Below, piece by piece: positions 1 through 64,000 of a stretch of 64,000 nt of DNA (position 1 is the stretch's first letter; every line of letters starts with the position of its first letter). The DNA lies in assembly GCF_964355755.1 (NCBI RefSeq), contig NC_092676.1:4136288-4200287 (forward strand), written 5' to 3'. The notes below the pieces were generated by a model. That model searched no databases. It saw nothing but the letters and a program-made list of their open reading frames with translations, and was not told where the DNA came from. A program made the position numbers and the translations under genes. The stretch comes from Antedon mediterranea. Its lineage: Eukaryota > Echinodermata > Crinoidea > Comatulida > Antedonidae.

Positions 1-129
1 ATACAAATTTTAATTTCTGCCATGTTGTCTTATATTTTGTTGAATTTTAACAATTGTTAATAACATTTTTAATTCATTTAGTGTTTATTGTGTTCAGAAT
101 GTTCTATTAAGAATGTCATGCGTTATTAA

Positions 130-600
130 TTTGCCAGGCCTGCATAATCAATTTACATTAGAGATTATTTACAATAATGTACTATGCATGTGCTGCCCTC
201 TCTTGTTTGATTTATCCAAGGTAAGCCTGTGTGAGGGCAGTATAATTGTCAAAACCTTCTAACCATTTCAAGATCTTGTCTCATGTTTAATTTCCCAGGC
301 ATGCAAAATCATTACATTATGATTATCTTTAATCCTCTATCTCAAATTTACTATGTATGTGCTGCCCTCTCTTGTTTGATTTACCCAAGTTAAGCCTGTG
401 TGAGGGCAGTATAATTGTCAAAACCTTCTAACCATTTCAAGATCTTGTCTCGTGTTTAATTTCCCAGGCATGCAAAATCAATTTACGTTGTGTATTAGAG
501 ATAATAGTATATGATTATCTTTAATCCTCCTTGTCTCAATCTAATGTACTATGTATGTGCTGCCCTCTCTTGTTATTGTTTCCAAGATAAACCTGTTTGC
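130..600. repeat. Tandem repeat of about 165 bp in the first visible PICALM intron
   Basis: Three imperfect copies of a unit of about 160-200 bp start near 131, 292 and 461. Each carries the block TGCTGCCCTCTCTTG followed in two copies by a CCAAG/GTAAGC-like sequence and a GTGAGGGCAG stretch. The rest of 1-734 is AT-rich intron. No coding frame is supported. Confidence 0.7.
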
Positions 601-734
601 TTGCAGTTTAAAGTTTAATATATGAATATTATTACTATTATTACGAACACTTTGTTTTAATAAGTAGAATGCTGTCAGAAAACTAATATAATAATTAACA
701 AAATAAAAAATGATTTCATATTGATAAATTTCAG

Positions 735-897
735 GCGGAGCTGAATTACTCGGAGAGGTTATGCAGCCGATGAACAAGAGAATAGAACCAACACCCCCCG
801 CAGAAAATCTTGTTTCAAATGGAACAAGCAAGGATATTGATAGCACATTGGCACATCTAGCCACTAATCTAAATATGAAAGGAGGAACACCGAAAAA
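735..897 (+). CDS. PICALM: PICALM-like exon A
   Basis: The acceptor is TTTCAG (ends 734) and the donor GTAATT (starts 898). The exon opens with the last two bases of a codon and encodes about 54 residues, including the ELLGEVM block, a proline-rich stretch (EPTPPAENL) and the conserved DIDSTLAHLATNL segment. It ends two bases into a codon, which the next exon completes as Lys. Confidence 0.88.
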
Positions 898-3800
898 GTA
901 ATTATATATGACCTTTGACTCTTAATTTCAAATTCAGATATTTACTTACCTCTTAGAAATGTGTGTATACTCTACACTTATTTTTGTTTTATTTCAACAA
1001 TATTTTACAAGGGTGGTCCAAAGCTGATCATTAGGGACCCTCACAAAAAACAATATGACAAGAAATAAACATATAACAATTCTCACTGATTGTAAACAAT
1101 TAAATTAAAATTAGAATTTATAAAGATAAACAAAATCAAATAATGCACAAAAAAATTTGAATTTAAAAAAATGTAAAATTAGAAATAAAATAAAATAAAT
1201 ATGTATTGTATGTATGTATATTATAACTTCTCTTCCCCATCTTCTCCCACACCCCCTCCTCATCCTATCCAAGCAATCTCACTGTACTTTGTGTCTACAA
1301 GGACTTAATATTATAACTTCTCTTCCCCATCTTCTCCCACACCCCCTCCTCATCCTATCCAAGCAATCTCACTGTACTTTGTGTCTATAAGGACTTAATA
1401 TTATAACTTCTCTTCCCCATCTTCTCCCACACCCCCTCCTCATCCTATCCAAGCAATCTCACTGTACTTTGTGTCTACAAGGACTTAATATTATAACTTC
1501 TCTTCCCCATCTTCTCCCACACCCCCTCCTCATCCTATCCAAGCAATCTCACTGTACTTTGTGTCTACAAGGACTTAATATTATAACTTCTCTTCCCCAT
1601 CTTCTCCCACACCCCCTCCTCATCCTATCCAAGCAATCTCACTGTACTTTGTGTCTACAAGGACTTAATATTATAACTTCTCTTCCCCATCTTCTCCCAC
1701 ACCCCCTCCTCATCCTATCCAAGCAATCTCACTGTACTTTGTGTCTACAAGGACTTAATATTATAACTTCTCTTCCCCATCTTCTCCCACACCCCCTCCT
1801 CATCCTATCCAAGCAATCTCACTGTACTTTGTGTCTACAAGGACTTAATATTATAACTTCTCTTCCCCATCTTCTCCCACACCCCCTCCTCATCCTATCC
1901 AAGCAATCTCACTGTACTTTGTGTCTACAAGGACTTAATATTATAACTTCTCTTCCCCATCTTCTCCCACACCCCCTCCTCATCCTATCCAAGCAATCTC
2001 ACTGTACTTTGTGTCTACAAGGACTTAATATTATAACTTCTCTTCCCCATCTTCTCCCACACCCCCTCCTCATCCTATCCAAGCAATCTCACTGTACTTT
2101 GTGTCTACAAGGACTTAATATTATAACTTCTCTTCCCCATCTTCTCCCACACCCCCTCCTCATCCTATCCAAGCAATCTCACTGTACTTTGTGTCTACAA
2201 GGACTTAATATTATAACTTCTCTTCCCCATCTTCTCCCACACCCCCTCCTCATCCTATCCAAGCAATCTCACTGTACTTTGTGTCTATAAGGACTTAATA
2301 TTATAACTTCCCTTCCCCATCTTCTCCCACACCCCCTCCTCATCCTATCCAAGCAATCTCACTGTACTTTGTGTCTACAAGGACTTATGCTATATTTCTT
2401 TCTATCTATCCAATGTTAGTTTCATTATGACGCATGACTTATTTCACGGAAAACATAAAGAATTACTAATAATGAATATTTTAGTGGTAATCGTTTCTCA
2501 ACGTTGATAAGAAATTGAGAATTGAGATTGACAATTAAAGTTTGTACATACAGATTTAAATCTGATTGGTTATTTGGTTGCTGGACAAAATGGTAGACAG
2601 TTGATTGGTTGGCTTAATAATAGGCAGTTGATTGGCTGGTAGCTTGAAACAAGTAAAAGATAGTTGATTGAAAGATGGACAAAATTTAAATAGACAATTG
2701 ATTGGTTGAATAAGGTGTAAAGAGCCAAATAGAGGACAAAACTTAAGAGAGTTTATTGGCTAGTTGTTCAAAAAAGTTATAGATGAAAGATAGACGCATG
2801 GTTGACAAAATTAATGATGTTTGATTGGTTGGCAAAATTAAAGATGTTTCATTGGCTGGTTCATTGTAATCATTTCTATCTATGTTTTAAAAAAAAATAA
2901 AACATCATGTCCTAATTTATTTAAAGATATAATGTCCCCCTAAAAATATAATTTTTTAACATATTTTGTAGAATATTATTATTATTTTAATGTCACATAT
3001 TAGTTATTCACTTTGACCAAAAATTGGATCATAAACAAAATGTATTTACCAGAAAAAATTTAATTTAATGCAAAAAATAGTCAAATGGTTTTTGGTTGAA
3101 TTTAACTGTTTGTTTTGTCATTTTATAAGTGAAAACATTATTTTTTGAGTTCTTTTTCCCAATTGAAGTGATTAACTTAATTAAAACTACAAAATAACCT
3201 ATTCAAAGTCTGAATTGATTAATCTTCATTTTTCATGCTTTTGGGGGACAATAAATGTTTACTGATAATTTTCAGAGCCGATCACCAATGGACCAAAAAC
3301 CCTTCCAAGAATATGAAGACAGGTGGCGCTAATTGGGCCCCACAACAGACAACGTCAACAACGACATGGCCACAAGGACAACAATATATGGTAAGATATA
3401 AATAAAAAGAAAACATCATTTCATATTTAATACCCGATTCACTCTAAAAATCTAGTAAAATATCATCTTAAGCTCTGTCTACACTATCAAACTAGTTTGA
3501 CAAAAAAAGTGTAATGTGCTCAAATATGGTAGTGATGCTTAAAGGACAACTTTCCCGAGGACCATATTTTAACAACGTATTAGGGATGTACATATGATTT
3601 CAGAACCATCGCGAATTAAGGATATTGCTGAACGCGCTCGCCGTACAGCCGTCGCCGTAAATTGCTGTGACGTCACAGGTGCATTGCAAAATTTACGTAA
3701 TGATTTTTCAGGCAAAGTCTGTACGGCGAGCGTGTGCGGCGATATCCTTAATCTCGTGATTTTTCTGAAATCATATGTACTTCCCTAATACGTTGTAAAA

Positions 3801-6800
3801 ATATGGTCCTCGGTAAAGTTGTCCTTTAAATATGGTAGTGATATGACATCATCATGTCCATATATGGATTTTTTGTGACATCAATTTTGATAGTGTGGAC
3901 AGGACTTAAGTTCTGAGTCAAGAAACAGAACCCTCAATGAAAACTCCAATTTATATATTTTTATGTAATTTTATGGTATAAATTTACAGAAATTTGTAAC
4001 TTTTAAACTTGTATAAATATTTATCTAACAAAATGTAATCACAAATTAAGTAATTGATATAATTAAAAATAAATAAATAAACTCAACTTAATATCAGGCC
4101 AAACTTAGTCTATACAGACGAGGTGTATTAAATCACAAGTCTACAGTAGTTCTAGTAATAATAATAAATACTTTATTTTAACACGCAAATGCTTGTATCA
4201 CCACAAAGGTGTTCTTGTACAAAGACCTGATCTACTTTAATACATTACTAAATGTAAAAATAACAAAAGAGAAAATAAAATAAACTGAAACCTTAATTAT
4301 TTATCCTAGGAATACAAAATAAAATTACACCAATAATCTTTTAAAATTATCGAAAAATAATGATTTGGGTTAAAATTATTTTTCTTTTAAATGTATACAA
4401 ATGTATCTGGCTATTTTCACTTATAATTCAGAATTTTTTGGTCTTCTTTATCTAAGTGAGATTTAATTAAAAAAAAAAAAGTAATATACTAGAATATTAG
4501 AATTGAACGTCAGTTTTACAAATCTATCAACTATGATTGTTTTCAAAGGTAATTGAATTCTACTGTAGAATCATATAATCGGTTATACAGATAGATTTTA
4601 ATTATTAACATGTTCGATTATCTAGCATGCCAGATTCAGTACTTGATAGAAAACGTACAACTAGCGACAATGAATATTTTAGTACTACTGTTAAGCGTTT
4701 TACAGCATTTATGAAAGTCAATGTTCTAAGATTGGCGATTAATGTTTTGTATCTGTACATACTGTATTGAATTGTTATTGGTTGGTTGGTTGTCCGACAA
4801 AATCGTAAACAGTTGATTGGTTGACAAAAGTATGAAGAGCTAATTGTGTGACAAAGTTAAAGACAGTTGATTGGCCGATTGAAACACAAAATCATAGACT
4901 GTTGATTGGTTGATAACATTGTAGACAGTTGATTGGCTAAATAGACAAGGCAGTTAATTTTGAAACAAGTGAAAGATAGAGAGTTGATTGGCTGGTTGAT
5001 TGAAACAAGTCAAAGAAAGTTGATTGGCTGTAATTATACACAGTCGACAAACATCATGTACTATTGAATTGTTAATATGTTTTTTCAAGATGTTGTTTTC
5101 TTCCTATTTTCAATGCTTATCACAGGAGGTACAGTAATATTATGGTTTGAAAACTAATTTACTCTTTAATCTAGTGTGTGACAATGTTTGTAGATAATTT
5201 GGGAGAATATGAAGATAGGGGAGTCCATTTATTATATAACCGCATCATTAGGTCCATCATCAAGCATTTTGGTCATGTCATATCGTTAATGACATTTTTA
5301 TTGTCATTAATATAATGACAGTGTCATTTATATCATCATCAGTATTGTCATCATCCTTACCATCATTGTTGCCGTCATCATCACCATCATTGTCATCACC
5401 AACATCACGATCATCATCGTTATCATCACCATCACCATCGTCTTTATCACCATCACCATCGTCTTTATCGTCGCCTTTGTCATCTTAATCATCATCACCA
5501 TTATCATCATCTTCAGCATCATCATCATTGTCATTATCATCAAATATCATCATTGACATTGTTTTGCATTGTCATCATCTTATTAATATTATCACCAATA
5601 TTGTCATTGTTCTCCAATATATTTCCATCATCTTATTAATATTATCACCTATATTAGATGAGTGGAAATAGACTTTTCAGTCAAACAAATTGCAACAGTT
5701 TGTTTTTTTGCTGAAATATGCTCAACTATATGTAGATATTATCATATCCAAAATCTACCCTGATCTGCCCATTATAAATTACCTAATTTGCATAAAATCA
5801 AAATGGCTGCCATTTTACAACTTTGATCCCAATTATCTCTTAAACCATAAAGAATTTGGTGTAAGAATGTATTGAACACAAATATAAACATGACCCCAAA
5901 GATTCAGAATAATATATTTGATTTGTCTTTGGGGTCAAGGTCAAAGGTCATTCCAGTATGGCCTCTAAAATATGCTAATTATCTCTTAATCCATTAGGTA
6001 TTTTGAATAAGAATGTATAAGTACAAATATAAATGTGACCCTAAATATTTAAAATAATGTATTTGATCAATATTGTCAGTATCAATTGTAAACAGCATGG
6101 TTCATAGCCATTTTGTCTCAATAAGCATGTTATATTTGATGGTTCTAAAATAAACGTGTAAATATTATAATTTTTACATTACACAAAAATTAGAAATTAT
6201 GTAAAATAATGTTCAGTGAAATTCTAAGTAGGATTTAATTATGAACATTATTACCATATTTGGCTAATTACAAATGCTAATATTATCTTTTTTGGATAAC
6301 CCGTATCGCCGTAATTATATAAAAACACTATACCATTTGAATAAACTTAGTATATCCCACAAGGCCCCACCACAGAAGAAAGCTGAAAACATTATTGGAT
6401 GCAACTAATTACAGTAGTCAAATACATGATTGCTAAACAAAAAAATAAATTATATATTATTTCTTAATTTGTAGCAACATACTAGAAATTTTATGTACAA
6501 CTTGCACCATTTGTTTTTATTTATTTATTTTTATTTTAATTCAAATTATCACACAGGCACAAAAATAGAAAAACATAAAATAAACCATGACATTAAACTT
6601 AGCACTTAGCAACAAATTATATATATTTGTATGTACAGTACTATAAACTCTTTACAACTGCATGTTTCAATATTATTATTTTTCTTTATGTTCTTCTTGT
6701 AATTTAGTATACCTTACATCTGTTATCCATCACTATGTATAAACATATGTTAGTTATTTTTTGTAAAATTCTGCATGAGTTCCACTTACAAGTAAACCTG

Positions 6801-9800
6801 TTTTATTTACCTTTGACATTCTTAAAGGAGGGAATCCAGTCTCAGCCACCCAAGCTGGTAAGTAGACACACATATGCACACTATTCATACGGACCTCTTA
6901 CTCATCTTCGGGTTTTGAAAAATTATAATGTTTCGTTTTTCGGCATGCATGATGTACGAGATTTATTAGTTTTGATAACGTCACGGTGAAGAATTCATAT
7001 TAATGGAATCAGATAGAATAGAAAACATCACATCATCATCAATGTATTTACTGTAGTTTAATCATGACAACTGGTTGGGTATTGTAGTTGGTTTATAATT
7101 AATTCACTATACTGGCTTTGGTATAGCACTCTATCCAATAAAGTATAACATACTGGTAACATACTGAACTCCTATCTCATAATGGGTAACATACTGAACT
7201 CCTATCTCATAATGGGTAACATACTGAACTCCTATCTCATATTAGGGTGACATACTGAACTCCTATCTCATATTAGGGGTAACATACTGAACTCCTATCT
7301 CATAAAGGGTAACATACTGAACTCCTATCTCATATTAGGGGTAACATACTGAACTCTTATCTCATAAAGTATAACATATTGAACTCCTATCTCATAAAGT
7401 GTAACATACTGAACTCCTATCTCATAAAGGGTAACATTAACCGCTTAAAATAATCTTTGTAACATCACCTATTTAGGAGATAATTTCCCATTAAAATGAA
7501 CTAGAAGCGATATGTGTGCTAACATGACGGCCGTATTAAGGGTAAACTTTTGTTTGGTCCTGGAGTTGTCATATTAATACAGGTTGTACTGTATGAACAT
7601 TTAATATACTTTATAACAGTGTGATCAATGATTATTAATAATATTAACATGTTTCATAATGGTGTTGAATATGAATTTACAAAAAACATATTGATAACAT
7701 TAGTTTTAGTCATCTTATAATATATTCTAATATCATATAAAAAATACATAATATTTTAGCCTATAATTATTTTAATATGTTTTATTTGTAATACGCTTCC
7801 ATTGAGATCAGTGCTACTAAATCAACAAAGACATTTAGTATATGTTATATATGTATGTGACCCCTTCATTCAGAGATGATATCATGGTGACCTCTGCCCC
7901 CATCCAAAAAAACCCCTCTATTACTGAATAGTGTTCTATTCTCTATAGTTTAATGCAGGCTTTTTATTGGCTTACATATCAAATTAATAGCAGAAAATAT
8001 TTTAAACCTTCATTACATTTACTAAATATATATTTCTTCCCGTCGTCTTGTGCGGTTAAGGACTGTAAACTGTAGGTCAAATGTACACAAAAATGCTTGT
8101 GTACACTTTAAAGAACTTAGTACATCTTTCGAGACGAGTAGGGGGTCACCCCGGTGTACTAGTTCACACTCAGCCACTGTGAGTAGGCTACCCGGTGTAC
8201 TAGTACATCACAGCCACTGTGAGTAGGCTACTGTGTGCCCTCTTGGAGAACAGTCCTTGATTGAAGAGTTCACACAGTATAAAGAAGAAACAAAAACTGG
8301 TTTTAATAACAAAATGTTAAAAATCAAACAATATATCTGTATACCATATCTATACAACTGTTTATGGTTCTAGATTTGTATTTCCAGTACTTTGTTCTTG
8401 ATGTTTCTATTAAAGAAACTAGACCTGCAATTTTTGACGTTTTCTAAAAATAATATATAACTATTATTTTTAAAAACATTAAACCAGGTCATTTCTTTTC
8501 TTAAATGTGCGTTCTACGGTTAATTGTGATAGAAAGAGAAAAACAATGCACTACCTATAAGTAGCTCGGGTCGTAAGTTCTCTTGTGTAGACGTGTAGGC
8601 CTAGCTTAGTTAGGCTTAGTTTTGTAGGCCTAGCTGGTAAAGAGCGGTAATGTACGAACATTGCTCGCTAGCTATAGGCCTAGCCTGACGTCCAGTTGCT
8701 AAATTAATTGTCTTTCCTTTTTTGGCAGAGAATTCGATAAAATAAATTGGAGAAGACCTGATATTTTTGCTGATAATTTACGGTTCTTTTATTTGGCTAT
8801 TTTTCACGCGATCGGTTGAAGTGGGTACATACATCACAATATGAAAATATCAATCCGTGCGCAATGCATGTTGGGATTTATAACCGGCCGCTAAAATGAT
8901 TAGAATCGACTTATTTTCACATTTTTAACCGTTTAAAGATGAAGAAATATCGCAATAGGTCCATATAATATATGTGTGTAGTGTGTAACCTTAAATTAGG
9001 TCAAAGAGACATAGGGCTAGTGTCTTTAATTACAGTCTGGAGAATCTAATTTTCAAATTTACGTTGTTTTATTTTGATCAAATAAACTACTAGACTTTGT
9101 TTGAAATTTAAAGTTCAGATCTTGATGTGGCTTGCTTTGATTGCTATCACAGCAACGGATGTGTATCATATCGCTAAAAGCAACTATAAATAATTTATGC
9201 AGCTACCAGGAAAGTGTTTGTTAATTCATATTAATCAAAGTACTGCAATGAAGATACTGTTAGGATAATAATTATGAATTATGATATGTTAAGATAAACA
9301 ATGGAATAATTATAATAATTCAAAAGCCTTCGTTCGTTATTGAATAAACTCTGTTGAGAATTAACGATTAAGAAAAGTTTGTCAATACCAATAACAAAAC
9401 TAAATTAAACAATATTTATATTATTAAAATTCTTATTTTTACCCAACCGACTTGTGTAAATGTAAAATGCAATTTAGGCTACAATTTTTTTGTACTGTAT
9501 TTAAAGATGTGTTGTCCCTGAAAAATATGAAAAATAACGATTTAAAATATCAGACTTTTTTTAGGCCATTTTACAAATTACAGTTTTAATGAAGTTATTC
9601 AATTCCATTTAAAACAAAACAAAAACAGACTATATTTTTAAAGATATTATCATTAAAAGGTTTTGTTGAATCAAATCTTCCAAACATTATTAAATCAACT
9701 TTAGAAAGTTTCATTACAAATGATAACGTGTCAGAAATCTTGTAGTTAGTTAGGAATGTAATAACATAATAGAGTAAAAAAAGCCTAAATAATAATCATA

Positions 9801-12513
9801 AAGTATAGGTTTAGGCCTAAAAGCTATTTCTACTAGGATGTAACGCAAGAATGTGAGTGAGTTGACCAATCACAAGCGACAGTTAGGATGATCCATCGCG
9901 TCGTGATTGGTCAAATTACATATGTTGTGCTCACGTCCCTGCGTTCCATCCAAGTAGGAACCAAGTGTATGATATTAATATTAATAATAATTCAAAATTA
10001 TTGTTCAATTTTGCATTAAGGGTTTTATTTTAGGATTTTAGCATATCACTTTTAAACCTTTTTGTATTTGCAACAATTTCTATTTTTTCCTTGTGTTTTT
10101 TAACTTCTAGTACATTGTATGGTATATTGTATCAACTGCACATATATTAAATTGTGTGTTTATTTTTGTGCTATAATTATGATTTTTTTTTAATATAATT
10201 TATTTTTCTTTTTTTTTTTAATTTCTTTTCTAATGGTCTTTTAAGAATGTTTATAAGTGTTTAGTTGTCAAATATTTAAATTTCTTTGATGTGACAGGGA
10301 TGGGTGGGTGAAAACATTCTAAAATAGTATTATTTGTGTGCCTCTCTTGTTGAGAAATGGATTCTTTGCAGCTGTGCAAACTACTTTAATTATTACCTCT
10401 AGTGCATGGAAGGAATGGACCTATTCTCATTCCTCAGCAATATCTGCACATATTGTGTATAAATAATAATAATCATTTTTTCAGTTATTGTGTGTGATCA
10501 TATTAATTTTATATCGAATATAATAATTTGTTAAGCCTTGAAAATAATCCTTTTTTTTTACTGTACTTTTAATCTTTCCTTTGTAATATTGAATATAAAT
10601 AAATTGATGTTAATATTAGTTCAAAGATGATTTTAGTGAAATATTCAAGCATATTCAATTGCTTGTTTTTTACATTTTGTAGATGAAAATCCAGTACTGA
10701 ATAAGATAAGGCAATATGATATAATGATAATATTACTAAAAATTATTTTTAAATTAATATTTTAATGTTTACTAAACCATTTAACATCATGTAAAATAAA
10801 ATTACAAGTCATCTACCACAAAAACTACTTTATATTCTACTAGTGCTTCTATTGTTACAATTACTTTCAGTTTGTTTTTTAATCAAAATTAGTTTACTCG
10901 TATTTGGTACGTTCCATTGTTGTTGCAGGGAGGTCAGCCAGCTGATTGGAGATCAGGAGCTTTTTCTGGACAGTTTGTGGCACCTAATCAACAAATGGTA
11001 TGTCTCCTAAATAATTTCTAAATTCACAGTTTTGTAGATATAACAAAATAATAATAATTAATATATATCTTATTTCCTATATTCCTTTTGTTATGTAAAC
11101 GTATTTGTACAATAAAGTTAAAATGATTCAAAAGCCTCCCTTCGTTTGTTATTGAATAAAGTTTGACAATACCAATCAATTCAACATAACAAAATAGATA
11201 AATTTATACAAATAGTGTTCATGATTTTAAAGTTATGTTGACACAAATATTTGTCCTGCACTGCCCCGCATTGAGTGCATTACAATGATGTGCCATTTTG
11301 TAGAAAGTTGCGGGACATTGCATGAAATACATGCCCAAACATCAATATTTACGCCTGCATTTATATTCCTGAATTGTGCAATAATACGCACCATGGTTGC
11401 AGCCGTGCATGTTATTGTGGGAAATGACACGCATTTCACGACTAGTTCATGACATGTGGTATAATAATTTGTGCATACTTTACGCTGGTTTTTTAGGTAA
11501 TAGGTTGCCCATGACCATGTGACCTATAGGGTACTATTTGTGACAATGTAACATTATATGGCACAACATTGAATGTAAAACAGTGTGGGCGAAAATGTGT
11601 GATAGTGAATCAGGACCTAACTAATCACTATAACAAGTGTTGATTACTTCATTATTTTAGGGAATGAGAACAGGTATGGCATACAATGCAGCAGGAGCAC
11701 AGCAAATACATAGACCACCAACACAGCAAAATACAGATCCATTTGTAAGTACGGAAGTCACCCACAGAGCACTACATAAGTAAGCGCCACAGTCCAGTAA
11801 GCGCCGCAGTCCAGTAAGCTCTGCAGTCCAGAAAGCTCTGCAGTCCAGTAAGCGCTGCAGTCTAGTAAACGCCACAGTCTAGTAAGCGCCGCAGTCTAGT
11901 AAGCGCCACAGTCTAGTAAGCGCCACAGTCCAGTAAGCGGCACAGTCCAGTAAGCGCCTCAGTTCAGTAAGCGCCGCAGTCCAGTAAGCGACGCAGTCCA
12001 GTAAGCACCACAGTTCAGTAATCGCAACAGTCCAGTAAGCGCCACAGTTCAGTAAGCACAACAGTCCAGTAAGCGCCACAGTGCAGTACGCACCACACAA
12101 GTAAGCAGTCATGCCAGTAAGCACCGCAGTCTTGTAAACGCCATAGTCTAGTAAGCGCCGCAGTCCAGTAAGCGCCTCAGTTCAGTAAGCGCCGCAGTTC
12201 AGTAATCGCAACAGTCCAATAAGCGCCACAGTTCAGAAAGCGCAACAGTCCAGTACGCACCACACAAGTAAGCGCCACAGTCCACAAAGTGCCACCGTCC
12301 AGTAAGCTCCTCAGTCTAGTAAACTCCGCAGTCCAGTAAGGCACAACAAATTCAAAGCTTATTAAAATTGACAATTTTATTTTTTCTTAAGCAATTATTT
12401 ACTAATTATTATATGCTGTAGATTTGTATAAAATCTTTGATTCAATTTTGATGAAGTGAGAAATAAATTTATTTCTACTATAATTTTTTTTATATTTGCA
12501 GGGAAGTCTGTGA
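735..12513 (+). CDS. PICALM: PICALM/AP180-type clathrin assembly protein, 3' half of gene (join of exons)
   Basis: Proteins of this family bind PtdIns(4,5)P2 through an N-terminal ANTH domain and recruit clathrin and AP-2 to forming endocytic vesicles. Only the disordered C-terminal tail is here; the ANTH domain would lie upstream of the window. The joined exons are 735-897, 3276-3390, possibly 6828-6857, 10929-10997, 11661-11744 and 12502-12513. The diagnostic features are an ELLGEVM block, an acidic DIDSTLAHLATNL segment matching the family's DLDSSLANLVGNL, a TGGANW segment matching TGGSNW, a Q/P/M-rich tail, and the final DPFGSL. The DPF is a typical AP-2 appendage ligand. The split codon between the first two exons completes as Lys, and all later junctions are phase 0. 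The gene is inferred to be a single PICALM/AP180 orthologue, as is usual in invertebrates; I cannot separate PICALM from SNAP91 from this tail. Confidence 0.85.
1221..2387. repeat. 90-bp minisatellite, 13 near-identical copies
   Basis: The unit contains the marker CATCCTATCCAAGCAATC, which recurs every 90 bp exactly (1261, 1351, 1441 and so on). There are only a few substitutions, such as CTACAA/CTATAA and one TTCTC/TTCCC. Because 90 is a multiple of three, one frame stays open for 273 codons. That frame is an artefact inside an intron. Confidence 0.95.
2530..2880. repeat. Degenerate array of TTGATTGG (inverted CCAAT) motifs, first copy
   Basis: Short units of about 30-50 bp each carry TTGATTGGTTG or a close variant, with A-rich spacers such as ACAAAATTAAAGA. 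A related array occurs at 4745-5045 in the next intron. Both are preceded by a common AATGAATATTTTAGT block (near 2471 and 4670), so they look like two copies of one dispersed repeat. Confidence 0.6.
3276..3390 (+). CDS. PICALM: PICALM-like exon B
   Basis: The acceptor is TTTTCAG (ends 3275) and the donor GTAAGA (starts 3391). The first base completes a Lys codon begun in the exon ending at 897, then 38 codons follow and the exon ends in phase 0. The peptide includes DHQWTKNPSKNMKTGGANW, matching the family's NW...KKLTGGSNWQP region, and a Thr/Gln-rich stretch ending QQYM. Confidence 0.88.
3467..3910. mobile_element. Outer MITE with terminal inverted repeats, disrupted by a second palindromic element
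   Basis: The left end, CTTAAGCTCTGTCTACACTA, is matched on the opposite strand by the right end, with the TACACTATCAA/CACACTATCAA core. No coding capacity is visible. The middle is occupied by the foldback element at 3539-3829. Confidence 0.7.
3539..3829. mobile_element. Inner foldback MITE of 291 bp
   Basis: The ends TTAAAGGACAACTTTCCCGA and its near-perfect inverted partner form long arms with further inverted pairing inward (CGTATTAGGGA with TCCCTAATACG, and GATATTGC with GCGATATC). It is flanked by a 15-bp direct repeat, AAATATGGTAGTGAT, at 3522-3536 and 3828-3842. A 64-codon frame inside is a by-product of the palindrome. Confidence 0.75.
4141..4275 (-). mobile_element. Probable 3' end of a LINE or SINE, inverted
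   Basis: Starts with an ATAATAATAAATACTTTATTT stretch that reads on the minus strand as AAATAAAGT followed by an (ATT)n-type tail. That resembles the LINE tails at 21375 and 22299. No open frame is present, and the 5' boundary is not visible. Confidence 0.35.
4745..5045. repeat. Degenerate array of TTGATTGG (inverted CCAAT) motifs, second copy
   Basis: At least eight GTTGATTGG-type motifs are spaced about 25-50 bp apart with ACAAAG/AAAGACAG spacers. The structure is the same as at 2530-2880, in the neighbouring intron. Confidence 0.6.
5255..5645. repeat. Imperfect ATC/CAT trinucleotide repeat tract
   Basis: A long run of ATCATC, CACCATCATTG and TTGTCATC units. The minus-strand frame of Met and Thr codons here is a repeat artefact. 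Confidence 0.9.
5670..6060 (+). repeat. Diverged copy of the dispersed repeat also found at 15534-18374
   Basis: Shared features are a CAAATTGCAACA block, ATATCCAAA..TACC, an AAAATGGCTGCCATTT block and the TCTCTTAA..CC motif followed by an ATAAATGTGA-type block. It is more degenerate than the 15.5-kb copy and has no clear ends. Confidence 0.5.
6828..6857 (+). CDS. PICALM: Possible PICALM-like 30-nt exon C
   Basis: A pyrimidine-rich stretch and CTTAAAG acceptor precede ten phase-0 codons (EGIQSQPPKL) and a strong GTAAGT donor. It fits the phase-0 gap between exons B and D, so it could be included or skipped without changing frame. The homologous position in the family is variable, so the assignment rests only on splice sites and phase. 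Confidence 0.4.
7155..7436. repeat. Tandem repeat of about 29-31 bp
   Basis: About nine to ten copies of GAACTCCTATCTCATAA joined by GGGTAACATACT, with length changes (ATTAGGGGT, AAAGTG) between copies. Confidence 0.9.
8043..8285 (+). mobile_element. 5'-truncated SINE related to the full copy at 37316
   Basis: Shares the body of the 37.3-kb SINE: a GTAAACTGTAGGTC block, a GTGTACACTTTAAA block, CATCTTTCGAGACGAGTAGG, GGTGTACTAGT..CACAGCCACTG, and the ending CACAGTATAAA. The tRNA-like head is missing, and a segment of about 40 bp with CCCGGTGTACTAGT and GTGAGTAGGCTAC is duplicated. Confidence 0.7.
9827..9962. mobile_element. Short palindromic MITE (136 bp)
   Basis: The left arm (TTCTACTAGGATGTAACGCA, then TTGACCAATCAC) pairs with the right arm (GTGATTGGTCAA, then GCGTTCCATCCAAGTAGGAA). 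It has no coding capacity. The element at 14132-14255 has the same plan. Confidence 0.7.
10929..10997 (+). CDS. PICALM: PICALM-like exon D
   Basis: The acceptor is TTGCAG (ends 10928) and the donor GTATGT (starts 10998). There are 23 codons in phase 0 on both sides, reading GGQPADWRSGAFSGQF then VAPNQQM. The composition is G/Q/P-rich, as expected of the disordered AP180/PICALM tail. Confidence 0.8.
11661..11744 (+). CDS. PICALM: PICALM-like exon E
   Basis: The acceptor is ATTTTAG (ends 11660) and the donor GTAAGT (starts 11745). There are 28 codons, phase 0 on both sides, opening GMRTGMAYN and closing NTDPF. The DPF is continued by the next exon to DPFGSL. Confidence 0.82.
11780..12342. repeat. 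17-bp GC-rich minisatellite directly after exon E
   Basis: About 33 variant copies of CAGTCCAGTAAGCGCCA. Because 17 is not a multiple of three, the minus-strand frames seen here are broken by unit variation and are not genes. The array contains many CAG/CTG-like triplets and TTACTGGAC on the reverse strand. Confidence 0.9.
12502..12513 (+). CDS. PICALM: PICALM-like terminal coding exon (GSL-stop)
   Basis: The acceptor TTTGCAG ends at 12501, followed by GGA AGT CTG TGA in phase 0. Joined to exon E this gives DPFGSL-stop, a plausible C-terminal AP-2 or clathrin-adaptor binding end. It is a very short coding exon, but the acceptor is strong and phase agrees. Confidence 0.7.
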   Translation, partial: GSL

Positions 12514-13097
12514 AGCTAACTGTGATAAATAAAGATATATATATATATATATATACACAAGTTAGCTCTTTTAAGAACTAGACATATTCATCTGAAAAAG
12601 AAGAAAATATAAAGATATTTAATCATTGCGACATTCAAAATATCAGAAATATCATAATTTACAGGATGTAGCAAAATGGTTTTTAGTTAATAATATTTGT
12701 TACCAATGAATTATAAAAATTGTAATTGTCACCCAAAATCATTGTTTTCCTGACACATTTTCAGGGGAGGAAATATATCTTGAAACAACATATATTAAAT
12801 CATTTTATAAAGATAGAGTTACAATTAATTTAATGTGAACAATTAAAATTGTAATTGAGTTGTTTAAATATCTGAGAGAAATCCTCCTTTTGTCGATCAT
12901 GCTAGTAATTCTGTAGAAAGTGAGTTTATATTTTTTATCTGGAGATGTGAATTACATTGTATATTATATAATTTTGTTATATAAAATGTTGGTTTATAGA
13001 TCAACAAATTATTCGTGTGTTTATACTATGATGCTAACACGATACATTGTGAAATGGAAATATGAATACATGTAACAAATATGTATTTCATAATAAA
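12514..13097 (+). other. PICALM: Putative 3' UTR of the PICALM-like gene
   Basis: AT-rich and without open frames. A first AATAAA lies at 12528, probably too close to the stop and next to a (TA)n run. Another at 13092 is a more likely poly(A) signal. The end is inferred. Confidence 0.4.
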
Positions 13098-13099
13098 TG

Positions 13100-14131
13100 A
13101 AAGAGTAAAACTAAAACATAAATGCATTTATTTAATTAATTTGTTTTTCATATTAAAATGAAATTAAAATTAAAGAGATACATACATTTGATAAATTTGT
13201 ATTTCATAACAAATGAAATATAGTATAATTACAATATTAAAGGGACAACGTTAGGATCCAAGAAAGTGTCCCTTTAATTTGGGGTGTCCCCTAAATAGGG
13301 GTGTCCCAAAGAAGGGGTTCATACTTTATGTATATACATTAAATCATATAAGGAATAGCCAACGTCTCTCATACAGTTGTTATTTTTTTGTTATGGTCAT
13401 AGTATAAACACATTTTAGGAATTAAATTTTCATTTTTTTTAAAGTAATTCCGAAAATCTTTATTTTATTTATTTCTGATTCTTCATATTTCTTGTTTAAT
13501 TGCTGCCATTGTTTTTAAAACATGAACCAAATACTTTGCCACCTGCAATACTGACCACATGTGCTCAATATGACCCCAAGTGACCCCATATTAATTAGTA
13601 AATTCAGTAACTGATTCATAATTGCAGAATAATTAACAGTTTTTTGTAACGAGCAATAGACGGGTTACAAACAATTATTTGTTTATGAAACTTATATATA
13701 AAGAAAATTATCAATTTTTCCTTTGGTCCTATATTTTTATTTTTGTTATTATATGTTTTTGTTTATTATAATAATATATAATTATAAATGTATAATATTA
13801 CTGTACTAAGACTATAAACATGTTTAGTATAATAGTATTGCATGCTATGTTGAACTCTATCCGTGTTTATATACAAGTATGTGTACCACTTATACAATAG
13901 ACTATATGTTCAAACATTGTTGTTATGCCTTCATTTTTTGTAGACATATGGCTACTGATTTATCTGAATAAGACAATTGAACAGACTAGGTGTTTTTATA
14001 GACCTGGTTCACGCTAGAAATTTGTATGGAGTCATGATTCACACTAGAGAGTTGTTATCGGGAGCTAACTAATCGTGTCAGTCTGTGTAAGAAATTATCG
14101 ATCTTATAGGGCGATCTCAATTTTCATGCTT
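13100..14131. other. Intergenic AT-rich sequence, no gene seen
   Basis: Contains a small repeat remnant at about 13240-13315 (AGGGACAACGTTAGGATCC and GGGGTGTCCC blocks). It holds no supported coding or RNA gene. Confidence 0.6.
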
Positions 14132-14255
14132 GGTTCCCACTCGAGGCGCAACACAAGGACGTAACGCAACGTAAGTGATTTGACCAATCACAAGCGATGG
14201 ATTATTCGAACTGTCGATTGGTTAACTCGCTTGCTGTGTGCCTCTAGTGTAAACC
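14132..14255. mobile_element. Short palindromic MITE (124 bp), related to 9827-9962
   Basis: The left end GGTTCCCACTCGAGGCGCA pairs with the right end CCTCTAGTGTAAACC. Inside are TTGACCAATCAC and CGATTGGTTAA in inverted orientation, the same plan as the 9.8-kb copy. Confidence 0.6.
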
Positions 14256-15139
14256 AATAGTCGACTAATCAGAATCTGGTTGTTATTATTGGAAACCGAT
14301 TTTGATCAGCCCTAGTATGTATTGCAAATCAGGGTTACCGGTAAAATGACTTCAGTAATTTTATGCGTGTGAAGAGGGGATTTGATTTATGCCTGTGATT
14401 GGTGACCGGGTGTAAACAGAGCCTTGACAGTATGTTTAGCATAATTTACATTAAAGTGCGCAATATGTATTGCGAAAACTGTATAATTCACTCACTCTTT
14501 TCTCAATCAGAGTTAAATACAATCTTACAGATTGACTTGTCATTATATCAGATATCGCCCTGAGACCTAGCAAAGTTATATCGGAGTTATAATCGGATAT
14601 CCCGTAAGTGGTCACCTGCCGTACGCGGCCAGTTTTTCCGGTCCCGAGGGTGGTCGCTTACGGAATGTTCAACTGTATAGGCCTTATATTGTTATTGTCC
14701 AATTTTTTAAACGAATATTACATTTTGTTTGACGAAATTTGGCAATTAAACATTTTAGGTAGGCCTCTTTGGAAGGAAAAAAACGATAATATAATAGTAC
14801 TATATGCACATAATATTAAGGTATCATTGTCTTATGGAGTCATATAAGCAATTATGTCAACAAACAAAAAAAAATTAAATTAAAAAATTAAATTATGCCA
14901 TAATATTGTTATATATAAAAAATTCCATCTACTATAGTATAGCAATTTTCGAAAAATTGACATGCAATAAATGTCGACCCATTTTGACATTGCAGTGACG
15001 TGACATGCGCAGAATCGTATACGATTTCGACCTTTTTCTGTTTTTAGAAAAAGTCTGGAAAGTATGGAAATTACATGCATTTATAGAAATATTAGAGCAT
15101 ATTAAATGAAATTAAAAAACGCAATGTTTTGGGTGATTT

Positions 15140-15533
15140 TTTTGGTTACTATGACTCTAAGATGATGATAACGCAACATATGCGCATATATAGTAATATT
15201 ATTGCATAATTATTGAATTTTAAAGAGTCGATATTTTGGCTATTTTTTAAAAAATCCCTGTACTATAGTACACGGAAATTTTCGAAAAATGACAAAATTT
15301 CGACGCTTTTATTTGTTGACATACCTACAGTTAGTATGACTCTATAAAGATGATGATAACGCAATATAATATGTGCATATGGCAACATTATTGCATAATA
15401 ATTTAATTTCAAATAATCGATGTTTTGGCCATTTTTGAAAAAAGCCCTGTTTTCGAAAAATTACCAAATTTGGACCCTTTTATTTGTTGACATAACTAGT
15501 TACTATGACTCTATAAGATGATAACGCAATATT
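15140..15533. repeat. Tandem repeat of about 170-185 bp, left part
   Basis: Units start at about 15146, 15330 and 15500 with TACTATGACTCTA followed by GATGATAACGCAA, and end with a TTTTCGAAAAAT..TTTATTTGTTGACATA block. The third unit is cut by the transposon at 15534 and continues after it at 18375. Confidence 0.75.
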
Positions 15534-18374
15534 AGTCCAGTAAAGATAAGTCAAAAATAGGGTGAACCTAGAACAAATTGCAACAGAATTTGTTTTTGTT
15601 TTGTCTGGTAAATATGGTTCAAATGAATATCATATCCAAAGTTTACCAAAATCGGACATCGGGAAGTGGGTTAATTAGCATAAATTCAAAATGGCCGCCA
15701 TTTGCTATTTTGAAGCCTCATATCTCTCTAACGGTTGGATTTAGACCACCTAAGTGCATTACGAGTAGATATAAATGTGATATTAAACATTCTAATTAGC
15801 ATATTTAAATTTCCATATGACGTACTTATGACGTCATATGGTAGTTGTGACGTCATATATTATGTTATAACTGTTTAAATGACATTATACTATTCGAACA
15901 ATTTAGGGACTGCAAGAAAACATGTTTCTTGACATTCTCCTTGTTAAAATGAACATTATTTCCAAAGTTTACCAAAATCGGACGTCAGGAAGTGGGTTAA
16001 TTAGCATACATTCAAAATGGCCGCTATTTATCATACCATTTTGAAGCTCCATATCTCCTTAACGCTTGGTTTTAGACCACCTAAGTGCATTGAGAGTAGA
16101 TATAAATGTGATATTAAACTTTATAATTAGCATATTTAAATTGCCATATAACGTACCTATGATGTCATAAGACATATGACGTCATGTATTTTGTCACAAT
16201 AATGCTCAATTGGCATTATTCTAAGGGGAAAATATAGAAACCGAAAGGAAAAAATGATTTTAATCTCATGAAAATAGTAGAACATTTACCACATCCAGGT
16301 TAAGATCATGGGTATCAGAAGTTATTCGGCCACCCTTCACAACATGCAATAGAACATTCCAGTTAATTTTCTGCAACTGCAACTTTTTATAACTGCATAT
16401 ATATCTCATATATCTCATATATAATATTTAAAGAAATAGGATTCTTAATTAAGTAATGAGTCTGGGATTTAATAATTCGACCCCATCCTAAATATGGAGT
16501 TGGATCACAGTAAGTTTCCAATCCAAAGTACATACATAGAAAATGTAATGTTGGCGCCGTCAAAATACTTCCACCATACATGTAGGCACAGCAAGTCTAC
16601 TTCATTGGCTTTTCTGATGTCTTTTTAAATTTTGGACCAAACAGTTCTTGCTTAGAATAGAATGCATCCCCCTGTTTCTTTGCAAGTGCAGAGCATTACA
16701 AAGATGTTGCAAATTTGCTCCTTAAGATGTTTTCTTTAAGTACCAATTATTCCACTATTTTTTGCTTCTTCTGTCTTAAAACGCAATCGCTTTTTTTAAT
16801 TATGGCAAAGTAAGATATTTAATAGATCCCCATCTGCATTCAAAGTTTCTATTCCATTTTTCTGACATTTTTTGTCAAGGAAGTTGAATACTGTCTTGTC
16901 GAAAAATAAAATACTGTAATTAGTAGTGGCAAGTTTGAAAATTACTGTATTACCTTAACAACCCCTTTTTGGATTCCGTTGATGTGTATCTTTTAACTGA
17001 TGGTTCTTCATCCTAGTTAACACTAGGATGAAGTGTCCTTGTTATATGCTCATTGAATCTTGGAAACAGCATTCAAAAGATAAACATTATATAAAACATC
17101 ATAAACAGTTGTTGTCTCATAAATGATCGACACCAAACAGATGCAATGAAATAGCAAATTTGAAAGAGCAGAATGGAGATGCTGACTATACAGAAAACTA
17201 CAGTATGACATTTATCATTTTCATTTCAATTGAGATGAGTTTGTGGGAATGATGGGTTTGAATAGCCTGACCCACAATCAATCGCCTCATTACAATATTT
17301 TTTTTATTCCTTTACCAATTTAAAGAGATAAAGTTCTAAAAGATGTAGTTTTAGAAAACACAAAACAAGATGTGCGCTTGAGTACAAATCAGTTTCGGAA
17401 ATACAGTTGATGATCACCTTTCATACGGTTCTGTAGAATATCTATTTTCATAAGATTTTGTAAATGGAAACTTAATGATAAATTTCAATGGTTTTTACAT
17501 ATATATCTACTCGTAATGCACATAGGCTGTCTAAACCCAACCGCTAAGTAGATACAGGGCTTCAAAATGGTATTTTGAATTTATGCTATTATTGACCCTC
17601 TTGAAGTCTGATTTTGGTGAACTTAGGATATCATGTTCATTTCAACAGGAAATTGTTAGAAAATTGTTTTCCTGCAGTTTCTACATTTTTTAGCATGGGA
17701 TAATGCCATTTAAGCAGTTATAACATAATATATGACGTCACAACTACCTTATGACGTCATATTTACGTCATATGGTAATTTAAATGTGCTAATTGGGAAG
17801 TTTAATGTCACATTTATATCTACTCGCAATGCACTTTGGTGGTCTAAAACCACCATTAAGGAGATATAGGGCTTCAAAATGATATAGTAAATAGCGGCCA
17901 TTTTTAATTTATGCTAATTAACACACTTCTTGACGTCCGATTTTGGTCAACTTTGGAAATTATGTTCATTTCAACAAGGAGAATGTTAGGAAACTTGTTT
18001 TTCTGCAGTTTCTAAATTGTTCGCATAGTATAATGTCATTTAAGCATTTATAACATAATTTATGACGTCACAACTACCATATGACGTCATAGGTACGTCC
18101 TATGGAAATTTAAATATGCCAGTTAGAATGTTTAATATCACATTTATATCTACTCGTAATGCATATAGGTGGTCTAAATCCAACCGTTAAGGAGATATGG
18201 GGCTTTAAAATAGCAAATGGCGGCCATTTTGAATTTATGCTAATTAACCCACTTCCCGATGTCCGATTTTGGTAAACTTTGGATATGATGTTCATGTTCA
18301 CCATATCAACCAAATAAAATAAAAAAAAATTCTGTTGCAATTTGTTCTAGGTTCAACCATATTTTTACTGGACT
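15534..18374. mobile_element. 2.84-kb non-autonomous DNA transposon with long inverted ends
   Basis: The left terminus AGTCCAGTAAA and right terminus TTTACTGGACT are inverted repeats. Inward, a block of about 300 bp (CAAATTGCAACAGAATT, AAAATCGGAC, AAAATGGCCGCCATTT, TATGACGTCA) is repeated twice at each end in opposite orientation. The centre, about 16245-17480, has no recognisable transposase. Short frames at 15578 and 18110 (inverted copies of one another) are shadows of the repeat. Because it interrupts a tandem unit, the empty site can be read from the neighbouring units. Confidence 0.75.
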
Positions 18375-18545
18375 ATATATGCATATATGGCAATAGTATG
18401 GCATAATAATTGAATTTTAAATACAGTAGTCGATATTTTGGCCTGTACTAGTACAGGAATTTTTTCAGAAAATGGCAAAATTTCGAACCCTTTTAGTTTT
18501 CGACAAAAGTGTGTATTATGGCTCTATAAGTTGTTGCAAATAAAT
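18375..18545. repeat. Tandem repeat of about 180 bp, right part beyond the transposon
   Basis: Continues the interrupted unit (TATGCATATATGGCAATAG, then GTCGATATTTTGGCC, then TATGGCTCTATAAG). Confidence 0.65.
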
Positions 18546-18689
18546 TTTTTTTTTCTCTCTTTGGTTTGGTGTGTGCCTCTCTTCATATACATATACATAA
18601 GTAAATAAGGGTTAGTACACTACCAGTGTCTAACTAATACTCCTGATATATTCCCATTATATTCATTTTCTCATTTAGAATGTTCAATT

Positions 18690-18795
18690 CTTGCAAACAT
18701 TCTTAAACAATTACGTTACCTTCAATTATTAGAATATTGTTATGTGTTATGATATGGACTTTGTTCTGAAATAAAAGTGAATTGATTTGAATTGC
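18690..18795 (+). mobile_element. Possible LINE 3' tail fragment
   Basis: A TTCTGAAATAAAAGTGAATTGATTTGAATTG ending, with an AATAAA and short TTGAA-type repeats, resembles the tail of non-LTR elements. No coding part is attached. Confidence 0.3.
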
Positions 18796-19013
18796 ATTTA
18801 GCCTTTGTTCTAAAAAACCTTAGATAATAATCAATAGTACAATAGTCAATTCACATTCATTACTGTTTATCTTAAATCTATATATGTAATTGCTTATTCG
18901 AACAAAACAATTAAATATTAATATCAACTACTAACCAAAGTCATACACCTGGTGAACTGATTTATCTAAATTATTTAAAACTCTTTTGCAACAATACTAA
19001 AAGAAACAATATT

Positions 19014-19161
19014 ATGTCAAACGTTGAGATGACTTTGGGAGATAAAGTTTACTACGCACATCACGGTACTGAATTGCGTAAGAAGATGTTTGTCTTTAAA
19101 GTGGTAATAATATTGGTGGAGTTATCGTTTTCTAGTTGTGCTGATGTTGGTTCAAATTCTG
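19014..19161 (+). CDS. Candidate first exon (signal peptide) of the SRCR-LRR gene
   Basis: An open frame from ATG 19014, with a second in-frame ATG at 19086, ends at a GTATGA donor (19162) in phase 1. From 19086 the peptide starts MFVFK, then a hydrophobic core [13 protein letters not shown], then ADVGSNS. That is a good secretory signal with likely cleavage after the Ser/Cys/Ala stretch. The leftover G joins the first two bases (AC) of the SRCR exon at 36845 to give Asp, so the junction is in frame just upstream of the SRCR domain start (IRLVDG). The start at 19086 is preferred because the segment before it is charged. The intron would be 17.7 kb and full of repeats, so linkage is inferred from phase and from the lack of another signal exon nearer. 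Confidence 0.45.
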
Positions 19162-22100
19162 GTATGATTCGTTCTTTTAATATTTATCATTTGTAATAGA
19201 TATTATAATATAGTAGGGCATTATAATAATTCATGACCTTTTCTGAATTTGAGGCTAGGTCTAACCATCCTTATTTTACAATATTTATTATTCTATAATG
19301 TTTTATTGAAAATGAAATGAAAATATTTTTTCGAACTAAATATTTTAGCTTTATTATATACGGTACTGTGATCAAATTCTTTAGTTAATGTTGTCAATAG
19401 TTTACCTTTTAATGAACAAATAGTAAAATTTTAATTTCATGAGTTTTTTTTCCATTTGTTCATAAATTAATATTTTGCACTAATTTGTTCACCTTTTGAT
19501 GTATCCACACACTTAAGACCGGTTCACACTGAGCATTTTACACGCGCGTCAAGCGTCAAACCGAAACGATTCGCGACTAAACTTGAAAAAGTTGCCCATG
19601 TTGGGGAGCAACAACTGAAAATATAACATACACTATATACCGCATATATAAGCTGTCTGCGAGCTCATCTATATATAAATTTACGTAAGGGCAAAATTCG
19701 GTAAATCGCGCCTTACTTTTAGAATTTTTACTCGATGGTATATAAAGTTGGTTCGTACTTTCGGTACTGATTTTAACAGCCTGATGTAACCCTGTTTACT
19801 AATTAAATTAAGTTAGATAATTAGTTATTGACGATTAAAACGAATTTAGGTTCAACAATTTGCCCCAAATAGGGGTGTTTTCCGATCGTGGTATACACTG
19901 TCTAATGGATGTCTATCTTGAAAAATACCCGCCACAAAAATGCGAGGAGGCTTCGCATTTTCCTATCTCCTCCTACGATAATTGTTTTTAATAGCTGAAA
20001 ACCGGTTGAACAGCTCGAGTACAGTATCATAATGTTGAAGACAGGCCGATTTTCTCAAAAAAATACTATTTTGATAGAATTAATATACGTTTATGCAAAT
20101 GTATTGATTTGAAATGAATGGAACATTCCAATCTCTGTTCCACAAGTGTCTATTCCCTCAGGCGTCGTAAAGGCAAGTACTGTACACTCATAACAGAAAT
20201 TCGATCCATTTTTTTTTTCAATCTGTGCTGCAGAGGTTGGATATAGATATTTTTTAACGGATAATGAGCTAGCGTTTTCAGTCGCCGTATATTATGTACA
20301 AATCTTTATTATTGCAGTTAAACCACCCACGTGACAGCATCACCCTTCCCCCACTGGCATGAGTAGCGTTGTAAAGCCAGTAGAGGATAGGCCTACGGTG
20401 CATCACATGCCCTAAACGCAGAACAACTTTGGTGGGTAGGGTTAGGAACCAACTTAAGTATGAATTGGCTCTAAGAAACAATTGAAACCCATTAGGCCTA
20501 CTAATTAAGTTGAGTTAGATAATTTAATATTTATTACTCGAATTTATGATTTGCCACGAATAGGTGTGGTTTTCACAAATTGTTTTACATTATATAAACA
20601 TATTATACACGTAGTAGTGATGTATCGTTACATGTACTATACTATTTCAATCGACTAGGACGGTGATAGTTTCAACAAAGTATTACATCGCAATGTTTTA
20701 CTGTGTTTAGTGGTATATTATTTGTAAAACATGAAAACAATTAATATTTCGTTACTACATGGATAAAGAATATATTTAAAAATTGTTCCTCTTTGCACCC
20801 ATCCTCTTTCCCATCCCTCAACCCTAATGTTACATACAAAACACAAATTAAGTTTGTTTAAATTTGACTTAAACAATTGGTCTCATTTTGTGACAAGTTT
20901 CTCTTTCGGAAGTAATTCCAAGGGTGCTAATTTTAGTTCAGTACATAAATCACAGTGTTTATTTATTCGTTCCTGTAAACGACATGTATTATTGTCCTGC
21001 GGTACGTACATTTGAAATCGCCAGTTTTTTAACGCTGAAATTATTATGTATTCGAGAACCATCTGTGGGCACGACCTAGATGGTACGCGAGCGAAGCGAG
21101 CGTACCATCTAGTTTCATAAATTTGTCAAAACACATTAAAGTATTATTGTATTTCCCAGAATATATAACATTTTATCGTTATTGTTATTGGTGCAGAATA
21201 TTTCCCACACATCTAACTCATTATGCTAAATTAAATCTTGTGTTTTTATTTGTTCTTCTCTTATACATTACAATGCATCTCAACTGAATATAAAGTGAGA
21301 TATGTCCTCTATGTTACCACATTTCCATAATGTAGATAATTTTCCTCGGTCCATTTTCTTAATAATTTAAAGGTATATCAAGTTTTCAAGTTCAAGTTCA
21401 AGTTTATTGTTTCACACAATACAATACAATAGAACAGTAACATAAATTAATAAAAACAATTGTGTGAGGAGGACGCATTAAGCCAAGGCTTTAAGTTTGG
21501 TCCTCCAGATAATTAACGTAGCAGATGTACGGGTGAGACGGGTGGGTCTGTCTATTACGGGAAATAAATTAGCTGAATATATACAATTTAAAAAATCTGA
21601 TGTTAGTGTATGGGAACTGAATTTAAGCAAATCAATATTAAAATCTCCACAAGCATAAAAACTTTTTTTTCTGTGTTGATTACTTCAAATAATAGTGATA
21701 TGTTTTCATTAAAAGTTTTTATGGATTTTTCTGGTGGTCGGTATATTACTGAGAAAATATAATTTTTTGGTTTTAATTCTATTTCAATGCAGATATTTTC
21801 AGCTTCATTATTAATTAAAGAACTCAAATCATCTCTCATTCTAAAATTAATATCATCCATAATATAAAGACAGACGCCACCACCTTTCTTATCTACTCTA
21901 TCACAATAAATTAATGTATAACCAGGAATGTTATATAAAGTATGTACAGTATTTGAACTAAACCAGGTCTCAGTGAAACATAATATATTAAATTTGTGAT
22001 TAAGAGTTTCAAGATATTCAGTTATTTCAGTAAAGTTTTTTACCAGGCTACGTGAATTAAAATGAATAAAACTAAAATTGTTATTAATATTTTCAATTGA

Positions 22101-25100
22101 ACTATTAAAGTTATCGCTGAGATGATATCTACATGTAGAAGGAATGGATGTATTTACGTCAAAAGGGTTAATACTTAATGAATTTAGATGATCAAAATCA
22201 ACAAATTGGTTTACGTGAAATTGTTTTATTTCATGTAAAAACTCATCATCATTGAGTATATGATTAAACGGAAGTAGAGAAATATTACATGACGTACAGT
22301 ATTATTATTATTATTATTATTCACTTTTATTTCAAATATCAAAAAATTGACCAAAATTACAACTCGTGGCTAAGAGCCAAATTGCGTGTAAAATACATGT
22401 CATATCAAAAATATAAATATATATAAAAAAAATGAAAAAAAAAAACAACAAAGAAGGGGAGAGCAGTCGCAAGCGAGCAGGGGAGAAAATTAAGAATTTA
22501 GTAATTTGATGAAGTAGGGTATAGGGCTATTGGTAAATCTGGATGTTTTAGACGCTAGCTGGGTAATTTTGTTTTTATTTCTTAAATTCCTACCATGACA
22601 GCTATGTCTGGTCGGTGGGATTAAATCAGCTGTTTGTTTAATTTTGGGGAGATACTCAGCGAACTTGCGACAATGCTCCACCCTTCTTTGAGCCAAAGTC
22701 TCTAATTTAAGAAAATCAAGGGCACCAGAGTAAGAAAAGTAATCATTGCCTAACATAATACGGCAAGCCCTCTTTTGAACATTTTCAATACAATCGCTTA
22801 ATCTACTAGACAGGCCAGAATGCCAAACAACATCAGCATACTCAACAACTGGTCTAATGTAACCACAAAAGGTCAATTTAAGCTCTTCAATGTTAAAACC
22901 AAATCGTTTTAGAGATCGTAAAAAGAAAAGTTTCCTGGAAGCTTTAGTGATGATGGAATCAATATGACAGTCCCATTTAAGGTTGTCTTGAAAAAAAAAC
23001 TCCCAGGATCTTGGCTTTATTAACATATTGGAGCTTATCAGTTCCCAAGTGTATGTCAACGTGTGAAGGTTGGGTAGAACTGAAACACACCTTAAGGGCT
23101 TGACATTTTTTGGGGTTAAGCACTAAACAGTTGTTGTTACACCAGCGGAAAAAAGAATTAGGATCATCTTGTAAAAAAACAGGCAATGAGAGCTTACGAT
23201 TTTCACAAAATGTAAGATCATCTACATATTTCAGATACTTAGTTTTAGCATTTGTACCAGCATCGTTGATCATGATCTGGAAACATAAAGGGCCTAACTT
23301 GGTTCCCTGTGGGACACCAGCTTTTAAGTAAGAGTAATTAGATTAGGTACCATTATATTTAACACACTGCATACGCATAAAAAGAAAATCACACAACCAT
23401 GGTACCAAAGCCCCCCTGACACCAATATCAATGATCTTATTAACAATGATGGTATGGTCGATAAGATCAAAGGCCTTGGAGAAATCAGTAAGAACCATGG
23501 TACCAACATTGTGCTTATTCTCAGCACCTTGACAGAGATAATGCACCAAGTGGGTCAGGTAATGAGCAGTAGACAAACCCTTAACATTTCCAAACTGGTT
23601 AACATCGATTTTTGAACTTATATCTTGTAAGATCCAGTCAGTGATAAACTCCTCAGCTACTTTGGCAAACACAGAAGTAATGGAGATAGGTCTGAGTTTG
23701 TCAATAGTAGGAGGCTGAACCTTGGGCACAGGGACTACAACTGCCTTTTTCCACTGAGAAGGGACAATGCCTTCAGAAAAAGAACAGTTGAGTATATCAC
23801 AAAGTGGTTCACAAAACTCCATGGCAAATAATTTAACAGGCCTTGTTTTCTTTAATAGATCTTAATTTTTTATAAATATCCCAAGGATAAAGTTTAGGTG
23901 CAGGTTTGTCAGAGGGAAGGAATGCAGGGAGTTGGGTTTTATTTAGAAAAGGGATGTGAGCACTAATGTTAGTAAACAAGTCATTGATGACATTAGCAAT
24001 GGATTTATGATCCAATGGAGAGATTTAAGGAACTGGTATATTGAGATCAATTTTCTTAGTGTTTGTCATAACTCTGACCTGTTGGTGCCATTTACCTGGG
24101 TCAGTTTTTTGCAGGTGTCTAACTCTATCTACATTAAATTTTACTTTAGATTTAATGATTTCCCTCTTGACTTTGTTTCTGCAAGCTTTCCAATGGGTTA
24201 AGTTATTGGATTTAAACGCTTTTTGGCGTTCAGAAATAGAATTTCTGATATTTTGTGTTAGCCAAGGTTTATCAGTATTGTGCGTTTTAATATTTTTCAA
24301 CGGGAAAAACTTATTAATAGCAGTGATCAGTTTGTAATAGAAAGCATCAACTTTACTCTGTGTAGACATGCAGCTATAAATATCATTCCAATTCTGAGAT
24401 ACAATCCAGGTGCCAAACGATCTTATTCTGGTATCATATAAGGGACGAACACTTATAGATCAGTACCATTCTGGTTCTATGGAAAAACATTGGGCATGTG
24501 CGTACCCATTACATAATGCACATCTGTTTAGATTAATATCGCCACTCATGAGAGCGTTTCTGCATACAATACAAATCATATTAATAAGAAATTGTTTTTA
24601 GAAAATATAGTGTTCGTTTTGTCTCAAGGGACATAATATATTCATAAAAGTATATTGCCATGCACAACAAGTAATAATAAATACATATACATATATAATA
24701 AAAATAAACGACGAAAATAGAAAAAAAAGGTAATATGCCTTTAATATGTAAATTTAAAAATTCCAAACTTCTAATGGAGTAAATTTTTAAAAAGTGTTGC
24801 ATTTGTAATCTGCAAGGAAAAGTAAAAAAAAACAGTTATTTAATAAACAATGGTATCAGAGTCTACTCTCGTCTACGTTTAACCGAATGTGATAAAAGAA
24901 AATATCTTTTAAATTATTATGTGGAGAAAAAGCTACTAAATAAATAATGTTAGTTATAAAATAATAATAATAACGTTAGGTTTGACTGTCCTGCAACTTC
25001 CGTTTATGTACAAGTTGCCATTTCTGAAGGACGGCCTTTTCCCCTCTCTATAAGCTATGGCCATTGTGTCTTTCAGGCTTCGTTTTTTAATTAGGTCCGC

Positions 25101-28100
25101 CTCACAGAGATCATCGATGACATATATGTTACTGCTTTTTAGTGATGACTTCGACTTGGAGAGAACTTGATGTCGCTGGGGACGATATATGAACTTGGCG
25201 ATGATATGCCTGGGCTTGTCGTTAGGTCCTCGCGGCTTACCGGACCGGTGCGCATTTTCTATTTTAACATTAGGAATGCATAACTCATTTTCAATCAGGT
25301 CTGTGATTTTCTGGACTGTATTTTCATTGATTTCTTCCGGTAAGCCACCAAATCGCAAATTAAAAGACCTTGAATAGCGTTCAAGCTTGTTCAGTTGATT
25401 TTGTACCGATAAGCACTTTGATTTTTCAGCTTCAACAGTAGGTGATACGCCTTTAAGCTCTGTAGTTACATTTTTCATTTTGATTTCCATTTCTGATATC
25501 GTACTGCTAACAAATTCAATTGATGTTTCAAGTTGAGTTTGTTTGTTTTCAATTTTGTCTATCCTTCCAAGTATGGTATTCTGATTTGTTAGGACCGTGT
25601 CCAGCTGGTTACGTATACCAAACAATTCTCTTGCTATTGTTGAATTTCGCGCCTCAGTGCTTCCGTGCTGGTCGCATCGGCTGCTTCAAGCACAGGGGGC
25701 GACTCCAGTGATTGTTGGCCTACGTCTGATGTTTTTTGGATTTCGCGCCTCCTGCTGGTCGCATCGGCTGCTTCAAGCACAGGGGGCGACTCCAGTGATT
25801 GTTGGCCTACGTCTGATGTTTTTTGGATTTCGCGCCTCAGTGCTTCCGTGCTGGGCGCCTCGGCTGCTTCAAGCACCGGGGGCGACTCCTGTGATTTTGC
25901 GCCTACGTCTGTTGGCTTTTTTTTTTCCCATTTTGAGTGCTTGATTTCTCTATTAAAGTCAGATTCAATTTGTTAAATGCACTTACAGTTTTTTTTACGG
26001 TTTATTTGTCCAACGTTGTATTAGTGTAGCATGTATCTATATTATAAGTGAGAGAGTTTGTCTGTCTGTCTGTTTGTTTGTTTGTTTGTTTGTTCGTTAT
26101 ACAAATTTTTGTTACTGCACGTAATCTTACATATGGGGTATCAAAATGACCGCAATTGTACCGGGAATGTTCTAAGCTATATTTCAACATCATCCGCCAC
26201 CTAGGATCCATGTTAGGGACCAAAATGTGGTCAAAACCCCCACTTTCGATGTTTGTTCGTTATACAAATTTCTGTTTCTGCACGTAACCATACGTATGGG
26301 GTATCAAAATGATGGCAATTGTACCCGGAAGGTTTTAAACTACATTAAAAAAAAATTCCCCCCGACTCCTGGGGTTTTTGTGGGAGAGGTGGGTGGTGTG
26401 GTGGTTTGTGATGTCACATTTTTGCTAGGGCTCGGGGTTGTAGGCTATCGAATTGTAAAATATATACTACAAAAGTTTTACAGTATTTGAATTATCCTCA
26501 GCAAGGCGTTTGGGGAAATATAGATATAGATATACATATTTTATTCATTAACCAATATGACACCTATTCAATTACACATTTAGCAAAGTACTTTAACCAT
26601 ATCCAGCTATGTATCGGTCTCTTGGATTGTCTCATTACAGACATCCATACCTGTGTGAACATACACATGATGTTTACTGTTACTGTGTTCAACTACATCA
26701 CCAATCCTCCAAGAAAAAAACGTCAATTGTGGGAGAGTGGGGTTGGGAGATAGGGTTTGGGTTCAGGGGATTTTGCTTACACCAGAATTGTGGTTGGAAA
26801 ATGTTAAAGTATTTAATCATCCCTGGAAGCAGATGGGAGTTTGGGGTGGGGATGTAGGCCTATCACCATGACCGAAACTGTATTTGGAATGTTTTAAACT
26901 ACATTTGAAAACTGCCACTGAGGGATTATGGGTTGGGAGTGATAATAACATAATTTGTACTGGGGTGTAGTGTAGTAGGGGGAGGAGGAGCGAAAATACT
27001 AGCGTAATGAAGTAGCCTATATGATTGGATTGTACTAGGAAAAGTTACTAAATTTGAACTGTCCAGGGGAGGAGTTAAGGTTTGTTGATGGTGGCTGGGG
27101 TGGTGAAAGGAGAAAGAAGGCTGGGGGACCGCAGTATCTAAATTACATATTTTAATTATCATCCAATATGACACCTATTCATTTACACAATTTACAACGT
27201 ACCATTTAACCATTATTAGACCCATCGTAGCTATGCATACTCCTCTCAATTCGAAGCTTAGGTTGAATTGAATTTGTCCATCACTGGGAAGAATTTGTTT
27301 TTAAGAAAGAGTATGGGGTGTTATTGAAGAGGGGTGGAGGTTGGCGAGTATAGACAGATACTGGCGTCGGGTGTTATGTACTGAGAAGGCTGTAAACTAA
27401 TTTTGAAACCCGCCCTGGGGCGGGTATAATTGCTAGTTATTTATATATTAGACGGAGCAAACTATCCACGTCTGTTCACTCACGTAGCATCTTATTACTT
27501 TTTAATATATAGTATTGGAACGAACTTCACATTTAAGACGATAATATTTGTTTTATCAAAAGATAAGGCTTCAATTTTAATTTCACATACAAATTGTTGA
27601 TTACCTAAAATATTTTGTTTTAGTAAATTAAACCAACATATGGTTCGAATGTTAGTAACAAGCGAATTTATAGGCGCAGAGGCTCCGCAAGTTCCGCATT
27701 CTCCGCGTTTGGAGTTGAAAATCGACTGACGCTTGTCACATTCGATTTCATGTTCCCTCTGATGATATTGTTTTTGGAATTTTACGTGTGTCACTTCGCG
27801 TGTAGATTGTTCAGTGCGTGCACAATACGTAGCAATATGGAGCTTTGATTTGCAACGACCCAATTAGGTCAGGTCAATCGATGTGTCATCGATCGCCGCC
27901 TGGACCTACAAACCATTATAATGTGTGTAGAGGTGGAGAGCGGGGAAACACGTCCCAATTTCCCCGCATGGGTACAATGAATAAAATAACATCATTTCGT
28001 CGTCGGTCGTCGTATAGCTCCCTATACGCTCGCAAAGACAGAACTTTTAATATTACAAGAGAAACGGAGACAATGGCTACTATTATGAAGCTAATTTACA

Positions 28101-31100
28101 TAATATTAAAGTTAAGGTAATACAATTAACATTTTCCTTTCCTTGACATAATTTCATTAAACATCCACATACAGTACAACTCTTCTTAACAACATTTTTT
28201 TCAATCTTCTATCAACTAAAAGTCGTAGTTAGTCATGTCTCGGGTCACATTCTATGGTCACCGTACAGATAGGCTACTACATCAGTACTTCTATGACTGG
28301 ATGACTAGTTGGTGAGAAGAACGCTAGTTGGTCATACCCAGTACCGTTTTGATTTTACGATCATTCGGGAAACCACCTCACGACGATACTATTATTAAAA
28401 TATAACACTCTCTTTTCGTTAGAGTAATACAATTAACATTTTCCTTTCCAAATTTCAACTTCGTATTATCACATACGATTGTTAGGTCACACTTTATAAG
28501 ATTTGACTGGTTTTAATCGCCGGACATTGCTTCCATTTTGTATGCGTATTATCACATACGATTGTTAGGTTACACTTTATAAGATTTGACTGGTTTTAAT
28601 CGCTGGACATCACTTCCATTTTGTATGCGTATTATCACATACGATTGTTAGGTCACACTTTATAAGATTTGACTGGTTTTGATCGCCGGACATCACTTCC
28701 ATTTTGTATGCGTATTATCACATACGATTGTTACGTCACACGTTATAAGATTTGACTGGTTTTAATCGCCGGACATCGCTTCCATTTTGTATGCGTATTA
28801 TCACATACGATTATTACGTCACACTTTATAAGATTTGACTGGTTTTAATCGCCGGACATAACTTCCATTTTGTATGCGTATTGTTTTGATCGCCGGACAT
28901 CACTTCCATTTTGTATGCGTATTATTACATACGATTGTTACGTCGCACTTTATAAGATTTGACTGGTTTTGATCGCCGGACATCACTTCCATTCTGTATG
29001 CGTATTATCACATACGATTGTTACGTCGCACTTTATAAGATTTGACTGGTTTTGATCGCCGGACATCGCTTCCATTTTGTATGCGTAATATCACATACGA
29101 TTGTTACGTCACACTTTATAAGATTAGGCTGGTTTTAATCGCCGGACATCGCTTCCATTTTGTATGCGTATTACCACATACAATTGTTACGTCACACTTT
29201 ATAAGATTAGGCTGGTTTTAATCGCCAGACGTCACTTCCATTTTGTATGCGTATTATCACATACGATTGTTACGTCACACTTTATAAGATTAGGCGGATT
29301 TTAATCGCCGGACATCGCTTCCATTTTGTATGCGTATTACCACATACAATTGTTACGTCACACTTTATAAGATTAGGCTGGTTTTAATCGCCAGACGTCA
29401 CTTCCATTTTGTATGCGTATTATCACATACGATTGTTACGTCACACTTTATAAGATTAGGCTGATTTTAATCGCCAGACGTCACTTCCATTTTGTATGCG
29501 TATTATCACATACGATTGTTACGTCACACTTTCTAAGATTAGGCTGGTTTTAATCGACGGACATCGCTTATATATATAAACTTTATTTAGACACGAGACT
29601 GATGTGCAGTACAACTCGTTCAATCAATATTGATTGTTTTTACACAAGTTCGTGAAACTGTATTACAAAACAAAAAAAAATCAACACCATATAAATACAA
29701 CAGAAACGAAAAAAATTGAAATTGAAAAGAAACAAAATTACAGCAGAATCCCCTTCATCTGACAACTCTATTTAGGGTACACCATACCGGTACTTCCCGT
29801 GTAAACGGAAACCCTTATCGAAGTGTAGAATTCATGGGGATTCAACTGTAATACATAATAAATCTTTTGGATTTCATTTACCTTAAAATAATAGTGATAA
29901 AACACACATTTTACATAGTATTTAGCCATTTTAAAAGTTGGATGTAGATCGTAGATTACCATACCATTATGTTTTAAAATGCATTTTTCAGATACGTTTT
30001 AAACAACTTCCATTTTGTATGCGTATTATCACATACGATTGTTACGTCGCACTTTATAAGATTTGGCTGGTTTTGATCGCCGGACATCACTTCCATTTTG
30101 TATGCGTATTATCACATACGATTGTTACGTCACACTTTATAAGATTTGACTGGTTTTAATCGCCAGACATCGCTTCCATTTTGTATGCGTATTATCACAT
30201 ACGATTGTTACGTCACACTTTATAAGATTTGAATGGTTTTGATCGCCGGACATCACTTCCATTTTGTATGCGTATTATCACATACGATTGCTACGTCGCA
30301 CTTTATAAGATTTGAATGGTTTTGATCGCCGTACATAACTTCAATTTTGTATGCGTATTATCACATACGATTGCTACGTCGCACTTTATAAGATTTGACT
30401 GGTTTTAATCGCCGGACATCGCTTCCATTTTCGTTGCATAGTATACATACGATTGTTACGTCACACTTTATAAGATTTGACTGGTTTTGATAGGCGGACA
30501 TCGCCTCCATTTTCGTTGCATAGTATCACATACGATTGTTACGTAGCACTTTATCAGATTAGGTAGGTTTTAATCGCCAGTCATCGCTTCCATTTTCGTA
30601 GCATAGTATACATACGATTGTTACGTAGCACTTTATAAGATTTGACTGGTTTTAATCGCCGGAAATCACTTCCATTTTGTATGCGTATTATCACATACGA
30701 TTGTTATGTCGCACTTTATAAGATTTGACTGGTTATAATCGCCGGACATCACTTCCATTTTGTATGCGTATTATCACATACGATTGTTACGTCACACTTT
30801 ATAAGATTCGGCAGGTTTTGATCGGCGAACATCACTTCCATTTTCGTTGCATAGTATCACATACGATTTTTACGTAGCACTTTATAAGATTCGGCAGGTT
30901 TTGATTGCCGGACATCACTTCCATTTTCGTTGAATAGTATCACATACGATTGTTACGTCACACTTTATAAGATTTGGCTGGGTTTGATCGTCGGACATCG
31001 CTTCCATTTTGTATGCGTATTATCACATACGACTGTTACGTCACGCTTTATAAGATTATCAAGGTTTTGATCGGCGGACATCGCTTCCATTTTCGTTGCA

Positions 31101-34100
31101 TAGTATCACATACGATTGTTACGTCGCACTTTATAAGATTTGACTGGTTTTGATTGCCGGACATCGCTTCCGTTTTCGTTGCATAGTATCACATACGATT
31201 GTTACATATAGCACTTTATAAGATTTGACTGGTTTTGATTGCCGGACATCGCTTCCATTTTCGTTGCATAGTATCACATACGATTGTTACGTAGCACTTT
31301 ATCAGATTTGACTGGTTTTAATCGCCGGACATCGCTTCCATTTTCGTTGCATAGTATCACATACGATTGTTACGTCACACTTTATAAGATTTGACTGGTT
31401 TTAATCGCCGGACATCACTTCCATTTTGTATGCGTATTATCACATACGATTGTTACGTAGCACTTTATAAGATTTGACTGGTTTTAATCGCCGGACATCA
31501 CTTCCATTTTGTATGCGTATTATCACATACGATTGTTATGTCGCATTTTATAAGATTTGACTGGTTTTAATCGCCGGACATCACTTCCATTTTGTATGCG
31601 TATTATCACATACGATTGTTATGTCGCACTTTATAAGATTTGACTGGTTTTAATCGCCGGACATCACTTCCATTTTGTATGCGTATTATCACATACGATT
31701 GTTACGTCACACTTTATAAGATTTGACTGGTTTTAATCGCCGGACATCACTTCCATTTTGTATGCGTATTATCACATACGATTGTTATGTCGCACTTTAT
31801 AAGATTTGGCAGGTTTTGATAGGCGGACATCGCCTCCATTTTCGTTACATAGTATCACATACGATTGTTACGTATAGCACTTTATAAGATTAGGTAGGTT
31901 TTGATCGCCAGTCATCGCTTCCATTTCCGTTGCATAGTATCACATACGATTGTTACGTAGCACTTTATAAGATTTGACTGATTTTAATCGCCGGACATCG
32001 CTTCCATTTTGTATGCGTATTACCACATACAATTGTTACGTCACACTTTATAAGATTAGGCTGGTTTTAATCGCCAGACGTCACTTCCATTTTGTATGCG
32101 TATTATCACATACGATTGTTACGTCACACTTTATAAGATTAGGCTGATTTTAATCGCCAGACGTCACTTCCATTTTGTATGCGTATTATCACATACGATT
32201 GTTACGTCACACTTTCTAAGATTAGGCTGGTTTTAATCGACGGACATCGCTTATATATATAAACTTTATTTAGACACGAGACTGATGTGCAGTACAACTC
32301 GTTCAATCAATATTGATTGTTTTTACACAAGTTCGTGAAACTGTATTACAAAACAAAAAAAAATCAACACCATATAAATACAACAGAAACGAAAAAAATT
32401 GAAATTGAAAAGAAACAAAATTACAGCAGAATCCCCTTCATCTGACAACTCTATTTAGGGTACACCATACCGGTACTTCCCGTGTAAACGGAAACCCTTA
32501 TCGAAGTGTAGAATTCATGGGGATTCAACTGTAATACATAATAAATCTTTTGGATTTCATTTACCTTAAAATAATAGTGATAAAACACACATTTTACATA
32601 GTATTTAGCCATTTTAAAAGTTGGATGTAGATCGTAGATTACCATACCATTATGTTTTAAAATGCATTTTTCAGATACGTTTTAAACAACTTCCATTTTG
32701 TATGCGTATTATCACATACGATTGTTACGTCGCACTTTATAAGATTTGGCTGGTTTTGATCGCCGGACATCACTTCCATTTTGTATGCGTATTATCACAT
32801 ACGATTGTTACGTCACACTTTATAAGATTTGACTGGTTTTAATCGCCAGACATCGCTTCCATTTTGTATGCGTATTATCACATACGATTGTTACGTCACA
32901 CTTTATAAGATTTGAATGGTTTTGATCGCCGGACATCACTTCCATTTTGTATGCGTATTATCACATACGATTGCTACGTCGCACTTTATAAGATTTGAAT
33001 GGTTTTGATCGCCGTACATAACTTCAATTTTGTATGCGTATTATCACATACGATTGCTACGTCGCACTTTATAAGATTTGACTGGTTTTAATCGCTGGAC
33101 ATCGCTTCCATTTTCGTTGCATAGTATACATACGATTGTTACGTCACACTTTATAAGATTTGACTGGTTTTGATAGGCGGACATCGCCTCCATTTTCGTT
33201 GCATAGTATCACATACGATTGTTACGTAGCACTTTATCAGATTAGGTAGGTTTTAATCGCCAGTCATCGCTTCCATTTTCGTAGCATAGTATACATACGA
33301 TTGTTACGTAGCACTTTATAAGATTTGACTGGTTTTAATCGCCGGACATCACTTCCATTTTGTATGCGTATTATCACATACGATTGTTATGTCGCACTTT
33401 ATAAGATTTGACTGGTTATAATCGCCGGACATCACTTCCATTTTGTATGCGTATTATCACATACGATTGTTACGTCACACTTTATAAGATTCGGCAGGTT
33501 TTGATCGGCGAACATCACTTCCATTTTCGTTGCATAGTATCACATACGATTTTTACGTAGCACTTTATAAGATTCGGCAGGTTTTGATTGCCGGACATCA
33601 CTTCCATTTTCGTTGCATAGTATCACATACGATTGTTACGTCACACTTTATAAGATTTGGCTGGGTTTGATCGTCGGACATCGCTTCCATTTTGTATGCG
33701 TATTATCACATACGACTGTTACGTCACGCTTTATAAGATTATCAAGGTTTTGATCGGCGGACATCGCTTCCATTTTCGTTGCATAGTATCACATACGATT
33801 GTTACGTCGCACTTTATAAGATTTGACTGGTTTTGATTGCCGGACATCGCTTCCGTTTTCGTTGCATAGTATCACATACGATTGTTACATATAGCACTTT
33901 ATAAGATTTGACTGGTTTTGATTGCCGGACATCGCTTCCATTTTCGTTGCATAGTATCACATACGATTGTTACGTAGCACTTTATCAGATTTGACTGGTT
34001 TTAATCGCCGGACATCGCTTCCATTTTCGTTGCATAGTATCACATACGATTGTTACGTCACACTTTATAAGATTTGACTGGTTTTAATCGCCGGACATCA

Positions 34101-37100
34101 CTTCCATTTTGTATGCGTATTATCACATACGATTGTTACGTAGCACTTTATAAGATTTGACTGGTTTTAATCGCCGGACATCACTTCCATTTTGTATGCG
34201 TATTATCACATACGATTGTTATGTCGCATTTTATAAGATTTGACTGGTTTTAATCGCCGGACATCACTTCCATTTTGTATGCGTATTATCACATACGATT
34301 GTTATGTCGCACTTTATAAGATTTGACTGGTTTTAATCGCCGGACATCACTTCCATTTTGTATGCGTATTATCACATACGATTGTTACGTCACACTTTAT
34401 AAGATTTGACTGGTTTTAATCGCCGGACATCACTTCCATTTTGTATGCGTATTATCACATACGATTGTTATGTCGCATTTTATAAGATTTGACTGGTTTT
34501 AATCGCCGGACATCACTTCCATTTTGTATGCGTATTATCACATACGATTGTTACGTCACACTTTATAAGATTAGGCTGGTTTTAATCGCCGGACATCGCT
34601 TCCATTTTGTATGCGTATTACCACATACAATTGTTACGTCACACTTTATAAGATTAGGCTGGTTTTAATCGCCAGACGTCACTTCCATTTTGTATGCGTA
34701 TTATCACATACGATTGTTACGTCACACTTTATAAGATTTGGCTGGTTTTGATCGCCGGACATCACTTCCATTTTGTATGCGTATTATCACATACGATTGT
34801 TACGTCACACTTTATAAGATTTGACTGGTTTTAATCGCCGGACATCGCTTCCATTTTGTATGCGTATTATCACATACGATTGTTACGTCGCACTTTATAA
34901 GATTTGACTGGTTTTAATCGCCGGACATCGCTTACATTTTCGTTGCTTATTATTACTAACCCTTGATACGTCACACTTTGTAATGTTAGGCTGGTTTTGA
35001 TCGCCGGACATCGCTTCCATTTTGTATGCGTATTATCACATACGATTGTCTTTATAAGATTTGGCTGGTTCTGATCGCCGGACATCACTTCCATTTCCGT
35101 TGCATAGTATCACATACGATTGTTACGTAGCACTTTATAAGATTAGGTAGGTTTTAATCGCCGGACATCGCTTCCATTTTCGTTGCATAGTATACATACG
35201 ATTGTTACGTCACACTTTATAAGATTTGGCAGGTTTTGATAGGCGGACATCGCCTCCATTTTCGTTACATAGTATCACATACGATTGTTACGTATAGCAC
35301 TTTATAAGATTAGGTAGGTTTTGATCGCCAGTCATCGCTTCCATTTCCGTTGCATAGTATCACATACGATTGTTACGTAGCACTTTATAAGATTTGACTG
35401 GTTTTAATCGCCGGACATCACTTCCATTTTGTATGCGTATTATCACATACGATTGTTACGTAGCACTTTATAAGATTTGACTGGTTTTAATCGCCGGACA
35501 TCACTTCCATTTTGTATGCGTATTATCACATACGATTGTTATGTCGCACTTTATAAGATTTGACTGGTTTTAATCGCCGGACATCACTTCCATTTTGTAT
35601 GCGTATTATCACATACGATTGTTATGTCGCACTTTATAAGATCTGACTGGTTTTAATCGCCGGACATCACTTCCATTTTGTATGCGTATTATCACATACG
35701 ATTGTTACGTCACATTTTATAAGATTCGGTAGGTTTTAATCGGCGAACATCACTTCCATTTTCGTTGCATAGTATCACATACGATTGTTACGTCACACTT
35801 TATAAGATTTGGCTGGTTTTGATCGTCGGACATCGCTTCCATTTTGTATGCGTATTATCACATACGATTGTTAGGTCACACTTTATAAGATTTGACTGGT
35901 TTTGATCGCCGGACATCGCTTCCATTCTGTATTCATATGATCACATACGATTGTTTTTTTTTTTTTTTTTTTTATTCAGTATATTACACAGAGGCGCCTT
36001 ACAAGATGGAACCATCTTAGCTTCAAGGCGCCTCAGATTAACAAATACAACATTTTAAAACAACTAACAGAAACATTAATTAAATCTTCCAGAATTAACA
36101 AGAAATTGTTGTACATAATAAAATAATAAAGCATTTTCACAATTCGAAAGAAGATCGGAACCAAAAATAAAAATTTCACTTAAAAATGTAAAATTAAATG
36201 TTAAAGAAAAATCCTTGGCTAAGATATCCTCAATAATTGAGTTAGCGCTTACAAGTAGAATATCTCTTTGTGTATTATACATACATATATTACATACGAT
36301 TGTTACGTCACACTTTATAAGATTTTACTGGCTTTGATCGCCGGACATCCCTTACATTCTGTATTCATATGATCACATACGATTGTTACGTCACACTTTA
36401 TAAGATTTTACTGGCTTTGATCGCCGGACATCCCTTACATTCTGTATGCATATGATCACATACGATTGTTACGTAACACTAAGATTCGGCAGGTTTTGAT
36501 CTCTGCACATCACTTTCATTTTCGTTGCATAGTATCACATACGATTACTGTTTTATCTAATTGTCGCATTTGATAATTTATAGATGATAAGCAGTAATTA
36601 CTATAATTAAGTAATAATAATTTAATTTTAGGCTTCAGTAAACATTTTCCGCAAACTATATATTTACTTATTTGTAGGGCAGAATATTATTACCCCTCAC
36701 TTTAAGAATACCGTGAAAAAGTACTACTACTACTGCACCACTACCACCCCCACCACCACTACTACTAACATTCAGTAGGATTAATAGCAGTATACATTTA
36801 AATAAAGAAATGTTTTAAACTATATTGTAATTGTTGTTATGCAGACATTAGACTTGTGGATGGCAGCAATATTTATGAGGGACGAGTTGAAGTTTACGAT
36901 GGCACAGAATGGGGTACAATATGTGATGATGACTGGGACATCAACGACGCTCAGGTTGTATGTCGACAATTAAGACTAGGACCAGCTATCCAAGCTCCAA
37001 TGCGAGCTCATTTTGGCCAAGGGACTGGTCCGATTATGCTTGATAATGTTCGGTGTTCAGGAAGTGAGACATTTATCACAGGCTGTCTTAATAGAGGAAT

Positions 37101-40100
37101 GAGGGTACACGATTGTGGACATTCTGAGGATGCTAGTGTTATTTGTGGAGGTAAAAAGGATTAACACAGAAAACAACAATACTCTAAGGCCAAGACACTT
37201 TTTTAACTAGGAAATGTCAATATGTTTATCTCAGTTTAAAAGGAAAATGTGTTTTTTTCATATTTTTGTTCATTGCCACCATTCAGACTTTGTGTCCTTT
37301 GTATCATTACTTTGTGAGTGGCCGAGCGGTTAAGACATTGGAACCGTAATTACGTAGCCATAACATCGGCAGGGGTTCGAGGCACACTCACTCCATGGTT
37401 GTGGTGGTAGAACGAGTCTTCTCGGATAAGGTCTATAAACCGTAGGTCCAGTGTACACATCTAGCTCGTGTGCACTTTAAATAACCTAGTACATCTTTCG
37501 AGACGAGTAGGGGGTTACCCCGGTGTATTAGTACATCACAGCCACTGATCACCAACTGGGCCCTCTGGGAGACCAGTCTTTGACTGAAGAGGTTACCCAG
37601 TATAAATATATATTTCAATCAATCAATCAATCAATCCACGTCTCAGTTATATTACTCATTAAATGTTAAAATAAAAACGTTAAGCAATTTCAAGTTGCTA
37701 CTCATCTTATAAAATAATGGGCAGTTTGTCAGAGTTGGAAAACAGAACCAATTTATTTTTTATTTAGTTGCAATCTCAAAATCATAATTTGTTTAAGAAA
37801 TGTATTATCCATTTAAACATATTCATTCATCATTTAATTTTATATCTGTTTATTTCAGTTCATTCAATTTTTACAAAACAGTAGACATAAATGTAAAAAG
37901 GTAACAGAAAATAATAAACTAATAATGAAGATAATGTTATTTTAGTGATGAAAGCTTAAAATGTTAAAAATATTTCTAAGGGCAGATATTATCTCATATT
38001 AAGATATACCTCATCATTTAAATATCCTTTTTATTGAACAGGTTTTAAATTTAGGAATAAACTGTTTAATAGCAGTAATTAATAATACTATATTAGGTAC
38101 CCTTACAATGGACGGGCGCCATCTTATGATTATTTTAAGGTTCGGGAATCAAAAACATAGTACAGTAATATAATGTAATGTCCTGAGTTACTAGTGTGTC
38201 AGATTTACGTCAGCTGTTCAAATAGACTTAACGAGAGTATAGCTTCACAGTGAGAGATATATCAATATAAAGAAATGATTTTAACTTGTACATTTGTTTC
38301 ATTTAGTAAACATTAGACTTGTGAATGGCAGCAATATTTATGAGGGACGAGTTGAAGTTTACGATGGCACAGAATGGGGTACAATATGTGATAATAGCTG
38401 GGACATCAACGACGCTCAAGTTGTATGTCGACAATTAAGACTAGGACCAGCTATCCAAGCTCCAAGACAAGCTTATTTTGGTCAAGGGATTGGTCCGATT
38501 ATGTTTGATAATGTTCAGTGTTCAGGAAATGAGACATCTATCACAGACTGTCCTAAAAGAGGAATGAGGGTACACTATTGTGGACATTCTGAGGATGCTA
38601 GTGTTGTTTGTGGTAAGTAAAATAGTAACTGTAGAAAAAGGATTAATAAATGCAGACAACAACAATACTGTAAGGCCAACACACTTTTTAAACTAGGAAA
38701 TGTTAATATGTTTATCTCAGTTTAAAAGGAAAATGTCTTTTTTTTTCATATTTTTGTTCATTGCCACCATTCACACTTTGTATCCATGTCCCAATTATAT
38801 TACTCATTAAATGTTAAAATAAAAACGTTAAGCAATTTCAAGTTGCTTCTCATCTTATAAAATACTAGGCAGTTTGTCACAGTTGGAAAACAGAACCAGT
38901 TAATTTTTTATTTAGTTGCAATCTCAAAATCATAATTTGGTTAAGAAATTTATTATCCATTTACACATTTTCATTCATCATTTCATTTTATATCTGTTTA
39001 TTTCAGTTCATTCAATTTTTACAAAACAGTAGACATAAATGTAAAAAGGTACCAGAAAATAATAAATAAACTAATAATGAAGATGGCATTATTTAGAGAT
39101 GAAAGCTTAAAATACAAAAAATAGTATTTTTCTATGGGCAGATATTATCTCATATTAAGATATACCTCATCGTTTAATCATCCTCTATTGAACAGGTTTT
39201 AAATTTAGTTTTAAACTGTTTAATAGCAGTAATTAATAATACTATATTAGGTACCCTTACAATGGACGGGCGCCATCTTATGATTATTTTAAGGTTCGGG
39301 AATCAAAAAGATATTACAGTAATATAATGTAATGTCCTGAGATACTTGTGTCAGATTTACATTAGCTATTCAAATAGACTTAACGAGAGTATAGCTTCAC
39401 AGTGAGAGATATATCAATATAAAGAACTGATTTTAACTTGTACATTTGTTTCATTTAGTAAACATTAGACTTGTGGATGGCAGCAATATCTTTGAGGGAC
39501 GAGTTGAAGTTTACGATGGCACAGAATGGGGTACAATATGTGATAATGGCTGGGACATCAACGACGCTCAAGTTGTATGTCGACAATTAAGACTAGGACC
39601 AGCTATCCAAGCTCCAAGACAAGCTTATTTTGGTCAAGGGACTGGTCCGATTATGCTTGATGATGTTCAGTGTTCAGGAACTGAGACATCCATCACAGAC
39701 TGTCCTAATAGAGGAATGAGGGTACACGATTGTGGACATTATGAGGATGCCAGTGTTATTTGTCAAGGTAGGAAAATTTGACACTAAATACAAACTTCAG
39801 TACTAACAGACGGTATTACAATACACTATTGACTAAGAGGGAGTGTTTTGTTTTATAAATTATATAAAAATAAGTTCTATTTTCAATAGTTTTACCCATT
39901 TAGAGAAAAAAGAGATTAAAGCTACATTTGGCGTCGTTTATTCTCCTTATATAATATTCCATTGTTTAACACGACGAAATGAACAATACCATTAAATTAA
40001 ACAGTGTAATAATGAAGCTTAAATATAATATGTTTTTATTTCACCTGTATCGAATTATAAGAATTTATGTTCATGTTTAAATTACTCATTGTTATCACAC

Positions 40101-43100
40101 CACCAGTCAGGGGTGGCGCCAGGATCTTCCCGACGCGGGGGCTACATTCCCCGACGAGGGGGCTATGCGAGCGAAGCGAGCATCACTAGGCTGGGGGACA
40201 GGGGGCCGCCAAGGGCCCCCGGTGGGGGTCCAGGGGGCGAAGCCTCCGGAAGCAACGCGTTCTAGCGTCATTTGAGGTCATTTTAATCAGATTTAGGGTA
40301 GCCATTTTTTTCCATTTTTTATAATGCATAAATAAAATACTAAAATACTGCGTGCAAAAAAACGATGCGCGATGACTGTTTCAATCTATATTTTTCAATT
40401 TAAAAAATAAAAGTTCAAAGAAAATTTAGAAAAATAGAGTTTTGGAGGTCCCGGAAATTGAACTTATTATACTTCAAAACATGAAACAAAATATATAAGT
40501 CCCTATAAAGGTTGTGACTGAGCTAAGAAATGTTGAAAAATAGAGATGTTAGGTCCCGGAAAATGCACTTCCTTGTACTTCGAAATATGACCAGCTTTAT
40601 TGTTGGGGCTGAGCTAAGAAACTGTTTAAAACTAGAGCTGCAGGTCTTCAAAAAATTGCATTTTATACTTCGGAAAAATCAGGCCTAGAGGCTTAAAAAA
40701 AGCAAGCGTAGACCTTTTTCAGTCGGGGAAATAAGTTTATTCCTCCCAAGTGTATGCGTGCGTACCATCTGGACTCCCGAGTGGTGAGAAATTCATGACA
40801 TACAGGACATTGAAAATGTAATAACTTAGCTATAATAAGATGTTGGCTAAGCGAAAATGGCATGTTTTTTTGTTTAGTAATGGATGAAAAATGTTTTTTA
40901 GGTGCCCCACGGTACAGAAGGTTACTTGTAAAAAATTGGTGAACATACGAACAATTAACATAATTCGTTTTTGCTGTAGTGTAGCGTACGTCGACGCAGT
41001 ACACGATGTAACCGTCAGTAAACTTCGCCTGGAAAATAACTACAGTACACATTTTGGTCCCTGGATGGAACATGATATCACGCGTCTCGACCCAACGTTG
41101 AACGATTCGTACAAAGGGATACCGCCAGACAAGTGCGAACCTAGCTATTGTTTAGTAGTAAGTTAGATCGCTGGCAATAATGAATGCATATAAAGTGCAT
41201 AATATCACTCTGACGTGCTCTCACGGTCAATGAAACGTCGCGGTTTTCTAGGCGCTGAAGCTAGCTACGAAGTGAACGCGAACGCTTTTTACTGTATATT
41301 ATATTCCCCGACAAAAAGTACCCGTGTTCCCTTCGGTAACCGTCGGTAAACTTCGCCTAGAAAATAACTACATTACACATTTTGGTCCCTGGATGGAACT
41401 TGATATCACGCGTCTCGACCCAACGTTGAACGATTCGTACTGAGGGATACCGCCAGACAAGTGCGTACCTAGCTAATGTTTAGTAGTAAGTTAGATCGCT
41501 GGCAATAAATGAATGCATAAAAGTGCATAATAGCCCTCTGACGTACTCTCACGGTCAATGGAACGTCGTGGTTTTCTAGGCGCTGAAGCTATATGAAGTG
41601 AACGCGAACGTTTTTTACTGTATATTATATTCCCCGACAAAAAGTACCCGTGTTCCCCGACGGGGGGGGGCTAGGCTCCCGACGAGGGGGTTAGAGCCCC
41701 CGTAGCCCCCCCGCTGGCGCCACCACTGCCACCAGTATTCATCATTATCGTAGTGTTCTACTATGTAAGATAGAAATAAAGTACTTGGTAATGCTGTTGT
41801 TTTACATGAATTACTGAATTGTATTATTTACTGCTTGTGTTTTTTTTTAACAAAATCATTGTAGTCAGATGCCCAACATATTGCACCTGTAATGTCCAGA
41901 CGTGTTACTTAGCAAGTTGTTATAATAACACTAGATGTACTCAATGGAATGCAAATATACATACAGAACTTGTTGACTACAATGTATATGATCCAATAAC
42001 AAGATTGTAAGTAGAACTAAGTTTATGTCATACTGTGAGCAAAATAAACAATTTATATTTCTTTGATAATATAGGTCCATGCTATTTATACAGCAGAATC
42101 ATGATAATATTGAACAGATGGGGAGTGGGTGGATTTTGTTAATGTGGAACTACTGGTCTTGTGGCGGTCTACAGTATATTTAGGTCGTTTCAATCAGTTT
42201 ACGGGCTCATCAGTAATCTGGTCATTTTCCGTATACGACATTTTACGTAAGAATGTGATAGTAGACTAAAAATAACATTTTTTATTTTAACATAGTATAT
42301 TGTGACATCACTAAAGTACATACAATAGAGTACATGCAGTATAACTACTGTATAATGTACAGGAAATGTAGAAATTTCAACATTTGAGGTGACAGAAAAA
42401 CTAAAATAATTTAAAAACAGCTTGGATATTGTGATTTACTTACACTGTGCATTCTTTGGGATTTGACCTATAACCAAATTAAGTACATGTTGGTTAAACA
42501 ATGATAATGGTTTAATATTATATTGATTTCACAATTTGTGATCTTATAAAAATAACTTTAAAAATCAAGTTTTTTGTTCATCCACCATGTAATGAACTTT
42601 ATTTTTTTTATATATAATAATTCAAAATCAATTTTTATTGTAAATATCACAATATAAATATAATTATATTTATATATATCATCATAACAAATGTTACTAA
42701 ATAATTAAAATTTGTTTATGTATTAATTTTGTCTTATGAGAAAAAATGTTTCAAAATATAAATATATATTTTATATTTTGACATTAAAATGTTTATGCAA
42801 TACAGTGAATGCATTGTAGGATCAATTGTAATATTGGACTAATATGCTATACATTATGACTATTTACAGTAAAAAGAATTTTAAAATAAACATTTTTTAA
42901 ATGTATCCACCATGATTGAACTATTTATTTTGGTAAGATCTAACAATTGAAACTAAATCTGTATTACATATAGATAATACATTTATTATATGGTTGCTAA
43001 CGAACAATTTGAAATTGGTGTAGAAATTTTGTTTTAATAAAATAAGTTATCAAAATAAATTTACCACATTTTTATTTTAACATAGTATATTTTGACATCA

Positions 43101-46100
43101 CTAAAGTACATACAATATAGTACATGCAATATAACTACTGTATAATGTAGCCTACAGGAATGTAGACATTTCAACATTTGAGGTGACAGAAAAACTAAAA
43201 TAATTTAAAAACAGCTTGGATATTGTGATTTACTTATACTGTGCATTCTTTTTACTTTTAAGGTCTTTGTACGATAACCAAATAAGTACATTGCAAGCCA
43301 ATGCATTTGCTGGTTTGACAGCATTGGAAACACTGTAAGTGTATTGCTTATGTTTGCTAACTTTTATCAGTTTGGTTTTAATCTAGAAATTAAATTACAA
43401 ATTATTTTGAATTGTTGATTAAGCAATTATAATGGATTAATATTATTACATAATTGCACAATTTGTGATCGTATAAAAAATATCTTTATAAATCACAAGT
43501 TTTTAGTTCATCCACCATGAATGAACTTTATTTTTGTGTAATACATAATAATTCTGAATTAATCTTAAATGTAAAATTTCACAATATAAATATCATTATA
43601 ATGATTGTTATACTAATTAATTAGTATTTGTTTATGTAGTGATTTTGTTTTATGATAATAAAAATTATTAAAATATAAATATATATTTTATATTTTGACA
43701 TCATTAAAATATTGATACAATACAGTGCATGTATTGTAGGATCAATTGTAATAATGGACTAATAATATTTACCTTATGATTTCATGATTATTCACAGTAA
43801 AACAAATTTAAAAAGCAACAATTTTGTAATTTATCCACCATGATTGAATTATTTATTTTTGTAATATATAACAATTGAAACTGAATTTACATTACATATT
43901 AGATAATACATTTATTATATGGTTGCTATCAAACAATTTGAATTTGTTGACATTTTGTTTTAAGAAAATATGTTATTCAAATAAATTTACCATATTTGTA
44001 TTTTAACATAGTATATTTTGACATCACTAAAGTACATACAATAGAGTACATGCAGTATAACTACTGTATAATGCACAGGAATGTAGACATTTCAACATTT
44101 GAGGTGACAAGAAAAACTAAAATAATTTAAAAACAGCTTCGATATTGTGATTTACTTATACTGTGCATTCTTTTTACTTTTAAGGGATTTGGGCAGTAAC
44201 CAAATAAGTACATTACAAGCCAATGCATTTGCTGGTTTGACAGCATTGGAAACACTGTAAGTGTATTGCTTATGTTTGCTTACAGTTACTAATTTGGTTT
44301 TATATTATAAATTAAATTATAAATTATTTTATATTGTTGGTTAAACAATGAAAATGGATTAATATTATTCTATAATTTCACAATTTGTGACCTTATAAAA
44401 AATATCTTTATAAATCACTAGTTTTTACTTCATCCACCATGAATGAACTTTATTTTTGTGTAATACATAATAATTTTAAAAATAATATTAATTGTAAAAT
44501 TTCACAATATAAATATCATTATAATGATTGTTATACTAAATAATTAGTATTTGTTTATGTAGTGATTTTGTTTTATGATAATACAAATTATTAAAATATA
44601 AATATATATTTTATATTTTGACATCATTAAAATGTTGATACAATACAATGCATGTATTGTAGGATCAATTGTAATAATGGACTAATAATATGTATCAACA
44701 TTTTTAAAATGTATCCACCATGATTGAACTATTTATTTTTGTAAGATATAACAAAACTGAATCTGTATTACATATTAGATAATACATTAATTATATGGTT
44801 GTTAACAAACAATTTGAATTTGTTGTAGACATTTTATTTTTAATAAAATAAGTTATTAAAATATATATACATTTTTACTTTAACATAGTATATTTTGACA
44901 TCACTAAAGTACATACAATATAGTACATGCAATATAACTACTGTATAATGTACAGGAATGTAGACATTTCAACATTTGAGGTGACAGAAAAACTAAAATA
45001 ATTTAAAAACAGCTTGGATATTGTGATTTACTTATAATGTGCATTCTTTTTACTTTTAAGGAATTTGTACAGTAACCAAATAAGTACATTACAAGCCAAT
45101 GCATTTGCTGGTTTGACAGCATTGAAAACACTGTAAGTGTATTGCTTATGTTTGCTTACTTTTACCAATTTGGTTTTAATTTAGAAATTAACAAACTTTA
45201 TTTTTTTGAATAATATTATAATAATTCAAAATACATTTTTATTGTAACTGTCACAATATAAATATTATTATAACAAATGTTACTAAATAATTAGTATTTG
45301 TTTATTTAGTGATTTTGTTTTATGAGAATAAAAATTATTGAAATATAAATATATATTTTATATTTTGACATTAAAATATTGATACAATACAGTGCATGTA
45401 TTGTAGGTTTGATTGTAATAAGGGAGTAATAATATGTACTTTATGATTTCATGATTATTTATAGTAAAAATAATTTTAAAGTGAACATTTTAAAAATGTA
45501 TTCACCATGATTGAACTATTTATTTTTGTAAGATATAACAATTGAACTGAATCTGTATTACATATAGATAATACATTTATTATGGTTGCTATCAAACAAT
45601 TTTTAATTTGTTGTAGACATTTTATTTTAATAAAATAAGTTATTAAAATATACATTTTTACTTTAACATAGTATATTTTGACATCACTAAAGTACATACA
45701 ATAGAGTACATGCAGTATAACTACTGTATAATGTACAGGAATGTAGACATTTCAACATTTGAGGTGACAGAAAAATTAAAATAATTTTAAAACAGCTTGG
45801 ATATTGTGATTTACTTATACTGTGCATTCTTTTTACTTTTAAGGGATTTGAGGGGTAACCAAATAAGTACATTACCAGCCAATGCATTTGCTGGTTTGAC
45901 AGCATTGAAAACACTGTAAGTGTATTGCTTATGTTTGCTAACTTTTAACAATTTGGTTTTAATTTCGAAATTAAATGAAAAATTATTTTACAAAGTTGGT
46001 TAAACAATGATAATGGATTAATATTATTATATAATTTCACAATTTGTGATCTTATAAAAAATAACTTAAAAAATCAGTAGTTTTTTGCTCATCCACCATG

Positions 46101-49100
46101 AACAAATTTTAATTTTTTAAATATTATATAATAATTCAAAATAAATTTTTATTGTAAATGTCACAATAAAAATATCATTATAACAAATAATACTAAAACT
46201 AAATAATTAGTATTTGTTTATGTAGTGATTTTGTTTTATGAGAATAACAATTATTAAAATAGGAATATATTTTATATTTTAACATTAAAATATTGATACA
46301 ATACAATGCATGCATTGTAGGATCAATTGTAATAATGGACTAATCATATGTACCTTATGATTTCATGATTATTTACAGTAAAAAGAATTTTAAAGTCAAC
46401 ATTATTTTTATTTGTAATTTATCCACCATGATTGAAGTATATATTTTTGTAAGATATAACAATTGAAAGTGAATCTGTATTTAATACATAATAGATAATA
46501 CATTTATTATATGGTTGCTATCAAACAATTACATTTGGTGAAGACATTTTATTTTAAGAAATTAAGTTATTAAATTATATTTACCACATTTTTATAAAAC
46601 TGACAAAATGTTTCTAAGTAGGCCTAATCAATATTTGTTTATGTACATTTTTGTTTATTTTAACAAAATAAGTTATTAAAATATACATTTGTATTTTAAC
46701 ATAGTATATTTTGACATAACTAAAGTACATACAATAGAGTACATGCAGTATAACTACCGGTACTGTATAATGTACAGGAATGTAGACATTTCAACATTTG
46801 AGGTGACAGAAAAACTAAAATAATTTAAAAACAGCTTGGATATTGTGATTTACTTATACTGTGCATTCTTTTTACTTTTAAGGAATTTGAGATGGAACCG
46901 AATAAGTACATTACAAGCCAATGCATTTGCTGGTTTGACAGCATTGGAAAAACTGTAAGTGTATTGCTTATGTTTGCTACTTTTACAATTTGGTTTTAAT
47001 CTAGAAATTAAATTACAAATTATTTTGAATTGTTGATTAAGCAATTATAATGGATTAATATTATTACATAATTTCACAATTTGTGATTGTATAAAAAAAT
47101 ATCTTTATAAATCACTAGTTTTTAGTTCATCCACCATGAATGAACTTTATTTTTGTGTACATAATAATTCTGAATTAATCTTAAATGTAAAATTTCACGA
47201 TGTAAATATCATTATAATGATTGTTATGCTAAATAATTATTATTTGTTTATGTAGTGATTTTGTTTTATGAGAATAAAAATTATTAAAATATAAATATAT
47301 ATTTTATATTTTGACATTAAAATGTTGATACAACACAATGCATCCATTGTAGGATCAATTGTAATAATGGAGTAATATGTACTTTATGATTTTCTATAAT
47401 TTCACAATTTGTGATCTTATAAAAAAACTTTAAAAATCAATAGTTTTTTGCTCGTCCAACATTAACAAACTTTATTTTTTTGAATAATATTATAATAATT
47501 CAAAATACATTTTTATTGTAACTGTCACAATATAAATATTATTATAACAAATGTTACTAAATAATTAGTATTTGTTTATTTAGTGATTTTGTTTTATGAT
47601 AATAAAAATTAATAAAATAAAAATATATATTTTGACATTAAATATTGATACAATACAGTGCATGTATTATAGGATCAATTGTAATAATGGACTAATAATA
47701 TGTACTTTATGATTTCATGATTATTTACAGTAAAACCAATTTTAAAATCAACATTTTTAAAATGTATCCACCATGATTGAACTATTTATTTTTGTAAGAT
47801 CTAACAATTGAAACTGAATCTGAATTACATATAGATAATACATTTATTATATGGTTGCTATCAAACAATTTGAATTTGTTGACATTTTGTTTTCAGAAAA
47901 TATGTTAATCAAATAAATTTACAACATTTTTATTTTAACATAGTATATTTTGACATAACTAAAGTACATACAATAGAGTACATGCAGTATAACTACTGTA
48001 TAATGTACAGGAATGTAGACATTTCAACATTTGAGGTGACAGAAAAACTAAAATAATTTTAAAACAGCTTGGATATATTGTGATTTACTTATATTTATTA
48101 CCAGCCAATGCATTTGCTGGTTTGACAGCATTGAAAACACTGTAAGTGTATTGCTTATGTTTGCTTACTTTTATCAATTTGGTTTTAATTTAGAAATTAA
48201 ATGAAAAATTATTTTACATTGTTGGTTAAACAATGATAATGGATTAATATTATTTATAAAATTTCACAATTTGTGATCTTGTAAAAACAAACTTAAAAAA
48301 TCAATAGTTTTTTGCTCATCCAACATGAATGAACTTTTTATAATATATAATATTTCAAAATGATTTTTTATTGTAAATGTCACAATATAAATATATTTTT
48401 GTAAATCAACAATTTCAGCCGTCGGGCTGCATGTTTTTTATTATATAAACCTGAATAAATAAATAAATAAATTATTACAATTGATCCTACAATACATGCA
48501 CTGTATTGTATAAACATTTTAATGTCAAAATATAAAATATGTAATCACTACATAACAAATACTAATTATTTAGTATAACAATCATTATAATGATATTTAT
48601 TGTGAAATTTTACAATTAATATTATTTTTAATTATTATGTATTACAGAAAAATAAATTTCATTCATGTTGGATGAATTAAAAACTAGTGATTTATAAATT
48701 TATTTTTTATAAGATCACAAATTGTAAAATTATGTAAATTATGTAATAATATTAATCCATTATCATTATACAGTTGTTGTACTGCATGTACTCTATTGTA
48801 TGTACTAGTGATGTCACAATATGATATGGGTAAATAAAAATGTATATTTTAATAACTTATTTTATCAAAATAAAATGTCTACAAAAAATTAAAATGTTTT
48901 GATAGCAACCATATAATAAATGTATTATCTATATGTAATACAGATTCGGTTTCAATTGCTATGTCATGGTGGATAAATTTAAAAATTGTTGATTTTAAAA
49001 TTAGTTTTACTGTAAATAATCATGAAATCATAAGGTACATATTATTAGTCCATTATTACAATTGATCCTACAATGCATTCACTGTATTGTATAAACATTT

Positions 49101-52100
49101 TAATGTCAAAATATAAAATATATATTTATATTTTAATAATTTTTATTCTCATAAAAAAAATCACTACATAAACAAAATACTAATTATTTAGTAACATTTG
49201 TTATAATGGTATATATATATATATGGAAACACAAATATTTAAAAAAATACCAAAATTTATACAAAATATAAAAAAATTTGAAAAATTCAGTTAAAAAAAT
49301 AAAATTATGTTAAAAAAATTACAAAATTTATATACAAATGCATAGGCCTATATATGTAAATATTTATAACATAGCCATCTTCAGCGTGATCAGTTTAGGT
49401 ACTGTTTAAATTAAGGATTCTACTTATAGTAAGGGCAGGCGAGGTCTTAAGACGGTTAGTTCTACAAACAGGTATATTAATTAGGGGTTTATGGACTAAT
49501 ATGTACTTTATGATTCCATGATAATTATTTACAGTAATTTTGTTTTAAGAAAATAAGAAATAAGTTATGAAAATATATTTACAAAAGTATATTTTGACAT
49601 ACTAAAGTATACAATAGATGGATTACATGCAGTATAGTGTATTTACTGTACTACAATTTAGTTTTAATTAAAAAGGTAAATTAGAAATTGTATTTTACAT
49701 TGTAGAACAATTATAACAAAATATTTAATATATAATTTCATTATTATGTGATTATAAGTTTAAACCCCACCTCACCAAAAAAAACCACAAACAACTGGTT
49801 TTTCGTATATGATAATATAGGCCTAATAAATCAAATATCAATTTTCAGTTGTTATTTTACAATATAAATATCATTTAAAATATCATTTAAGTTAATTTTA
49901 CTACATTTAGTATTTGTTTACTTTAACCAGAAAACAAACAAAAATAAAAGGGATAAATGCAGTGTTTATATTACCGTAAATCAATAGATAATTGGCAACT
50001 AACTTAATTAACTGCTAAAGCCCAAACTAGCAAGACCATAATGTGCATTATTTATCATATACTGTGTATTTTTTATCATTTAAGGTGGTTCATGAATGGT
50101 AACCAAATACACACATTGGAAGCCTATGCATTTGCCGGTTTGGAATCATTGACAGAACTGTGAGTATTTTTTCAATACTTGTACAAACTTCCTTATTTTT
50201 AAAAGAAACTTTATTTATTGTTGTTTTAGAACTATTCTAATTACTAGATGGTACGCTTGCTTCGCTCGCGTACCATCTAGGTCGTGCCCACAGATGGTTC
50301 TCGAATACATAATAATTTCAGCGTTAAAAAACTGGCGATTTCAAATGTACGTACCGCAGGACAATAATGTCGTTTACAGGAACGGATAAATAGACACTGT
50401 GATTTATGTACTAAACTAAAATTAGCACCCTGGGATTTACTTCCGAAAGAGAAACTTGTCACAAAATGAGACCAATTGTTTAAGTCAAATTTAAACAAAC
50501 TTAATTTGTGTTTTATATGTAACATTAGGGTTGAGGGATGGAAGAGGAACAATTTTTAAATATATTCTTTATCCATTTAGTAACGAAATATTAATTGTTT
50601 TCATGTTTTACAAATAATGTACCACTAAACCATGGAGGTATTTATACCCCCATGACTAAACACAAGTAAAACATTGCGATGTAATACTTTGTTGAAACTA
50701 TCACCGTCCTAGTCGATTGAAAAGTACAGTACGTATAACGATACATCACTACGACGTGTATATGTTTATATAATGTAAAACAATTTGTGAAAACCACCTC
50801 TATTCGGGGCAAATCATAAATTCGATTTAATCGTCAATAAATATTAAATTATCTAACTCAACTTAATTAGTAGGCCTAATGGTTTTCAATTGTTTCTTAG
50901 AGCTAATTCATACTTAAGTTGGTTCCTACCCTACCCACCAAAGTTGTTCTGCGTTTAGGGCATGTGATGCACTGTAGGCCTATCCTCTACTAAACATTCT
51001 AGAAATAACGCGCTATTTACCGAATTTTGCCCTTACGTAAATTTATATATAGATTCCAGTTGATACTGTATGTCATACTGCCCTAATATTGCTGTAACAC
51101 CGGTGCCAATCAATTTACATCTAACAACATGAATTATATTATTGTTTATATACATGAAAATTTTATTCAAAGATCTCTTTTGTCAATACATTTTTTATTA
51201 ATGAAAATTTACAATCATACAGTATCAAAACAACTTGGATGTATATGATTTTAATTACTATGAATCATTTTATTTTGAAGACGTTTGAATGGTCACAAAA
51301 TCAGTACATTGCCAGCTAATGCATTTAATGGTTTGACAGCATTGACAACACTGTAAGTGTTTTATTTAGTTCATAATACTTTTATAATTATTTTTTTTAA
51401 TTATACATTTTAAAATAAAATTTAATGAGAAAAAAGATAGATGCTGTTAATTTTACTCATTTGTTCTTTAGAATGGTTCCGAAACGTTGATCTTTTTTTG
51501 TCATTACATTTTATTTTAAAGTTATGTAGTAAACGTCTCTTAATTTGTAATTATGAATTCCTTTTTAAATTATAGTTAAATGTAAATCATGCAATTTTCT
51601 AAATGCAAATTTTAATGTAATGGTCCTATAGAGTAATTGTTTCACTTCATTTAATAATTAATATTTGATTAAAACTCCGAACAATGGGTCTTGATGTCCC
51701 CTTAAGGAGGTCCAGTAATATCATTTTCAGTATTTCTATCAAAATTATATTTACTGTCAAAAAGTATTTAGGTAACCGGTTACGGGATTATAAATACATG
51801 AAAAACCCCTTATTGTCAAAAATTGTCTGTGTGCCTATGGTACAGTAATATACGTTTATACAAATGTATTGATTTGCAATGAATGGAACATTCCAAATTA
51901 TTTGGTTTAACCATACTTGCATACCTCTATGGTTTAACACAAGTAGGTAAATTGATAGACCCTTGGAGAATAAACAGAAATAGTACTGTAATGCTATACA
52001 ATACTGCAAATAGGTATTAACCACTTTTGATCGCCATTTGAATCAAAAGTGTGTTGTACTGTTAGATATAATATAAACAAATATACTAATAAACTTTATC

Positions 52101-55100
52101 ACTTATTATAAACACATAATAATATAATACTTTATTACTGTCAGTTGTTTCTCAACGTTTGTATTAATTAATAATTACAAAAATATAAACGTATTAGTGG
52201 TCTTTAAATGTACTTTACTATTTCAATCGACCATGAGACAGTGACAGTTTATAAAGTATTAAATCGGAAATGTTTTACTCTAATTAGTGGTATATTATTT
52301 ATAGTATTAAGTAATGAAGGAAGAAAGTTTGTGGAAACAAACATATTGAATTTGAATTTAAATAATAGGTGTTTAAGACTATCTTCTGTTAGTTGAGGAA
52401 CATAGATTTAAGTATTTTTAAAAATTGTATTTATTTTGTTAATGCAAATTTTTAGAATTGTTAATTATACAAAAAAAATTGTTTTTTTTTCCTGTCCTCT
52501 TTTGGAAGTCTGTTTAATAAAAGGCCAAGTAATTAAATAGAAAAGACACACAAAGACTTTTGGGCGAGTGTCCGTTATGAGAGTTGTCCATTTACGAATG
52601 GTGTCCACACAGGGAGTTTTGGACCATTACTTAGGAAAGATAAAGCATCAAACTTTACAGTTTATTCTTTATTCTTTGTAGAAGGTTGGACGATAACCAA
52701 ATAAGGAAATTGCCAGCAAATGCATTTAATGGTTTGACAGCATTAAAAAAACTGTGAGTGTATCTCAAATTTATCCCAATTCATTAATTTACGTTTTAGA
52801 ATAATGACAGATTCATATTATTTAGTTTATCATTTCATAATGTGATCTTGTAACAAACAATTAATGAGAGGCAATGATCACCCAAGATCCATGAAATAAC
52901 ACCTTTGTACCAATAGGGTTACATGCTCTAGCATAATTTTAAAGGAAAAAAATTCACAAGAAAAGTTTAAGACTAATTAGCCGTGGATGGAAGAAGAAAT
53001 ATAATCAGAAAAATAAAGGGGTAAACACAGTGTTTATATACGGTAAGGTGTAGAAATCAATAGATAATTCACAACTAACTTAACTGCTCAAGCGTAAGCT
53101 AGCAAGACTATATACTATGCATTATTTATTATTTAAGGCGAATGAATGGTAACCAAATACACACATTGGAAGCCTATGCATTTTCTGGTTTGGAATCATT
53201 GACAGAACTGTGAGTATTTTTTCAATACTTCACTTTACCAACTTTCTAATTTCAAAAGAAATTGATTATTGTTTAGAACCATTATAATGTCAAATTATTC
53301 CAGTTAATACTGAATGTCATATAGACTGCCCTAACAAACATTGAGTAAACAGTGTCAGTCAATGGAATTACAATGAACAACATGAATTATATTGTGATCC
53401 TTTTGATTCCAAGATATTTTTTGTCACAAAAAAAGAAATAATGACATTTTACCATAATACTGTATCAAACAACTACTATATATATATATATATATGATGT
53501 ATATATTATATGATTTTCCTTAGTATGAATTATTTTATGTTGTAGTCAGTTAAGAAAATAATATCATAAAGTAGTTAAGTGTACTGTAGATTTGAATCCA
53601 ATTTGTTTGCTAAATATAAACGAAATATTTAACAAAGACACTAAGTTAGGGAAGGGCCGGACATATTGATAACCTTTGTAAAAATACAAAGAAAACAAAT
53701 AGGTGTTTTATATAAACTAAGATATTTGGTTTCTTTTAAAATAAATATTAATTTTAATATATAACTTCTTTATTTTACCGTTATTATTTATGGTATAGAA
53801 GTCTGGGGAAACACTCATATAATGTTACATTTTCTGATTTCATTTTATATAATTGTTTAAACAACTTAATATTATAGATGTTTAAAAGTTATGTTATATG
53901 TTTTGTGTTTTAATTATTATCATTTGTATTTATTATTTATATGCTATATTCATTTAATAACTATATCGGCGTCTATTAAAAAATTATTTATGTGTTACAT
54001 TTCGAAGGCCAAATCTCGCCAACCGAAAGCTTTTTATTTAGTCGTTTTGTCAAATAAGTAAATCATGTAATTATTATTATTTTACATTTTGTAAAAAAAG
54101 TCAAAAAGACTATGCATTATATTAAATAAAATAAACAGAAGGGCGTGAAAGATTACTGCAATTTTTGACTAAAAATCATGATCCTAATACATTAAAAGTT
54201 TTAATTTCTTTTGTGAGTTGTTGAAGCTTCCATAACATGAACAAGTGTTCGTTGCTATAGGTGTTTAGACAATCTCCTGTTAGTTGAGCAACATAGATTT
54301 AAGTAGTTTTAAAAACTGTATTCATTGTGATAATGCAAGTTTTTAGAAGTTAATAATACAACAAAAAATGTTTTTTTCCTGTCCTCTCTTGAAAGTCTGT
54401 TTCAATTATTAAATAATAAATTATTTTACATTGTTGGTTAAGCAATGACAATGGATTAATCACAATTTGTGGCTTATAAAAGATAATTTTTAAAAATCAC
54501 AGTTTTTAGTTCATCTATCATGAATGAACTTAATTTTTTTTTTAATTATTCCAAATCATTTATCCCCAAGTCAATTACAGTTTTCAACAACACCATTACT
54601 AGATACTTTGGTTCTGTTTAAGTAAATTGTTGTGTACTAGATGGTACGCTCGCTTCGCTCGCGTACCATCTAGGTCGTGCCCACAGATGGTTCTCGAATA
54701 CATAATAATTTCAGCATTAAAAAACTGGCGATTTCAAATGTACGTACCGCAGGACAAATACATGTCGTTTACAGGAACGAATAAATAGACAATTTGATTT
54801 ATGTACTCAACTAAAATTAGCACCCTGGGAATTACTTCCGAAAGAGAAACTTTTCACAAAATGAGACCAATTGTTTAAGTCAAATTTAAACAAACTTAAT
54901 TTGTGTTTTGTATGTAACATTAGGGTTGAGGGATGGGGAAGAGGATGGGTGCAAAGAGGAACAATTTTTAAATATATTCTTTATCTATTTAGTAACGAAA
55001 TATTAATTGTTTTCATGTTTTACAAATAATATACCACTAAACACAGTAAAACATTGCGATGTAATACTTTGTTGAAACTATCACCGTCCAAGTCGATTGA

Positions 55101-58100
55101 AATAGTACAGTACATGTAACGATACATCACTACGACGTGTATATGTTTATATAATGTAAAACAATTTGTGAAAACCACCTCTATTCGGGGAAAATCATAA
55201 ATTCGATTTAATCGTCAATAAATATTAAATTATCTAACTCAACTTAATAAGTAGGCCTAATGGTTTTCAATTGTTTCTTAGAGCCAATTCATACTTAAGT
55301 TGGTTCCTACCCTACCCACCAAAGTTGTTCTGCGTTTAGGGCATGTGATGTACCGTAGGCCTATCCTCTACTGGTTTTACAACGCTACTCATGCCAGTGA
55401 GAGAAGGGTGATGATGTGGGTGGTTTAATTGCAATAATAAAGATTTGTACATAATATACGGCGAGTGAAAACTCTAGCTCATTATCCGTTTAAAAAAAAA
55501 TGTATATCCAACCACTGCAGCACAGATTGAAAAAAAAAATGGATCGAATTTCTGTTATGAGTATACAGTACTTGCCTTTACGACGCCTGAGGGAATAGAC
55601 ACTTGAGGAACAGAGATTGGAATGTTCCATTCATCGCAAATCAATACATTTGTATAAACGTATATTAAATCTATCAAAATAATATTTTTTAAAGAAAATC
55701 GGCCTTTCTTCAACATTATGATGCTGTACTCGAGCTGTTCAACCGGTTTTCAGCTATTAAAAACAATTATCGTAGGAGGAAATAGGAAAATGCGAAGCAT
55801 CCTCGTATTATTGTGTGCGGGTATTTTTCAAGACGGAAATCCATTAGACAGTGTATACCACGATCGAAAAACACCCCTATTTGGGGCAAATCGTTGAACC
55901 TAAATTCGTTTTAATCGTCAATAACTAATTATCGAACTCAATTTAATTAGTAAACAGGGTTACATCAAGTGGTTAAAATCAGTACCGAAAGTACGAACCA
56001 ACTTTATATACCATCGAGTAAACATTCTAGAAATAACGCGCGATTTACCAAATTTTGCCCTTACGTAAATTTATATATAGATAACGTTTATGTGTAGTTT
56101 GTATAGCGTGTATAATGTTCTCATATATTTATTCATTTCTTAAAATAGTGTACAAAAAAAAACAGATTTCTGATTTGTTTTATTGAATCCAATTAATGCT
56201 GTGAGAGCAGCGAATTATTAATGTTATTATAAAGCAATATGTAGAGACAGCAGACTTTCTTCATCGGCATAATACTACTACTGTAGTTGGAAGCAGGAGT
56301 ACTTGTTACTCAGTATAACATTTTGATTTTCAATCATTCTGGAAGTATCCATTCATAATGTAATAATAATTTTACATTGCAGGTTAAACAACTATAACAA
56401 TAGATTTAATATTATTATATAATTTTATTATGTGATTTTATAACAAATTAGTTACAAAAAAAAAACCCAAAAACAACCGGTTTTTAATTAATTCATAATG
56501 AATTATTTTTATTTTTTTGTAAGATAGGCCTAATATAAATATAATTTAAGTGAGATTTTCTACATTTAGTATTTGCTTATGTAGTGATTTTGTTATCAAA
56601 TTATAAATATATTTTTTTAATATTAACAATTACTTTGTATTTCTCTTACTTTGAAGGATATTGCACATCGGGCAAGTCATTGGATATCGGTATTTTTTTT
56701 AAAAATTATTCTTATGAATTTCTTTTGATTAATAATTCATTAGTTCAATATATGTACTGCAAAAATGAATTCATATATGCCATGCAGTTGTTTGAAATGT
56801 TTAATTTTGATAACACATCTAAGTATAGCATTTAAATATTTCCATTCCGTTCAGGGTTAAGTGGTACTACTATCACTACAGTTTTCCTTAAAACAAATTA
56901 GTTTACGGCCATTGCGGCTCTTCTCCACGTTCAAACATTTGAGAGACATCTATTTATTTCCTTTGAGACTTATTATAGGCTAACATTGGCAGAATTGTAA
57001 ATTGTTATAGAAATTTGTCTTGCGACATCAACATAAAGTCTAAAAAAAGCACAAAAAAAATAAGTGTAATGACAAATATGCTTAATTTTGTATAAAATTT
57101 AAAGTAATTGAGTAAACAATTTTTTCTTTCCTTTTCACAACATAATTTAGGTGGCTCTGAGAACAAATTTGTAATTGTTTACTTATAATATTAAATATCA
57201 ATGAATAAATGAATGTGAACAAAACAAGGCTATCAAATTAAATTAATGAAATCACTTTTTCTAAACCTTAAACCTATTCTTAAAAAAACAAGGCCAACAT
57301 CCATTAAGTCGCGTGCTACAATGCATAGTGATACCGGACCGACCGACAGACCGACCGACCGGCATAGTGAACAATAGAGTCGCGTCCACGCGACTAAAAA
57401 GGCATAATTTTGACGAATTTTTGAACTTTTTCATCAAAAACGTGCGCAAATTATCCAATTCGACGTGCTCGTATGACGTAATTTTAAGTCAAAACTGTTT
57501 AAAAGTTGGTAAAATTATTAGAAAAGGCTGCAAAAACATAAATCCCGCGAAAAAAGTATGTATTTAACGCTACGTGCGCACCGCGCGCGTAAACATTTGC
57601 GCGCGTATGGGAATTTTTGACATGCTCAAAATGACAAGAAACGCGTAGAAAGTTGATTAAAAATTAATTTTGCGCATTTTAAAATTTTAAATGCGCGCGC
57701 GCGCGTAACTTTGTGTAAAACACACATTTTTTTTCAACAGAAAGTTAGCGCCTGATATGAATTAAACTTTTGCAAAGCTTCAATTTAAAATGTTATTTGG
57801 TTTTTGCCCTATGTTTAATACGAGAAAATCGTTAAATCGCGCGTAAATCACGTTGCGCAACTCTAACGTCATTCAAAATAGGATGTCCACAATTTCACGT
57901 AAATGCCCACATGTTGACAGTTCAAAAAGTACAGAAAAGCAATAAAACCCATAGTAATACCGGACCGACAGACCGACCGACATAGTGAACTATAGAGTCG
58001 CGTCTACGCGACTAATAAACTTGCCTAACATTATTCAAATTGCTTCTTATACTTCTACCTTTTTACTAATTCATTTCTTATACTAATGTATAATCTTGTT

Positions 58101-59086
58101 CCAATAAGCATGATTATTTTGTGTAATCTTCATAATGAAACTTCATTCAGTACCATTTTTTTGTAAAGACCTGTTTCATTTATTGAGTTGCAGGCTGCAT
58201 TGCAGCGGTGATAACTAATGGTTTTAATATATTGTAGTTGAAAACATATAATTTACATCAAAAATTAAATACTGCAATTTTTAGTCGCGTGGACGCGACT
58301 CCATAGTTCACTATGTCGGTCGGTCGGTCTGTCTGTCGGTCCGGTATCACTATGCGTTTTATCGCTTTCTGACCTTATCTTGATATCAGTTTAATCTAGC
58401 TAAGTCAATTTTTCACAGTATATTCCTTATGGCCAGGAATCGATGTGGTTATGTTTTCCCGGTGCGCAATAACAAATTACGCGGTCTACGCACGACGATT
58501 TAACGAAATCACGTTTGTAATCATATCTTCAAAACCATGAATCACAATTAAATAAAATTTGGTACTTGTAAATTACAGGGCATAAATCATCATATGGCAA
58601 TACAATTACATGCGTAGCGCATGTAACGCATGCGTACGCGCGCTTACAATTTTCAAAATTTATTTTCGATGAAATAAGAGTACGTTTCAGGCAATTTTAA
58701 GCGTTTACAAAATTGCCATGAGTGCGCAGATTTTTGCGCGTTAAATGTTATTGCGCACTCTATTTGCCCGATTTCTGTTTTCTTGACTTACTTTTCAACT
58801 CGAAATTATGTTATACGAGCACGTCAAAAGTGTCAGGCTACGCACGTGTAAATTAAAAAAATATAAATGTTTTTAAACATTTCAACATTTTTAAACATGT
58901 TCAGTAATTTCGGTCAGTTGGTAGGTTGGTCGGTCGGTAAACACTAATGAGCACGCGACTGCAGCCATCTATATGGCCTTGTTAATTCATACTGAACTTT
59001 TTCTTCAGGCCTGGCGTGTGGGACTCTAATCAAATACCTACAATAGAAGCCAATTCATTTAATGGTTTGACATCACTGCTACAACT
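19086..59086 (+). CDS. Secreted or membrane receptor: signal peptide, 3 SRCR domains, LRR N-cap, at least 10 LRRs (join of exons, 3' incomplete)
   Basis: Exons: 19086-19161 (inferred), SRCR 36845-37150, 38307-38612 and 39459-39767, LRR N-cap 41865-42006, then LRR exons 43263-43334, 44185-44256, 45061-45132, 45844-45915, 46883-46954, 50085-50159, 51281-51352, 52682-52753, 53138-53209 and 59009-59086. Phases are consistent throughout: 1-1 for SRCR, 1-2 for the N-cap, 2-2 for LRRs. SRCR and LRR domains act in ligand recognition by innate immune receptors. A pattern-recognition role is inferred, not shown. No LRR C-cap, transmembrane segment or stop was found before 64000, so it is unknown whether the product is secreted or membrane-bound. 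Neighbouring units share near-identical introns, which shows local exon duplication. Splitting into two genes cannot be excluded, but the SRCR3 to N-cap phase match argues against it. Confidence 0.65.
19200..19667. other. Intron sequence with a possible MITE remnant
   Basis: AT-rich. A segment at about 19515-19600 (AGACCGGTTCACACTGAGC, then ACACGCGCGTC) resembles one end of a MITE with no visible partner. No coding is seen. Confidence 0.4.
19668..21112 (+). mobile_element. Non-autonomous Helitron, 1445 bp, family 1
   Basis: It starts with TC (TCTATATATAAATTTACG) after a host A at 19667 and ends with CTAG before a host T at 21113. The 3' end is preceded by a hairpin with arms GATGGTACGC and GTACCATC around GAGCGAAGCGAGC. 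These are the hallmarks of Helitron rolling-circle transposons. Copies on the opposite strand at 50244-51053 and 54637-56081 share both ends. No Rep/helicase frame is present; short frames inside are incidental. Confidence 0.88.
21375..22298 (-). pseudogene. LINE fragment: endonuclease domain joined to a short 3' tail
   Basis: Read on the minus strand from 22298, the translation contains a [12 protein letters not shown] block, FNSRSLVKN, a catalytic-type [22 protein letters not shown], then VIYRPPE. After a one-base frameshift near 21650 it continues GDFNIDLL and [13 protein letters not shown]. These are AP-type endonuclease motifs of jockey/CR1/L2-like LINE ORF2. Instead of a reverse transcriptase it runs straight into a short 3' end with AATAAACTTGAACTTGAAC repeats. 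It is therefore an internally deleted, dead copy. Its upstream part is cut by the LINE at 22299-25950. Confidence 0.75.
22490..24579 (-). pseudogene. LINE ORF2 remnant: PHD-like finger plus reverse transcriptase
   Basis: From 24579 the frame starts MICIVCRN with a Cys/His pattern C-x2-C, C-x2-C, H-x2-C, like the PHD finger of CR1-type LINEs. After an in-frame TGA near 24460 come [14 protein letters not shown] and an upstream RT region (24369-24025). A stop at the end of that piece is followed by 24015-23833, then 23822-23343 with [17 protein letters not shown] and [11 protein letters not shown]. The frame then reaches TAA near 23342 and resumes with [14 protein letters not shown] and the catalytic YVDDL (about 23220). 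A shift near 22980-23060 leads to the C-terminal part ending at 22490. Gaps between pieces are stops or small frameshifts. Confidence 0.8.
24954..25625 (-). pseudogene. LINE ORF1-like protein with coiled coil and RRM-like core
   Basis: About 223 residues. Residues 5-90 are a predicted coiled coil ([15 protein letters not shown], then heptad-like [11 protein letters not shown]). From about residue 82 the [18 protein letters not shown] block, then [14 protein letters not shown], and RQ/LSKSKS..LK match L1/Transposase_22-type ORF1 proteins, which bind RNA and accompany the LINE transcript. The frame has no ATG here: it begins in frame upstream of a TTG at 25625 and is out of register with the repeat region before it. 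Confidence 0.7.
25640..25930 (-). repeat. Three tandem copies of about 96 bp in the LINE ORF1 N-terminal region
   Basis: On the minus strand one frame encodes three repeats of about 32 residues with the cores [12 protein letters not shown] and [14 protein letters not shown]. One copy has a small deletion (TSRRREIQ). The array is Glu/Ser/Ala-rich and ends in a TAG in that frame just before ORF1. Confidence 0.75.
26036..27436 (+). mobile_element. Non-autonomous Helitron, 1401 bp, family 2
   Basis: The 5' end is TCTATATTATAAGTGAGAGA followed by (GTCT)n, after a host A at 26035. The 3' end is a hairpin with arms ACCCGCCC and GGGCGGGT, then ATAATTG and CTAG before a host T at 27437. Inside are diverged repeats of a block of about 190 bp (GTATGGGGTATCAAAATGA, TGTACC.GGAA). 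No replication protein is encoded. Confidence 0.82.
27437..28461. other. Unassigned intron segment with higher GC
   Basis: Contains a 122-codon minus frame (27863-27495) and a 91-codon plus frame (27845-28120) meeting at about 27850. Neither has recognisable motifs or splice support. The block AATACAATTAACATTTTCCT occurs twice (near 28120 and 28427), marking a duplicated flank of unknown origin. Confidence 0.4.
29300..31790. repeat. Higher-order satellite repeat, copy 1 (period 2683 bp)
   Basis: Matches 31983-34473 base for base over most of its length, including the embedded LINE fragment (29569 and 32252) and its incidental frames. The offset is constant at 2683 bp. Only occasional differences were seen by eye, for example CGCCGG/CGCTGG near 30412/33095 and TTGAATAG/TTGCATAG. 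Confidence 0.9.
29569..30006 (-). mobile_element. 5'-truncated LINE 3' end in the satellite, copy 1
   Basis: Minus-strand 3' end with TCTAAATAAAGTTTATATATA. It interrupts a satellite monomer (GACATCGCT before, ACTTCCATTTT after). No supported coding frame. Confidence 0.6.
31983..34473. repeat. Higher-order satellite repeat, copy 2
   Basis: Second copy of the 2683-bp unit. Divergence from copy 1 begins near 34474, where this copy continues with ordinary monomers and copy 1 has a GGCAGGTTTTGATAGGCGG variant. That variant block recurs at 35225, giving a second long-range duplication with an offset of about 3420 bp. Confidence 0.9.
32252..32689 (-). mobile_element. 5'-truncated LINE 3' end in the satellite, copy 2
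   Basis: Sequence-identical by eye to 29569-30006. It was copied with the satellite rather than inserted twice. Confidence 0.6.
35956..36291 (-). mobile_element. Retrotransposed insert with poly(A) tail and 13-bp target duplication
   Basis: On the minus strand it ends in GAATAAAAAAA and a long poly(A) (read here as poly(T)). It is flanked by ACATACGATTGTT at 35943-35955 and 36292-36304, a target-site duplication made from a satellite monomer. The minus frame 36282-36076 ends VNSGRFN-stop and could be the C-terminus of a LINE ORF2. A palindromic GAGGCGCCTT..AAGGCGCCTC pair lies near the tail. Confidence 0.8.
36845..37150 (+). CDS. SRCR domain exon 1
   Basis: The acceptor is TTATGCAG (ends 36844) and the donor GTAAAA (starts 37151). 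The exon is 306 nt, phase 1-1. The translation has the full SRCR signature: [36 protein letters not shown] and [11 protein letters not shown]. There are six cysteines. The Cys of the usual QLGCG motif is replaced (QLRLG), giving the group A-type set of MARCO-like domains although a single exon encodes it. The donor GTAAAA is weaker than those of the other two SRCR exons. Confidence 0.92.
37151..38306. other. Intron duplicated between SRCR exons
   Basis: Apart from the SINE, this intron is nearly collinear with 38613-39458: AATGTTAAAATAAAAACGTT, GGACGGGCGCCATCTTATG and ACGAGAGTATAGCTTCACAG occur in both. This shows that exon and intron were duplicated together as a unit of about 1.14 kb. Confidence 0.85.
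37313..37637 (+). mobile_element. tRNA-derived SINE
   Basis: The head has a perfect pol III A box TGGCCGAGCGG (37319-37329) and a B box GGTTCGAGGCA (37374-37384), as in type II tRNAs (Leu or Ser). The body contains CTCGGATAAGGTCTATAAACC, a core widespread in invertebrate SINEs, and the tail is (AATC)n. It is absent from the paralogous intron after SRCR exon 2. Confidence 0.88.
38307..38612 (+). CDS. SRCR domain exon 2
   Basis: The acceptor is TCATTTAG (ends 38306) and the donor GTAAGT (starts 38613). The exon is 306 nt, phase 1-1, reading [32 protein letters not shown] and [11 protein letters not shown] with six conserved cysteines. It differs from domain 1 at about 16 of 101 positions, almost all by amino-acid-changing base substitutions. 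Confidence 0.93.
39459..39767 (+). CDS. SRCR domain exon 3
   Basis: The acceptor is TCATTTAG (ends 39458) and the donor GTAGGA (starts 39768). The exon is 309 nt, phase 1-1, one codon longer than the others (ends VICQ). It contains [18 protein letters not shown] and [11 protein letters not shown]. It differs from domain 2 at about 11 positions, and its upstream intron is a near copy of that before domain 2. Confidence 0.93.
40108..41728. mobile_element. Non-autonomous hAT transposon with 8-bp target duplications
   Basis: Termini CAGGGGTGGCGCCAGG and its inverted partner CTGGCGCCACCACTG are flanked by perfect CCACCAGT duplications (40100-40107 and 41729-41736). 8-bp duplications and CAG-type ends are typical of hAT. 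The ends are GC-rich with GGGGGTCCAGGGGGCGAAGC. Inside, a segment of about 310 bp (CGTCTCGACCCAACGTTGAA) is tandemly duplicated at about 41010-41330 and 41335-41640. No transposase was seen; frames at 40693-41073 and 40891-41166 have no recognisable domain. Confidence 0.88.
41865..42006 (+). CDS. LRR N-terminal cap (LRRNT) exon
   Basis: The acceptor is TTGTAG (ends 41864) and the donor GTAAGT (starts 42007). The exon is 142 nt, phase 1 in and phase 2 out. With the G left by SRCR exon 3 it reads [10 protein letters not shown], then a Cys-rich stretch with CYLASC and NNTRC, and ends PITRL. The CPxxCxC pattern is the LRRNT signature, with extra cysteines beyond the usual four. Two Asn-x-Ser/Thr-like sites suggest an extracellular location. 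Confidence 0.85.
42458..42490 (+). pseudogene. Vestigial LRR exon (3' half and splice signals lost)
   Basis: The conserved LRR-intron block AGCTTGGATATTGTGATTTA leads into GGATTTGACCTATAACCAAA, matching the start of an LRR exon. The TTTTTACTTTTAAG acceptor is deleted, an extra T breaks the frame, and the sequence jumps to downstream intron (TTGGTTAAACAATGATAATG). Confidence 0.7.
43263..43334 (+). CDS. LRR exon 1
   Basis: The acceptor is CTTTTAAG and the donor GTAAGT. It is 72 nt, phase 2-2. With the preceding TT it reads [11 protein letters not shown] then [14 protein letters not shown]. This is a 24-residue typical LRR (LxLxxNxIxxL). Variable beta-strand residues: S, Y, D. Confidence 0.92.
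44185..44256 (+). CDS. LRR exon 2
   Basis: 72 nt, phase 2-2, same splice signals as LRR exon 1 and 922 bp downstream of it. Reads [11 protein letters not shown] then [14 protein letters not shown]. Beta-strand residues are D, G, S; the rest is identical to exon 1. Confidence 0.92.
45061..45132 (+). CDS. LRR exon 3
   Basis: 72 nt, phase 2-2, 876 bp after exon 2. Reads [11 protein letters not shown] then [14 protein letters not shown]. Beta-strand residues are N, Y, S. The following intron is shortened. Confidence 0.92.
45844..45915 (+). CDS. LRR exon 4
   Basis: 72 nt, phase 2-2, 783 bp after exon 3. Reads [11 protein letters not shown] then [14 protein letters not shown]. Beta-strand residues are D, R, G; Gln is replaced by Pro in the turn. 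Confidence 0.92.
46883..46954 (+). CDS. LRR exon 5
   Basis: 72 nt, phase 2-2, 1039 bp after exon 4. Reads [11 protein letters not shown] then [14 protein letters not shown]. Beta-strand residues are N, R, W; the NQI motif is NRI. A second copy of intron sequence without an exon follows near 47390. Confidence 0.92.
48098..48141 (+). pseudogene. Broken LRR exon (5' half and acceptor lost)
   Basis: Only the 3' part of an LRR exon remains (CCAGCCAATGCATTTGCTGG, then ...AAAACACT and the donor GTAAGT). The acceptor tract and the LxLxxNQI codons are deleted after GTGATTTACTTATA. Using the CCAG as an acceptor would shift the frame, so it is probably skipped. Confidence 0.75.
48465..49205 (-). repeat. 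Inverted copy of LRR-intron sequence
   Basis: Reads on the minus strand like the introns around LRR exons 1-5 (TTATAATGATTGTTATACTAA, ATTGTAGGATCAATTGTAAT, CAACATGAATGAA). The part where an exon and its preceding block should be is deleted (CATTATCATTATACAGTTG to GTACTGCATGTACTC). With 47900-48430 it forms a large imperfect palindrome. Confidence 0.8.
50085..50159 (+). CDS. LRR exon 6 (long form)
   Basis: The acceptor is CATTTAAG and the donor GTGAGT. It is 75 nt, phase 2-2, 25 residues including the split Leu. Reads [12 protein letters not shown] then [14 protein letters not shown]. It is close to LRR exon 9 in sequence and in its flanking introns, but has an extra residue in the beta-strand (WFMNG). 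Confidence 0.88.
50244..51053 (-). mobile_element. Helitron family 1, internally deleted copy (810 bp)
   Basis: Same ends as the 19668-21112 element, in reverse: CTAGATGGTACGC hairpin at the left and TATATAGA at the right, between host A (50243) and T (51054). The paralogous intron after LRR exon 9 shows the empty site (AAATTA joined to TTCCAGTT near 53296). About 630 bp of the interior is missing. Confidence 0.9.
51281..51352 (+). CDS. LRR exon 7
   Basis: The acceptor is TTTTGAAG, weaker than its neighbours, and the donor GTAAGT. It is 72 nt, phase 2-2. Reads [11 protein letters not shown] then [14 protein letters not shown]. Confidence 0.85.
51840..52420. repeat. Decayed Helitron family 1 fragments in an LRR intron
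   Basis: Blocks ATACGTTTATACAAATGTAT plus GAATGGAACATTCCAA (about 51850-51900) and CTATTTCAATCGAC plus TTAGTGGTATATTATTT (about 52215-52300) match the interior of the 19668-21112 Helitron but are more diverged. A segment of about 150 bp starting GGTGTTTAAGAC near 52368 recurs near 54261. Confidence 0.5.
52682..52753 (+). CDS. LRR exon 8
   Basis: The acceptor is TCTTTGTAG and the donor GTGAGT. It is 72 nt, phase 2-2. Reads [11 protein letters not shown] then [14 protein letters not shown]. Confidence 0.88.
53138..53209 (+). CDS. LRR exon 9
   Basis: The acceptor is ATTTAAG and the donor GTGAGT. It is 72 nt, phase 2-2. Reads [11 protein letters not shown] then [14 protein letters not shown]. 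It shares its upstream intron end (AATCAATAGATAATT, CTAGCAAGAC) with LRR exon 6, so the two are products of a block duplication. Confidence 0.9.
53210..54636. other. Intron after LRR exon 9, left part; no exon seen
   Basis: AT-rich with a (TA)n run near 53480. It includes the Helitron empty site near 53296 and a diverged copy of the 52368 block near 54261. No intact LRR exon was found. Confidence 0.5.
54637..56081 (-). mobile_element. Helitron family 1, full-length inverted copy (1445 bp)
   Basis: Same length as the 19668-21112 copy, in the opposite orientation. The left end CTAG plus GATGGTACGC hairpin follows a host A (54636), and the right end TATATAGA precedes a host T (56082). No coding capacity. 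Confidence 0.9.
56082..57286. other. Intron sequence, no feature recognised
   Basis: AT-rich. A TTTGAAG followed by GATATTGCACATCGGGC near 56657 weakly resembles an LRR acceptor, but no repeat motif follows. The 83-codon frame at 56584 has no recognisable domain. Confidence 0.4.
57287..58014 (+). mobile_element. Hairpin-ended repeat with GACCGACCG motifs, plus copy
   Basis: Starts AACAAGGCCAACATCCATTA and ends with a hairpin, AGTCGCGT..ACGCGACT, then AA. GACCGACCGACA-type repeats plus the same hairpin also occur inside at about 57340-57395. CG-rich words (GCGCGCGCGCG, TTGCGCGCGT) set it apart from the AT-rich surroundings. The CTAA-type end is Helitron-like, but a TC start was not seen. Confidence 0.6.
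58281..58983 (-). mobile_element. Hairpin-ended repeat with GACCGACCG motifs, minus copy
   Basis: Inverted relative to 57287-58014: TTAGTCGCGTGGACGCGACT at the left, GTCGGTCGGTCGGTCTG next, and ATATGGCCTTGTTAAT at the right. Its right end lies only about 25 bp before the acceptor of the last LRR exon. Confidence 0.6.
59009..59086 (+). CDS. LRR exon 10 (long form, last seen)
   Basis: The acceptor is TTTCTTCAG and the donor GTGAGT. It is 78 nt, phase 2-2, 26 residues including the split Leu. Reads [13 protein letters not shown] then [14 protein letters not shown]. The beta-strand segment is two residues longer than usual. No C-cap exon follows within the window. Confidence 0.85.
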
Positions 59087-59159
59087 GTGAGTATTTTTTC
59101 AATTTGTATACTTCTACAAACTTCCTAGATTTTTCAAATACAACATGTCATTTTAGAAT

Positions 59160-59538
59160 ATTTTTCAGTAGATTTTGTATCAAACAAAAATCAGCAAAAC
59201 ATGGCCAATCACAAGATGGTATATAAAACATCAACATCATCCATGGGTTACCAATGACATCAATCAATTTATCAATATAAAGCATAGACTGTTCAGAAAA
59301 GCCAAACGTATTGGTTCTGTATCTGCATGGGATGACTATAAGTCTATTTGTAATAAGGTTAAGCGTCTATGCAATAAGTCGTATTATTCATATGTCAACA
59401 AATTATTTACAAGTGACTCTACTCGTAAAGCTTTCTGGCGTTTTGTTAGAGAACGTAGAAGATCACCAGAACCCGTTATCTTTTAATATTAACGGTGTGA
59501 ATGTTTTGTCACACCCTGTAATTGCTAGTTCATTTAAT
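59160..59538 (+). pseudogene. LINE ORF2 fragment, upstream of the nested insert
   Basis: A frame from about 59175 reads INIKHRLFRKAKRIG, SICNKVKRLCNKSYYS and KAFWRFVRERRRSPEP, the segment before the reverse transcriptase in jockey/CR1-type LINEs. A one-base shift near 59470 moves it to FNINGVNVLSHPVIASSFN. The fragment stops where the insert at about 59539 begins and continues at 61879. Confidence 0.75.
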
Positions 59539-59587
59539 TAGGTTATATGCATGATATGCATATAACCTCTTGATTCTGTCAAAATCT

Positions 59588-59626
<39 letters not shown>

Positions 59627-59630
59627 TTCT
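59588..59630. repeat. (TTTA)n microsatellite
   Basis: About ten TTTA units. Confidence 0.95.
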
Positions 59631-59639
59631 TTCCTTAGC

Positions 59640-60190
59640 ACTATTTGTCCGTGAATTATCTTGGCATCAGTTTCATCTATCTAAGTCAATTTTTCAGAGT
59701 ATATTCCTTATGGCCAGGAATCGATGTGGTTATGTTTTCACGATGCGCAATCAAAAATTACGCGGTCTACGCGCGATTTAACGAAATCACGTTTGTAATC
59801 ATATCTTCACAAACATGAATCACTTTTAAACAAAATTTGGTACTCATAAATTTCAGGTCATATTTCATCATATGGCAATACAATTACGTGCGTAGCGCAT
59901 ATAACGCATGCGTACGCGCGCTTAAAATGTTGAAAATTGTCAGAATTTATTTTCGATGAAATTAGAGTACGTTTCAGGCAATTTTAAGCGTTTAAAAAAT
60001 TGCCATGAGTGCGCATATTTTTGCACGCGCACTGCGCGTCAAACGTTAATGCGCACTGTTTGTGTCCGATTACTGTTGTATAACCTTTCTTTAATAATAT
60101 CATCATATTTTATTCACTTTTCAACGCGAAACAGCGTTATACGAGCACGTCAAAAGTGACGGGCTACGCACGTGTAAGTTAACAAAATGG
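59640..60190 (-). repeat. Partial third copy of the hairpin-ended repeat interior
   Basis: Matches 58370-58880 in order: TAAGTCAATTTTTCA, TATGGCCAGGAATCGATG, ACGCGGTCTACGC and TACGAGCACGTCAAAAGTG. Its terminal hairpin is not present. Confidence 0.65.
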
Positions 60191-60277
60191 TGAAAATATG
60201 CTAAATTTTAAAATTAATATATATCGTTAGAATGCTCGGGAACACCTATTTTTTATTTAATTTTCTTGAAGTGTATG

Positions 60278-61129
60278 TACCGTATATTTCGGTGTATAAG
60301 TCGCACCTGTGTATAAGACGCACCCCCAACTGAGAGTAAAATATCGGTATTTTTTATATCGTCGATGTATAAGACGCACCTTATATTTCATCAAAACAAT
60401 GTTTTTTTAAATTGTAATCAATATTATTGTAATTATATATTTTGTTATATCTACAACGGCGTCCTTTATTTAGGTTTTTTCTTACCTAGGCTCGGCCGCG
60501 CCCAGCCTCAACAAGTTCTTTCTAACTTGTTATTCATGAGTTTCGCCGCAACATCGAGTGCATGACCGTGTGTGTAACACGCACGTGTGTGGGCTAGCCT
60601 CGCTCGATCATTTCGAGAGGGCGCACGTTTTCACGGACAATCGTATTCGATTAGTATCTATGTATCCGAGAAGTGTGTACGCTAGGTCCATGCTATAATC
60701 ACCTGGAGAATATACTAGTCGAATACCGTACACCATGTGCCACCAAAAGAAGGGCTTGCGCTTGGGGTACGGCGATCGTGCGTATAACTACTGTATAAAT
60801 AAATACTATTCCAATCGTACGACGTAAACGTTTACAAATGAAATTTTATCGGAGCGCCATAATGAACAAATCTTTTCATCATATTTAGTATAACATCATG
60901 CTAAAATGACTTGAAAACTAGGCCTAGGCAGAAGCAGGTTGCCGTTACGTTAGTTAGTTACTGTAGCTAGGCCTAGCCTACTCAGGCCTAGCAAACGAGG
61001 TGACGATAGCCTAGGCCTATGTACAATTTGTGTGGTGAGGCATTTATGTTCGGTGTATAAGACGCACCCTTAATTTAGAGGTCAAATTTGCGTGTCAAAA
61101 GTGCGACTTATACACCGAAATATACGGTA
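60278..61129. mobile_element. MITE or non-autonomous DNA transposon (852 bp)
   Basis: Termini TACCGTATATTTCGGTGTAT and its exact inverted partner (ACACCGAAATATACGGTA), continued by AAGTCGCAC and GTGCGACTT. A TA duplication is possible. Direct GTATAAGACGCACC motifs occur near both ends. The interior is unusually GC-rich with CTAGGCCTAG clusters. No transposase. Confidence 0.82.
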
Positions 61130-61462
61130 TCATATGTATGATTTATTATGAAATTAGAAGAACAAAAGTTGATTAAGTCATCATTAATGGCATATTAAAT
61201 TTAACAAAATTAATTTCGACAATCAAACAAATTATAACATTTTCTTAGGCCAAAATAACAAACTTAACGTTAACTTTCTTCCTTAAGAATTTCATATATT
61301 AAAGTTAAAAGTATATAGTTTGACAGTGCATCATTTTTTTAAATTTTTAAAGATGTCATCATAGTAAAACATTATAATTCATTGCGGTATGTAATAATCT
61401 ATCTGCACCAAAGTGGTTACTGCATAGTAAATACACGGTGGAATTTTTCTCCAACTTTTAGT

Positions 61463-61552
61463 CAGTTGTGTATGGCTCGATGGTCTGTGCTCGTGTCAAT
61501 GGCATTCAAGGTACCGAGTTCAAGTCTCACCTTGGGAAACGAAATAAGATTT
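61463..61552 (+). other. tRNA-like segment (possible SINE head or tRNA relic)
   Basis: Has an A-box-like TGGCTCGATGGT and a B-box-like GAGTTCAAGTCTC about 50 bp apart, followed by a T-rich stretch. The acceptor stem is not convincing, so a functional tRNA gene is unlikely. Confidence 0.3.
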
Positions 61553-61878
61553 TTTTTTTATTATCCGTATTGTTCAAATTTATTTCTTAGTGTATAGATT
61601 ATACACATGATTTATAATGAAATCTAGATAAAAAGTTACTTTATGTCTTTATTATTATGTAACAACAAATGCGGTTTATGACATTATACGCAGAGGGATC
61701 TTTGATCGGATTGTGATACCGGCTATGGTGTTCGCGTTAGCAAGGTCCTATCATATATTATAAATAATTAAAGATTCTGAGAAAATCAATCAATCAATAT
61801 ATCTTTTAAAAATCAATTATCTTTATTTAAATCAATGCATATAACCTATAATTCGTCATAGTGACGAATTAAATCTAG

Positions 61879-63091
61879 TTATTTTTTTGTTTCTGTTTTT
61901 AACCCACCCATAATTCCCAACTGTGAACCTCCGGTTTGTAATGTCCCAATCCCTGAACTTTCTCAACTTAACTTTAACGTCTACAATGTTGAGAAGGTGA
62001 TTAATGGACTTTCGTCTAATAAATCTCCAGGTCCTGATTCCGTGCATCCATACATGAAATCTGCTTCCGAATTTATTGCTCCACCATTATTTAATTTGTT
62101 TAACTTGTCCCTGCGTATGGGAGAAATCCCCGCTAAGTGGAAAATGTCCCATATTACTCCTATATTTAAATCTGGTGATACAAATGCAATTTGTAATTAC
62201 AGACCAATATCCCTTACCCTATATGTTCGAAACTGCTTGAAAAAATACTGTTTTCAAGTATATCTGATCACGTTGCTTATAATTGTCCAATTACAGAAGC
62301 CCAGCACGGTTTTTTTCCCTCCCGTTCCTGTGTACCCAACTTACCAACCTAACACCAGAATTGATGTTATCTTTCTCGACTACGCCAAAGCGTTTAATAA
62401 ACTGCCCCACCATATTATTTTAAATAAGCTGGCTAGTCACTTCAATATCAGAGACAATGTCTGGAAATGGATCAAGTCATTTCTATTGGGACGTTCCCAA
62501 AGAGTCTTGTATCAAGGATCCATTAGCCCATCATCCCCAGTTACCTCTGGAATACCACAGGGCAGCGTACTTAGACCCCTTCTTTTTAACTTGTTTATAA
62601 ATGACCTTCCCTCATCTATTATTTCTCAATGTGCATTGTTTGCCGATGACCCGATAATTTATAGAAATATATTTACTGTAGACGATGAAGTTGTTCTTCA
62701 GTGCGATCTGATCAGGCTTTCCTCTTGGTGTGATCTAAATGAAATGGAGCTTAACTTAAATAAAACCAAGGTTCTCCACATTACAAGATCAAGGAAAGAG
62801 TATAGACATGTTTATCGTATAAATGACTTGCCTATTAAATCCGTATCTAGTCATTGTCATTGTCATCTGGGGGTCACGATTAATAGTGAACTTACTGGGG
62901 ATGACCATGTAAACTTAATTATTTCTCGTTCAAATCGAATGTTGGGTTTTATTACTAGTATTGCAGGAGGATCATCCCCTTCAGCTATTTTCTCACTCTA
63001 TAAAGCTCTCATTGTCCCCATCCTTGAATATGGTGTCCCTGCGTGGTTGGGTGTCACGAAACCTAAAACCACGAAAGCTAAGACCCCCTAA
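61879..63091 (+). pseudogene. LINE ORF2 reverse transcriptase, downstream of the nested insert
   Basis: Reads YFFVSVFNPP, then an open frame from 61997 to 63091 with SPGPDSVHP, YRPISLT, DVIFLDYAKAF, GIPQGSVLRPLLFN and the catalytic-type FADDPIIY, then LGVTI. These are the ordered motifs of a jockey/CR1-type LINE reverse transcriptase. A region near 62220-62340 is scrambled by frameshifts, because the EKI and QHGF motifs are missing. The 3' end is cut by short tandem repeats at 63060. It is not functional. Confidence 0.82.
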
Positions 63092-63135
63092 GACCTAAGA
63101 TCACGAAAGCTAAGACCCAAGACCTAAGATTACAA
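63055..63135. repeat. Short tandem repeat (CTAAGACC / ATCACGAAAG)
   Basis: Units of about 18-25 bp with CACGAAAGCTAAGACC and CCTAAGACCTAAGAT, at the truncated end of the LINE. Confidence 0.7.
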
Positions 63136-63149
63136 ATATTTATCTTTCG

Positions 63150-63835
63150 CACCTGCCTTGTATTTTAACTCCCAACATTTATTCTGAATACCACACCTTA
63201 GAATTGGCACTTTTATGAAAAAGAATCACATAAAAAGTAACAAATACATTTTTAAATTGATGATTTTACAGACGTTTTTCTCGCACACAAACTGTTTGCG
63301 AATTTCGCATGACTAGCCTACAGTACAGTAGCAGTAGGCCTTCCACCATGTTCAATGTTTTTGTTTCTATGGAACGTCAAAAGAGCAAAAATTATATAGA
63401 GGGCTGAAAACTCTGTGGAGTCCATCTACAGTGTGGATGGAACAATGTAATATTAAAATTGTAATGATAATAATATAATCATGCAAGTACGAAGAAATAA
63501 ATACTGGCAAATAAATTTTAATTTAAAAATCATGATTTGTTTCGTTTTTCTTTCTGTTTTTATACTTGTACTATTATTGTAGCTCTTTTGGCGCTCCATA
63601 GAAACAAAAACATTGAGCATGGGGGGAGCTCGAGGAGTTACAGTATACAAAGAAACATGTCTGTAAAATCATCAATTTAAAGGATTTATTATTTTTTTTT
63701 TATGTGTTTCTCCGTCTGAAAGTACTTATAAATCCTAATTTTAAAGTGTGGTATTCAGGATAAAGTTCGTCAACAAATTTGGAGTCAAAATACAAGAAAG
63801 GCAGGTGCGTAAGAAAAACATCCTCTGAACCAACA
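63150..63835. mobile_element. Foldback element with arms of about 250 bp
   Basis: The left arm (CGCACCTGCCTTGTATTTT, CTGAATACCACAC, AAATTGATGATTTTACAGAC, GTTTTTGTTTCTATGGA) is matched in inverted order by the right arm (TCCATAGAAACAAAAAC, GTCTGTAAAATCATCAATTT, GTGTGGTATTCAGGA, AAAATACAAGAAAGGCAGGT). The loop is about 180 bp of AT-rich sequence. Confidence 0.8.
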
Positions 63836-64000
63836 CAATGGAGTAAATATATACCAACAAACAACCCGTCAAGTTTGTTTGTTGTAAAGAAAAAAATATA
63901 CATTTACTCAACGGGCGAAAATAATGTGAGTTTATCTATGTTTTGCGGTAGTATTTAATTATATTTATGGTAATAAATGAAACCTACTGTGTTTAAAATT

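Follow-up and report, generated by a model that had tools for sequence, protein, structure and literature searches.

This analysis asked why five LRR exons lying in a row in the genome of Antedon mediterranea differ from one another where they do, and what kind of protein carries them. The window, that is, the whole stretch of DNA analysed, covers 64,000 nt (assembly GCF_964355755.1, NC_092676.1, positions 4,136,288-4,200,287 of the forward strand). All five exons (Table 1, exons 1-5) are 72 nt long, in phase 2 and flanked by AG and GT, and there is a single silent difference among them, TTG/TTA at codon 14. The first-pass annotation had placed their variation mainly at strand positions, and this was confirmed: of the 9 nucleotides in the x5, x7 and x8 codons of the motif LxxLxLxxN 8 are variable, against 5 of the remaining 63 (Fisher p = 9e-7, for codons picked by that annotation after seeing the sequence, and for sites that are non-independent). 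Positions x5, x7 and x8 lie on the concave strand face of LRR proteins. The remaining replacements are Q/P, E/K, T/K and NQI/NRI, and as the E/K and T/K swaps sit at x2 and x3 of the same motif, they are likewise at strand positions.

Table 1. Features in and near the array gene of the window (positions counted from the first nucleotide of the window)
Feature	Positions	Strand	Remarks
SRCR domain exon (match range)	36841-37146	+	tblastn 85% identity to SRCR at 39458
SRCR domain exon (match range)	38306-38611	+	Pfam PF00530 E=2.8e-32; 89% identity to 39458
SRCR domain exon (match range)	39458-39763	+	Pfam PF00530 E=5.7e-33
Cys-rich LRRNT-like cap exon, 142 nt	41865-42006	+	phase 1 in, phase 2 out; AG/GT
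Possible array-exon remnant, first 29 nt only	42459-42487	+	weak nhmmer match, model 1-29, E=2
Variable LRR exon 1	43263-43334	+	x5/x7/x8 = S/Y/D (S-YD around the strand Leu)
Variable LRR exon 2	44185-44256	+	x5/x7/x8 = D/G/S (D-GS)
Variable LRR exon 3	45061-45132	+	x5/x7/x8 = N/Y/S (N-YS)
Variable LRR exon 4	45844-45915	+	x5/x7/x8 = D/R/G (D-RG)
Variable LRR exon 5	46883-46954	+	x5/x7/x8 = N/R/W (N-RW)
Sixth array exon without 5' part, probable pseudo-exon	48097-48141	+	nhmmer E=3e-14, model 28-72; no clean acceptor where expected
Non-array LRR exon, 75 nt	50085-50159	+	part of joined frame
Non-array LRR exon	51281-51352	+	similar exons in paralogues; joined frame
Non-array LRR exon	52682-52753	+	joined frame
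Non-array LRR exon	53138-53209	+	joined frame
LRR-like match without standard acceptor, candidate exon	59015-59086	+	E=2e-9; excluded from joined frame

The same concentration was present in a main set of 58 distinct array exons of one subfamily, drawn from 10 genome segments and including the five of the window. Here x5/x7/x8 formed the most diverse of all 1771 codon triples, which together with the Fisher comparison rules out a chance origin of the pattern. Among the other 33648 five-codon sets, 3 were at least as diverse as the strand set x2, x3, x5, x7 and x8, because diversity at the Q/P codon exceeds that at x2 and at x3. Entropy reached 2.34, 2.36 and 2.88 bits at x5, x7 and x8, with 1.03 at x2, 1.10 at x3, 1.00 at the Q/P codon, 0.74 at an A/V codon, and at most 0.43 bits at the other 16. 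The excess of non-synonymous change that the first-pass annotation had looked to a larger set for was also found, pN at x5/x7/x8 (the hv codons) being 0.519 against an exon pS of 0.020 (bootstrap ratio 18-43 in 60 resamplings, relatedness ignored), as measured by counting, without a recombination-aware codon model, on exons that are non-independent. The framework of the array exons likewise had a pN (0.035) above its pS (0.008). Low exon pS may in part reflect homogenisation; introns of different cassettes diverge by 0.14-0.16, and measured against introns at large the hv excess shrinks from 25-fold to about 3.5-fold.

That comparison bears on whether selection is needed at all, given that recent tandem duplication could keep the exons alike by neutral turnover, with the strand codons merely under relaxed constraint. 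Exposed strand positions of LRRs are in general less constrained than the core Leu and Asn, and at some distance from the exon intron diversity is high too (0.05-0.18 upstream and 0.13-0.36 downstream, ragged alignment ends aside), so that the oddity might lie in the framework and not in the strand codons. However, diversity at first and second hv bases, 0.41-0.64, lies above that of all flank windows but two, the outermost and ragged ones (0.41 and 0.54), and in 15 cassette pairs with intron divergence below 2% (mean 1%) these bases already differ by 26%. Moreover, 149 of the 174 hv codons are of the form NNY, and in all of these the third base is the same at a given site, namely T at x5, C at x7 and T at x8, whereas relaxed drift at the same rate would vary it. 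Relaxed constraint alone is ruled out by these three observations. Cys (TGY), one step away from the codons used, is also missing from the hv sites of the main set. Neutral turnover is, overall, very improbable, while the diversifying selection suggested earlier is supported by the pN and pS values and by the fixed third bases.

A local mutational process, such as targeted mutation or templated copying, might instead create the diversity and leave selection a secondary part. Some of the closest cassettes carry 4-6 hv base differences with only 4-6 differences in their introns, and hv codons are almost unlinked to one another, except x7 with x8, as such a process would have it. Yet the codon between x5 and x7 hardly varies, being TTG (Leu) in 56 of 58 exons and TTC in the others, and the third bases of the NNY hv codons stay fixed; whatever produces the mutations, an amino-acid filter must act on them. 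As the main cause such a process is improbable; it may act together with selection. Cassettes are also mixed at a fine scale, since linkage between non-hv sites drops to an r2 of 0.046 at distances of 31-60 nt, where chance gives 0.015, and a cassette's upstream and downstream intron flanks show almost no correlation (rho 0.10). The suggestion of cassette shuffling made from the five exons has thus gained support.

Variation of this kind was not confined to one framework. In three sets of arrays with other frameworks (C3, C7:5.23 Mb and C8) the strand positions were again the variable ones, and there hv pS was high too (0.32, 0.32 and 0.53), with pN/pS within those codons of 1.6, 1.7 and 0.9. 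The non-array LRR exons of the same genes varied less at x5/x7/x8, hv pN exceeding exon pS in two of five groups (0.16 vs 0.09 and 0.28 vs 0.12).

The nature of the receptor, which the first-pass annotation had missed while recognising the LRR exons correctly, is indicated by a single exon 3' of the array that codes for a hinge and seven helices. Its 7TM region matches 7tm_1 (Pfam PF00001, E=6.5e-31), the rhodopsin type found in class A LGRs, and its best PDB match is relaxin receptor 1 (RXFP1; E=2e-47, 165 bits), ahead of FSHR (112 bits) and LGR4 (52-53 bits). By bit score the 7TM part is nearer to RXFP than to other LGRs, as in type C. When the LRRNT-like exon, whose frame continues into the LRR exons, was joined in silico to 14 LRR exons (5 array and 9 further), one open frame resulted, and an acceptor of matching phase precedes the 7TM exon at extended coordinate 68238; LRR ectodomain and 7TM part are therefore predicted, in silico, to lie in the same gene. 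The name LRRNT-like rests on position and cysteines, as there was no Pfam LRRNT match at E<=0.01. The most proximal SRCR exon has phase-1 boundaries, read by eye, that are compatible with the LRRNT-like exon, and the distance from its paralogue at C7:4436816 to the LRRNT-like exon downstream of that paralogue is about 0.47 kb; the SRCR domain at 36841 may form an N-terminal piece of the window gene. No LDLa motif was recovered by regular expression on the sense strand of the 10 genome segments, which may not reach the 5' ends of the genes, and none lay near arrays among the 150 matches listed (150 of 955 candidates scored). Six 7TM exons compared in 15 pairs proved conserved, with a pN of 0.001-0.042 and a pS of 0-0.19.

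The gene accordingly consists of a cap exon, the array, less variable LRR exons and a hinge and 7TM exon, all in compatible phases. It probably belongs to a large family of LRR-GPCRs related to relaxin receptors (type C LGRs), in which the arrays are selected specificity cassettes; the array of the window would be one such set. The repeated exons seem to code for the arch that binds the ligand in relaxin-receptor-like receptors at the cell surface, and, judged from sequence, the genes resemble LGR-type GPCRs whose ectodomain varies from gene to gene and whose signalling exon is constant. Such an arrangement points to a repertoire of receptors, passed on by inheritance, that differ in shape but have one conserved signalling part in common. 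Tandem duplication and short-tract gene conversion would multiply and homogenise the cassettes, selection would favour new strand residues in them (mostly Tyr, Ser, Asp, Arg, Gly and Asn), and the binding face would come to differ gene by gene with output via the 7TM part unchanged. The likeliest use would be recognition of changing external ligands, and immunity and chemosensation are alike compatible with the DNA.

The exons of an array could also be alternatives, chosen by splicing or somatic selection to give many faces per gene, which is compatible with the reading as a family of selected cassettes. With 72 nt and phase 2 at both ends, the array exons are symmetric, which lets repeats be gained or lost without a frameshift, and any subset of the 120 clean exons, which are 72 nt and phase 2 by the selection rule itself, would remain in frame; on the other hand, including all exons at once yields an ordinary long LRR solenoid, and exon choice is rather unlikely. 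About as unlikely is a germline LRR repertoire coupled directly to G-protein signalling and sampled by exon choice or somatically, with many binding faces from one gene. If true, this would be a system of anticipatory recognition that does without receptors of the lymphocyte type and has converged on the VLRs.

The common picture of LGR-type hormone receptors is one of fixed partners for fixed ligands. In this relaxin-receptor-like family the codons of the predicted binding face evolve far more rapidly than the remainder of their exon, and the signalling exon is conserved in the six cases compared. A predicted GPCR would thereby follow, in the germline, the variable/constant principle known from antigen receptors, which offers a testable case of recognition repertoires arising without rearranged lymphocyte receptors. 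Hypervariable LRR arrays in GPCRs were not found described in the excerpts of CC-licensed PMC literature.

The closest known systems are the relaxin receptors RXFP1/RXFP2 and the invertebrate type C LGRs (GRL101, gonadulin and dilp7 receptors), which by sequence share the 7TM family and, like the array genes, have an LRR ectodomain with repeats on single exons. LDLa and LRR repeats usually occupy single exons each in the available text of PMC8286064, which gives one ortholog per irp-type LGR in each ambulacrarian species and in that portion mentions no expansion of the kind seen in Antedon. According to PMC3310001 (in extract), early deuterostomes have lineage-specific RXFP1/2-like expansions, and sea urchin has 27 rxfp1/2-like sequences. 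Unlike relaxin receptors, the array genes had no LDLa found near the arrays and have SRCR upstream at some loci; their hypervariable cassette arrays have no counterpart in the excerpted descriptions of type C LGRs. A cluster of 32 LDLRR-GPCR/LGR-like genes in Ciona is likewise a lineage-specific expansion with a relaxin-receptor-like 7TM part, of which 14 have LDLa without LRRs and two have LRRs; the description excerpted from PMC2396169 mentions no variable LRR arrays in it, in contrast to Antedon.

The Antedon arrays resemble the VLRs in varying a binding face on a fixed frame, with diversity at concave positions. VLRs of lampreys and hagfish are built of LRR modules that are diverse on the concave strand. 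Their cassettes are incomplete in the germline and are assembled somatically (PMC13428168, in extract), whereas the array exons of Antedon are complete with splice sites in the germline and their predicted product is a GPCR. Membership in the VLR family is ruled out by these complete, spliced exons and the 7TM exon, and the parallel drawn in the first-pass annotation stands as an analogy of concave diversity. There is some likeness also to insect Dscam, in that several near-duplicate exons may each provide a recognition surface. The recognition units of Dscam are Ig domains. Mutually exclusive splicing is a feature of Dscam exons (PMC13428168, as excerpted), while in Antedon the exon phase permits exon choice.

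The exon pattern gave 424 matches genome-wide at up to three mismatches, against none in the control. Eleven arrays with cap exons belong to the subfamily of the window gene. Of 12 LRRNT-like matches, 11 are copies with E<=6.4e-14 whose coordinates place them on the 5' side of an array, and one of these copies carries an in-frame TAG. The ten best 7TM matches all have, again by coordinates, an array on their 5' side in the same orientation. Where the 7TM match is the nearest one to a C3 array, or lies close to C7:8.27 Mb, it is incomplete or interrupted by stops, and some of the arrays may thus be parts of broken genes. A gene on C8 shows the same pattern of variability on a different framework. 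A 99.99% identical copy lies 119 kb away and could be an uncollapsed haplotype rather than a duplicate. A counterpart of the possible array-exon remnant at 42459 is present at C7:4438217 (nhmmer E=0.8).

The five 72-nt exons of the array, each coding for one leucine-rich repeat (LRR), lie where the first-pass annotation had placed them, and the residues it read at x5, x7 and x8 of the motif LxxLxLxxN agree with the sequence. In LRR proteins generally, these positions lie on the concave surface. In their codons (hv codons) 8 of 9 nucleotides varied among the five exons, against 5 of 63 elsewhere (Fisher p=9e-7, for codons selected post hoc). The E/K and T/K replacements map to x2 and x3, likewise strand positions, and one silent difference, TTG/TTA, was present.

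Cap exon and variable-array exons in the window
Feature	Position	Strand	Remarks
LRRNT-like cap exon	41865-42006		named from position and cysteines, a Pfam search having given no LRRNT match
Variable LRR exon 1	43263-43334	+	72 nt, AG/GT-flanked, phase 2
Variable LRR exon 2	44185-44256	+	72 nt, AG/GT-flanked, phase 2
Variable LRR exon 3	45061-45132	+	72 nt, AG/GT-flanked, phase 2
Variable LRR exon 4	45844-45915	+	72 nt, AG/GT-flanked, phase 2
Variable LRR exon 5	46883-46954	+	72 nt, AG/GT-flanked, phase 2

Within the single assembly, 12 joined segments yielded 131 strong exon matches, of which 120 were clean; the other 11 were two truncated-exon copies, one with a stop, one cut by a segment end, and seven whose 72-nt boundaries lack standard splice sites, the 75-nt exon among them. 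The window's framework (the codons outside hv) was common to 77 clean exons (58 distinct), here called the main set. Codon entropy in this set was 2.34 at x5, 2.36 at x7 and 2.88 at x8, and elsewhere 1.03 at x2, 1.10 at x3, 1.00 at the Q/P site, 0.74 at the A/V site and at most 0.43 at the remaining 16 codons. An excess of non-synonymous change at strand codons, as proposed earlier, holds in the 58 distinct exons, with an hv pN of 0.519 against a whole-exon pS of 0.020 (hv pS 0.071; hv pN/exon pS 18.2-43.1 over 60 bootstrap resamplings). NNY codons made up 149 of the 174 at hv sites, with one third base kept per site, and the residues were mainly Tyr (50), Ser (44), Asp (21), Arg (18), Gly (15) and Asn (13), with Cys in none of the 174.

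The first and second bases of the hv codons had a diversity of 0.41-0.64. Intron diversity was about 0.02-0.04 close to the exon (the 50 nt before it and the 10 nt after it); farther out it was mostly 0.06-0.18 on the upstream side and 0.13-0.36 on the downstream side. Mean intron divergence between cassettes (array exons with flanking intron) was 0.139 within and 0.160 between segments, and that of first and second hv bases 0.508 and 0.545, so that the excess is about 25-fold relative to exon pS and about 3.5-fold relative to introns at large. The 15 closest non-identical cassette pairs differed by 1% in their introns and by 26% at first and second hv bases.

As controls we took five groups of LRR exons from outside the arrays, assembled by eye with several other types left out. 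Their hv pN and whole-exon pS were 0 and 0.30 (WLRDF, 4 distinct), 0.16 and 0.09 (RLDNNQI, 7), 0.19 and 0.31 (KLKGNK, 5), 0.06 and 0.05 (RLNGHK, 5), and 0.28 and 0.12 ([11 protein letters not shown], 8), all well under the array's hv pN of 0.52. However, hv pN exceeded pS in [18 protein letters not shown] (0.16/0.09; 0.28/0.12) and marginally in RLNGHK, so that the contrast with the array is one of degree, WLRDF excepted. In the RLDNNQI group x2/x3 varied too (pN 0.37).

Concentration of variation on the strand recurs across frameworks, as seen in arrays on three contigs (C3, C8 and C7, which carries the window). The C3 and C7:5.23 Mb sets, with 11 distinct exons each, had hv pN of 0.52 and 0.54, framework pS of 0.020 and 0.027, and hv pS of 0.32 in both. 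On C8, eight RXFP-like 7TM matches lie in tandem (24384710-24487344; 71-72% identity to the 7TM exon of the window gene, a stop in one of them), and the single stretch retrieved next to them contains a 12-exon array with another framework (L047, L048). There x3, x5, x7 and x8 were the most diverse four among 8855 sets, with hv pN 0.455, hv pS 0.527, framework pS 0.117 and flanks of about 0.20. A clear pN/pS signal inside the hv codons is confined to the main set.

The earlier suggestion of cassette shuffling is supported by linkage. Over 67 distinct rows, r2 between non-hv sites was 0.56 at distances of up to 3 nt (3 pairs) and had dropped to 0.05 for sites 31-60 nt apart (14 pairs), where chance would give 0.015, and the upstream and downstream flanks of one cassette were nearly uncorrelated (rho 0.10). 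With the near-identical gene copy excluded, 41 of 72 upstream and 33 of 72 downstream flanks had their nearest neighbour in their own array (expected 8.4). Cassettes are thus to some extent homogenised inside arrays, and they recombine over short distances. Among 21 site pairs, x7 and x8 were linked (p=0.001) and x5 and x7 weakly (p=0.03); the lowest p among the 18 pairs including a site outside hv was 0.05. Recurrent mutation may be a further source of low linkage at hv codons.

Nine more LRR exons follow the array, four within the window and five past its end (L001, the extended window), and the cap and 14 LRR exons joined in silico give a single open frame. The 7TM exon (hinge and seven helices) has a phase-matching acceptor at extended coordinate 68238, and its 353-aa frame matched Pfam 7tm_1 (6.5e-31); the best PDB match of this frame was relaxin receptor 1 (2e-47), followed by FSHR (3.5e-31). 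The joined LRR part matched many LRR proteins, acid-labile subunit best, and also Toll-like receptors, LGR4/5 and VLRs. SRCR exons upstream of the cap exon fit it in phase (read by eye), in one paralogue about 0.47 kb separates an SRCR exon from the cap exon, and we infer that those of the window belong to its receptor gene; the fetched flanks of the C5 paralogues gave a 17-aa SRCR match and no other. There are many more SRCR exons at C7:4268582-4303195, between two variable-array genes; they share 81-94% identity with those of the window. A gene copy 119,118 bases upstream is 99.99% identical, with one mismatch over the 10 kb compared (C7:4057000-4066999, L014), and is either a recent duplicate or an assembly artefact or uncollapsed haplotype; its five exons are counted in the 77 and collapse in the 58.

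Across the genome, the exon pattern, in which three codons were left free, had at least 143 exact matches and at least 424 with up to three mismatches (places given for about 100), and the pattern read backwards had none. The 7TM exon had at least 120 matches; by hand count, at least about 65 of them had no stop, were close to full length and shared 43% identity or more, and the ten best (92-100% identical) all follow an array of the same strand. Of at least 12 cap exon matches, 11 precede an array, and one has an in-frame TAG. An intact receptor does not accompany every array: the 7TM matches at C3:10809635, C3:10842895 and C7:8266130-8271087, close to variable arrays, are partial, most with stops, and are possibly broken receptor genes. 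Among six 7TM exons (15 pairs), pS was 0-0.19 and pN 0.001-0.042.

Taken from sequence, the genes probably form a family of LGRs resembling relaxin receptors, in which a variable array would bind the ligand and the signalling exon is conserved, and which duplication, short-tract conversion and selection would have diversified; the qualification reflects the two control groups exceeding their pS and the more diverse outer introns. The likeliest candidate role is that of recognising external ligands that change. No LDLa module, a mark of type C LGRs, was seen near the arrays, either by a motif search of the sense strand of ten segments or among the 150 LDLa matches listed, of 955 candidates. LDLa exons occur near divergent 7TM relatives, on the same strand (C3:6.97-7.17 Mb, C4:21.38 Mb, C1:20.22 Mb, C5:14.47 Mb, C11:22.07 Mb), which in this respect resemble canonical type C LGRs, and the array genes are therefore termed RXFP-related rather than relaxin receptors.

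Elsewhere in the window, ORFs at 22490-23822 (-) and 61865-63091 (+) resemble, by eye, reverse transcriptases of non-LTR elements. The ORF list shows an 83-base spacing of similar ORFs at about 28800-36000, which suggests a long tandem repeat, and a 273-aa ORF at 1469-2290, built from a repeated unit, is probably also a tandem repeat and not a gene.
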